DNA from: Ectocarpus siliculosus
Taxonomy: Eukaryota > Sar > Phaeophyceae > Ectocarpales > Ectocarpaceae
DNA length: 64,000 nucleotides
NCBI GenBank assembly: GCA_000310025.1
Contig: FN649740.1
Location: 511,805 to 575,804 of the forward strand
Direction of reading: 5' to 3'
In this document: piece after piece, positions 1 through 64,000 of the stretch
Numbering within the stretch: the stretch's first letter is position 1
How the letters are laid out: the number at the start of each line of letters is the position of its first letter
Program-made: the position numbers and the translations under genes
The notes under the pieces: model-generated
Seen by the model: the letters and a program-made list of their open reading frames with translations, nothing else
What the model was told of the DNA's origin: nothing
Databases searched by the model: none

Positions 1-438
1 GAGCAGGATGAGCCGCTTCTCTGTTAAATTGAATGGATGCATTGCTGTATCGCCAGGTCGTGATTTTACCCTCATCCAATTTTGTCGGCTTTTGGGCTAG
101 ACAGGGGGTCTCATTTCAGGTCTAGCGTCAATGCTTGAGTCAGCATGTCTGCACTCCCACCTTTTAGTGATGTCTGGCATCAGGAACTTCTGTTGTCGTT
201 TTCAATCAACACGGCGTTGACAGAGTAGAATACTGTATATGTCTTGTTCTTGTTTTCATGTTTTCACAGTTGCCGGACCCTATGCGACCTTACGTGATTC
301 TGTCATCTCCAGTATGGCGTGTCCAAGCCGCTCGTCTTGTTGTTCGTTCCTCGATTCCATCCCCATGTTATCTGATCTTGTTGTTTTCCGTCTTGGGGCC
401 TGTGTGATTCCCCCCCCCCCCCTCCCCCTTAACAACAG
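1..438 (+). other. Intron of the poly(A)-binding protein gene
   Basis: No coding segment can be supported here. The stretch is T-rich, has stops in all forward frames, and ends in a C-rich tract followed by a good 3' splice site (AACAACAG, AG at 437-438) directly before the first visible PABP exon. It is read as the 3' part of an intron whose 5' splice site lies to the left of the window. Confidence 0.7.
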
Positions 439-2458
439 GAGATGCCCGATGGCGAGGGCACGACGACCTTGTACTGCGCCCGCGCCCAGAAGAAGAGCGA
501 GCGTGCGCGCGAGCTGCAGTCGAAGCACGACCAGGTGAAGATGGAGCGCATGAACAAGTTCCAGGGCGTGAACGTGTACGTGAAGAACCTGGACGAGGGC
601 GTGACGGAGGACGCGATGCGCGAGGCGTTCGCCCCGTACGGCACGATCACGAGCGCGCGCGTCATGGTGGACAACTCGAACAACAACCAGAGCAAGGGCT
701 TCGGGTTCGTGTGCTTCTCGGCCCCGGAGGAGGCCACCAAGGCCATCACCGAGATGAACGGGAAGATGCTGCTCAACAAGCCCATCTACGTGGCCCTGGC
801 GCAGAGGCGCGAGGTGCGCCGCACCCAGCTCGAGGCGCAGTTCGCGCAGCGCACCGGTGGGATGCCCCCCCGCGGCATGCCCATGGCCCCCGGCGCCCAG
901 GGAATGTACGGCATGCCTTACTGGATGGGAGCCCAGCCCGGCATGCCCCAGCAGCCTCGGCAGTTCATGATGCCGCAGATGATGCCCAGGGGCCCCCGCG
1001 GACCCATGCCCGCCTACGGAGGCCGCGGCAACTACCCCATGCCTGCCTACGCCACCCCCGGACAGGTGACTTGGTTGTCAAGGCCGCCGGCCCACTTGAT
1101 TCAGCAGTTCCGCCTCGTCCTTTGCTCTTTTATTATCCGTTGCCCTCTCAATGTTCGCTGTAATCAAATGTTGTGGTGCTCTTTTTTGGTAGCCGTGTTT
1201 CGAGTGACGTCGGTTTTCCGTGGAGGGATGGATGGCCTCATGCACATACTTATCCGGAGTGCTTATGTCTTTTCCTTTGTCCCTGGGCGAGTGGCATTGA
1301 AACTGTGATTCCCGAAAATGTTCCGCTCTTGTCTTGGAAATATCTGCGTACACTACAATTGCAATTTTCCCCTCACTCTGTTGACGGCCATTTTTGCGTG
1401 TTTTCTCGGCGTTTCCTGTTCATCAGCAGCAACAGATGCCCGGGCAGCCGCAGCCTCGCCGCGGAGCTGGTCCCCGCCAGCAGCGCGGACAGCCCCAGCC
1501 CCAGGGGGGACGCGGAGGACCTCAGGGAAGGGGAATGCCCCAGCAGCCTCAGGTATGCACCAGCGAGACTTGTCCTGTGTTAGGATGGTCGATCTTGGGA
1601 GTCGTCTTGAGAGTGTACGGTGTGAGATGTGCCAGTGAGGTTGCGGATGAGGCACGGGTCGTGAGAGGTGCCTTTCGTTCGCGATCAACAACAGCTGTCA
1701 AATGGCACTATTATACATAGCTTTCTGGGGTCTTAAGATTTTTTTTCCGGTAGTGCGGATACCAAGGACCGATTAGAGCGCACACAAGGGTTTGTCCCGC
1801 ACCCAACTCGGCGGTTGGACGCTGTTGCCTGAGTCGTATAGGTGTGAGGCTGTGGCTGTGCATCCAGGAAGCGTGAACGGTGTAAGGGTGCAGCTTGGTT
1901 GATACAGTCGAGCTCGTCGAAAGGAGAAATGGGCATCTCGATGGGGGTTTGGTTTTCGGCAAAGCAAAGACGCGCCCTCGGGCCGTGCTGGCTTAAGGAC
2001 CTACGGTCAAACACTCGGCTATTTTCAGACTGTCGAGCTGTGGCGTACACCATCGATTCTGCTGTTGTCCTGGTGCTGAGGCCAATGTCCGGTGTGAAGC
2101 CTGCGTCGGTAGTCAACGTGCTGCGTGTTTGCGCTGCTCTGTTGACGTTTTTGCGACTGTTGTCAAGCTCACTGTTCGTCGGCACAAGTTTGTGACTTCC
2201 TTCAATGGGCGAAATCTGCCTGCCGTGTTTTTGGGCAGCTTACTTAGGCGGTTTTACACTTGTCCCAAAATAGAGAGAGGAAAGAGCTCCACTTTTGCAC
2301 TGTATTGGGTTCTGTATAGAATTAGTCTCACGATTTGCCCCGCCTCGCGCCATTTACTCGTTTCCCAGGGTCCCGGAGGCCCCGGCCGCGGCAACTTCAA
2401 GTACACCCAGGGCGTCCGCAACCAGCAGCCCGGAGCCCCCAACATGCCTCCCCAGCAG

Positions 2459-2491
<33 letters not shown>

Positions 2492-3245
2492 GGTGCCCCC
2501 CAGCAGCAGTCCATGCCGGCCCCCGGCCCGCAGGCTGCGCCAGCCACGAACGAGTCTCTGTCTGCGGCGGCTCTCGCCGCTGCGCCCCCGGAGAAGCAGA
2601 AGAACATGATCGGGGAGCGCCTGTACCCTCTCATCTACGAGGGCCAGCCGGCCCTGGCTGGAAAGATCACCGGTAAGAGAGAAAGCCCATCCCCTTTGCG
2701 CCCCTCGCCTTTAAATGCATATGAGCATCGTGTGCGTTATCAGCTTGTGGTGGTTATTCGTGGGGGCTACTGCTATGAATTTTTGCGGAATGTACAGGAG
2801 AGGTTGCAAGAGCTGCTGGTTGAGATTACCGCAGGACCAAGAATTTTTTTTTTGCATGTAGAGGTCGGCTTGGAGAGATTGGCAGTCTCTTGGCACTGTG
2901 TCACTGTAGGTGCCATCCTGAAAACGTGCTTCTCTGCCGCAGGTCTTGATGTATGTTTTGGCCGGTACCACAGTACTCTTAAGGCTTCTGCATGCTTGTT
3001 GTACATCACAATCCCGAATCTTTTGCCGAGCTTCGCTCGCCATTGGAGCGTCCTCTCGACCTTACTCTTGCATCCGCGTCCTCTGGTCTATACTGCCGCG
3101 TTTGCTCTCCCTCGTCTCCCCAGGCATGCTCCTCGAGATGGACAACGGAGAGCTCCTCCACCTGCTCGAGTCCCCGGATTCTCTCGCTGCGAAGATCAAC
3201 GAGGCTCTGCAGGTCCTGAGCGAGCACCAGCAGGAGAACAACTAG
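439..3245 (+). CDS. PABP: Polyadenylate-binding protein, C-terminal part (5' exons outside the window)
   Basis: Cytoplasmic poly(A)-binding protein, which coats mRNA tails and recruits translation and deadenylation factors. Four exons are visible: 439-1065, 1427-1552, 2369-2672 and 3124-3245 (stop TAG). The introns are GT-AG and phases close (0, 0, 1). The first exon holds the end of the RRM3 linker ([10 protein letters not shown]) and a full RRM4 with RNP2 VNVYVKNL and RNP1 KGFGFVCF, ending in the family hallmark [12 protein letters not shown] Met/Pro/Gly-rich linker and a run of 13 Gln (exon 3) follow. Exons 3-4 together encode the MLLE (PABC) domain, starting at [21 protein letters not shown] and running through [15 protein letters not shown] to the C-terminus, which binds PAM2-motif partners. 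The residues fit the family very closely. RRM1-3 must lie upstream. Exon 2 has a CAGCAG tandem acceptor, so the number of Gln at that junction may vary. Confidence 0.95.
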
Positions 3246-5714
3246 GCGAACACCAACGAACCGCGCAGTTGGAAGCGTTGCCACCAAGAACACCCGGCGG
3301 CGTAGTAGATCGTCTTGCGCCTCGGTCGCTGTTTCGATTGATTCGAGGGATCCTGGTTCGTTGGAGCGGACTCGTGCTGGTTGAGCTGTCCCCACCAACG
3401 CTCGCTTTCGACTACCTCACGTTTTGCCTGTAGGGGTAGTTAAGGTGTGCTCGTGGCTGTTTTGGTTCAATACCGTCCGAGTGTTTTTGAGTTGTACCAG
3501 TGCGAGGGGGGGAGGTCTGCGACAGGGTCAAATATGGAGGAGTCGGAACCTTCCCCAGCAAGAGGGTACTGCTGTAGTAGCGCGGGTTGCGGATGGGCTT
3601 TAGTGCGCAAGCATGTTCCGTTGGCCACCCCGCTTGTTTTTCGGTCTATACGGTACGCGTCTTCTGGTGGTTTTCTTGGTTACTTGTAGGCGTTTTTGCT
3701 GTCGTGTTGGCGTAAATTTTGTCGCTCCTTTTGGGGCGTCAAGTTGGTTGCCATCGTCACAGCACTGACTGCTGCTGTTGCTGCTTTCCCCTACGCTTGG
3801 TGCTTTTGCTTCGTTTTGTCTTGTTGGTTGTACCGCTGTCGGCCTTGTCGTGGGTCGTCTCTTGCTAACGCGGCCGGCCGCGCGTCTTGCTTCCCCCAAA
3901 CCACGTTGCTGTTGTAGTTCAAAGCTCTTCGCGGGGGTGGAAAAAAAAAAACTCTTCTCTTCATTGGGTGGTTTGTTGTCGTGCTCGGGCCGCGGCATGG
4001 TGTATCACCCCTGTTTTCGAGAGCGAAAGGCTCGAGGCATCTTTCTGGCGCCACACCGGAAGCACTTCGTTCGCGTTCCTGGATGTCGTGCGTTCGTGAT
4101 ACTGTCGCCGATGCAATGCACACCAAGCAAGGCCGTTGCGCGTTCGCGCAGCACCTTTGTTTCCTTCCTGCGTCCATGCCATGAGCGTTTCCCTTTCCTT
4201 CGTTCGATGGAGTCTCTCATCTTATCATCCTGTGTTCACCCTGTTGTTCATGTATCCCTACCGTCGAAGCGGCAGTCGTGGGCCCGAGGAGGACTTCGAG
4301 TTTCCATGCCAACCGTCCTTCCTGACCGTTGTATGCGTGAAATCACGCTTTCCTTTGAACGAGTAGTCTTCTAGTCTTCATTGTTTGATTTCCCGCGCTA
4401 CTACTACTGTTACAAGAACAGACTTAATTTTCGGAGGCATATTCATGTTCACAGATGGATGGCGGAAAGACAACAGCAGTCATTATTAGGACCTGTGTTA
4501 CCCTGGCTGGTGAATCCAGCATTCATTGTATACATACCGAAAGGAAGGTGCAGCATCACAACACCACCGACGTCGACAGGAACGGGATGACCAAAAAGAC
4601 GGAAGACAGAGAAGGTGTATGGATGTCAGATGTCCGAGTGCAGCCTTACGACTGATTTGCTAACCCTGATTACACTCCTCCGTACCCTCATGGAGACATT
4701 CGCTCCGGATTTAGATACGTACGTGGTTGTGTGTGCCCTGTTTTTGTTGTTGAGTTGTTGTTTCTCTCACATTAATTAGCTCTATAATCCACAAAAATGT
4801 GGAGCCCGTGGTCGCAAAACCCGGCACATACGAGGCCCCGTTGAAACAAGACAAGAATAGAGTACAAACCACTCGGACAAAGAAAACAAAATGATAAAAA
4901 GAAAAGAACAGCTACCGCACCGACCGGTCGAGAAAAGGAGCCCTAGGAAACCGATCAAAATAAAACAAGACAAAAATAAAGGCAGAAATAAAAAGGGAAA
5001 AAGGAGCGCTTTTCCCACACCCGCCTAAAAAATCAAAGGGTATCGTACCAGCATCAGGCACTACGCACCAGGGCATGGGAGTACGGCATGTTGTGTACGT
5101 TGGGGACTCCTCGCTCACTATTACTTACTGCTGCTGTCCCGTTGTTCTTCTTGCACGAGGTATGCATACAGGCGGTAGATGAAATATGACAGAAGGGCCT
5201 CTTGGTCCACAGATAAGTCACGTCGAGTTGGCTTAGCGTTATTCACAACAGTTTATTTTGATGCTCATGTGGTTGCGCAACACCCCGCTGCCCTCTTTTG
5301 CTTCCCCCGTTATTTCTCCCGCCCGAACACCACCCCGATGACCGTTAGCTGGTTAGCTGCCTATTATTGTGCCGAACCTTTTTTTTCTGTAATTCACGCG
5401 CGACACCTCACCCCGGTTGAAAAACGCCACAACGTTTTGAACCCCCCGGCCATCGAGAGATAATCCTGCCACCAGGATCACTTGGGCGTCAGGGGAACGC
5501 TGTCGCTGTAGTGGGACTACGCGGGGTGACGATGACGAAGTAGGCAGAGATTTTTCTTTTGGGTGTGCAGGGTATCGCTTGATCGGCGACTTGCCGTCGA
5601 AATCAGCGCTGAGCGTGGTTTTGGTTTGCGTGGCGCCAAAAGTCAAACTGCAAACGGCGGTTAGCCTCTTGGTCACTTTTTCTAGGTGGCGGCGGGTAGA
5701 GAGGGCCCGAGGCC
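3246..5714 (+). other. PABP 3' UTR and spacer to the kinase gene
   Basis: About 2.5 kb without a convincing exon. Open frames are short, shift often and resemble no family. The first part is probably the PABP 3' UTR, which is typically long in brown algae. It contains a poly-A run at 3941-3951 and one copy of the recurring 10-base motif TACTGCTGTA (3567-3576). Around 4850-5030 the DNA becomes A-rich. No poly(A) signal or promoter could be assigned. The last few hundred bases probably hold the promoter and 5' UTR of the kinase gene. Confidence 0.5.
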
Positions 5715-8700
5715 ATGTCGTGGCTGGAGGGATCGCCGAAGCACCAGGGATCCAAGGCCAAGCCAGCACCGGGATCGAGTGCAAGAGGTTTGTGGTCGTC
5801 CTCTACGACCAGGTGCGAGACGACAACGAGCACCACCGCTCTGTTGCTGTGGAAGGATTAGCAACGTGTTCAATTCCTCTGCTGCTGCTTCTGCAACCCG
5901 TAGTTACAGAGAGGCCCTTATAGCTGAGCCTCCTTGCTCTCTCCGTTTTCTCTGTCTGATGGAGCCTTGCACGGAGCATTGCATGCGAACGGACTTATCT
6001 AGCGGCTGCTGCTTCGGCCGTTGCGTTTGTGGCCTTGCGACGCCGGTTGTATCTGACGAGGAAGGTGCATATACATTTTACATGCACACAGCCAGCACTA
6101 CTTGTAAGCTCACTTGTCTCTCAACCCCTACTTTGAATTCCCCGAGACGCGTTGATGGCCAAGAGGATGACACGGCTCTCCTACCATTGCCCCCGATCTA
6201 AACGACGTACAACGATCGACATCTAGTCTATGGTGATATGCACACAGCTGTACTACCTTTTTTTGCAGGCCCATGCGTCGCACGATGACGCGTGCCGGAT
6301 GGCCGGTTAAAGTATATGCTTCGGGATTCGAAAAGTGCGTACCGTCTCTCACGACCTGTACCCTTGAGTCCAGCGGTGCCACACCTACTCTCACGTTTTT
6401 GCGAACACCCGCTTTGCAAGTTCTAGTACATATGGTTGCGGCCAAGCCTGCGTGGGTGCTGCTGCGCGCTAGCCGCGTACGCGTGCCACACAGCAGCGTG
6501 CCACATTCTGTGATTGGTCCTGTGATCCTGTGATACGAGGTGCTCAGAGAGCCAGTATCGCTGCGCAGCACTAAGGATGACTGGAATTGACACATTTTTC
6601 AACACAATTTTTCTTCGCGGGTCGTTCAAAAAAAATTACGAGTTTTTCAGTCCTTCGTTTATCTGAAAACAGATTTCCCACGGGTGCGCTTATACCTCAA
6701 AGGTACTTTTCATCATGAGAAGCACCACCGTGTCACGCCTGAGCCATGCCGGCCAATGAAAGCACCTCAAATACATATATCTGATGGTGACCCTACCTGT
6801 CTGTTTGGTTCCCAATACGAGAAAATACACCTGTTTTGTGCAGGTACTGCTGTATGTGTACGTTGGCGCGTAAACCCATTGGGACTGGTAGGGAAGTCGA
6901 CCGGTAGATGTCGACGTGCTGCTGTGTATCCTTTCGGCGTGCTCTCTTCCTGCTTCCCTCTCGGGCGGCATGCATGAAACAAGAACATTTATCATTTCCA
7001 AAACCAAAACACGGCCGGTCTGATGAGAACGACTTAGAGGCATGTGTGTTTTCGGTCTCATGTCACACCACAAATTGTCAATACACATGCCCTCCTCCAA
7101 CGTTTTGCCTTCATCCATGGCATCGGCAAAGAGCACAACTGACAAGAGCCAAACAGTCATCCAAGTCACAGCGCTTCTGTTCTCCCCTCGCTTTTGTGGC
7201 AACTACCAGGACGTATGGAAGCAGCAGGCGACCAACGTCGAGCCTGCGCGGCTCCGCAGCCTCCGGGCCAAAGGCGGGGGGTCTGTTCAGGGGCCACACC
7301 CCCGCGGGTGGGGCGGGAGGGGGGCAGTACGGCTTGACCAGAGTGGGGCTATCGTCTGCCTACGATGAGGACCCGAAGTCACCTTTGGGTGACGACTCGT
7401 TGGCGTCGAGGGCTTCCCCCGAGCTTGATTCTTCCCCCATCGTGCTGACGTCGTTCGCGTGAGTGTTTCGTTCGAGAGAGTGTTAAAAGTTGGAGGAGCA
7501 GTCAAGAGCCTCCACGAAACAAGCAGAGATCCATGTTTCAAATTGCAGCGAGGATGCCAATGTATCTTGCGACACCCCTCCTTTGATCTCATTTTGGATG
7601 GATTTTTGTATCTAGTGCATTTTTAAGCATCCTCGGTATGTATGCACCAGTCCAAAGCCGGGAGTGCGGCCCTGACGGTTTTTCTTATGTACGACCCGCT
7701 GTAAGCCGCGCTTGTTGTGTATTGATTGCGTCTCTGCTTTGCAAGCATTGTGGTACATGTTGTTTGTTGCTCTGGTTGGGACCTGCTGCTCCCTTTTACC
7801 TTGAGCCTGTCTGCCCTACTTCCTTCCACATCTTGTTGCGTTTTGAGGTGGTCACCAGGCTGAACACACAGCTGGGACAGATGTGCAATGCAGGCGGAGG
7901 CTTGCCCAGAGTACGGTGTACCCAACCTCACCCGTCCGTGGAAAGTCCACCACGGGACATGACTGCCCGTCCAAACATGAACCGCTCATGATCCTAATGC
8001 TGTTTTTCAGAAGAAATGGTCCAACCTTTTAAGAGGTCGGTTGTAGCACAACGCGAGAGCCAGTCACACGGCACCAATATCGCCGTACCAAAGCGTCCAA
8101 AGGTCCGATAGGTGGCCTGGTGCGGTTCTCAACGCCTCCGTTTGTCTCCCCGAACTGTTGCTCGTATCCACAGCAAACGTGGCTTGGATCTCGACCTAGA
8201 ATCTCCCGGCGACAGCGCTGCCGCTGCGGCCGCTGCCCCCTCCGACCCAAAGGCAGCCGGCAGGAAGGCCAAGAAGACGACCGCGCGTGCCCGGAAAGGC
8301 GCTAGTCGAAGTCGAGCTGCGAGGTCGTCCTCTGCTGACCCTACCCCAAAGGGAGAGGCGGGGACACCAGCGATGGAGGAGGTGGATGCACCGGCGCCCG
8401 CCCCCAAGCGCAAGGTACCCGCCGCCCGCAAGACTCGGGCGGCGAGGCGTGCCGGCGCTGGCGGCGCTGGCGGCGCAAGTGATTCCGCCGTAATCTCCGA
8501 AATCTCCGGCACCGGCCAAGAGGAGGGGGTTGTTGCGGAGGGGGGCCGACCACGGGCATCGTCGTCATCGCAGCAGAGTGTTCGTCGGGAGCGGTCACCG
8601 ACGAGGAGGGGAGCCGGGAGGCCGGAGCGGTGGGCCGATCGTGGTGGCGGCGGGGAGTCGGCGGGGAGGGGGCCTTCCTCTCCCCTGTCGAGTCCGCTGA

Positions 8701-11700
8701 GGCCAATCACGAACTACACGTCGGAAGGGGACAGGCCACCGCGCACGAAGGCAAAGGTGAACATGGGTGTCGTGTATGGTCGAGGGTAAGGGATGGATGG
8801 ATCGACCGCTACCGCCTCTAGACTAGGATCGATCTAAGGTACGTTTGTTCTCCGCCTGAAACCGGCCTACACCCAGCATGCATCAGTTGACGGCAGTCTT
8901 GTTTTCTATGTGGGAGGAAGTAGAACTGCTTCGAGGAACGCCGTAAGGGTAAGAGTACCGCCGTGTTCGCACGTCGATTGTGTAAAACGAATCGTAGGTT
9001 TTGTGTAACGCATCACCGGTGGTTGTTCTGGTTGTTCTCTCGGGCCGGCCGTTTGGCATGCAATCGTTATTTCAGGTCGCCGGTGCCAAGACGTGTGCAA
9101 CCGCTGCCGGAGGCGGGGAGAACTACAGCAGCAACGGCGGTGGCGGCGACGGCAGCAGCAAGAGCAGCAGCTCGGAAGAAGAAGAGGAATGGCGAGACGA
9201 CGGCATGGACTTCACGAGGAGCGCGTCGTTGAACGTCGGCAACGGCAACGGTAAGGCGAAGGAGGCCGGCAGCATCCGGCCATCCAACCCCAAGCCCGGC
9301 GGTGGCCGCCGTCGCAAGGGCGAAAGCAAGACCAAGCGCGCTGCCCCTCTTCCTGCCGCCACGCGGGGGTCGAGAAGCAGCGCGAGGGGCAAGATGCGCG
9401 CAGAAGCAGCAGCGGCGGCGGCGGCGGCGGCGGTGGCGGTGGCGGTTGACGATCCGTTGTCCGACGGCGGTGACGATTCTGAGGGGTCCAATTGCGACAA
9501 GTTTGACGAGGACAATCACCTATCGCCGATAGTCCCTACACCTCTCCTGTCCCCGGGAGGTGCGCGTGGTGTCAATCGTTTGCCGGAGTTCAGGGGGGTG
9601 GGTTTGTTTTGGACAGTTTTGCTCTCTCTGCAGGACAAGGGTTTGGATTTTTCGCGGCCCACCATCGTCCCGTATTGTTTCCGCGGGGCCTTGAAGGGGT
9701 TGATGCTGGGAGGTGGTGTTTGCAAAAGAGAGTTATTTATAGACCTGTAGACCCCCCGGGGAAGAATATTTCATGGGGTTGTTAGAATGTGTGGCACCCA
9801 CTGCCCTGGCGTAGTGGCTTGCACCACCTCAAGCCGTCGCTGCCCGAGGCTGAGTCACTGCTGTCCCCCCCCCCCCCCCCCGCCCTGGCCAATGATGATC
9901 GTGTGCAGGCGCAGCTTCCTTAGAAGTCAAACTTTCCCTCGACAGCAGCGCCGAGGGCATTCTTGTGGGAGACAAGCGGCCCCGTGGGAGCAAGAGGGGT
10001 GCCCGTGGCGTGGAAGACGCCACAACGCTGCACAGAAGCAGCCGAAGCCGACACCTCAGCCCCATGATCCCTGTTTCTGGGAGCTTGGTCAGGCATGGTG
10101 CGTGCGACAGCTCCGGGCTTGCTGTTGGTGTTCTTCCCCCACCCCCTGCCCCATAGTCTGGGCCGACGAAAACCCGACAAACCTGTCCGTCCGGGCATTG
10201 TAGGGATGCGAGGTCAATGGCCTAACGATACGGCATGCGTTTACAATATGAGTACCCTCTCCCCCCCCCCTCGGTGTTTGCCATCGGGGTTGGGGTTTCG
10301 TCGCTTGGCAGCGATGTTGTAAAACAAGCCGATCACTTCGTGAGCTCGGCAACCAGGTTACCGTTTTTTTTTTTTCCTTTTTTTTTTTGCGGTAACCATG
10401 CATGGTGGTCGAGCAGATTATGTTGTGCGGGGTCGAGAACCTTCACTCCGCGCAAGGGGGATAATCGCACCACGTTGTGATCTCTCCTGCGTGCCCCCCT
10501 GTTCGTCTGTCTGTGTTGTATGCCTCGTCAGGTTTCAGTGTTGAAGAAGAAAACGACAGCGAGCTCGACGACGCCGTGATCGATGCGACAGGAGACGACA
10601 GCGATGACCTAGACGATGTCGTTATAGACTTAACTTCATCGTCTACCGACGTGATCCCAAGGCCCAAACCGCCGTGCCCGACTACGACAACGGCGGGAAG
10701 CGCACCTGCGGTGGCCTCATCCACATCCAGCATACTCAAGCGGGCCGCCCCCGACCCCACGGACTTGAAGGCCCACGCGTCTGCGCCAGCGCTAGCGATG
10801 ACCACCAGCCCGGCTTTGGTCGGACTCAGCAGACGGCCGCGCCGCGAGGCCCAGAGGGTCACCCACGGGGAGAAGAGGGCGCCGGCTCTGGCTCAAGCGT
10901 CCTCAGTGGAAGATCTCGCCCGTGGGGGGTGGGGGGACGACAGCCCCCCCGCCAGGCTATCCCGGTCTTTGTCGTTGTCGCAGACCTCGGCGCCCTCCGC
11001 TTGGCACGGGGCCGCCGCCGCCGCCGCCGCCGCTGCCGGCTGCGCCAAGGTCACCCGGTCCTCCCACCGCCGCAGGTCCAGGGCCAACTCGACGTCGTCA
11101 CCCTTGCCGGTGCTGGAGATGTCCGCATCCATGCCGACCGGCGGCATCGGTCTTTCTGACGCCACAGCGGTAGCGAGGGAAGACTTCACCGCTCGCAGTT
11201 TCGGGTCGGTGGCCTCTCTCAGGCACAGGAGGAGAGGGAGCCTTGGCGGTGGCAGTGGCGGCGGCGGCGACGGCATCAAACACGCGCGGAGGAAGAGCTC
11301 CTGCGAGGTCTCTAGCGGAAGCAACGCGCCGTTGTCCCGCTCCCATCGCATGCCCAGTTTCAACCACGGGAACAGCCTACGGAACCCTGGCCGACCGGTC
11401 TCTCTTCCGCAGGGAATCATGGAGAGGGGAAGCCGCCGCGGCGGGGAAGAGATTCCGGGAGAGGCGTTGTCGATCGGCGGCGACGCCGGGTTCGGTTGGG
11501 TGTTGCGCTCTCCCGGCGCTCCCCCTGACGACCGCCGCCGGTCGAAATCGTTCGCGGGCGGCGCGAGGCCGAGCGCGACGCACGCGAGGTCCGACTCGAA
11601 CCCCGTGCGATCTTCTGGCGGTGGAGCGGCACAGTACCCCCCTGGTCTCGCCGGTGCCGCTTCCGTCGACATGTACGGCCTGTCGGGCGAATGGGCTAGA

Positions 11701-14700
11701 CGGGACTCGGGCGAGCAGGAATCGGGGATGTTCGTCGCCGGCGACAAGGACGAGGAGATGGCTCCCGCGCAGACGCCGCAGGCCTCCCCGTCGGACACCG
11801 GCGACAGCGCGGCTATGCGCCGGGCGCACGGGCTGAGCTCCGTGGCAAGGCGCATGGACCGGCTGGAGATCAGGTCGCCGGCCGTCGAGACGCACGCCGC
11901 GCAGGTACGGTATTCTGTTTTCTGCAGATAACGAACATTGTCTCTTAACTTCCAGGGGTGTTCTCCCTTGTTGACGTCTCACGTGCTTTTTTTAGGTCGC
12001 CTTGCGAGCGAGGACCTTGGCTTCTTTGATCTCCCAAGGCTTGCCTACAGGCGGGGTGGTAGTGTACTGCTGCGAGTGCATCGTCCGAGCACGCGGTGTG
12101 CGCACGTGCGGACGCGCTTGCCGCTGGAGGCGCACCCACTCACAGACCGGCGCTGCCTGCCACCGCCCTCGTGCATCATGTATTGCTTGCTCAGTTTGGT
12201 TGTTGCCTTTCCTCGCCTGCCGCCCTCTGGTAATGATGATTTTCACGATCCTTCTTGGGGGTGTAGGCCCAACTTGAGATCATGGCCGATTCGACCGGCG
12301 ACAACCCTGGCCATGGCCATTCCATTCCCGAGGCGACGACGTCTCTCGGAGGCAGTGACGGAACGCCGAGCCGACCCCGAATCAGTTCGCTGCCTGCCCA
12401 CTACACCCCGGTGGGTAACTCGAACGTCGCGAGAAACGAGCGATCGAGGTTGAGCGGGGCCGGTGGTTCCCCGACGGAGTGCTTCCGTGACTACCTGAGC
12501 GGCCTTCATGGGAAGGAAGAGGAGGAGGACGACGAGGAGGTGAGGTTGCGGCACAAGTATTGGCGGAACAGCTGCCGTGACGGAAGGGAAGTCTCTGTGA
12601 TGGCTGGATTCTCGTCGCGTTTCTGTTTGCCGCCTTCTCCAATCGCATGTCGGGCTGATACGTTCGGTCCTTACTGCTGTATTGTTTGCCCTCTCTGTTT
12701 CAAGCATTATGCCTGTCCTCTCTCCTGCTCTTTTCGAACATCGCCGCTGCTTGTCGATAATTTTGCTATTTAACTCATTACGGGACAACAACCCAACGTA
12801 CCACCCGTTGCTCTTCCCCCCGATGGATGACACGCATGCACACCACACCGCAGCTCCTCGGCGAGGCTAAGCACGAAGGAAAGGCGCCGAAGACCCCGTC
12901 TGCAGTCGCCACGCCCTCGGCGCCCGCGTCCCACAGCCCCCCGGGAGTCACCTGCACCCGGTCCACCGCGCTGGGCCTTCCCAGCCCCATCCTTGCCGGT
13001 CTATTCGGAGACGCCGACAACAGCCACGCCCTCCAAACCGACGCCAGCTTTACACCGCGGGCAGGCTCGGTCGCTTCTGGTGGCAGCAGTGGTGCCGCAG
13101 TCGACGGTGCCCCCGGCGGGAGCGGTGGCGCCAGTGGCGAGGGCGAAGCGGTTGGTGGCGAAGGGGGGGTCGGGGCTACGGGAAGGGGTGCGTCGCTGGC
13201 CCGGAAGGGAGCGAAGCTGGGGCTCGGGGCGAAGGCGAAGACTCTGCCAGCGCGCGGCACTCGAGCGTCTCCGGAGGGCGGGTGAGAAGTAGTTGGGTGT
13301 GGCTTGTCTTGTGTTTCATGCTTTGGCCGTGGGAGGGGTTGGTGCATTGGGGCAGAGGGTGGAGCGATTGGAACCGTAACGTATGATATGTATGGTATAC
13401 CGGTTTTGTGATGCATGCCCTGAATAGCCGAGAGCTTTCGCAGTTGTGGCTTCACGTTCGTTTGAAACCTTTCGACACCTGCTCTCAAGGCGCGTCTCCC
13501 TACACTAGCAAGGGTTCATGTTAGGGTTCCCTTGACCTGCTTCCCGGCGCCTGTCCGACATCCGGGGTGCTTGACTCACCCCCCCCCGCAACCCGTTTTT
13601 TGTCCATTCGTTTCCCCTTGGGCCCCCCCCCCCCCCCATCACTGCCTCCGCCGATACGCGCCCGACTATCCTCTTAGGTTCTTGATACGGAGGAAAACGC
13701 TCGGGAATGCTCCCTCCTCCTCCTCCTTTGCCTCGTCGACTAGCTGGCCGAAGGCATACGCGGGGCAGGGTCGAGAAGACGACACCGCTGCGGAGCCCCC
13801 GAAGTTAGAGCGCCTGAGCAGCGGCAGCCGCAGCAGCAGCCTGTACCTGAGCTGCCTTAGCTCCGGAGAAGCGGTCCAGGTACACCTACATACCCACCAG
13901 TGTTGCGCTGCCTGCCCTGAAGACCGTGTATTCTCCCGCCTCGTTTGAGGTCTTGCCGCCTGTGTGTGTCGCAAGGTGGCGTTTTCGTTCCCTGGGTGTA
14001 CACTCCACCCCTCCGGTCTATCTCCCGCTTTAGGCGCTTTGTGCTGTGTTGTTGTGGGCAGCAAGCAGCAATAGCCACTCACACGCGCTTCCGATTTCTG
14101 TTTCTGGTCGCACGGCGGCGTTGTTCGTGTCAATGTGTCAATCCTAACTCTTGGTGCGCTGTCGAAGTGGTCGGTAATCACACGGCACAGCATAAGCCGT
14201 TGCAAGCTCTCTGCTTGTTTGAGATGGGAGATACGTGTTGCGGTTTGATTGCAAGATTAGTGTGTGAAGGTCGGAGGTCCGGGTTTTTTGGGTTGTACTT
14301 ATCGATATGCTCGACGTTGTCTCGTCGCGCCCTCTCCTATGTTCTTGATAACCGCTTAGGTCTCTGCTGAGTACCATCTACCATCCTTTTACCGGTCCAA
14401 CTGACGCGGAAGGCTTGAATGGTCACAGGCAAAATACCTAAAACGGGTAGATACACGCCTTCGACAAATTACAGAACCCATAACAAATCAACACAAGCGA
14501 ACCAGAACCAGACACTAGATCTCACACTGTCGATATGTTGATGGCCCATCCTCCTGCGAAAATGATACTTGTAGGTTTGTTCCTATTTTTTGCATATTTT
14601 TCCGTGCTGTTCTGTGCACACTTTTTTTGTGTTGTTCCGTTGTGTTGTAATTTCCTCTGCTAATAGTCTCCTGGTGAAGGACAACAAGCGGAAGTTGCCC

Positions 14701-17700
14701 CGCATCAGCAACAGAGGAGCATTTCGAGCCCTCTGTCCGTGCCCCTGATGGTGAAGGAGTTCGACACGCCCTCGGCATCGGGAAGCTCTGCTTGTGTTCA
14801 ACGGGCGAGAGCAGCGGCCGCCTACAACGAAGGAGGTGAAAGAAAGCACGTTTAGAGCAGTTTTGCATCCCCTTTTGAGCGCCTTACATTTTGTAAGGTT
14901 TCTGCGGGGGGTTGGGTTAATGGCCAAAAGTGCGAGAGGGTGATGTAGTCTCGTCGCTGGTGGCTGTGAGGTCGCGACAGGGGTACACACTACCGCAGGT
15001 ACGGCTGTAGGTGCGGCTCTTGACGGGGCGAGGACAGAACAGGACCTGTAGCAACCAACGTTGCGCTGCTGACGGTGGTGCCATCTATCATAGGACTAGC
15101 GCGGTGTCGGGGTTGTTTGGAGATTTTGTTGGCGTGGTATGCTACTAAACTTATGCATACGGCTAGATGAAGCTCTGTCTCTGTCGCTCTCTCTCTCTTG
15201 CCCTGCGGAGCAAGAACGATTGACTCGCGTTGCACCGACCGGTTTGTACGGCAAGGTGCAATAATACGTGTGTGCCGTTGTAGTGTTGCTACAGCAAGCT
15301 GCTTCCTTACTGTAGCGTGCGCGTGGCGAGCACGAGTGTCACCGCTGCAGCAAGAGCGTGCAGGAAAAACCCCGGCTTGACGACATGTTGCTGTCCTCCG
15401 GGTGCTTCGCGTTTGTTGTGCAGCCGCAGGTGTGTCCGGTACCGACAAGCAGGGACTGGACGCGACGGATTCCCGGTCAACGACTGACCCGACTTCTGCT
15501 GGCAGAGATAAAGACAGAGATAGAGATAGCCGCTATCGCTCTCCCGCTCTTGGTGCCCCAGGTAAGCCGCGAGCCTTCCAAAGATTGAGGTTAAGGCGTT
15601 CACCGCTACGTATCCTAGGAAGACGGCTGACGATTTTTTCTGTGCTGTTTGCGCCTGTTCTAGGCAGGTGCCATCGCTTTCACCGAGTTAAAATCCTCTC
15701 TGCGAAGAAAAGGAGTGCGAATGAGTCCGTGTCCCACGTGACCCTTCGGGTTGTTGCTTCTGAGCTCTTGAACCCCCTTCACAGCCTCCTTTGGGCCAAA
15801 GAACGTCAAAGAACGTCCTTCCTTGTTATTGTTGTCTCTCCCGACCGCTTCGTGTTCACCATCGTCCGCCATGTCGTTCTCGGAAACAAACACGTACACG
15901 CACATGCACGCCATTGCTCTTGCTCTTCAGCCGCCGCTTCTTCCGGGATGTCGGACCGAGGAGGCAACCGTCGCACGTCCACGGAATCTGTTGGGGCCAC
16001 CACCTCACGGACGCAGTTCGAAACCCCTCAGCCGGAGGTACAGTACTGTATGCAGACGACTCGATTTTGTTTTCCCCGGCACGATTTGTTTGTGCCTTGC
16101 CGTATCAGAGACTCTGTATCCTTGTTTTGTTTTTTTTCGGTCCAAACAATTTCTGGTTTGGGTTGGTGGGTATTTTGTCACGATCGTGCATAGTCATGAC
16201 CCGCACGTTTGCTACCGCTGCATGTGTTTGCTGGGCTCTGCAATCTTTTTGTACTCCTGCGCCCCGCCCTTGTCCGCATTGTTGTTACTTTAATATGGTC
16301 GTCTCGAACGTTGTGCTGTAATGGATTGATGGGTGTTCGTGTCGCGACAGACGAAGCTCAAGTGGGGCAGCCAGCCCCAGTACGGTGACTGGGGCATCAG
16401 TCAGCGGGCATCCGCCGGCAGCTTGCGGCACCTGGCCGGGCGTCTCCGAGCGTTCGTGGACAGAGCTACAGGAAGGCGTGCCAGCGGAGGACGGGTGAGA
16501 GAAGAGAGTTCGGGACACAATACAACACATGAGTGTTTCCTCGTCTGCATGGAAAGTCGATGATCCTGCATCGTGCCCCGCGGTTTAAGCGAGCCGAGTC
16601 TAGATACACACGACAGGGTGGTCGCGATGAGCCAGTGCAAGTCAGATGGGGATTGATTATTTCCGCTTGCTCGAAAAATGATGTTCGGATGGAGGTGACC
16701 AGCCGCAGTACCATCCGACTCAAGACGTATACAATACAATGTATGGGCATATCGTCGAAGTACATACTGTACCCCATAGTGCCCTTGGATCCAAAGGTTA
16801 CACATACGACGTGGTCCTACGACCAGCAAGTCCCCAGCCCGTTGATGCTGAAGCACGCTGAAATATCCTTGCCACGGGCTGTGGTGACCAGAATCGTTAA
16901 ACCTGAAGAGGATCGCTGTGGAGCGAAACACCGCCATAGGGCAGGTTCCGTTTCTCGTCACTAGATGCTTGGATGTGAAGAACCGCAGTCTCCGGGTTGA
17001 CCTCGCAACACTTTGCTGCAAGGGTGGTACAAACACCTATTTTCGTAACGTTTACGCGCAACGCCGTCCTATTTAATGTACAATACTTCTCCAGGACTCG
17101 GACGGCGGCGGCGGCGGCGGTGACTTGCCGATGTCGATGGCGTCTCCCGTCATGCACGGCTCCGCCTCCACCGCGGAGACACCTCTCGAGGGCGTCACCA
17201 CGCCCCTGCCGGATCTCCCGGATCTCCCACTCCTCCCACCCCCTCAAGCGACCCCGGGGTCTTCAAAAGGCGGCGGCGCCGGTGATTCGGGGTCCCTCCT
17301 CGCTTACGGTAACTCTCTCGGAGCCGTTTCGGAACGCGAAGGAGGAAGGAGCGGTGCTGGTGTCAAGGGCGGTGAGACGGAAGACGGTGATGGTGACGGT
17401 GATGGGTACTTTGGTGGTATTGCCGGGAGCGAGGGCTTGGAGGAGACGGACGTGTGTGCGGAGGAGAGGGAGGGACTGGGGGCTGCGGAGATGCAAGCGT
17501 TGTGGGACCCTTCGGTGTTCGGTGACGACGGGTGAGTGGGGTGGGGAGGAGGGGTTGTTGGTGGAACCAGTCGGCCGCCGGTGTTGTTCGTGGGGACGGC
17601 TAGGCAGTGTTCGTGGATTGTGTGGAAGTTGATTTCATGTGTTTTATTGGTAGCATCGACCGCTCTAAACGGCAGATCAACGAGGCGGCAGTCTTGTGTG

Positions 17701-20700
17701 TAGCGGGATATTGAAACTCGGACACGCGTCTAATGAGAAGGTTCTACCGACAGATGTACATATATTGTGTGTTGAGCTGCAGGAAGGCCTTTGTTGTCTC
17801 TTGGGTCTGGGCACTTTTGTTGTTCAGCCGTAGGAGGCGTTTGTTGTCTTTCGTTTTTGTGCACTTCTTTTGTTTTGCGCAATTTTGTTGTTTGAGCCGC
17901 AGGAGGTTGTTGTTGTCTCGTGTTCTACGGACTTGAGTTGTTGAGCCGCAGAAGACGTTTGGTTTCTCTTGTTTCCGTGCACTCTTGTCTTGTTGTTGCC
18001 GCGGAACTCACGACCCTCGATGCCCACGCTCTCTCTTGGCCGGCGGCGGCGGCGGCGGTGCGTGCGACAGATTGCGACGGCGAGACGGCTCGGTCGGGGT
18101 CGGGAGAGGCAGGCGAGGCCGGGATCGCCTCAGCAGCCTCATGATGACCGAGGGGCAGCGGGAGAAACAGCGGCGGCGGCAGTCCAAGGCAAAGCGGCGG
18201 AGGGTTTCCATCAGCATCAAGGTACAATAGGCGTCGTAGATAAATAAGAGTCTTAATCCTTGCAAGATTTTTACGGCAGTACGCGTCGCTGCTCAAAGGG
18301 ACACGACAAGCCAAACGGTCCCGTTGTCGTGACTCTCAGCGCCTTAACCCTTAACCTGAACGTGACTCCTCTATCCGCTATCGTTCTTCCTCCTTTTTGT
18401 TTTGGCCGGCGGTACCGGTAGTCAGTATTGTCGTTGCCTCAGGCTATATCATGCAAGATATCGTCTCCAGTCCGCTTATTGTCCACCATCGCCTCTGCAT
18501 TTTTCATGAAAAGCTTCTTCACCCAATTTCGAACGTCGGGTCATGGCTTTATCATGTCTTGACCCTCACTTTTGCCCCTCCGTCGAACGTGTACCTCACA
18601 CCCCCGTGCCCTCTATTCTCTGGCCATCACCCCATCCCTGCATGTCGTTCGAACAAAAGTCGCACCCAACAAGTCAACCTCTATCATCGAGCTGCCGATG
18701 CCCAGCTGACGCTTGCTCGTACCCCATCCCCTCCGTCGCTCCATGTAACGCCTTTTTCATTGTGGAAAAAAAAAAACAGTCGCGGAGGACAAGCAGCAGC
18801 GTGGGGCTAACCTCTCGCCTGGCGGGGCTTTCTCTTCTGGAGGTGGCAGAGGCGTCCAGCCCTGGCCCCGGCAAGATGGAGCCGCGGTCTCGTCTGTCTC
18901 CCTATCCCAAGGCTGCCGCGTTTGCCGGTGGCGCCATCTCCGAGGGGGAAGAGGAGGACGAGGACGATGAGGTATGTCTTGTGTACGTTCGTGTGTGTGT
19001 TTTTTTTTGTCGAGTACACGTAGGCAGCACAGGGGCGGGGGGACACGGGGGTGGTGAATGTTTTGTTTCTGGTCAATCCCGTCGCGTATTGTAGTAATTG
19101 CTGCTTCTCGTTCTATGGTTTCGTTGGACAAATCTGATTGGTGGTGCCAAGCGATATGTATGTACGCCTGATACGTGTTGCTGTCGTTTGTCTATCCGCC
19201 GTTCCTTCATGACTCTTGGATGTTGATGTATGGTATGGTATTTTCTTCGGCTGTTTTCTTGCCGAACGGAAGCTTAAGCTCAAACGCGCTCGTGTTTCCC
19301 CCGGCACTGGCAGCAACGAGAGGAGGAGGACAAGGATTCAAGCATGCTCCAGGCCGTACCGACACCCAAACCCACCCAAGGCCAAAGGAGTTGGTCATCT
19401 CAAGGTCTAGCCAGTCCCATGTCGGTGGAAAGGCCCGCGTGGCCAAACCAAGAGAGAGACAGAGACCGACCGCGGGAAGACGGCAGAGGTATGCATGCTT
19501 GTGGTGATAACGAGAAACATGGTGTTGAAACCGCCAACATTACGGTGAGGCATCCGTTCAAACAGGGAGGGAGAGAAGTTGGCCGCGTACCAGCAGCGGG
19601 CAGAGTGAGGCGGTCAGGCCGTCGTGGACGAGAGCTTCGCGCCAGACGTTCGTCGTTGTTTCGTTGTTGGATTTGCTGTTGCTGTTGCTGCTGTTGTCGT
19701 TACTTGTGGCGCTCCTCAATCGTCGCCGAGTAGCAGGATCGAATTGCGCCGCCTTATGTCTGTGAGATTTAGCTTGGTCGCAGGCTCGTCATGCCTGCAA
19801 CAGCTGGCTGAAGGTGTTTATTACGGTGTGTGCTAACGAACGTCATGCAGACTTTAGTCAAGTCAAGGACATACAGCAGTACTGCGGAACACCAAAATCC
19901 TTCTTCAACGCTCCGCACCCTTTCACCCACGTTACCCCCGCCTCTTCCTCGACCCTATGCTTTGCAGCAGAAACGCCTGCAAAGGTTCGGGAAGACCTGG
20001 AGAAATCGCTGACGGAACTTAACAACCTCTCCTTGTCCATCTGCAACAGCGAGGTCAGTTGCGGCGCAATCTACACGGGACTGCTTTACTGCTGTAATGT
20101 TCGACCAATCAGAACAATCAGAAGCATTGTCGCCTTGTCCCGCGTTTGTGTAGAGTGTAGAACAGTCGTTGGTGACGGGCGTGCGTCGTGCGCTTCTCTG
20201 TTGCACGTGTGAAGACATGGCGCGGTACGATGCATTGCGTTGGTAGGTTCCAGTAGCGTGTTGGATACGTGGGGATATCAAACTTGACGTGTGTGTCGAC
20301 ATATTGTCTGCCGTCGCAGCTGCAGGTGTATCCGCTGCTAGTTTCGCGTCTGTGCAAAGAAGCGCTAATTACTACTTTTATGTAGTACCGTTGCCTGTCT
20401 CCTTGCCACCACTCTATAGTGCCGCCTTCATATCCCGTGGCTTGAACCACCGCCGCCGTCCCTTCGTGATGGCTGTTGTATCGCTACCCCCAGGAAAACG
20501 ACTCGCCTGCCAAGCACGAGCGGCAGCAGCAGCAGCAGCAGCGGCCCTCCAAGACCGACGACACGAGCTACGATTCCGGCAGCGCGGGCGCCGATATCCT
20601 CGCCGGCCTCGACTCATCGTCCTCGTCGCCGGTGGCCATCGCTACGACCAAGGCCTCCTCGTTGCCCACCCTCGGCCTTGACTGCGGCGGCGTCGCCGAT

Positions 20701-21145
20701 ACCGTCCTAAGAATCGGTGATACCACGGGGCCCCCCGCGGTGGTATCGACCGAGAGCGCTTTGGAGGCGTTACGGCGACCCGGGGTGATGGCGAAGGCCC
20801 TCCGCATGCTCTCCGTCGACGAGCTTCTCGGCGACGTGCCGCTCGTTTGCGCCGCCTGGAGAAAGGCTTCCGTGTACGCCTTTGCTGAGGTTGCCTCGGA
20901 CATGACGGCTGGCGCCGAGGATAAGGGCCGGGCGGCGGGCGGCGGGAGGGCGCTGAGGGGAAGAAGAGCGGGGAAGGTTAAGGCGCCTGCGCCGGTTGCT
21001 TCGCGTAGCGTGTGGTCCGAGGAAAAGCTGGTGGGGACGTTTCCCTGGGGGGGGTTCCTATCCGAAGGGGCTTGCAAGCAGGTACACCATGGTTCATGTG
21101 GGGAGATGAGGATACTCTCTGCTGTCTTGGATGGTCTGGCGAATG

Positions 21146-21200
<55 letters not shown>

Positions 21201-24200
21201 CCCGGCGGGATGATTTTGGCGACGTAACCTATTGGGAGTGTGGTTCAGAACCCCTTTACTCTCTCACCATTTCTCTGTGTCCTGCTCGCTTGCCTTTCGT
21301 CCGATACGACACGACACGACACGACACGACACGACACGACACGACACGACACGACACGACACGACACGACACGACGACTGCCGAAAAAAGGTGCACAAGG
21401 TGTGGAACGCCGCCACCGGGCAGATGGAGGCCCTGAGCGTGATGGACCGGAAAGAGCTGGAGGAAGACGAGGAAGTGGTACGTACCGTACCATACCGTAC
21501 CATACCATACCGTACCGTCACCGTAGGTGACATGATGTAAGATACCACGCACCCTGGACCGATTCTCAAGGCTCGATTTTTTGACCGAAGAAAGTGTGGC
21601 GGTGCCGAGAGAGGCAGCGTTGGAACCGTTTCGTCGAGATCTTTCGGAAACCTCATCTTTTGAGCTTGGCATCCTCTTCGTCGGTGGAGTAGTCGGGCTT
21701 TGAAAGTCGGTCCCGAGGGCGTGGTATATTGTGTCTTGTGTGTCACCTACGGCACTTGGTTCCGTTTGATTGCACGCTCGTGGTTCCGAGCCACACCCAG
21801 TGGTAGAGGCGCATGTACAAAATGAGTCGGATAACGACCAGCAAAAGAGGTAGGGTACCTGTAGATGCGACAACGATTTATTCGCCAGCTTCGTGTTGAT
21901 TACAACAACGCGTCCACCTTGAAATCAACACGTGGTCGAAAGCTGCAAGTACTTCCAACTTGTTCGATAGTATGGGGGTAGCACGGATATCTTGCCCCGC
22001 CGCTTTGGAAGCACCTCCGGATTGTAGGCAGTCTTGTCAAGTTTTTGTGAATAGTTTTGGATCGCAAGTTAAGCGAAAGATGCTGCGATACTGCCGCCGT
22101 TTTTTCTGAGTTTATTGTGAGCTTCCGTCGTGGTTGACAAGGACAAACAAGCAAGAGCTTTTTCTCCTCGTGCTGCAGCACGGTTGTTGGGATGCGCGAC
22201 ATAAAATGGGTGGCAAAGGAGTTTCTCCTTCCGATACCTTCGCACACATAAGTTGTAGCATTTTCATTATTGTAGTTCTGACCGCAGGTCGGGTGCGGAT
22301 CAGATATTGTACATCATCACACTCGTCATGGTCATCCTGAGGGTCGACCTTTACGCCATGTCTGCCTTTGGCGGTTTGTTTTCTCGCGGGTGTCGGTCCT
22401 GCTTTTTTTGTGGTATACTGTATTGCAGGTGTCCCGAGAAGTGAGGGTGAGCATACTGGCTTCGTCCTTGGTGCAGCGGCGAATCTCCCCCAACTTCGTG
22501 CAGACCTTCGGCCTCTTCCGCAGCACCGTGCCTCTCCACCCCGAGGTGAGATGAGGTCGATCCCTCTTTACCCCCCCCCCCCCCCCCCCGGGGTTTGCCA
22601 TCGGGATTGGGTTTTCCTCCCTTGGCAACCACCTTTTAAAAAAAGCCAATTCCCTTCGTGAACTCCGCAACCAGGTTACCGTTTTTTTTTTTACCTCGGT
22701 TTTTTTTTTTTGGCGGTAACCATAATGGTGGTCGAGTAGATCATGTTGTGCGGGGTCGAGAAACCTCACTCCGCGCAACGGGGGATGATCGCACCACGTT
22801 GTGTTAAAATGGTCAAGCTTCCTCGAGGCAGTTACACAGTGCTTACAACTGTCTCTGGAAGTGAACGCACCAGAAAATAAATTAAGTCATACGTAGCTGT
22901 CATCCGTACGCAAGGAAGTAAGCACAAGATGCCGAACACCCTTAGCAGGATGCAGCTCACCCTTCATGCGACTCGCCAAATACCTCACGGCGCTTCGCGC
23001 TTGGTGATGTGAGAGCCTGGTCCGGTGAGAACCCGGCGTGCTCCGTCCCGGCTTTGTAGGGATGCGAGGTCAATGGTCAAACGACTACGGCATGCACGAC
23101 TATGAGTACACCCCCCCCCCGCCCCCATTTCAGTGTTAAATTGGTCAAGCACCCTCGAGGTAGTTACACAACGCTTACAACTCTCTCTGAAAGTGAGAGC
23201 ATCAGAAAATAAATTAAGTCATTGAACGCAGCTGTCATCCGCACGCAAGGAAGTAAGCACAAGATGCCGAACACCCTCAGCAGGATGCAGCGCACCCTTC
23301 ATGCGACTCGCTGAATACCTCACGGCGCTTCGCGCTTGGTGATGTGAGAGCCTGGTCCGGTGAGAACCCGGCGTGCTCCGTCCCGGCTTTGTAGGGATGC
23401 GAGGTCAATGGTCTAACGACTACAGCATGCACGACTATGAGTACCCCCCCCCCCCCCTCTTGCTGTTGGGTGTGTTTAGGGTCGTTTGACGTGAAGTTGG
23501 TCGACACTGCCTCGATTTTGACCTGTGTCGCTTTGGGATGCGTCGCACCCCCCCCTGCTGTTGGAGCAACGTTGCTGTCACCGAAGGGTCTTCTCGTAGT
23601 CTAGGTGGTGTCGGTACACTCTAGTCCTGTTTGTAGCTACTTTGTGTTTCTGCGATTTGTTGGTGTGTGTGGCGTGGCGCGTGATGCTGCTGACACCCAC
23701 GGTACACGTTCGTCCTTGCTCTGTTATAGGATGTAGGGTAGATGTTAACGTTCACGTTAACGTTAATGTTTGTGCAATGGCACGGCATGGCGCAGTGCGA
23801 GGCATATATCGCCTATTCGGATTATTTTCTTCCGTAGGTGAAGGTGCTTTTGGCATTAGCGTTTGTTCGTCCAACCTATACACATACGATGCAGTACGTA
23901 TATCTCGTGAGATGTGCCCGTCAAGTCTCATTCATTCGTTCATCCGATCCTCGCCCCCCTTTGCAAATTCACCCCCAACAGCTGTTCGGCACGAAGGAAG
24001 AGAAGTATCCTTGCGGGCGAAGTCCGGGGATAATCCGCCATCGCCCCCGGGTTCCCAATCCCTCGGTTGGGGGAGTGTCGCAAGGGCGAGGGGTTGGCCG
24101 CTCTAACCCCCACGCGTCTGCCAGCAGTGGTAGCGACCTTCGATATCAGGTAAGGCGTTTGTCTTGTCTATATACTTGTACAGTTGTAGGTGGCCTTGGT

Positions 24201-27200
24201 TTACCGATACAATTGCTTGGGTCCGATATGGTGTGACTGCTGTCCGGTTGTCAATTGGCACAGCAATAGCCTGCGATGTGGCCATGCCATGGATGGATGC
24301 TGTTTTGCGTTTTCTGGGCTTGGCTACTATGTGAAAACGTCGTTTGTTGGTGCTGTGTGTGGGCTATGCTATTTCGCTCTTTTTTATTTATGTTTTTTGG
24401 TTGCCTTCTCGGGGGAAGAGCAAAAGACTAAGACGCGCGCTGTTGGAATTGAGGATTGATACCCCTGCGGCCACAGAGGCCATGGGTATAGGCTGGGAGG
24501 GCGTGTGCACTAATGAGGTGGCGGCCGTTTTGCCTCTGGCCTCCTCGAGGTGATGCTGACACAACAGCATTGCTGTAGCGAGCATGCCATGCCATTGCCT
24601 CACGGCCGTCGTTCTGATTGCATCCTGTAGGGTGGCACCCAGCCAACCAACCTACAACCATTCTAGGCCAAAGTCTGGGCTAGACTGGTGTACGTTTGTC
24701 GATGTCCTCTGTTAAGGATACAAGCCTTTTTTTGTATAGTTCTGATTTTGGCGATCTAGTGTGTGTGTGTGTTTGTGTGCTTTCTTTCCCCCCTGGCAAT
24801 CAAGCATGGTCGCAGCACTGTCATCAGGGTAAGCCTCCTGTGTGCAAACATCTCAGCTATGATGGTATGTGTTGGGGAATGATTTGGGTGTAGATTAATT
24901 TCATATGTAGCGGCTCGTTGTCCCTTTTGATGATTTGTTCCTGTTAGCAGCGAAAAAAGTTGTTTCTCTTGCGTCTCCTTCCACAGCCTGCTCATCCTTC
25001 CATACTACATGTATCCCCTCCCCCGAAACACAACCAGTACATCGGCATGGAGCTCTGCGAGCACGGGGACGCCGAGGTGTTCATCAAGACACAACGCGAC
25101 GGCCTCCTGCCCACCGTTGAGGCACAGGGTTTCCTCTTCCAGATGGCGTTCGCCCTCTACGCCGGCCGGGCGGAGCTGAGCCTGCGGCACTTCGACGTGA
25201 AGCTTCTCAACTTTTTCGTTTCGGATGCTTCGCGGCTAGTCGGCGGCGGCGGCCAATGCGGTGGGGGCGGGGGTGACGTGGAAGAAGGGGGCCCCGTGAC
25301 CCTGCGATACGGGGTGGGGGGTGACGTGGTGGAGCTGTGCCTGCCTCAAGACCGGGCGTACCTGGTGAGTGGGGCCTGGGTGGGATAGAAGACAAGATTT
25401 TGTGTGCTGTGGTTCCGTGCGCCCCGCACTTTTTTGCATGCTAGGCCTTGCTTTTTAAGTCTTGTTTCGCTTGCAGTGTTTCAATTTGAAGCAGATTTGG
25501 ATGAGTTCCCAGTACCACATGGGTAATGTGCTCGATCGGACGTGCGCCAGAGAGACAAAGGGAGAGGGAGAGGGAGCGAGCTAACCTGCAAGGGCTTGGG
25601 CGCGCGTTCGCGTGGATGGTTGTGCCCTCAATACTTCTTGCATTTTGTCAAATTTCCTTCACGCAGGTTATTGTGTAACGTGTGACTTTATTTCGTAATA
25701 TTTGCTGAGTTGAGTTGTTGGCCGTTCGTTTTCAATGCTGTAGGGTCGACTTGTAGCGGTTATGGAGTTGACGAGGCGTTTCAGCGGAATTGGGCGAAGC
25801 GCATCAAGTGGTAAAGATGGTGCGCGGCTTGCCGCACATGATATTTTTTTGTGCGCACGTTTGTGTGCGAAAAAACTCGGTAGAACAATCGTGGCCCCTC
25901 CTGCGGTATTTACATGGTATGCACGTTTCAAACACCTTTTCTTGTGAATCCTCCTACTTGACGCAGGCTCTTGCTGCGCTCGACTTTTGCAGCAATGGTC
26001 CACGTTCCCTCTCTCTTGTGTGTCATGCAATGTAAAACGTGCCAATGTGGTCGTGCAGGTAAAGCTTGCGGACTTCGGTACGGCGGATGTGGACCCTCTC
26101 ACGGTAGGAAACCCTGTGGAGGCGTGTCACTTCTCCACACTAGAGAACACACCCATCGAGCAGCTGTGCTGCGGCAACAAGGCCGTGCAGGTGATTATTT
26201 GATGGGAACATGAATAACGTTGTTGTGTTTGAATGTTGAGTTGATTGCGTTTCGTGAAACCTGCTGTCTTACCGCCCCGAAATAGGATGAAGTACGTTTG
26301 GCATTTGGTTGCTGCTAGATAATACATGTAGGCATTTGCATTTTGCAAACACCGTAATTTTGCACTCAGTACATGCAACATACCAAAGGCGATACAGCTG
26401 TGTGAAGCTGATGTGCTTTGTTTCTTGCAACAAGAAGGGAATCATGTTCTTCCCTACCTCCATCAGTGGAAAACCCCGGTCATACAAGAGACATGGAAAA
26501 ATATGCGATTGGTTCGGTTGAAAGTGTAGCTCGCCCACTAGCGTGCCTACTATTTCTCGAGTCACCCACAGCAGTGACGATTCCTTCGTAGGCAACAGGC
26601 TCAACTAGACAACTCGGGTTGTGTCCACGAAGTGCATGTCAATCTCTCTCTCTCTTTCGTTGACTTTTTTCCGACACAAAGGGCTTGTCGGAAACCTCAA
26701 GGGTATTCTTGTGACGTCATTCTGCCTTCTCCCTAACCTTGATTGGTCTGCGGTCGGGACTGTAATGTTTTTCGTGCGGTGCATCCAGGGGTATGCTAGC
26801 GACACCTTCGCGCTGGCCCTGGCGGCGTTCCACCTCTTCACGGGAGAGGCGCCTTACGAAGAGATCATGGAAGAGGTGACCACTACCAGGATACCAGGAT
26901 TGATTGCATAGACTGAAATCGTCGTAAAACGGGAGGCAGTGTCTAAATTTCGGGGATAGTGTGTATGAAGGGTGTGGAGTGAGACAATGCATCTGTAACT
27001 GTTACGTAAGAGATAAGTATGGCAGGTGTGCACGGAAGTACTTCCACTTGGTGGCACTACTGCAGTAGAGTTATCTCTTTCGCCCACTCGGTGTTGTGAC
27101 TGCGGTTGCTGCTACTTTTGCTTTGGTTCATGAAGTGCTTTCGCAAAAGTGGTGCGTAGTTGGCTCTCGAGCGATCTCCATCCATGCTCTATGGCGACCC

Positions 27201-29328
27201 CAAGAATGCTCTTAGCGCACCTTTGCTTTGCATCTCTTACAAAATGGGGTACATGACGCCAAGTACCTCTGAAGCAACATATATCAAGAGTTGCAATTGT
27301 ATGCACGATCAAAACTAGATAGATATGGTCCATCTTCTATGTTGGGCGTGGATGAATAGAAAGAAGTATTCTATGGTTCACCAGCGAGCGGCACGCGTAG
27401 TAAAATTGGAGTCACATGTCTCCCATACGGCTGTACCACACCAAACAAGGTTTTAGTAACTTGAACGCGCAGGTATGTATTTCGTGTAATAAGCTTACAT
27501 GGCGCCGTTTTGTGCCACACACTAGCTTAGTGTAGTGCTGCAGTGTGGTTTCACACACCCCGTGTTCGTTCATGGTTAATCAATCGAAAATCGTCTCGAA
27601 ACCTTGGTACTGTAACCACTGTCAAATTGTCGTCACGTCTTGTGTCTCTCTGAAGTTGGTACAAGGGCCATTTTTTTTTCAATACCTTGCGTGTTTTGTC
27701 TGATTCCCTCGAGTGTGTAAGTGCCTCAATCAGCCCAATCCGCTCCACCGCAGCTACGAGATCTAGAATGCGTTTGGCTTTGTTTAATCCATCGCCTCCT
27801 CACCGTCCCCTTATTGTTATCTGTCTGTCCGTCTGTCCGCAGGTGGAATGCCCCGATGAGCTCTACGACGCCCTCGTGCAGACGTGGGATCAGAACCCGC
27901 AGTACGTGGATGTGTGTGACATCATTATCAACGATGGGAGCGACGAAGAGGAGGATGATGACGTCGGTGATGACGATGACACACAAGACCCAACCTTGCT
28001 GCATACCTTCTACAGGTGGGTACTATAGTAGTGGTACATGGTACCGCATTACTGCGAGTTGCCCGCGGAGGCAGCAGGTTGCTAGCGGTAGCGGCTGGAG
28101 CTTGTAGCAAACGTGTCCCCCCGCATGTGTTAGTATCGCTCCTCTCCTCCTACAAGTGTTTCCGCTTTTTCCTCTTTTTTGTCTTGTCTTCTTCGTACGC
28201 ATCCAGAAGTGCTGTGTCGTGATTGACGTCTCACTGAAGTCGTTCAATCGATCCGTTGATTCGTTGATTCATTGCTTCAGGTACTTGGTGCTGTTTGGTG
28301 TGCCGGATCGTGATCGCTTGGAGGAAGCGTACGGCACGGACAACCCTGTCTGGAAGGCTGTCGGTCCTCTTCTTGGATGGGTAAGTTGATCGCCTTCGTA
28401 GTTCATGTATAGTCGTGGCGGATTTTGTTTCGTGTATTGGGCCTATGCGCATCTACTGTGGCTGCCGTTGCTGGTGCTGTCGGTTGTGCTGTTGTCGCTG
28501 TTTGTGACAAGTTTCCGTGCGAGCTGTGGTCGTTACTGTTACCGTAGCCCTCCGATACGACAATCGGTGCCGGGCTCGCTCGCTGTCCTGTCGACTAGAC
28601 TCGGGGGACTGTTGCTGTTCACCAGTACCCTTGGAGGGAGTTGCGAGAGAGGGAGTATGGCACCTGGTACCATTTGTTCGTGCAGAGGAAATGCACAGTG
28701 CCTCGCGCTCCGAAAGCAATGAAGTTTTGCGTCGACGTATGCCTACACATACGATACATACGGCATGTTCAAAGCAAGAACTGCATTGACATCTACCGAA
28801 GTGGAGATTGACTGCTCCCTTAGAAGTTAGAAGTCTCAAGTAAGGCCAACGGTTGCGGGCGCTTCCAGGCCGTCAGCGGTCCAGTAGTGGTGGCGCGGAG
28901 GGGGGGTGGGGGGGGGGAGCGCCATACATACAACAGGCGGTTATGTTTGGTTCCTCCGGCGTACGTTTCATGAACAGTTGGTAAGCAAATTTTCCTTGTA
29001 TCGAGTATCCTTTGTCTTGATAGTAAACATTCCTGACGTGTTTCCACTGTCTCTCTGTCTGTCAAGTAGGACCGAACGTCCCGATTTATATCCAGTGCCG
29101 TTTGTCTCGAGAATAAGCATTCCTGCCGTGTTTCCGTTGCCTCTCCCTCTCTCTCTCGCTCCCTCTCTTTGTGTGACAACTTGGACCGAACGCAACAAAC
29201 TATCAACAAACATATTATGCATACTGTACTGTTTGCAGAAACAGCCGAGAAGGGGGCGCGGTGGGAGAGCGACGGCGGCCTCCGCAACAGCGTCGAAGAA
29301 GTTCTGCCGGCAGCTGGACCGCGACCGT
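5715..29328 (+). CDS. Giant F-box-like/atypical protein kinase, at least 28 exons, 3' end in assembly gap
   Basis: Predicted signalling protein of at least about 2,480 residues. Exons: 5715-5812, 7210-7458, 8174-8756, 9076-9559, 9924-10097 (or from 9909), 10532-11904, 12267-12539, 12854-13281, 13678-13879, 14667-14835, 15430-15561, 15931-16037, 16351-16494, 17095-17531, 18071-18221, 18780-18971, 19314-19488, 19851-20053, 20494-21081, 21391-21477, 22429-22545, 23982-24149, 25038-25364, 26059-26190, 26789-26875, 27843-28015, 28281-28380, 29239 to gap. All 27 junctions are GT-AG and in phase, which is the main support for one gene. Residues 1 to about 1950 are low-complexity Ser/Arg/Gly/Ala-rich, presumably disordered, with a VVIDLT motif near 560. 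An F-box-like helix lies near 1963-1985 and the kinase domain runs from about 2040 to 2400. The start ATG (sequence MSWLEGSPKH) is the first in-frame Met giving phase continuity. The first exons are least certain, and two adjacent genes cannot be excluded. Confidence 0.75.
10161..10479 (+). repeat. Dispersed intronic repeat R1, copy a (kinase intron 5)
   Basis: Shares several long blocks with 22559-22803 and, inverted, with 37883-38324. In order: GTAGGGATGCGAGGTCAATGG, GAGTACCCTC plus a poly-C run, a GTTTGCCATCGGGG block, an inverted pair GGTTACCG/CGGTAACC enclosing long T runs, and a final block ending CGCACCACGTTGTG. It has no coding capacity. It is best read as a non-autonomous mobile element or its remnant inside the intron between exons 5 and 6. 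Confidence 0.75.
17760..17965 (+). repeat. Degenerate tandem repeat in kinase intron 14
   Basis: Four imperfect units with spacings of about 50-70 bases. Each carries a core like TTGAGCCGCAGGAGG followed by TTTGTTGTCTC and a T-rich tail (cores near 17772, 17823, 17893 and 17944). Every unit looks like a 3' splice site (T-rich tract plus GCAG). The true acceptor, judged by phase, is further right at 18069-18070. Confidence 0.7.
21149..21198 (+). repeat. (CT)n microsatellite
   Basis: About 25 uninterrupted CT dinucleotides inside the 309-base intron between kinase exons 19 and 20. The sense strand is pyrimidine, so the run could act as an extended polypyrimidine tract. Confidence 0.97.
21306..21375 (+). 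repeat. (ACGAC)14 microsatellite
   Basis: Fourteen perfect copies of the pentamer ACGAC, ending 15 bases before the acceptor of kinase exon 20. With the (CT)n run it makes up much of this short intron. Length variation between individuals is likely. Confidence 0.97.
21478..21525 (+). repeat. Degenerate GTACC/ATACC repeat at a 5' splice site
   Basis: The intron after kinase exon 20 begins inside a run of GTACC and ATACC pentamers. The 5' splice site GTACGT is itself one unit, and further GTACC sites follow within 20 bases. Confidence 0.8.
22559..22803 (+). repeat. Dispersed intronic repeat R1, copy b (kinase intron 21)
   Basis: It starts with a 17-base poly-C run and the GTTTGCCATCGGGA block, then the GGTTACCG ... 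CGGTAACC inverted pair around two T runs, and the block ending GATCGCACCACGTTGTG. It matches copy a in order and orientation and runs directly into the tandem R2 units. Confidence 0.85.
22804..23460 (+). repeat. R2: two tandem units of about 315 bases joined to R1
   Basis: Unit 1 is about 22804-23121 and unit 2 about 23136-23460. Each begins TTAAAATGGTCAAGC (or TTAAATTGG), passes AGAAAATAAATTAAGTCAT and CCTCACGGCGCTTCGCGCTT, and ends with GTAGGGATGCGAGGTCAATGG ... GAGTAC and a poly-C tail. The units differ by scattered substitutions, mostly in their left halves. An inverted single copy lies at 37883-38209. No open frame is shared among the copies. Confidence 0.9.
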
Positions 29329-29428
29329 NNNNNNNNNNNNNNNNNNNNNNNNNNNNNNNNNNNNNNNNNNNNNNNNNNNNNNNNNNNNNNNNNNNNNNNN
29401 NNNNNNNNNNNNNNNNNNNNNNNNNNNN
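29329..29428. other. Assembly gap (100 N)
   Basis: A run of exactly 100 N, the usual placeholder for a gap of unknown size. It interrupts the last visible kinase-gene exon (29239 onward, encoding a basic Arg/Gly/Ala/Lys-rich segment ending CRQLDRDR), so the C-terminus and stop codon of that protein are missing. Confidence 0.99.
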
Positions 29429-32152
29429 GCACTTGTGTGTTGAGGCGTCGCGTAAGCGTCACGGATGGTCGCGATTGTGGTGGAATGGGGGCCAGGTGTT
29501 GGGGGTGCTATTTGGGGTAGTCTAGGGGGTCATACAGGGGGTGGGTGGAGGTATGACGGTGCTGAGAGTTTTGCTTTTGCTCTCTCTATCTATCTCTCTC
29601 TTGTGGGTTAGGCGACGTGAGGGAATGCCGCGACCTTCTTGTCCTGTCGTTCGGGCCTATTGTGGAGGGTTCACGTGTGGTGGTCGGTTCTTCCGCTCAT
29701 GACTGCTGCTTGCGTGGGGCGCATCGCGGGGACCCTCGGGACGCTTGGGCTCTCCTCTGTGTGTTTTGACCTGCAAGGCGAACAATAAGCAGCATCGAGT
29801 GTCGGGTTGTTTGGGTTGGGATGGAGTGATGGATCATAGTGCACGGGTACAGGGTGCACCGCGCAGCGGGAGGTGTGGTCATTTTCACGTCGATTTTTGC
29901 CGGTGGTTCAGAAAAATACGAAAGTAGAAACGGGTGAAGCGTTTAAGATCAATAGGCACCTTCGTTTCGTACTTGGAAACTAAATCTGGCCTGGCCTTCA
30001 CACACTTCTTAAAAGAGTAAGTACAATATACATATGACTCTGTGGGTGGCGTTATTGTTGGTTTTTCTTTTCATATTTTTTGCAGAACGTATATATCTGT
30101 CTGCCGCTCACCCCGCTGGTTGTGCTCTTTATTAGCTTACTTGCTGTTGGTGTCGTGGGTGATGTGATTTGATTTTGTCATCTTTTCTTTGTCTTGTTTT
30201 TTTGTGTATCAAGGATTAGAATTACCTGGTGTGTGTGCAACAGGCGGCCGGTCAGAAGACCCCATGTAAAATAAGCGGTTGTGAGATATTTAGGCTTGTT
30301 TTTGTTAGTTTAGTGTGCGGTGTGGCCGACGTTGCATAGGTAGTATCTAGATCTTCGTTCTTCCGAGCGCAGAAAAGCCGATTATATGAAAGGTGGATAA
30401 ATATACAGAGAATGTTTTTCGGGGTGTATACCAAGTCCCATTGTTTTTTCTGTTTTCAGTGTTGGATATTTTGTGTGTAGTTGGTCAACACTCAAGCGCG
30501 TGTCCTTTTATAGTCGTGTACCTGAAGAAGGCGCGGCAGGGGGGGGGGGGGTACCGTAGATTCCGATGGGTGTACCTTTTTGATGTCTTTTTTTTAGGGG
30601 GGTGGGGTGGGATGGGATGGAATGGGATGGGATCGACGACGCAAGAAGGTAGACAGGAGTAACCCGTAGTTTGGAGGCTTCTTGAGTCGACTTGGAAGGT
30701 CTGTCTGTCTGCCTGTCTGTCGATTCGTTTGCCGGTGGCGTTATGTCGACGAAATTTAACGTGCCGGTGCCTGGTGTGTTTTTTCTGGGGGGTGGGTGTC
30801 GTTGCTGCCGCCTTTCGGCCGGGGATTGAGAAGGATGAGGATGGTCAAGGGTTTCGTGCGGGCGGGAACGTGTACACGCGGTAAGACTAGTTAATGTAAG
30901 GGGTAGGATACGGGTCGTCGTTGTTTGCGCTGCATAGTAGGCCTTTCTTTCGTTCGTTCATGGGTGCGCACTTGATGAAAAGGTGTTTTGTGTCGTGCGC
31001 AGTAAGCAACACTGGGGGGCGGGTTGGGGGGGACACACTCTGTCGTCACCGCATCCTGCAAAATAAAAGAGAGGAGTGTGTTCCTTGTAAGAGGGCGATT
31101 TGGTTGGGCAGAGCGCGATGCAAGGAACCATGGCAACGAACAAGAGGTTCCGCGTATGGTAAACAAACATAATAATGATCGTGTGCCAGACTTTGCTTGC
31201 TACTAATAGCTGCCCGCATAGGGGGGTGGGTGGGTGGGAAGAGGAACGGATAGAGACTCTGATACGGGTTGGATGTACGGTCTCGCGCATGCGCGACAAG
31301 CTTTGGTCTTTTCCCGTCATCTACATTGTAGACAGCGCGCGCAACGAGAATATGCTTCGTTTTTGGCCCTTCTTTGTGTTGCTGCAGCGATACATTCGTT
31401 CAGTAGCTGTAGTACTGTTCGTTTGACTGAGTCGACGGTATTTGAGAAAGGGACTGACTGACTGTCTTCCTTCTCTTCTTCTGGGGTAACTTGAACTTAA
31501 TGGTGAAAGAATACACGGCGCGGATCATCGCAAGAACAACGAAGAAGTCAAGTTGGATAATATAATGACTCTTCGCTGTGGCGAGAAGGAACGCCTTCGG
31601 CGCCGGGCAAGTTGGTTTGGGCGTTTTTCGGCCCGCTTGCCGGGACCCTGGACTTCCGCATGGTACAAGACCGTCCGTTCTTTAGCTTGCACGTGCTCGT
31701 CTTTTGTAAGAGTCCCCATGAGGACAATAAATAAAACAGCGGGGGACATCGGGAGGTGGAGTACGATTTCACTGTGTGTGGAACAATAACGACGTCTGTC
31801 TGTCCTATGACAACATCTATCTGTGAACCGACTCAGTTTCGACTTCGGGAAAGGGGACTCAATGCATCACGCACGACGATGATGCGTAGCAAAGCCGCAG
31901 TCATAGAGAAGGAAGGCTACAAGATAAGAATGAACGATTCTTGACTCAATCACCGAGTCACGCATCAACAAGATGTGGCAACTGACACACGGCATGCAAA
32001 AAAAAACACCCTCGACATTCCACACGCCCCCACGCCCCACGCTTGCATTCAATCGGAGGAGCGAGTGCTGTGCTACCATGTAGGAATTCCGCCGCCCTTA
32101 CCCGCAACCATCAACCAACCAACCGATTCATGAACCAATCAAAATCAACCAA
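29429..32152. other. Spacer between kinase gene and quinone oxidoreductase gene
   Basis: No exon could be supported on either strand. The left part is presumably the 3' end and 3' UTR of the kinase gene. Simple repeats include a poly-G run near 30540, GGGATGGGATGGAATGGG near 30607-30632 and GTCTGTCTGCCTGTCTG near 30703. The part next to 32153 is probably the 3' UTR of the minus-strand oxidoreductase. The open frames are short and unlike any known protein. Confidence 0.5.
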
Positions 32153-34968
32153 TCAAGCGGAGGCGGCGCGACCGGCCTTGAGGGCCTTGCAGGTGCCTGC
32201 GAAGAAGGAACCCTGGTGCTTGGCGACACCTGTCGAGGAAATGAGCACGGACGGGCATCGAATGAACGAACGAATGAGGCGTCGTCACCGGTGGGAAAGG
32301 AAGACGGAAGGAACTCGCCAAGGAGACACAAGGCAAGGAAGGGGGTGGCGCGAAGGGCAGAATACACACAGATGACGGGGGGAGGAGAGGGGGGCGTACA
32401 TAGCACACGTACCTCTCCGTGATCAGCTAGATGGAGGAGCGTTTCGAGAGTCACCCTAGTGTATTTACATTCCGTGAGCGTTGTCATGAACGAACGGATG
32501 CAACTTGCACCTCACGGTCGCCTCGTCTCGCCTCGATGAAACGCATGAATGAATGAAACGCATGATACGCATGAAACACATGATGAAGCGCATGACGATG
32601 AAAAATTCCACCTTCTACTCTTTTTCATGAATGAAACGAACGCACCCTTTTCGAGGTCGCTGGGCATGCGAGACCCGTCGCCCCCGGCGAGGGTGCCCGC
32701 GCCGTACGGGCTTCCGCCGTGGACCTCGTCGTTGTTGAACAGGAGGGGGCTCGAGTACCCGATGGGCACGAACATCATGCCATGGTGCGCCAGCTGCGTC
32801 AGGAAGGTGAGCGCCGAGGTTTCCTGGCCGCCCCCCTGAGTCGCCGTTGAGATGAACACGCCGGCCGGCTTGCCGACGAGCCCTCCGCTCTGCCACAGGC
32901 CCCCTGTGGCGTCAAGAACGGACTTCATCTGGGTGGGGAGGGTGCCGAACCGCGTCGGAAAGCCTTCGATGGCAGAGGCGGGGGAGGGCGCCGGGGGGAG
33001 GGCGCGATTGCTTTGTTTGCTATTCATCGTTCATATACATGGATAGATGGATGGATGTACTCTTACTCCTAGCCACTCGAAGTAATGCCGGGGGGCAGAG
33101 GGCAGGGGAGGCTTCGAAACCACCCCTCTGTCGAAATGCCGTCGCCGCGGTGTGCCGTGCCATATGTTGCAGCACCAAACCACTCGCTCGCGTGTGGTGG
33201 CACACGCACACGTAGTCTATAGGTTCAACGCAAAAAATGTTAAATCGGAAAGTGTAACACCTACGAGCGACTACTATATTTTTAAGTATCTCACGGGCGG
33301 GCGCATCCATCCTTTGGGAATAACCAAGCTGTAGACTACACTATTCTACGACGCCCTAGCTGTGAGAATTGTGATTGATTTTTGGTTGACTCTGCAGTAC
33401 AAGCTTGCGGCTGGTTGCTGTTCTTCTTGTCTCTCTCACCGAAGAGAATGCCATCGGCGTTGACGAGGTCCTTCACGTCCACTTCAGGGATGGACTCGTC
33501 CTTAGGAGGTGCGTGCCTGGTCAGGAAGAAGTAAGCAGCGCACACGTCAACATTGTTTGAGTTTCGGGTCAAACGCCGCCCGCTCTGGCAACAAAACCGC
33601 CACGCACGGGGGTCCCGTCCGTGGGGAGGGCACATACATAACGAAATGAATGGTTGGAAGGACAGGGGGGGGGGGGGCGTAAACTAAGCAATTCAATCTG
33701 TCTGTGCGGAAAGGGTTACTAAATTTCGAGATGAACAACCAACCAAAACCAAAAACAGTAGATAGAAAACGATGATGGTCATCACCATCTTACATTTTCT
33801 CGAGGATGTCCGCGGGCAGAGTCTCAGGGCAGCGGACCATGACAGCCTCGCACCCAGCCTCCTCGATGCCGGTCTTGATCTCGGCAGCCAAGGTGTTGAC
33901 ATGTCCGTACAGGCTACACCAGCAGCAGCATATGCATGGAAGTATTTTGGTTGCCGTGCAACAACGTGCAACATTATTTTTGTTCGTTGTTCGATGTTGG
34001 GATCGAAACGTGTACGGCGGAGAGGAGAGAGAGAGAGAGGTGGAGAGAGAGAGGGACACACACATAGAGACACACACACAAAGGACCGACAGACCGACAG
34101 ACAGACCGACAGACAAAGAGGAAGGGATCAGACAACAAGTACATACAGTAGAGCATAAAAAAGATACATCGTACTCGCTCGAAGTTGCTCTCGGGTAAAA
34201 AATGTGATAACCTCCACCTCTTCTTCCTTCATCACTGCAAAAGGAGCTGCTGCTTTCACTGACTATCTACACTGAACTGCTGGTGTAGTATGGTACCTGG
34301 TATGTTTATGTTTAGCCGTCCTTACATATATTTTACGTACATATCGACCGCATACACCGCACATCGAGTTGAAGCCAACAAAGTGCTTCTAACTGTGATA
34401 GTCGAAAAGGTATGTACACGTAAGTGTCCCTCTACTGCGCTACTGTAATAAGAGAGTGCACGTGGCAAGGAGGGAGGATCAAGGAAGAAGAGGCGGCGAT
34501 TTGTGGTGGCCCTCTACTTCTGCTGCTGTAGACTCGTCAGGCATTATTTTTTTTTAGGGATTAATTTTAGTCTATTTATAGAAAAGAATGTACCGTAGAG
34601 GGGGACCTCAGGGGAGGCGTCCTCTCTCTGTAAGACCCCGGACCGCTGGATCGAAACACACCAACATAGATACAGCAGTAGCAACAGCAGAGCAGCAGTA
34701 ACGATTCTACGCGAGCGAGTGGAGGACAGCGGCACAAGAGGACCCTGCACGTGTCCAAGTGTCCGAGGACTTTGAACGACGGATCTACAGCAAGCAGCCT
34801 ACCTGTTACTTGGGTGTCCATACGACGTACGGCGCTCAACAACAACAACACCACGCAAAACCACGAACGAACGCTCTCTCTCTCAGCAGTCCACGGCCTC
34901 GTTGAGACGCTGTTATTAACCTACCTGTAGGTTAGGACGTAAATCTTGCACTTCTCGTCGGCGCTCAT
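32153..34968 (-). CDS. NAD(P)H:quinone oxidoreductase, WrbA/flavodoxin-like
   Basis: FMN enzyme of the WrbA/NQO type, which reduces quinones by two electrons and limits semiquinone radicals. Five exons: 34968-34925, 33913-33794, 33516-33440, 32963-32646 and 32229-32153 (stop TGA). All introns are GT-AG and phases close (2, 2, 1, 1), giving 211 residues against about 200 in the family. The start is [15 protein letters not shown]. The FMN phosphate loop is [11 protein letters not shown] (residues 14-24), followed by [27 protein letters not shown], the Gly-rich [23 protein letters not shown] and [20 protein letters not shown]. The last exon supplies the family's C-terminal helix ([18 protein letters not shown]). 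No leader is seen, so it is probably cytosolic. A read-through frame past exon 4 exists (to 32512) but loses the conserved C-terminus. Confidence 0.94.
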
Positions 34969-37286
34969 CGTTGCTGGTATCTGATCAGCAGAGTAATAAA
35001 TACGCGATGCACGGAAATAACATGTCATCGTGTCCCTCGTAGTCTATCTGTATAGTCTACAGACAGCAGTTCGTTAGTGCCCGCCGAGACTTGGTTCAAG
35101 ACCGATCCCAAACGGAAGAAGTGCAATGCACACGAACAATAGCGTCCTTCATGATCCTACAATCGCAGAGGAACAGAACACAGCTTAGATACAAAGAACG
35201 AGAGATACCTGCTCCCTACAGGACGAACGCCGCTGCCATGGCGAATGAATGAATGAACAATTTGAACATTGGGTCCGCCATGAACAACGGACGTAAGCCG
35301 CCGTGAACAGCGGAGACAGCCGACATAAGCCCTACGATATAGCTATGCAGGACCTCGCCCACGAAAGTATTTTGTCGTACTCACAAGTAGAAGGAGCAGT
35401 TGTGAATGGAGTGCGAGAGGGGTGTGTGGCGTGTGGCGTGTGGCACTGCTGTCGGGAGCGAGTCGGAACATTTGCAGCAGAGCGGGACATACATTTTCTT
35501 CTAGAAGATTATATTGCTTCCATCTAATTTCCATCCATGAGGGAACAGACCGAACCCGGCCCCGTTCGCGACTTACATGGTTATTACCGTTTTATACGAA
35601 GGCGGCGTGCTATGCCAGGATACAAAGTTGAACGTCCGTTAGTCTTCTTGTCCTCGTGGGAACTCCAGAAGGGCAACGGGGAGATACTACCAACTACTAC
35701 ACAACCGAGATGAGGGGGGGGTCGGGGTGTTTTAATACCGGTATGCATACGTATGTAGCGAGTGTGCATCGTCAATCAAGTACCACGTGTAGAGCAGGTG
35801 TTCTCCTGACCTCCTACTGCTCCCAGCCTGTCATTCCATTACGTACGTACAACAGTGTTTTTGTCCATGCGTACCCCTTTGGTGGGGTTGTTGGCTTGTG
35901 ACCACGGAAGGCGTCCGCGTCAGTTGGACTATTAAGTATAGTATAGTTAGTACCGACATTATTAGAAGGTACTGAGCGGAGACCGGAACGGTTTTTATTG
36001 TGAAGACAACAACAAAACGACAGCACCAACACGCGGACCAGATACTCGAGAGGGAAGTGTAACTACAGTCTAGGTGGTATGCTAGCCGGCGTTACGTTCC
36101 GTCCCTGCTTGATTCTCTTGATTCTCTCCGTGCTTGCAAAAAAATAATCGGAGAAAAAGGGTACTACACCAGCGGGCACAAGGTAAAGGGACAGCCAGGC
36201 TTCACCCGGGAGGCCAGAAGGAGGTGCCACTACTTTCGTTAACGAGGAAAGCTCGGGGAAAATTATCGCGCCGTCAGGTGTCCATATCCGTGGGAAACCA
36301 TCACTCCGCAGGAGCCACCCACAAGAACCCCAAAAACAGACGTAGATAAAGCAGATGCAGCGCCACATGACAAAAAATGGATTATTGATACTTGTAATGA
36401 AGTGCGAACTCTCGTTCTTCCATTCACGAAAAGTACAGCAGTATAGCAGTCGATGCATGCGAAAACCAAACACAGCGACAGACTGAAAAAAACTACAACA
36501 GCCCACCACAAAAACAATAACTTCTATACATGAGCTGCTACATGCTTCCCACCCCTGAGATGATAACGCCATTAACAATGATATGGTACTGAAAAGAGCA
36601 ACCACCTGTTGAGCTCCTGCTGCGCCGGTTGCGCTCTCCAACGGTCCATGCACACTCATCACAAACGAACTTCATAACGCCAATCCAAACATCCCCGGTC
36701 CTACCCTACACATCCACCCATGCCCGCGACAGCGAAGATCGTATTTGTTGAATACGGAGGCAACAACAAGAACGAGAGCATCAGTCAGCCTTTGCATGGG
36801 CTTGGTGCGCTCCAAATTGGTTCTGGGTCCTGCTTTGGCAAAACGTAAAAACCGAAACAAAACAAAAGAAACGAACAGAAAAGTGCCAAAAACGACCGAC
36901 CCCATCGCCATCCTAGTGCACTGCCAATCAGATTGTCGCCATGAATGACAACAACGTCGCCTATGACGTGGTGAGTGTCCGCTAGGAACCCTATTATTTT
37001 TCCTTGACAACTGCGCTACCACCATCATCCCAGCAAGAAATGACAGTCACGGCCCTTTGCCCTCTTCTCGCTCTCAATATTCACCCAAAACCGCCACAGA
37101 CAACCGAAACTTCTAACACCGAGAGTGGTAACCGAGATTGTATGACATGTGACATGACAGCAACGACAAGAAACACAAGACGGACCAAACCACCCTGCCG
37201 TAAAAGCCACCGCGCCAGAGATGACGCTACAGCATGCCACGTGCACGGACTCTATACACAACCACACGGGGGTCGAGTCTACGGAA
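34969..37286. other. Spacer: oxidoreductase promoter side and splicing-factor 3' UTR
   Basis: Both flanking genes are on the minus strand, so this holds the 5' region of the oxidoreductase gene and the 3' UTR of the splicing-factor gene. It contains dispersed repeat R3 (35871-36019) and one TACAGCAGTA motif (36434-36443). A minus-strand frame of 199 codons (36662-36063) is open but has no recognisable domain. Its hydrophobic stretches follow from the base composition, so it is not called as a gene. Confidence 0.45.
35871..36019 (+). repeat. Dispersed repeat R3, copy 1
   Basis: Shares with 59836-59990, in the same orientation, the block GGCTTGTGACCACGGAAGGC, then GTCCGCGTCAGTTGGAC, AGAAGGTACTG, AGACCGGAACG and a tail GTGAAGACAACAACA. 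Both copies start at GTACCCC and end in an ACA-rich tail. The middle 20 or so bases differ. Confidence 0.85.
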
Positions 37287-40200
37287 TCACGAGGCGAAAG
37301 ACTTGGCGGCGAATTGCTCCTCAGGGAAGTAGGTGGCGTCGACAGACTTGCCGTCGAACGTGCGGGAGCCGAAACCCTTCTTCGCCTGGACGGAGGGGGG
37401 GGGGGGGGAGGGGACGCACATCAGGGACGGGATTCTTGCGCATGGCAGAGTACATACCTGGTAGTTTGCTGAAACCTTAGGGGCGCAAGTTGAGAAGTTT
37501 GTGTCCCTTCAGTCCGCCGTTGAAAGAAAAACACAGCAGTGCTGCTATGGATATCGTGCTATGGATATTGCATTAATAGCATGACACACACCAACAACGA
37601 CTGCTTGTGCAGGATAAATAATTCCAAGGAAGCCTACATTGTATGGTACTATTAATAGCTGGTGTGGCTGTTCCAACGCCAACCAACAAAACTGTGCCCC
37701 CCCGTTTTCCACACCTTCTGCGCGTCCTCGAGAGTGTGGAACTTGACGAACACGAAGCCTACCCCGGCGCCGGCCCCACCGACGTGGGGAATCTCGATAC
37801 CCGCCACGGCGCCATACTTGGAGCACTCCTCCGTCATGTCCTCCACTACCTACAAGCAAGAGAGCGGGGGAAGGGTGGGGAGGGGGGGGGGTGTACTCAT
37901 AGTCGTGCATGCCGTAGTCGTTAGACCATTGACCTCGCATCCCTACAAAGCCGGGACGGAGCACGCCGGGTTCTCACCGGACCAGGCTCTCACATCACCA
38001 AGCGCGAAGCGCCGTGAGGTATTCGGCGAGTCGCATGAAGGGTGAGCTGCATCCTGCTAAGGGTGTTCTAGCATCTTGTGCTTACTTCCTTGCGTACGGA
38101 TGACAGCTGCGTATGACTTAATTTATTTTCTGGTGCTTTCACTTCCAGAGACAGTTGTAAGCACTGTGTAACTGCCTCGAGGGTGCTTGACCATTTTAAC
38201 ACAACGTGGTGCGATCATCCCCCTTGCGCGGAGCGAGGGTTCTCCACCCCGCACAACATTATCTACTCGACCACCATTATGGTTACCGCCAAAAAAAAAG
38301 GGGTGGGGGGGGGGCGTACTCATGGTTAGCATTAACATGCCTTACCGGATACACCATTGACCGGGGGTGGGGGCGCAAACACGACTCCGCTCAAACCGTG
38401 GGTAAACCTGAAAAAAAAAAGTGATACTACGGTACGGTACGGTACGTGTACACGGGTTTGCGGGTTTGATGTGCTGCTTACTCTGTTACACTTTTCAATT
38501 CAAAACCAGCAACCGCACGGGAACCTGGCGGGAAGCGTACCCTAACGAGCAAGCCCGCAGGAACCCGTCCCCTTCACCCCTCGTCCAACTCCATCCCCCC
38601 GCAAACCGCTTGGCCACAAACGACCCCCCCGCCCTCCAAAACGCAAGGATCATGACCTTCATCCTTGTAAGCGTAGCCTAGGCCGACGAAAACGCTCCGT
38701 CCCGTCATTTTACTGTAGAGATGTCGTTGTACTGAAGAGATGCGAGATCAATGGTCCAAACGACGACGACGAGGTCAATGGTCTAACAACTAGGCATGCA
38801 CGGTTTCGAGTACAGTACACACCCTCTTGCAACAGAGCCTCGTCGTTGCTACCGTGCTCACCTCTTTTTGCGCCTCATCGTCTGTGAGCTCTTCCGGAGT
38901 CACGACATTTCCTATCCGAACCACGGTAGAGGTGGGGGCCGGTTCCGCCTCTGCGGCGCCGCCCTGGCCGGCTCCTCCCATGAGGCCGAAGCTGCACTCC
39001 GCGAGGACGTCGAACCAAGTCTTGTGAGGCGTGACCGGCCCCTCGTACTGCGGGAAGAGGGTTCGATGGAACAAGGCGTTGTGCTGCTGTTGTTGGTTTT
39101 GTCTACGGGGGACAGCGACGCAACGAACACACTAAAAGATAACTCGTACAATTACAAGGATTTTTGGCGGCTTACGCCGCCACGCTGAGAAAAGCGTACC
39201 GCAAGACGAATGTTACTTGGTGTTTGATGTACGATGTTAGTTGGCGTTTGTTGAATGGGGCCTTCGTTTGTGGCATGCCGTGGCTGTGAGATTCCCGTGA
39301 AGTACGTTCCCATGAATATGCTTAGGGTTGTTCGCATGCATGCGAGAAACGGAGATAACTAAACCAAGCCAGCCCTCAAAAGATCCCGGAGAGAGATGAA
39401 ATTCTTGAAAAATAGACATGCATGTTCGGCGCGTACATGCGAGATCCCAGAGAGACGAACGCGTGTATTTTGAAACATGTGAAAGTCCGACGACGGGTCA
39501 GAGAGCAGACTACTGGCTGCCCGAAAGAGAGAGAGACTGGCCTAAAGCCCTGTGAGAGGCGCAGTTAAACGATGAGATGTATTTGTTGTGGTAGATGGGG
39601 AGCAGAGGAAAGTGCCTAAAAACGGTTCCTTCCTCGAGCGAGCGAGAAAGAGCGGGAAAACGGAATGAACATTTTTCATAAAATGAAAACGGGAAATATG
39701 AATCTGGATGTTGAAAAAACTCTACATACTGCTGTGGTGTGGGACATGTGGACTGCTGGCGGCACGAAGTAATGTGACGTGTGTGAAAGGGAGAAAGGTT
39801 CCGGGCGACCGAGCCGGGTGTGATGAACGAGCCAGACGCAATGATGAGACGTGAGAGAGAAACGGTGAACGAAAGAAAACAACAGCGAGGAACAGATGGA
39901 AACGAGGAAATGCAGCGCTGTTAGAGAGACCGAGAAGACCCGAAATAGAGCCCTCTCAGCGAAGATCCAGACAGGCAGAGAGGGAAGCGACAGAGGGTCA
40001 GACCTAGTGCCTCGTGTGAGGGAGAGCCGCAAATAAATGTGTGCAGCGGAGGACAGAGCGACAGACGTCGTGTAATCGGAAAGCCACAGGAGGACCGGAC
40101 CATCTAGCCAGTCTATCTCAAAGAGATCGGAATATATAAGCATAGACTAGGTACTGCTGTAGTGAATAGTATAATACGTGCCTGCGTTTGTTTGGAAGAA

Positions 40201-40754
40201 CCTCTGCTTGAAGATATTGGATGGACCCAAAGTGAAAAGAATTGCACCCAACAACCACATGACAACAGAGTTTACAGGCAGCCACGTATGTATCGGAACA
40301 CGCATGCATTTATTGAGAAAGCACGATGCTGTTATTTCTTGTTCTGTTGGAAAGAACAACAGCGTGTCATCGTGTATACACCCCAACGGAACACGAAGAA
40401 GGGCGTCTGCGCGGGGCGGTACGAAGAAAGGAGAGAGGGGAACAACACCGAAAAGCTGTGGCAACAGGAGGAGCGGATGGGCAAGATCCCCGGAAAAATC
40501 GGAGGGTATAGAGAGTGGAAGACAGAGAGAGGGGGGGGGGGGAGAGAGAGAGTACTAAGGAGAGCGAGAGAGACCGAGACCAGAGAGAGACAAAGCGAGA
40601 ACTACTACTGTGTACTGCTCGAAAAAGCACAGCGTGTTAGGTTGTACAGCTGAGTGTAATCATCAAAAAGAAATCCGGAACGGAAAAAAATTGTGGCCTC
40701 TACACAGAAGAATCGGATTTCTGTGTGGGGATGTGTAAGCTGAGGAGAGAGAGG

Positions 40755-40792
<38 letters not shown>

Positions 40793-43700
40793 GAGACAGA
40801 GAGAGAGAGAAAGAGCCAGACAGGCAAACAGACATACAGATAGCGAGGGAGACAGAGACAATCTACAGAGCGAGAGAGACTTCGTGTGTACTACGCGTCT
40901 ACGCGGCTGTGTGCTGTGTGGAGTGAGCGTGAGATCGAACCGAAACGGAAAACCATCCCAAAAAAGCCCACTCTTAACCCCCTTACCACGCACAGAAAAT
41001 TCTGCGGTCTTGCGAAATGTCTGAAATGTAAGAAAAAGAGCGAACGACGCCTGCTGATTGGATGGTGCAGACAGTTCCATCCCTGGGTACAAGTGCAAAG
41101 CTGCCTTCCACTTGAGCCGTCTCTTGTCTATAATCCCTATCAATTGTCCCCTCGATTCGAGGGGACACGAGGGGACATTTGATAGGGATTATAGACAGCA
41201 ACTGGCGGGAGCGTGGTAAACGGGGCACGAAAAGGAGGTTTTCAACATATTTCTCAAGAGGGAAAGGGAGACCTTCTAACTCAAGCCCTAGGTTGCTTGG
41301 TGCCTCCTATCAACGGTGGTCTAGGTACTTCTTCCGCTCTGCCCCTAGTAGCGCTTTCCACCCAAGGGTAAACAGACGCGGCGCAACTTCGCTGTTGAAC
41401 CGGCGGCGTAATCGCCCCGCGATTCGACCTGTTCATTACCCTCATACTCCTCCACTCTACGAAGCATCCATACTAGACTAGAGTCGTCCCTGTGTACCCT
41501 GGCACCCCCCCTGGTCGAGTAGTGCAAAGGAGGAGACAATCATGCCAATCTTCGCGAGGTAAAGCAGGTGAAGAAGATGAGGACAAAATGTGTCCCCAAA
41601 ACGCGATCCAGCCCTAAAGGGGTTAAATCCAAGTTAGATTTGGATGGGAGAAATGGCGAGCCGCCAAGCGCCCGAAAATTCGGAATGGTGGCCGCAGCGG
41701 CCCGCTAAAAAAATTGGCGGGTGAAGAATGGAGAGCTCCTGGCCGAAACACAAAATTTATATCGCTTGGCAGCAGGAGAGGCGTTGAAGGTGTTGCGCGA
41801 CATACATGTATATACACGTAGGCAGTGGAGGGTGCTGTCGGCGGAGTAAGAGGAAGGGGGGGGGTGCGAGCGCGTGTGCGAGGAAGAGAGCGAGATAGCT
41901 GCGCAAGTTGCCGAGGTCGAGAAAACGGAGAATCGGAGAACGCAGGCGGAGAATCTTGCAGGAATCCCTGACAGGCCCGTGCACAGGGTGTGAGATACAG
42001 AGGGACAGCAGAGATCTCGTGTGATCGCATAGCAAGGAGCGTGAGTTCCAGACAGACAGCGAATGAAGAGACACACCGACAGCCACATGTGTGTGTGATC
42101 GGAGAGGAAGCGGAAGCATCCAGTCTATCTGACAAGAGTCCGGTGTGTGGAATTGCAATCAATCCGGCCTGTGAGCATGAAATTAAAAGTGAGCTGGGAG
42201 ATATGAGAGACGATTAAATAGAAGAGAGAGAGAGAGACAAAGGGTGATAGAGAAAGAGAGAGAGGTACTTTGTAGATAGAAAGACAGACACACGGACACC
42301 GAGAGAAACAGGGCGAGAGACCAATAATAGTGGAGAAGGTGGAGTAAAAAATGGTAGTTGGTGAGGGCCCGAAAAATCGGAATAAAAAATCGGAAATGCT
42401 GCTCTCACAGAGCGCGAGAAAACGGAATGGTGCCCTCTCAGGCCTCCGTTGGAAATGTGGCGCTTGCAGAATGAAGCGATTTGAGCGGAAAGACAAATGA
42501 TACTTGTTATACATGTTATTGTACACTGCTCACATAAACACCTTACATCATGGTTTCACGTTCGTCATACATGTGCATACCTCACACCAGTATTGTACCC
42601 GCAAACCTTTGAGCTCCAATTCTATCCGCCCGCATGTGCCGCAACCGCACGCCTTTGTTTACCGGGTTCTAACTTGTCCTTGGTTAACGGGTTCTAACTA
42701 AATCGGTACGGGATAGGGTTAAGGGTTACCTATTTAACAACTAACCTTCTTAGGACGGCCGACGCTGAGAGCCGCTCCCCCGAAGGGGATGCCGTCTAGG
42801 TTAAGCGCCGCCGTTGCTTCCTCCGCTGTCCTCATCTCCAAGAACGCGAAGCGAGCGTTCATGCGGATAGACAGGATGGGGTTCGGCGGCTTGCAGAGAC
42901 CCACCTGAACCAGCGCACCGCCTAGGTACTCCTGTTTGCAGGGCATTGGTGAGAGGTGAGAGGCCAGAAGAAAATTGAGGTAGTGAGGTAGTGAGGTAGG
43001 GGACACGAGTGAGGTAACAACTGTTGCAGGTGAGGCAAGAATCAAGCGTACTATAATAATAATCGGGGGGAAGGTGGTGCCTGTCTAAAATGAAAAAAGT
43101 CTGGGGAATTTACATGGGACACAAGTCGAAAGTCGGCACCCATCTCGCCCAAACACCCCGCTTGGACAATCTCATTCATCTACATGCTGGGCCTTGTGTA
43201 CGCAGCTCGTGTCATTAGAAGTCGACATCACGATCGGTTGATACTGCATACCGTAAAAAAGACACGTCTGCGTCCATATGTCCCTATCCTTCTATCCTTC
43301 TATCCTTCTATCCTTCTGTCTCATCTGGTTGTGTGTGTGTCTCTGTCTCTCTTGGCTGCTGTAGCCTGTCATCGCATCGTCTTATCCCGTCTGTCATTTC
43401 GAACAATGCATTGGACTGGTGGCTGTGTCTGTCGGACTGGTGTCTGTGTCTGTCGGACTGGTGTCTGTGTCTGTCGGAAAATCTCCAATAGCAATGCTTA
43501 CAAGACTGTCTTCCCTCGGTTAAGATCACCTTTGTTTTCACAGGCATGGTGGTGCCTCGTAGAATGTACGGCATAACGGGGGTATCAATCTTAACGACAC
43601 TTCCCCGGCTTACGGACACCTGTTTCGTCCAGAAACCGCCGTGAGTGTCCTCAACCGAGGGACGACTGTACCTCCAAAAGGGGGAACAATACCTCCAAAA

Positions 43701-46700
43701 GGAGGTACCGCCGTAAATACATGTACCGCCCCCCGTCTTAGGAATCAATCGCCAATGGTATGCATAGGACATACCTGAAGGGTAGGAGCTTGGGTCTCCG
43801 GAGGGATGTTTCCGACGAACACCTCGCAACTCAGCTTGGTCGCAGAGTTCTGCATCAACATCATGCCTTCTGCGGGCATCTCAGCCTGCCCTGTCAGCAC
43901 CTGGGTCAGCGTTAGGGAAATACCATACATCAGTTGGCAGATGAGCATGGGGAGAAAAGGGAGGGAGAGTGAGAGGCCAAGAGGCTGGGAAGAGGGACAA
44001 AATCGTCACGCGTACGACGCACACAGGGGAGGAAGGGAGGGAGGAAGGGAGGGAGGAAGGGAGGGAGGAAGGGAGGGAGGTGTGTTGTTCCACCTATATA
44101 GTGTAGTGCCTATCAATAGTGTGCCAAACGCTGTTTGACACGACGAAAACACCGATCCCATTCCGTGTGTATCTTATCTTCACAGACAGCCCGGTAGTCT
44201 TGACGTAACACACCAACCGTGGGCATCCAACACAAATCGCATTGGCCGTGTTCCTATCTATCACTCGATTGCTTCGTGCTTCCTTCGTACGATACCTTGT
44301 AGCGTGTAGGTCAAGTCTCTACTCCGCGCATAAAAGGGCCGACACAAACGACACGAAGAGCAAAAAAAGGAGAGCACGGCGGCAGGGAGGGGGGACAAAG
44401 AGAGAACAAGAGCTAGGGAGAGAAACAAAATTGTGCCGTGGACATATACTCTCACTCAATCTCATCTCCTGTCCCCTGTCTCGCGTTTCTCCCATCTGCC
44501 GCCACCCCACCCCCCGATCGACTGATTCACGGTACCCCTTGACTACGGAGGGGTTCCAGGTTCGGGCAGTTTCGTTCACCCGGATATCAACGAAAAAGAG
44601 GGCTAAAAAGAGAGGTATTTCGAGTTCCTATTTTGTTTCCACAGGAAAAAAGAAGACAGCAACCGGAGGGGAGCAGCGGCGGAGGGAAGGAAGAGGAAGG
44701 GGAAACGGGAGAGGGGGGGGGGAGGGGGTTCGCCGTTCTTCGCACAGTCCCGCTCGTTCACGTCGTGGTGCTATAGCTGTACCATCCCAAACCTGTCCGA
44801 ACTACGTTGTATGTACGTATGCATAAGTGTATCCGATGTGGTGGCCAATGCGGAAAACAGCAAAAGAGCCGGACTGCATACTACAGAGAACCACACCCGG
44901 TCACGAAATCCGTAGTCTTTCGTCGGTCCTTGTTGAGCATTCGGCATTCGGAGCGCATGCCTAAGCGACAACGGATCAAAACTACTACTTCGAATGTATT
45001 ATGGTGACGATTTGTCAAGATACTTTCGCAATAAAGTGCATTCATCTTCTATACGATCGACGCGTCTGGGCAATATGTCCCGCCGTCCTGGCTCATACAG
45101 AGAACGTTCTGAAGAACCGTTCGGATAATACTCAAATATATTGGAGTACTCCATATACACACGTGCCCACCTGTCCAATTCTTAGAAACGCGTTTCGAAC
45201 GTCAAACCGTATCCGCCTATCACAATTGAGACTTCACACGGTAGTACGGTTCGTGCGGTAGCGAGCTTTAACGGACAGTAGTGCGTCAGAAAACGAAAAC
45301 CATGGTACAAGGACAACAATTAATGAGAGACAGGAAGCGGTGAAATATTTTTTTCGTAGGTGCCCCAACCGTTGTTGTGTTGTTCGGGCACACCGCGCCG
45401 AACAATAAAGTAGAAGGCGCGATCATGGTATACGGCAATTATTACCGTGTTTTTTTGGCGCATGTGCGGAAGGTCACGAAATGAGTTTAAGTTTTCCAGG
45501 GTTTTGAGTTTGAAACGACCCGTTGGCAATCCGTCAATCACGGAGAGATTTCCCAACCATGAGATGAGATACGGAGCCCGGTAGTATCGTATCGTATCGC
45601 CGTCGGCGCACCAACAACACCAGACCAGAACCACAAAAAAGAAACAGATGAAGGAGAGAAGGGTCACAAAGGGGGACGAAAGCAATGGAGGATAGGGCCG
45701 AGGGGGGGGAGGTAGGGGGGGAGGGGGGTGCCGTGGGTCGACAGGGAAGGGAGGGAGGGAGGGAGGAAGGAAGAGAGGGGCGGTCAGCCTCATGGTCATG
45801 GTGATGACGGCGATGATGATGAACCAAGAGTGTCACCACAAACAGCAAAATGACCGCTGTGGGAGGGCCGTCACTCATCTTCCGAAAACGGTGAAGGGGA
45901 AGGGGAGAGACGTTGTGGATGCACTACATAAATCTCACGCCGAATAAAGAAATGAAGTGATACTTTTGGATTCCTGACCTGACCGAGAATACGGTCTCCG
46001 TTTGTCTCTGGTCGTCGTACAACTGTACAGTGTGCCTGTAACGGTGTACGTAGGTCGACCATAACATCTAGCATCGCCGCTAAGTTACCTGTACATCTTG
46101 CCCGACCTCGACACCGATATATCCTTGGCCAGGGCCATTTGCACGCATAGCAGGCTTTCCGGTACCCTTTCTTCTCCAACCTTGACGTGACGCCTTTAGC
46201 ATATGCATGGCGCATCCTACTTTGGGTATGATTTGCACCGCAAGAAGACTCTGAGCCCTTGTCTGTAGTATGTATGTATCCGCCTTCTTACCTGCCAAGT
46301 GACCGCCCTGTCAGGCGGGCCGGTGTAGCTCGAAGGTCGTTGCTGCAAAAGGCAACATATAGGAAACACGGGTGCAGACGACGCCCAGAAGGGGTACAAG
46401 GTACACGGGGGTCAGCACGGTCGTGGTCGCAACAAGGGTATCACGTGCAAGGCGAGCACAGAGCCGCGACACGCTCAACACACACGCTGCAAAAACAAGA
46501 AGGCTAGGAGCCACTACGGGCGGAAACGGGTGTCCCATGCCTGATGAAACAGCCCCATGCGCTGACAAAAACCATGGGAAAATGAACAGAGAGCAACACA
46601 GGCCTCGGAGAGCAAAACACCCCCAAGCACCTCGACCAAGCTTGCAGTAGTTCTCGACCCAAGTGTGCGGCGCACTCAAGTCAGCTACTCACCATCTTGA

Positions 46701-49700
46701 GGACGTTCCCAAGGTAAGGAATGCCGTTGAGGTTAAGAGCCTTGGCGGCCTCCTCGGGGTTTCTCATGACACAGAAGGCGAACTTCGAGTTCAGACGGCA
46801 GGATGTCACCGGATTCCCAGGCTGAAGGTTGAGCCCCACCTTTTCCGCGAGGAACGCCGTATTCAGAACGAAACGAGGTAAATTAATCTACGCAGTTGAT
46901 ATTGTGGACACAAGGGTGGACAGCAAGATGCGCAGGCGAAATAGATGGTGTGGGAGCAAAAAAGCAGGAAGACGGCAGGAAAAGTCACAACACGCTGCGC
47001 TTTTCCGAGATTGAGCAATTGCATTGTATCGTCCTTTTCAATCACCTCGGACGCAGGAACACAAACGGAACCAACGGATCTTTCCATGAACGGATCTTTC
47101 TTTCCATCCCCGCCAACCCTCACCAAACACCAAATGACCGCTCACATCACGGGTTCTCGAAAATACGCAAGGTACAACCATCACCCTACAATGTATTCAT
47201 AATACGAGCATGTGCTTGGAAGGGAAGGATCCATATTCCCCTTGCTAAGAGACGCAACACACGCGCAAAAAAAAAAAGCAAAAGGTGACGAGTAGGATCG
47301 ATCCGTTGCTGACGCGTGTCGTGTATGATACCTTGAGCATCGCCGCGTTGAGGAAGTCCACTAGCCCCTGCTGTGTCGTCCCGACGGGGATGTTTCCGAC
47401 GAAGATTTCGATCTGGCTCTTCATCTGGGGGGTCATGGCAGCCGGCATTCCGCCTAAACCACCCATGGCACCTGTCGCATTGAAATATTTCATTGAAATG
47501 TGTCGAGGTCGTATGTAGTCTCTTTGTGCTTTTGTTGCTTGTAACGGTATCGTTGTTGCCGTCGTTACTGCCATCGTTGATTTCGCCGTTGCTATTGAAG
47601 TTGTTTGTGGTGTTTTCGATGTTGCCGTGGTTGTCGCCATCATTGATTTTGTTGTTGTTGTTGTTGTTCTTGTTGCTATTAATATTGGTCTTGTTTCGTT
47701 TCTGTTCGTCCTCCCAAGGTCATTGCCCGAGGTGGGTCTAACGTAGGACGACAATACTCCACCTCCTGCAATTTTCGAGCCAAGCAGGTGATGGCCGTTC
47801 AGCCCGACCAACACCAGCTGCGCCAAGCCTTAGCCTTGCTACCTTGCTATCGCGGAGAACTTTCGACTCTAACGCAGAAAACCATACTCCTATACCAGCA
47901 AGCAATGAACAGCCCCCGCCAATACCCAAACAACAGTCGCCTCAATTGTCCCGCCCAATACTGTTGACTCTCGATTGTGCGCATGCAGCACTTGCCTGGA
48001 AGGCCCAGCCCACCCAAGCCACCAGCACCAGCTGCGTGCACGCTTGCCGGAGGAAGACCTACCAACCCCAACCCACCCCCGCCCAGGCCCGGGATGCCCA
48101 GGAGGCCCGAGCCGGCGGCGCCAGGGGTGGCCCCGAGACCTAAACCGGTCGCATTTTGATAAAGAGAGAACCAATAGGCCAAAAAGAGGTACAGCAGTAG
48201 CGGAAGAAAAGCGGGGGCAAAGGCAAAGGAAACGTCGTGGACGTGACAGGAAAGTTCGGCACTAAACATTGAGGCTGGCAGCATCCGGCCTCGTACAAGG
48301 CACTCGTTGTCACTCCTGAGTTGGGTATGGTACGATATGATATGATACATCGTTTCACGAAGAGGCAGACCTTCACTCACGCAGCGTATGATACAAACGT
48401 TCATATACACGCGGGGCGGCCGAGAAACGAACACTACTCTTTGATCAACCACCGCAAATCCCAATCCCCTCCCCCCCGCTGCCCTCACCGCCTTGGAGAT
48501 CGACGGCGCCGGTGGGAGGGGGCGCGAAGCGTGACTTCTTTCGCCGCGGGGGCTCTTCCGATGCCGCGGGCTTTTTCTCCTCGACGCTAGACCCCTCAGC
48601 AGGGGCCTTGTCGCCGGACCCGTCGCCACCGGCGTTCCCAGCGCTGTGTGCGTTTATGGTTGTAGTTTGGATTTTTTCAGCGTGTCGGTGCATTTCAGGC
48701 ACAGCAGCAGTGGCCGTACAGGTCGATAATTCCCTGAGTTATGCTTGAGTCCAGGCCGAATCTATAGAATGCCGGTTGCCCGCCTATAATGCCGGTTCAA
48801 AGGGGCTGGCGCCTACCGGCATCATAGCGGGACCACTTCTGCACACCAAGACACGAACAGCAGTGCTCATGGGAGAACCAACTACCAACCGGAACCAGAC
48901 AACGGAGATAGGCAAAACATGCACCATGTACCCGTCTGCCATCTACATACCAACGCAAGCGACACCCAACATGCCGAGAGTGCCTGAACGGAGACTGATT
49001 CGTCACCTGGAGGTGTCGGTTGTGCCCGGAGCAGCTTCTTCGACATCAACCTTGAGCGTCATCTCGCCCATCTTGAAAAACGGCAGTATAAGTAAGCGGA
49101 GCAGGGTTAATCGATGGATCGGTACAAGACCAGCAGTGACGGGGTAGGGTAGGATCGGGTCCTACGGGTCCACAAACGCGGGTGGGCCGTAAGAAAAGGG
49201 TGGGGGAAACGAAAGAGAGGGAGTTCAACGTTTTTCGGCATGTTCGCTAAGACGGGAAGACTCGTGTTTCTCTCAACACCGTCGTCAACACCGCCGGGTC
49301 GAAAAACACGACGAGCAACATGCACGCCGCCAGCGCTTGGAGCCCCTAGACCTAGAAAGACATAGATGCCGTCTGATGGGTGTTATCGAAAGCCACACCT
49401 TAAGACTCCCAGTGTCCTTTGGTAAACGCCAACCGGCATCAAAACGTGCAACAAAAACCAACGCAGCTGGTTAATCACCCACTCACCGCAAAGACTTCAA
49501 CGCCCCCCTTCGACTGCCGTGGGTGTACCTATGTCGTGATCTTTCTGCGATTGTATTCTCAATAAACCAGAGATGATTCCATGATCAAGAGACAAATAAA
49601 CGGTATGTGCATATTTCTGAATGGTGAACGCACCTCAAGGTCGTGGAATCCCTTCTTGGCCTTGGCCGTGTCGTCGTCCGTAGAGTACCGACACGTGCAC

Positions 49701-51639
49701 GTCAGGCTATCGCCGTCCACGTTGCACCGAAAAATGTCCACCTGCACCAGCGCCATTTTTTGTGCCATCGTGGGGTGACAAAGATGGTTGTAAGCACGAT
49801 CCGAAAAACGTCCAAAAGAGGGGGGCAAGGGTAGATTTAACTGTGTAACAGTAGTGGCTTTCAGGGACAGGGCCAAGCAGGCAGTAGGCGCATGACAGCG
49901 CTAAAACAGAGGCGAAAGCCGGATGGGGAACTTTAAGCTCGTGAGAATGATGTGCAATGAAAACGACAATAGTGTTGGGTACAAGGGGATATGTGTAGAT
50001 TGATCTGTCGGTTTTAGACACCTCGTTTGTCGGAGATCTCTGCGCCCCAAGAAATATCTTAGCGCCAAACTCAAATATGTCATCACCAACAGCGCAGAAA
50101 ACCATGCGGGTTTCGAAAATGGTTCCGGTCGGATGCGCTTACCATGTCGCTTCTCTGCCCCCCACAGGGTACCAAAGAACAGGGACGCTGGATTGGTGGC
50201 TTACAATCCAATACAAACCCTTGCTTGATATGCACTACTGTATCATACCAGGTACATGAACTATCGTGCCGCATCGATCTGATTGATGGTGACTGTCCGC
50301 GGTCTGCTATTGTATGCATAACTACCAAAGCATACCGCCAAGTTTTCTCTGCTGAGATTCATCTACATTGCGCAGCGGATCTAGGGACGCACGAAAATGG
50401 CGCAAACGCTTCCTGTCGTGTATCTACACAAGGCAAACCCACGGACTACTGGCTGTCAGGACCGTTAAAAATGGGGATATGTCGGTTGTGTGTAGAGTAT
50501 CTATATACTACACGGCGCGCACAGTTTAGGTTGGTAGATTGTGCCTGTTGATGCAGATAGATCGGTAGATACCAGGGGCGATGCCTGCGAAAGTCCCCAA
50601 CAATCGGCAGTCCATTCAAGCCCTTTGAATCTGGGACTTGCGGCAGTCAGGACTGGTCCCAGGAACGCAGCTTCAAATCTGACAAGCCGAGCTCCCGCGG
50701 AAACCCGAAACTGCTGCGTTTTTCTATTTCTAATTAGGAGGGACTGAAAATAGAAATACTTTCGCTGACGCTATGGATTCATTGCTAATCTACTGCTTAC
50801 AGTATGCATATCTTTGACTATTTTCTTCGATAGAGATGGATTCGTTGGGTCATAGAAGTACTGAGAAGAAAAAAAATGAGTCGAGCTGTTTCTACTGATG
50901 AGCAGCCGGTGTACATGACAGCAGTAGTCAAACGCATTTGAATCAACACGCTTTGTATTTTGACAGGTTCGTGTTTCGTGTGTTGCTTTCTTCGTTGGGT
51001 GATGAAGCAGAGGGGCGATTCAACATCAACCTATCTGTAGGTTCTCAGAGGGTTAAATATATTTGCACCTTTGCCGCGCCATCGGTTCTCCAATCAAAAT
51101 GCAGTTGGGGTGTTGCGGCAGTCGTAAAAGCTATTATAGGTCGGTAATCAGTAGACTACAGGAGTAGATGTTCGTGGAAAAAACACAAACCCTTGTCACA
51201 GGAGACAAGAGACTGCGAGGCTGCCTGGACAAGGATCTCTCGGGTTCCGCCAACAAAGCAAATATTGCTGCTGTTATGTTATCCTACTCCCTCTGTCTGG
51301 CTCGTGGTGATGCCCTTCTCCACTACTGCTGCCGAACCAACCTTGGGCGGGTTGTTCATTGTTTCCAGGTATGGGTCTATCCTCCGAAAACAGCAACAGA
51401 GATACGCCAGTCAACCGAGGACACCGACAATTGGACAGGTCCAAGACGGTTTGCTGCGGGCGTACCCCACGAATGGCCAACAAGGACGCGCGGGAGAGAC
51501 GGTACAAGTACAGCATCATCATCATCGTTGGTTCGTTGGTTCGCTCCCCTCGTACCTGGCCGATGGTCTCGAGCAGCCCTTTGATCTCCGCCTCGGGCAG
51601 GGAGGATGGGAAACCCTTGATTGTCATCATGGCAACCAT
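37287..51639 (-). CDS. U2AF large-subunit-like splicing factor with four RRM-type domains
   Basis: Probable 3' splice-site recognition factor. Exons: 51639-51556, 49741-49634, 49071-49007, 48643-48489, 48139-47996, 47471-47332, 46839-46693, 43900-43775, 42931-42746, 39047-38862, 37849-37715 and 37385-37287 (stop TGA), giving 524 residues with every phase closing. Order: an N-terminal RRM (MTIKGFPSSLPEAEIKGLL ... HDLE); a basic/acidic linker with RRKKSRFAPPP; a Gly/Leu-rich spacer; an RRM with RNP2 IEIFVGNIP and PGNPV insert; a second similar RRM with CEVFVGNIP, PPNPI and FAFLEM, ending GRPKKYEGP as U2AF65 RRM1 does; and a C-terminal UHM with VTPEELTDDEAQKE, VEDMTEECSKYG and the RXF signature (SRTF). 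Intron 5 appears to be GC-AG. No RS domain is seen, and the 5' end (first Met at 51639) is provisional because an upstream exon may exist. Confidence 0.87.
37883..38324 (-). repeat. R1+R2 composite repeat, inverted copy c (splicing-factor intron 10)
   Basis: On the minus strand it reads: poly-C, GGCGGTAACCATAATGGTGG, GATCGCACCACGTTGTG, TTAAAATGGTCAAGCACC, then one R2 unit ending in the GTAGGGATGCGAGGTCAATGG block, GAGTACAC and a C run. This is the same order as 22559-23121. Relative to its host gene it is in the sense direction, as are both copies in the kinase gene. Confidence 0.88.
38681..38815 (+). repeat. Diverged R1-end fragment
   Basis: It begins GGCCGACGAAAAC, as does R1 copy a, and keeps GATGCGAGATCAATGGTCCA, GAGGTCAATGGTCTAAC and GGCATGCACGGTTTCGAGTAC, with the AGGTCAATGG block present twice in diverged form. 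It lies in splicing-factor intron 10, close to exon 10, and is oriented opposite to copy c. Confidence 0.6.
40505..40870 (+). repeat. GA-rich low-complexity tract
   Basis: Long stretches of GA and GACA on the plus strand (for example 40740-40815), read as CT-rich in the sense strand of the splicing-factor intron 9. Similar GA-rich DNA recurs near 42220-42320. It gives long spurious Ser/Leu frames on the minus strand. Confidence 0.85.
41125..41197. repeat. Near-perfect foldback (30-base arms)
   Basis: The left arm 41125-41154 (from TGTCTATAATCCC to CCCCTCG) is complementary to the right arm 41168-41197 with one mismatch in 30. The 13-base spacer contains another copy of CGAGGGGACA, so this decamer occurs twice in direct and once in inverted order. 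It is in splicing-factor intron 9 (42745-39048). The form is that of a tiny foldback element or an RNA hairpin. No target duplication was evident. Confidence 0.9.
43424..43482 (+). repeat. 21-base tandem repeat
   Basis: About 2.8 copies of a unit reading GTGTCTGTCGGACTGGTGTCT, preceded by four CTATCCTT-like octamers near 43288-43318. Both lie in splicing-factor intron 8. Confidence 0.85.
44030..44080 (+). repeat. GGAAGGGAGGGA tandem repeat
   Basis: Four consecutive copies of a 12-base purine unit in splicing-factor intron 7. A related run of GGGAGGGAGGGAGG lies near 45745-45770. Confidence 0.9.
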
Positions 51640-52686
51640 GGCAGAAAAAATTCTATTGAACTTACTGCTGCAAGAGGTCGGAGGCGCTTCGCTTGGTGGA
51701 GAGCGAGAGAGACAGAGCTGCAGAGAGAGAGAGCGGTAGAGCGGCGGAGCAGAGGAGGCAGGTACGGGGCAGGTACGGCAGCTGCGACAGATGCTGTAGG
51801 GTCGAAATATTGTCTGAGGTGCCCCCGCGAACCGGAATGAAACCGTTCCCCAACACGAACGCCTAACACCGACGCCTCAGCCTCCGTGTGTGTCGATGTC
51901 ATGGTGTTGGAACCCGGATCATATACAAGCTGGGGGTGGGTTTTTGTGGAGTGTGGACCGTATGTCATTTTACGTCTGTATGCTGGTTCAGAGAAGAGAG
52001 CGAGCGCTCCTTTCTTCGACGCACGACCCAAATAATAGTTTCGTACGTTGGGTCACATTTTGTGTTAGCCTGCGACAATGGCAATTCTTGGTTTTCCTTG
52101 AAGAGTATCGAACAGCAGGTATTGGGTTGTGGCAGAACGTTCCCAGTGTAAAAACGACCGACAACAGCAACAGCGGTACAGGCGGCAACGGCAACAAACA
52201 GCGGCAGCGACAACAACAACAAACCGGCAAGGGACAACGTAAACGACACCACCTCTACCACCTCCGCCACCTCCACCTCCACCTCCACCTCCACCTCCAC
52301 CTCCACCTCCACCACCACCAACAGCAACAAGAACAACAACGACAATGACACGGAACGTGCGCAGTTCTACACCCTCCATCCTCTTGGTGTTTTTGGGCCG
52401 GCTGGGGCGTGACCTTCACCGTATTTTCTATACCACAACATTCCTCAGCCTCGCCTTCCGGCGGTCGTTCTTCGGTGTCCATCTAGTGTACAGTACCTTC
52501 GTACTTGAAAACCGTTGCACATGGTGAAGCCATCTAGAAATCATTCGTCGACTACTACAGTAGCCTAGGCCATGGGCCTTAAACATTGCACTTAGGGGAC
52601 GAAACAACACCAGCCGTGCAGACAGAAGGAAAGATCGCAACCAATTTCCTAGCTCTCGTGGTTGCCAACATGTGGCATTGCCCATG
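51640..52686. other. Spacer between two minus-strand genes
   Basis: Only about 1.05 kb separates the stop of the acidic protein (52687) from the first placed exon of the splicing factor. It includes a (CACCTC)n run at about 52252-52315. A minus-strand frame from an ATG at 52482, beginning MDTEERPPEGEAEE, could be a 5' exon of the splicing factor. A donor after GGAGG and an acceptor before 51652 would be in phase, but the evidence is weak and it is not included in the model. Confidence 0.4.
52252..52315 (+). repeat. (CACCTC)n hexamer repeat
   Basis: About ten CACCTC/CACCAC hexamers. They lie between the acidic-protein stop and the splicing-factor gene and generate Gly-, Trp/Arg- or Val/Glu-repeat frames on the minus strand that are not genes. 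Confidence 0.9.
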
Positions 52687-55600
52687 CTATGGGTCCTCGA
52701 AATCATCTCCAAAGTCATCTCCATCCTCGTCAGACAGCTCTGTTGCTGCTCCTGCTGCTGCCGGCGCTGCTGCTGCGGTGGCTGTTGCTGTCGCTGCCGT
52801 TCCCGCTGGTGTCGAAACCTGATCCACAGACCCCCTTCGCACTCCGTCCTCTTCGCGGTTCTCCGCCTGGTTGTCAAGCAACTTTGGATGTGTATCAATT
52901 TGTGAGGGGAGTAGCGGCGGACAAATGCGGTCGGATGGTGCTGGAGGTGGTGATGGGCCTTGCCTCCGGGGAATAGAATTGTGGGGTAGAGGGCTGACGC
53001 ACCTGCCCCATACGATGAGGTGGAACACCCGCTACAAACAAGGCAACGTGCGGCACTCTGAATGGTTGCACAGCTAGATAGAGGTCCTTCAAGCTATGCA
53101 CACGGCAGTGACAAATATACAATGTACGCATTCTTTCAGGATGGCGTGATTGGTCAAGCAATTTAGGATGACACTAACGTACGTGGATATTACTTGCATG
53201 CCTCTTACCTCCTCCACGGATTGCCTTGACTCCATAGCTTCTCGTTGCGACGATTCTCCACCCGGTTCTCTTTCTTCACTTCCGGTGACCGACTCATCTC
53301 TGGCTCCTGCTGTTGCTACGGATTCTGGAAGATTCAAGTCTTCCGACTCGCTGAAGGCCTCAGCCCCCCCACCGCCGTCCTGTTGTGCAGACGCTACCAA
53401 GGTCTCCTCTCTACTACCAACCTCTGGAGTGCTGGTTTTCTGCCCTGCTTGGACGTTATCGAAACCGACATCCCCATCTTCTTTGTCCGATCCCGCTGAG
53501 GCAAAATCGTCCTCGAAATCCTCCTCGAAGTCCTCGCCTTCTGTCATCGAATGCGTTTCTTTTGCTTCCCCGCCAACCTCCGCTTGTTCCCCGACTGGAC
53601 CACCAGATAAGCCTTCGTCCCTCGGTTCTTTCCCACTCAGGGAGGGCGAAGGCACATCTTCAGGTGCTGCTGAGAGATGACGCTCTTCCTTCGTCGCATT
53701 TCCTGCGCCTTCGTTTTCGTCGTCGACTTCTTCGGCGGGGTTCCTTTCCAGCGATGGCGATGGCGATGACTCTGCTGGAAAGGGAGTGTCACCCGGCACC
53801 GATCTTATCTCCTCAGTCCCTGCCGTGCCCATTGTGGGTGGCTGAGCCGGCTCCGCTTCCTCTTGTTCAAACTCCATTTCGAAGTGATCTTCTTCCGCTG
53901 CGTCTCCGGCGATCGCAATGGCTGGGACAGCATCGCTATCGGCCCCCGACATTTCTGCTCTGCTCGACGTGGATGTCTGAGGAACCAACCCCTCCGGGCT
54001 CGTTGCTAGTGGAGAGTCCTCCTGTACCCCAACCTCCTCAATAACGTCTTGTACTGAATCGTCGGTCAAGAAACAATCGTTCTCGTTGACCTGATCGGTG
54101 GACTCCGGGGCAGAGACGGGAACACTGGATTCTGCTGCTGCCTCTGCTCCTGCTTCTGCCGCTGCTTCTGCTGCTACTTCTGCTGCTGCTACTTGGTGGG
54201 TGTCTCCGCTTCTTACACTCATTTCTTCGGTATCGTTGTCGTCCGCAGTGTCTGCAAAGCGGTCTTCGAACTCGATTAGCGATGTTCGGCTGGTGTTGGG
54301 CGGCTCACTCTGCCCCGAAGGTTGCCGTGGTTCCATGGCGGAGGGATTTGTCATGGAAACCACCGCTTCCGTACCAGTATAACCATCCTCCGGGTAATAA
54401 TTCTGGATTGCTTCTGCTTTTTTGTTGCTTGCCGCACCATTCGCTGCGAGCCTGGGGGCGTCGGACACGCTCCTTTCGGACACCCGTTCCAAGGCCGAGC
54501 TTTCAGCTGCTGCTACTGCTGCGGCCGCTACTTCTGATGCCATACTCGTTTCAATATCGTCCTGGATGGTTTCCTCCGGAGCATCCTCGAACTCGGAGGC
54601 GTAGCCCTCACCCGCAGAAACCTTAGCCATGTTCCCTAACGAATCTATTGATATCGACGCCGGTGTTAGGTCATCGGTATGGTGCTTGGTTGTTGTCGGT
54701 AGCGGCTGTTGTTGAGCTTCGTCGTACTTAGTCTCCAAGTCACCCCCCTCGTGAGACTGCACCTCCTGCGCATCCCCTCCCTCTGCCAGCAGCTCTCTTT
54801 CGGCTGCATCAACCCGGCCGGGTTCGTCGACAGCTGTTGTTTCTGTTGACATGCTCGGATTGCTTGCCGTTTCGCCCGGTGACCCTCTAGGGTCGTCGTC
54901 TGGTTCTTGGATGTATTGCTCAGGTTCGGCTCCCGCTCCCGTGGCACTGGTGCCCTCCATGTCTCCGAAGTCTTCGTCATAGTTCTCTGACCGCGGCGTT
55001 TGGCTTGCCAGTGCGCCACCTCCCCCCGTAGCAGGAACGTCGATGGACGAGGAAGGTGGTTCTTCCGGTTCTGCAAGCGAGGCAGCCGTTCGGTTCGAAG
55101 GTACAACAACGATGGTCTTGGCGCTTTGGTCATGCTCGTCGTCTTCCTCCGAATATTCGTTTCCGTAGTCATCTTCGGCTTTACTCTCCTCCCTCGCATG
55201 AACGCCTTCCGATGGCCCTCCGTCGTGTTCAGTTCCACCCGGTCCGGACACAACCGACTCTGAAACGGTAGTCTTGTCGGGGCACACATCGGCATTCGAC
55301 AGGACAGATCCCGTCGTACCACCTCCCCCACGGACGACACCGGATGCTGCTGCGGTTTCTCCACCTGCACGCGCCAGCGGGTCTACCCCTTTCCGGTTTT
55401 CCATTTGATCGGCGTCGTCGTCGTCGTAGTTGTCGTAGTAGTTATCGTCCTCGTCGGCAGCGAAATCATCCGCGTAGGAGCCGCTTTCTTCAACCCCCGC
55501 CCCCCCAGGAAGCCCTAGGCCGGCTTCGTTGTCGTCGACGGTGAAATCGTCGGCGTAAGAGCCGCTGGCCTCTATCCCTGTCTCCCCGAGCCCCCCCTGG

Positions 55601-58600
55601 CCATAATCGTTTTGGGAATCGGCAGGAGGAGCTTGCGCTTGTTTTACTGCCTTCGTTGTTTGGATGGCAGGTTCCTCCTTCTCGCGATCGCCGGTGATCT
55701 CGCCAGCTAACGCCATGTTTTCGTGGCTATCCGTCGGATGAGGGTTTCTGATCTGCTTTTGCAGAGATGGGGAAGAAACAGCAAGGGCATCTTTTAGCAC
55801 GCCTGCTGAGAAGGTCTAGATAGAGTCTTGGACTGATGTATATCTGGTGGTCTGTCTGCTACGTCTATTTAGGCAATAGGATAACGGGCAGATGTTCGGC
55901 CTCCTACACACTTTAGACGTGACCAAAACCAACAAATACGCGGCCCGTAAAGGACCCTCCACCATCATCACCATCGATAACAAGCAGGGCTGCTGTTTAA
56001 GTACTCCGAATGTTGGGCCCCTTACCGAATTTTCCTCCGACGCCGCAACCTCAACAGGTTCCACCTCCGACTGGTTTCCGGTGTGCTCGTCCGCCGCGTC
56101 GGCCCCATCTGCGTCAACGACGCTTGGCACTGACTGAGTGCCCGCCCCATCCCTTACGGAGCACTCGCTTCCGTCCCCCTCGGCCTCGACTAGGGGGCCT
56201 AGGTCATCGACCTTCGAGCCCCTCATCGCCGGTGGGTGCGATCTTCGCGGCTGCGGGCTCCTCTGCGCGGAACCTTGTGGCGGCAAGGCCGCCGCCGCGG
56301 GGTCTTCGTTCGATGGTTGGGAATCTGGATTGGGTTTGGCGTTCACGACCCCCCTCGGGTCCGCTTCTGTTCCGTCGCTGTTCGCGCTAACGCTGACAGA
56401 AGCTGATGTGGAGGCGGTGTTCTTTCTTTTCTTGTCAAAACACGGCTCGATCTTCTTCAAGGGCAAGAGGACCAGCCTTTGCGTCCCGGCCGCTACGTCC
56501 GGCTTCGTTTTCAGGCGTCGGGTCAGGGCGGCCGCCAAGGCCGAGGGTGAACGGGTCGCGTTGCTCCCGAAGGCATCGACTTTGTTCCGGGACAGCGAGA
56601 GCCAGAAGGTATCTCGCCTCGCTCGGTCGAACGCGCGGACGATCAGGCCGCCCTCGCCGCTCTTGCCCTCGAAGAGCGACAGCACGTACGACGCTCCAAC
56701 ATGAGGAAGCTTGTGGAGCGCCTTGTAGATAAGCCTGACCTCACATCCATCGACGTCATCGCTGCAATCTGTCGGATCCTCTTGGGCACGGGCAGGAGGA
56801 ACTAGCTGAGTCTCGTACCACGGCTCAAGAGCCATCCCGCTCCAATCTGCGAACTCCTCACAACCTTGCAGCTCCTCGAGCGCCCACGCACAGAGACTGG
56901 GTGGAGCACAAACGGGTTGGGACACGGCGAAAAGGATCTGCTTCACCTCCGTGTTTCGTGTGATGTTTTTTTTATCATATATGCCCAATCGAGCGCAACG
57001 CACAGGTATCAGGGCGGTTTTAAGTCCCAGTTCAATCGTAACAATTGTTGCAAGTCCAACACTTGCCACCTTTTCACATAAAAAAAATCGACGATCCGTC
57101 TTCACCTTGTGCGTTGGACACTGCGTCATGACACAGAAACAGTTTTTAAAGTTTCTATCTTCGGACCACCTCCCCTCCTTACCTGGCCACCGCGTGCCCG
57201 CCTTGCCTCTCGATCGCCTCGGGGAGAAGATTCTCTCTCTGAAGCACCGGCGCGAGAAACTGTGCCTTGGACGCGCTTGCCCGTTGTCCGGAGGTCTCGT
57301 GCAGCCTGCGCAGGAAGTCTTCGGCGGGGAGAGCCACCGCCTCGAACCCTTGCGGCCAGAGGAAATCCGAAGGCAGCTGGTCTTCGGGGCCGAGGAGGAA
57401 CACGACCGCCGCGCACACCGCCACCGTCGCAGGCAACGGGTCCAACTCTCTCAATATCTGCTCGATGTCGTCTACGGTAAGGCACGACAAGGCGGCCGAG
57501 TTTCCGCCTCCGAAGCGATCCGGTCGACTCCAGACGTCGGCTCCCCCTCGCTCACTGCTGTGCCCCCCTCCCCCCCCTGCCTTGAATTGGACCCCCTCCT
57601 GCCCATCCGCAGGAACCCCCTGTAAGCTTCTCGTCTGCTGGCTAGGTGGCGGGAAGCCTCTCTGCTGGTGATTCTGTGGCCTTTCGCCGAAGAGATCGTC
57701 GCCGCCGTTGTCGCCGCAGGTGCCGTCGTTAGAGAATCGTCCCGTCGCATCTCTTTGGCCTGCCTCCGCACCCCCTCCTCGCCCCGAAGCAGCAGCAGCG
57801 GACGTGGAATAACCCGAGCGCTTGCCGCCGCGAGCAATGGGCCCGGGCGAACGTCGATGAGGCGCTGGGGGGGAGGAGCCACCCATCGAATCCCCGAGCT
57901 CTTCTTTGCTCCAGAAGCGTCGGGAACTAAGGAAGTACTCCTCGTCTGCGGGGCTGCTGCTGAGAGACACCAGCTGGGACCTCGCCTGCTCGTACCTGCG
58001 TCCGGCCGAGTCATGTAGGAGTACAGCATCACTGGTTGACGGAGAACGCGGTTCTTGGCAACGCCTTACACACAACAGTAGTAGTCTAAGCCCTATATGG
58101 GGTACGGGCGATGAAACTACGCGTGTGTGCGGTCGGAGAGCAGACGCTGCACGCGCTCGGAAGATTGCATCATGGCATTGTTCGAAGATACTGCTGCGAA
58201 AAAATGTTTCGAATCGTCCTCGACACACACTGGAGAGACGTTTGCCCTATTGTGGAAGGAGGGGATCATTGTCCCCACACCAATTGGCCGACGGTTCTAT
58301 CTAAGCACCTATGCACATTACGAGAATTCGAGCCGTCACAATCAACTTGCCTTTTTCGCTGATTTTTTCGAATCACTATGCTCGATCTCGTTGACAAAAG
58401 GGAATTACCTCAACAACATAGTATCCACTACCAAACGTGGCCTGTTCTACAACACCGCGCGCGTTTAAAAATAGGCGACTCGCCATGTGGAAAGCCCCCC
58501 CTGATGTCGTCGGAGCTCCTCGTCGTCCGTGACCGGGTCTCTGCCGCAAGCAAAGCTACTCGCCGAGTAGGAGAAGGGCCTGCCGTCAGTGCGTTGCGAC

Positions 58601-61280
58601 CCTCCCTTCCGTACGCTGCTGGTCGTTGCGTACGGCCGCGCCGCACACCTTACACCACCCGCGTTAAACCCGTGTCGCCCGCTGAGCTCTGTTTCCGATC
58701 GGTGTGTGTTTTGACGGGCAAGCGAAACGAAACCCCGATGACTCATGTTTGTTTGAGGGTATGGAGTCTCTCGCAGACCCGTCGAGTTTGTGCTTCACAC
58801 GAGAGTGGCCGCGGTGTGCCAATGTTCTACTTACCTCAGGATGGTGATGTCTAGAGAAATAGCTCGTTACCAAGATGTTTGCTGAGCTGAGAATATGTTT
58901 TGATATGACATGGGTATTGGCGGTTGGCGTAGACCTTGGTTGTTTTTACAGAGATTCCTGACAGAATGTACCGATATCCACGAACGGAAGGACGGGGAAA
59001 GCCAGAGATGGCCATGCAGGCACAAGTTGGTTGCCGATCTCACGACATCTTTGTCAACGCACAGCATAGCGATATGTCTAAAAGAGACGGCGTGTGGGCA
59101 TACGCACCCTGCCTCCGCTATCAAGACTGACCTGGTGACGTTTCACCTCGGCCTGATGTAGCCGCGGCGATCTTGCTTGATTCTTGTCGGAGGTAGTCCC
59201 GTTCCCTCTCAAGACCCTCCTCGTCCAAAAGAACCTATTAAATGCAGAGATCGAACACAGACACGCATGTACACTATTTGTTCCCGGTGTATGCACGTCA
59301 GATGACTTCAAGCCGCAAAAGAACGTGAGCTTATGACTCTTCAAACGCTTCATCCGGTCTCTGTTTGATTGCTATACTTGATTGGGTCTCGCGTGAAGGA
59401 GTGGTAGACTACTGGATGAGACGGGCTTCAGCGGCTCACACGGTTTCGGGGTGATAGAAAAGTACCCCCTACCCCTCGCAGTGCCCCCGGAGTGATGTTG
59501 TGTCGTCGGAAGTCGGTATGCATCTGCCTGGTGTTGCGTTAGTAGTGGCCTATACTTCGTGTTGTTCGGGTAGACCAGAGCGTTGGAGGGGACCTGTCTA
59601 TCTGCCGGTATTTCCTTTGTTGTCTTTCTTTCTCTCTGTTTTCTTTCTTTTTACCTCTTTCTTTTCTTTCTTTCTTTACCTTTCGTTATTCCATCCCTTT
59701 GACCGGGGTCATCGATCGTTTCTTTATCCCGATTATGGTTTTCCTTACTGTTGATCTATTTTCGGTTGGATAACAAATCGCGCCTTGGAGGAATTCGCTG
59801 GTGTTCATTTTTTATTTTCTTTATTTTTTAGAAAGGTGTACCCCCCCTCCCCGACGGGGGGCAGTTGGCTTGTGACCACGGAAGGCGTCCGCGTCAGTTG
59901 GACCAGTACCAACGGACATAAGAAGGTACTGGGTGTAGACCGGAACGAGTTTTTTAATGTGAAGACAACAACAACAACAACAACAACAACCCGCTGTATA
60001 CTTAACCCCGTGACGATATCTTTTGTTCGAAGAGGAAAATACATCTACGGTCAGCAGCGAAGAAATACATAGTCCTTTTGATGACCTATGCTTGCATACT
60101 TTCGCGTACGCGCATTGAATGTACGCAGCGTCTATGTAGCTGCAACCCTCCACAAAACTTCATCTTCTGTTTTTTAAGGTTAGGTACGGTGTGGCGTTGG
60201 CAGTGCGTTCACCTGAGCCACCTGGTACAAGTGTCTTCTCTTCCGTGCCCCCGGGGACGTGGTGTCGACTCCGCTCTCGCAAAGCTCTCCGTCTCGTCGT
60301 TGTTCGTCAAGCGTTTGTGGCAGCATCAACGGGTTCCGACAAAACCGTGCCGGATGCATCTGCAACGGCGAAATCGTGGGGATTTTGAACCACACACAGG
60401 TGTAAAGTAAGTACTGTGAGGGAACAGCGCCAACAGCACGTACAATACCAAGGATAGGTATAGCGTGATTTGGAAGATCCATGATTCATGAAAATGGGGA
60501 AAGTACGTGCATGTCATGCGGGAACACAGAACCAAGCCCACCGGCTGTGAAAAGCGTCCAAATACTGTACTGCTGTAGTCTAACCGGTGATACCTTTAGA
60601 GTGTCGACCAAGGGTTGCACCCCAGCAAGAAAGTTGAGGTCGTTCGTGATCTTAAGTAGGTAGTTGTCTCCGTGCCATACGAACGCCGTTGGCAAATGCC
60701 CGGTCATATCCTTCCTCCACACTGAAATGGCTTCGATCACGGCGACGGTGGCGTCCCGCATTCTGGACAGCAAAGCCACAACGCCGTCGCCGTCCTCTGT
60801 CATTCGAGCCGTCGTGCCGTTGTCTGACGTCGTCTTCGCGGCGGGGAGCTGGAACCGCTTTCGGAGGCTACCGCAAACGGCTTCCAGACGAGACAGGAGG
60901 CACTCTCTCGTCAGGATGTGCTTGAGCACGAGCAACTCGCTTGCAGGATCGCTGCCGACATGATGCTGGAAATCGAACGCCGATGCCACAGAGCTGAAGG
61001 TGGTACCCGGCCCCGTTACCGGACTGAGGGACACGTTTGGGGACCGCTGAAGTACCTCGTCAGAGCTTCTCGAACAAGCGATTAGGCCTGGGGCGCCCCT
61101 TCGTCGTCGGCGTCGAGGACAATGCCTCGACGATGATTGCTGCTGTGCAAACATGGCTTCGGGCGACGTACTGCTGCTCTCGGCTTGGGCTGAAAAGGGA
61201 TAGTTCTTCGCCCTTTCGAGTTCGCCATGCACCTGCGGAGGTGGTGGGTGTACTCGGAGCCAATCCTGTGCTGTCGCCAT
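52687..61280 (-). CDS. Large acidic repeat protein with dynein-stalk-like segment (uncharacterised)
   Basis: No family was recognised for the whole. Seven exons: 61280-60594, 60359-60222, 59234-59147, 58053-57183, 56896-56026, 55755-53209 and 52866-52687 (stop TAG), phases 0, 0, 1, 2, 0, 0, giving 1,793 residues. The ATG sits in a strong context (GCCATGG), start MATAQDWLRVHPPPPQVHG. Residues about 90-260 look helical (RECLLSRLEAVCGSLRKRF; WHGDNYLLKITNDLNFL). Residues about 276-304 are charged and coiled-coil-like. Residues about 494-620 resemble the dynein heavy-chain stalk region (DIEQILRELDPLPATVAVCA, then LLGPEDQLPSDF, and SLCAWALEEL after the splice). Exon 6 (849 residues) is disordered and acidic with repeated GSYADDF, NYDEDFGDME and EDFEEDFEDDF motifs, and the C-terminus is DEDGDDFGDDFEDP. 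Such motifs are seen in some centrosome and cilium proteins, so a flagellar role is a weak inference. Confidence 0.75.
59836..59990 (+). repeat. Dispersed repeat R3, copy 2
   Basis: Matches 35871-36019 (see that entry) and ends in a longer (AAC)n tail. It lies in the acidic-protein intron 2 (60221-59235), in antisense orientation to the host gene. Confidence 0.85.
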
Positions 61281-63332
61281 GGCACCCTGTCCGTTCCTTG
61301 CGAGCAACTGGGCTTACGCAAGCCCCATATATGCCACACTTCCAGAGCGGACCCCGTCTGCACGTGTCCAAAAGGCGTCGACGGCCGGTATTTAGTTTGT
61401 AGTTGAACAAGAGGAGCGAAGAGCGAAGTACCTTATGCATGTAGTCGAAACGCAACTACATAATCATGAGCGTTTCGTTTTTTGGCTTTTTTTATAGCGG
61501 TCGGAGGGAGAGGGAAAAAAAGGACAAAATGGCGCGTATGTTTGCTCCGCGTGGTGGAGCCATGTTGCTGTGGGTCACGCCCTGTTACCTGATCCGTGTG
61601 TGTTGAACGTCAGCGTCTGCTGCCAGTCATCCTACTTCGCTAAGACCGGTGAGATGTATTGGGTCGATGGTTCTTCTCCAAAACTACGCTGTGCCGGGAG
61701 CGTTGGCGCTGCGCATGTTTCGGTGTGTATGCTGTGGTGTACGAAAGTCTCGGCCACCTGCTGTGGGGCACGTATGCACGCAGCCTGCATCGTCGACAGA
61801 GTTCAAGCAGCAGATGGCAGTGCGTGGTAGGGTCTGCAGTGGCTGCTTGGCTCGTCCACCTTGTGGCTTGTTGGCCATCTTCGGTGCAGAGGAGTTAGAG
61901 AGCGGATTCAACGACGAGAAGCTCGAACGTAGATGAGACAGGAATAGCACCAAGCTCTCGAGGTTCTGCTGCTGCGCCCGAGCGCGATTCCGCGGCACGT
62001 CCAACGGGTAGCACTCCCTCCTGCTTTGCAGCTCCTTGCATGAGTTCCCAAGGGCGCGTGTGCGTTGCCTCGGAGAGCTGCTGCGAGTTGAGTTCGATGA
62101 AGCGCTATATCCTTAGAGAGGGTGGTCATTGGTTGGGTGGAAATTTCTGGCTTTCGGACACATCACACGACGAAACAGATACACATCAACAACCAAATTT
62201 CGCCGGCGAGGATTTCACTGCCTTTTAGAGCACCCCCCGAAACTACCCCGCTGCAGACTGGCAGTTCATTCCACCTCACGGCTCGTGTTAGGTGCATTCA
62301 TACACCACGTATATTGGGGTGGCCGAGCAGGGAGGTTGGCGGTTGTGTCGTGCATACAATGCTGGTCTCGAGTCGCTGCGAAGATGCACATCGCTGCTGT
62401 GCCTGGCCTAAACGGAGAATTGTTTGACTGCTCGTGCAGCAGTGCACACGTATGTGTGCTGAGTGTCGGAATACATGTGTCAGCGTCCTCAAGCAGTGTT
62501 GAGCAACAGAGTAGCGTTTCGTCCGCATAACATGTGCATAGAAAAACATGTGTCCCCTTGTGGCATTTTGATCCTTCACACATTTATCATGGCCTAATTG
62601 CACTTGCATTTACGTAGCCTTGAAGTCTGGTGTGCCTCCGTGGACACCGCAGGTGCCCTAATTTGTAGACACGGCAGTATTTCTAGTAATAGCACCACCC
62701 CAAAGTAGCACCACCATTGAACATATTTAATCTCGTTGTACACTGCTGTATTGTAATGATGTTGTGTATCAAGTCGATGTCCCGCGATTCAGTCATTGGT
62801 CTGTCATCGCCGGCCAAAGAGGGATGAACAGTACCAAAGCACCAAAGCACCGCCGATGTTTCTGTTGTGGTGCAGTCTGCACTTCACCTAGTCACGTGAA
62901 GTACGTACAGCAGTAGAGGCAGCAGTACTGCTGTACCTTGTAACGTCCGTACAGGCCCATCTGTTTTTGAGTACGGCAGTACGGTAAGCTGTTGATCCAG
63001 AAGCACGAGGGACGAGTAGGGCATTTTTTCGAGCGGGTACTTGAGTGATTTATGTTTTTCTGAGAGGTATCGTACCTCTGTTCGCATCTGCCAATGTAGT
63101 CAATTAAGTACACACAGCAGTGTCATGTGCATATTTTTTTACTGCCGGTATTGAAAGTAAAGTACAGTCTGATACAGCTATCGATTCTCAGCCTGCTGGT
63201 TTACAGCACGGAATGCATTCCTGCATGATTTACCGTGTACATACCAAATCCCTACAACCGCGACTAAACTGCTGCCGTGCTCAACGTGCCCTTTTTCCCA
63301 GGCTTTTTTACGACACACACACACACACGACC
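61281..63332. other. Divergent promoter region
   Basis: The acidic-protein gene (leftward) and the plastid-protein gene (rightward) diverge from this 2 kb spacer, so both promoters should lie here. No exon is supported. Two copies of the recurring motif sit close together (62906-62915 as TACAGCAGTA and 62926-62935 as TACTGCTGTA), 10 bases apart and in opposite orientation. An (AC)n run of about 16 bases sits immediately before the ATG at 63333. No TATA box could be assigned. Confidence 0.5.
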
Positions 63333-63675
63333 ATGAGGTCCGCCGTAGTCCTCCTGGGTTTCCTCCTCGCCTCGGCGCAGGCGTTCTACATCCCCGCCCG
63401 CACCCGCCCGGCCTTGAACAGCCAGCCCTCCAGCTTCCTCGGCCAGACGGCGGCGGTCGCGCCGAGGGCAGCCCCCAGCGCCCGCCGCGCGATCCTTGTG
63501 GCCTCCCTCGAGGACATCGAGAAGAAGCTCATCGCCGACGAGAAGGCTGCGGCTGCGGCGGCGAAGGCTAAGGTGGCGCCTTCGCCCACGAAGGCGCCGG
63601 CCCCGGCCCCGGCGCCCGCGCCCAAGGCTAAGGCGTCCGCGATGCCCAAGGCCGCCCCGCCCGCACCCGTTGCTG
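63333..63675 (+). CDS. Plastid-targeted protein, first exon only
   Basis: The N-terminus MRSAVVLLGFLLASAQAF is a signal peptide ending in an Ala-Phe junction, followed by YIPARTRPALNS and a Ser/Arg/Pro/Ala-rich transit-like stretch. This is the bipartite leader used by stramenopiles to reach plastids bounded by four membranes, with Phe at the +1 position. Mature protein may begin near the segment SLEDIEKKLIADEKAAA, which is followed by an Ala/Pro/Lys-rich linker (residues about 70-113). The exon ends at GCTG/GTGAGA (phase 1). The remaining exons lie beyond the window, so the function cannot be named. The upstream frame is open back to 63120, but the start at 63333 is chosen because the signal peptide begins there. 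Confidence 0.65.
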
Positions 63676-63822
63676 GTGAGAGAGAGCATGATTTGCAGCG
63701 GTTGGTTGTGCACGCTGATGATCCCATCCTCTCATCTTTATTACTTACCTCTAGTGCTGTCGTGGCACCCCGTGCCCCCAACCCCTTCACAACCCGCCGC
63801 CCCTCCAAACAACTCATTTGTG

Positions 63823-64000
63823 CCCTCCCCACCCCCCCCCCACCCCTACACAACATAATTTTCACAATTATACTAACTACAATAATCACATTCCTCAACT
63901 CAAATAAAAAATCATCAACACCATTTTTCACCACCTAATACTCACACTTCATATCTATTACTTACCACTCTACACAAATTCACTCCCTCTTTTTTTTTTT
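63823..64000 (+). other. G-free terminal stretch, probable poor-quality sequence
   Basis: The last 178 bases contain no G at all, consist of A, C and T in short runs and finish in ten or more T. Nothing else in the window looks like this. It lies in the first intron of the plastid-protein gene and is treated as unreliable contig-end sequence rather than as biology. Confidence 0.7.

Follow-up and report, generated by a model that had tools for sequence, protein, structure and literature searches.

A divergent kinase domain with a candidate WNK-style lysine behind a long disordered tail in a computed multi-exon gene model

According to the cited part of PMC4718504, WNK is an active kinase in which Lys233, a beta-2 residue, stands in for Lys72. 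The ATP-site residues listed for WNK1 in the cited part of PMC12362796 include Lys233 and Cys250, and the passage of PMC5346417 used here gives DLG as the WNK chloride-pocket motif. A WNK also figures in a table in the cited portion of the Phytophthora infestans kinome (PMC3019232). The genome analysed in this study has a WNK-like kinase of its own, L065 (G000:C14:1640291-1640383, minus strand), with the motifs GTGQYK...VAWN, HRDLKCDN and DLG. OSR1_C (PF12202) gave zero matches in the same genome at E up to 10. Here we describe a predicted gene whose kinase domain shares the lysine place of the WNKs and differs from them in most other respects.

A computed gene model running into an assembly gap

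The window, that is, the whole 64-kb stretch of DNA that was analysed, is part of contig C15 of the 189-Mb, 492-contig assembly used for the genome searches. Genes were found with a phase-specific composition model trained on 14 exon-like stretches, and exons were chained by dynamic programming under constraints on GT and AG ends, stops and phase. With hand editing, this gave 28 GT-AG exons on the plus strand in a single open frame with zero stops from the ATG at 5715 (Table 1). Because the program imposes both the GT-AG ends and the phase, their agreement is not independent evidence for the chain. The sequence-only reading of this DNA had proposed a product of at least 2,480 aa from 28 exons with no phase conflict. 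The chain and its frame hold as a computed model, but the edited version has 27 exons (5715-28380; 2,419 aa) or, with the doubtful exon 28 (29239-29328), 2,449 aa and no stop. The model runs into a 100-N assembly gap at 29329-29428; no 3′ end of the gene was found up to the gap, and this end lies across or beyond it.

The exon count depended on the setting of the program. The stricter setting returned 28 exons for 5000-29328, starting with the ATG at 5715, and 29 when extended to 32000, whereas the looser one returned 40 (43 when extended to 32000), the additions being mostly short exons. The exon carrying DFG (26059-26190) was absent from the stricter run and truncated in the looser one; it was added by hand, in phase, and a small exon at 28877-28905 was removed by hand. 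In 25 of the 28 exons the selected frame scored above the other two, but 14 exon regions had served as training data. When the composition model was trained on seven upstream exons alone, the selected frame was best in 11 of the 14 later exons, two of these 11 having negative totals, and failed in the exons starting at 18071, 23982 and 29239. With the same model an antisense frame scored higher in six of the 14 later exons and tied in one. The strand of the 3′ part is fixed by its kinase similarity. Coding support is weak for exons 1, 15, 18, 22, 24, 27 and 28, and the acceptor preceding exon 20 is poor (gaaaaaag).

Table 1. Position of the predicted features in the 64-kb window
Feature	Position	Strand	Basis
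Whole gene model, 28 exons, into assembly gap	5715..29328	+	
Exon 1, proposed ATG; weak coding score (1.0), start uncertain	5715..5812	+	
Exons 2-8, disordered Ser/Gly/basic tail	7210-7458, 8174-8756, 9076-9559, 9909-10097, 10532-11904, 12267-12539, 12854-13281	+	
SUMO-interaction-like motif VVIDLT (aa 564-569) within DDLDDVVIDLTSSS	10618..10635	+	
Exons 9-18, remaining tail	13678-13879, 14667-14835, 15424-15561, 15931-16037, 16351-16494, 17095-17531, 18071-18221, 18780-18971, 19314-19488, 19968-20053	+	
Exon 19: linker, F-box-like segment, start of kinase N-lobe	20494..21081	+	
F-box-like segment, aa 1923-1953	20782..20874	+	own-genome F-box profile
Divergent kinase domain, about aa 2005-2419, exons 19-27	21028..28380	+	
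Lys2021, glycine-rich loop, WNK-type position	21076..21078	+	MINK1 and MAFFT alignments
Exons 20-27, kinase	21391-21477, 22429-22545, 23982-24149, 25038-25364, 26059-26190, 26789-26875, 27843-28015, 28281-28380	+	
Ser2038 replacing beta-3 (VAIK) lysine	21436..21438	+	MINK1 and MAFFT alignments
Glu2055, aligned with helix-C Glu	22438..22440	+	MAFFT alignment
Catalytic Asp2199 to Asn2204, HFDVKLLN	25194..25211	+	alignment
DFG motif, aa 2260-2262	26071..26079	+	alignment
Exon 28, doubtful, cut by gap, frame unsupported	29239..29328	+	

Much of the intron before exon 20 is taken up by (CT)n (positions 21149-21196) and (ACGAC)n (positions 21306-21375), next to the poor acceptor. A 230-base intronic repeat is present at 22891-23120 and 23226-23455, with a partial copy at 10186-10228; counting itself, at least 40 exact copies of its full length are present in the genome (40 of 1,485 candidates scored), so it has either spread recently or been homogenised. 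Elsewhere in the window, a poly(A)-binding-protein-like gene lies upstream in two open frames (433-3242, plus strand; RRM_1 at E 9.6e-22, MLLE at E 3.1e-12), and a piece of an FMN_red/WrbA-like reductase was found at 32515-33030 on the minus strand (E 4.3e-5; its 23.6 bits are below the cut-off of 24). At E up to 0.01, Pfam matched neither of two further open frames: one of 908 codons (53092-55815, minus strand) and one at 63108-63935 (plus strand) with MRSAVVLLGFLLASAQAFYIP, which we take to resemble the ASA-F plastid presequence of heterokont algae.

The kinase domain and its lysine

A divergent kinase domain had been proposed for the 3′ part of the gene, with a PF00069 profile search as its check. 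The search bore the domain out: PF00069 was the only Pfam match of the kinase part (E 1.7e-5, profile positions 72-203), although its 24.8 bits stay below the curated cut-off of 31.7 bits. When the genome was searched exon by exon with PF00069, the at least 138 matches (120 of 678 candidates scored) included none of the exons of this gene. The genome yielded no second copy: within the limits of the search tool, two stretches of the gene matched only the gene itself. Searching PDB sequences with the whole kinase domain gave weak matches (best E 0.015), and with the N-lobe alone the best three of 28 rows were WD-repeat chains (E 0.0011-0.12), followed by MINK1 (E 0.14).

The catalytic Asp (D2199), the following Asn (N2204) and DFG are kept, whereas the beta-3 lysine of VAIK is absent in the alignments, with Ser2038 in its column. 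In the alignment to MINK1, which is gapless from the loop through beta-3, Lys2021 is paired with the third glycine of the loop and Ser2038 with the beta-3 Lys. A MAFFT alignment with a WNK-like and an ordinary kinase, both from the same genome, places Lys2021 in the WNK lysine column and Ser2038 in the WNK Asn column, and aligns E2055 with the Glu of helix C. The spacing between K2021 and S2038 is 17, equal to that in L065 and to that between Lys233 and Cys250 of WNK1. A lysine in the glycine-rich loop or beta-2 with none in beta-3 is one of the marks of a WNK, and with K2021 this is the arrangement found here. This lysine place is the most specific feature of the kinase and had gone unmentioned in the sequence-only reading.

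The lysine was placed from a single sequence. The lysine content is 2.6% in the kinase part and 3.6% in the whole protein, so that a lysine at that one column has a chance of about 3%. Taking the next AG as the acceptor of exon 20 would shorten the K-S spacing, but it would also break the gapless match to MINK1. Since the beta-2 lysine of WNK replaces Lys72 and WNK is active (cited part of PMC4718504), it is plausible by analogy that a kinase with the lysine in this place is an active enzyme.

The tail, the F-box-like segment and alternative readings

Composition led us to call the tail disordered and Ser/Gly-rich: 77% of the residues in aa 1-1826 are disorder-promoting, in line with the disordered basic/Ser-rich region described earlier. 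The tail has 45 SP/TP sites and, in Pfam at E up to 1, no domain besides a GEN1_C match at E 0.14. VVIDLT is present as claimed. Its surroundings, DDVVIDLTSSS, match what we take to be the SUMO-interaction motif (SIM) consensus, a hydrophobic core with acidic and Ser flanks, which makes it a candidate motif. The tail (aa 1-1826) has a single instance of the core [VI][VI][DE][LI][TS], and 0.9% of 2,000 shuffles have at least one. Two stricter SIM patterns, in which a pair of acids must adjoin the five-residue core on its N-terminal side, gave 0 matches because of the Val in between, and a loose four-residue core was no commoner in the tail (6) than in shuffles (5.7).

Our preferred reading, which we hold at about an even chance, is that of a large kinase of the with-no-lysine type whose disordered, SIM-bearing tail recruits it. 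One gene would encode the whole protein, some 2,400 residues or more in length, and its long, Ser-rich tail would bring the C-terminal kinase domain to partners. K2021 of the glycine-rich loop would replace the missing beta-3 lysine and pair with E2055 of helix C, which is the WNK solution; D2199, N2204 and the Asp of DFG would carry out the chemistry, and the kinase would bind ATP and phosphorylate protein. It is probably catalytically active. Recruitment via SUMO and contact with Skp1 via the F-box-like helix are both putative, and a ubiquitin/SUMO role of the kinase is conjecture. Behind the earlier proposal of a kinase acting on or through ubiquitin/SUMO ligases lie two things, the fit of the motif to the SIM consensus and an F-box-like helix that no curated profile supports.

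The alternatives partly overlap this reading and one another. The retained catalytic Asp, Asn, DFG and helix-C Glu, together with the Lys at the WNK place, argue against a pseudokinase scaffold, in which the kinase fold, having lost the beta-3 Lys and the Arg of HRD, would act as a docking module and the loop lysine would be coincidental. Such a scaffold is a possible but doubtful account. It would agree with the missing VAIK Lys, with HFD in place of HRD and with the Pfam score under the curated cut-off, and 32 ePKs of P. infestans were judged unable to phosphorylate in the cited part of PMC3019232. Alternatively, exons 1-18 could form a separate gene for a disordered protein and exons 19 onward a smaller kinase gene. 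Weak coding support for exons 15 and 18, ahead of the junction, and a lower coding bias across the kinase exons would be expected for two genes. However, exons 18 and 19 are only 440 bases apart, and the phase matches across their junction. The open frame of exon 19 begins after a stop just before 20470 and has its first Met inside the F-box-like segment, so that a kinase gene of its own would have to start in a further 5′ exon. The spacing and the Met-less frame favour one gene; we consider two genes unlikely, and exons 5715-29328 likely belong to one transcript, as modelled. The proposal of a single gene in which a long disordered tail precedes a divergent kinase stands, as a model.

The F-box part of the sequence-only reading was not confirmed: that reading had named missing profile support as refuting, and neither PF00646 nor PF12937 matched the segment in Pfam at E up to 10. 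A true F-box docking Skp1 would make the protein an SCF-type kinase that couples phosphorylation and ubiquitylation of one substrate while the tail binds SUMO. This agrees with a home-made profile of F-boxes from the same genome, which gave the 56-aa segment 9.5 bits (3 of 2,000 shuffles were as high) and reported it as the sole place across the whole protein, although 15 known F-boxes all scored above it (15.8-57.4 bits). In a six-frame scan of the 64 kb the segment ranked first among 1,548 stretches of 56 aa (8.8 bits against 7.7 for the next), and a single-sequence structure model of 64 aa was helical (pLDDT 75, pTM 0.44; best comparison Z 4.1). We regard an SCF-type kinase as distinctly unlikely. 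A WNK-unrelated kinase family that moved its catalytic lysine into the loop independently, and that carries an F-box and a SIM in the same chain, which would sense SUMO, phosphorylate the target and hand it to an SCF ligase, appears very improbable. The literature matches listed contained nothing on an F-box/kinase fusion in stramenopiles, and the term 'F-box' is absent from the cited part of the P. infestans kinome (PMC3019232).

Comparison with known systems

Like proteins with a SIM, the tail has the acidic-VVIDLT-Ser arrangement of the consensus, but it carries a single motif. The short F-box-like segment resembles F-boxes of the same genome; in contrast to F-box proteins (PF00646, PF12937), it is without a curated profile match. 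If this helix binds Skp1, a kinase and a ligase receptor would be combined in one chain, and if the protein neither binds Skp1 nor is active, it is another divergent kinase. The STE20 group (MINK1, MAP4K4) aligns weakly to the N-lobe (E 0.14-0.23); here the beta-3 Lys and the third loop Gly are replaced, and the match ranks under the WD-repeat chains.

Identity as a WNK proper was rejected. The kinase has DFG instead of DLG and HFDVKLLN where L065 has HRDLKCDN (HFD, not HRD), and BLASTP did not favour the WNK pieces (17.3 bits) over two ordinary kinases, which gave 19.2 and 22.7 bits. Moreover, Ser stands at the beta-3 place, which is Asn or Cys in WNK, and the RFxV/I docking motif is absent from the 2,449 aa before the gap. 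What it has in common with the WNKs is a loop Lys where the third glycine would be, with none at beta-3 and the same spacing. If the enzyme is active, the WNK lysine place would occur in a kinase that otherwise shares little with WNK, and the presence of a WNK-like kinase in the same genome would offer a natural test of which residues this solution needs, for instance DFG versus the chloride-binding DLG.
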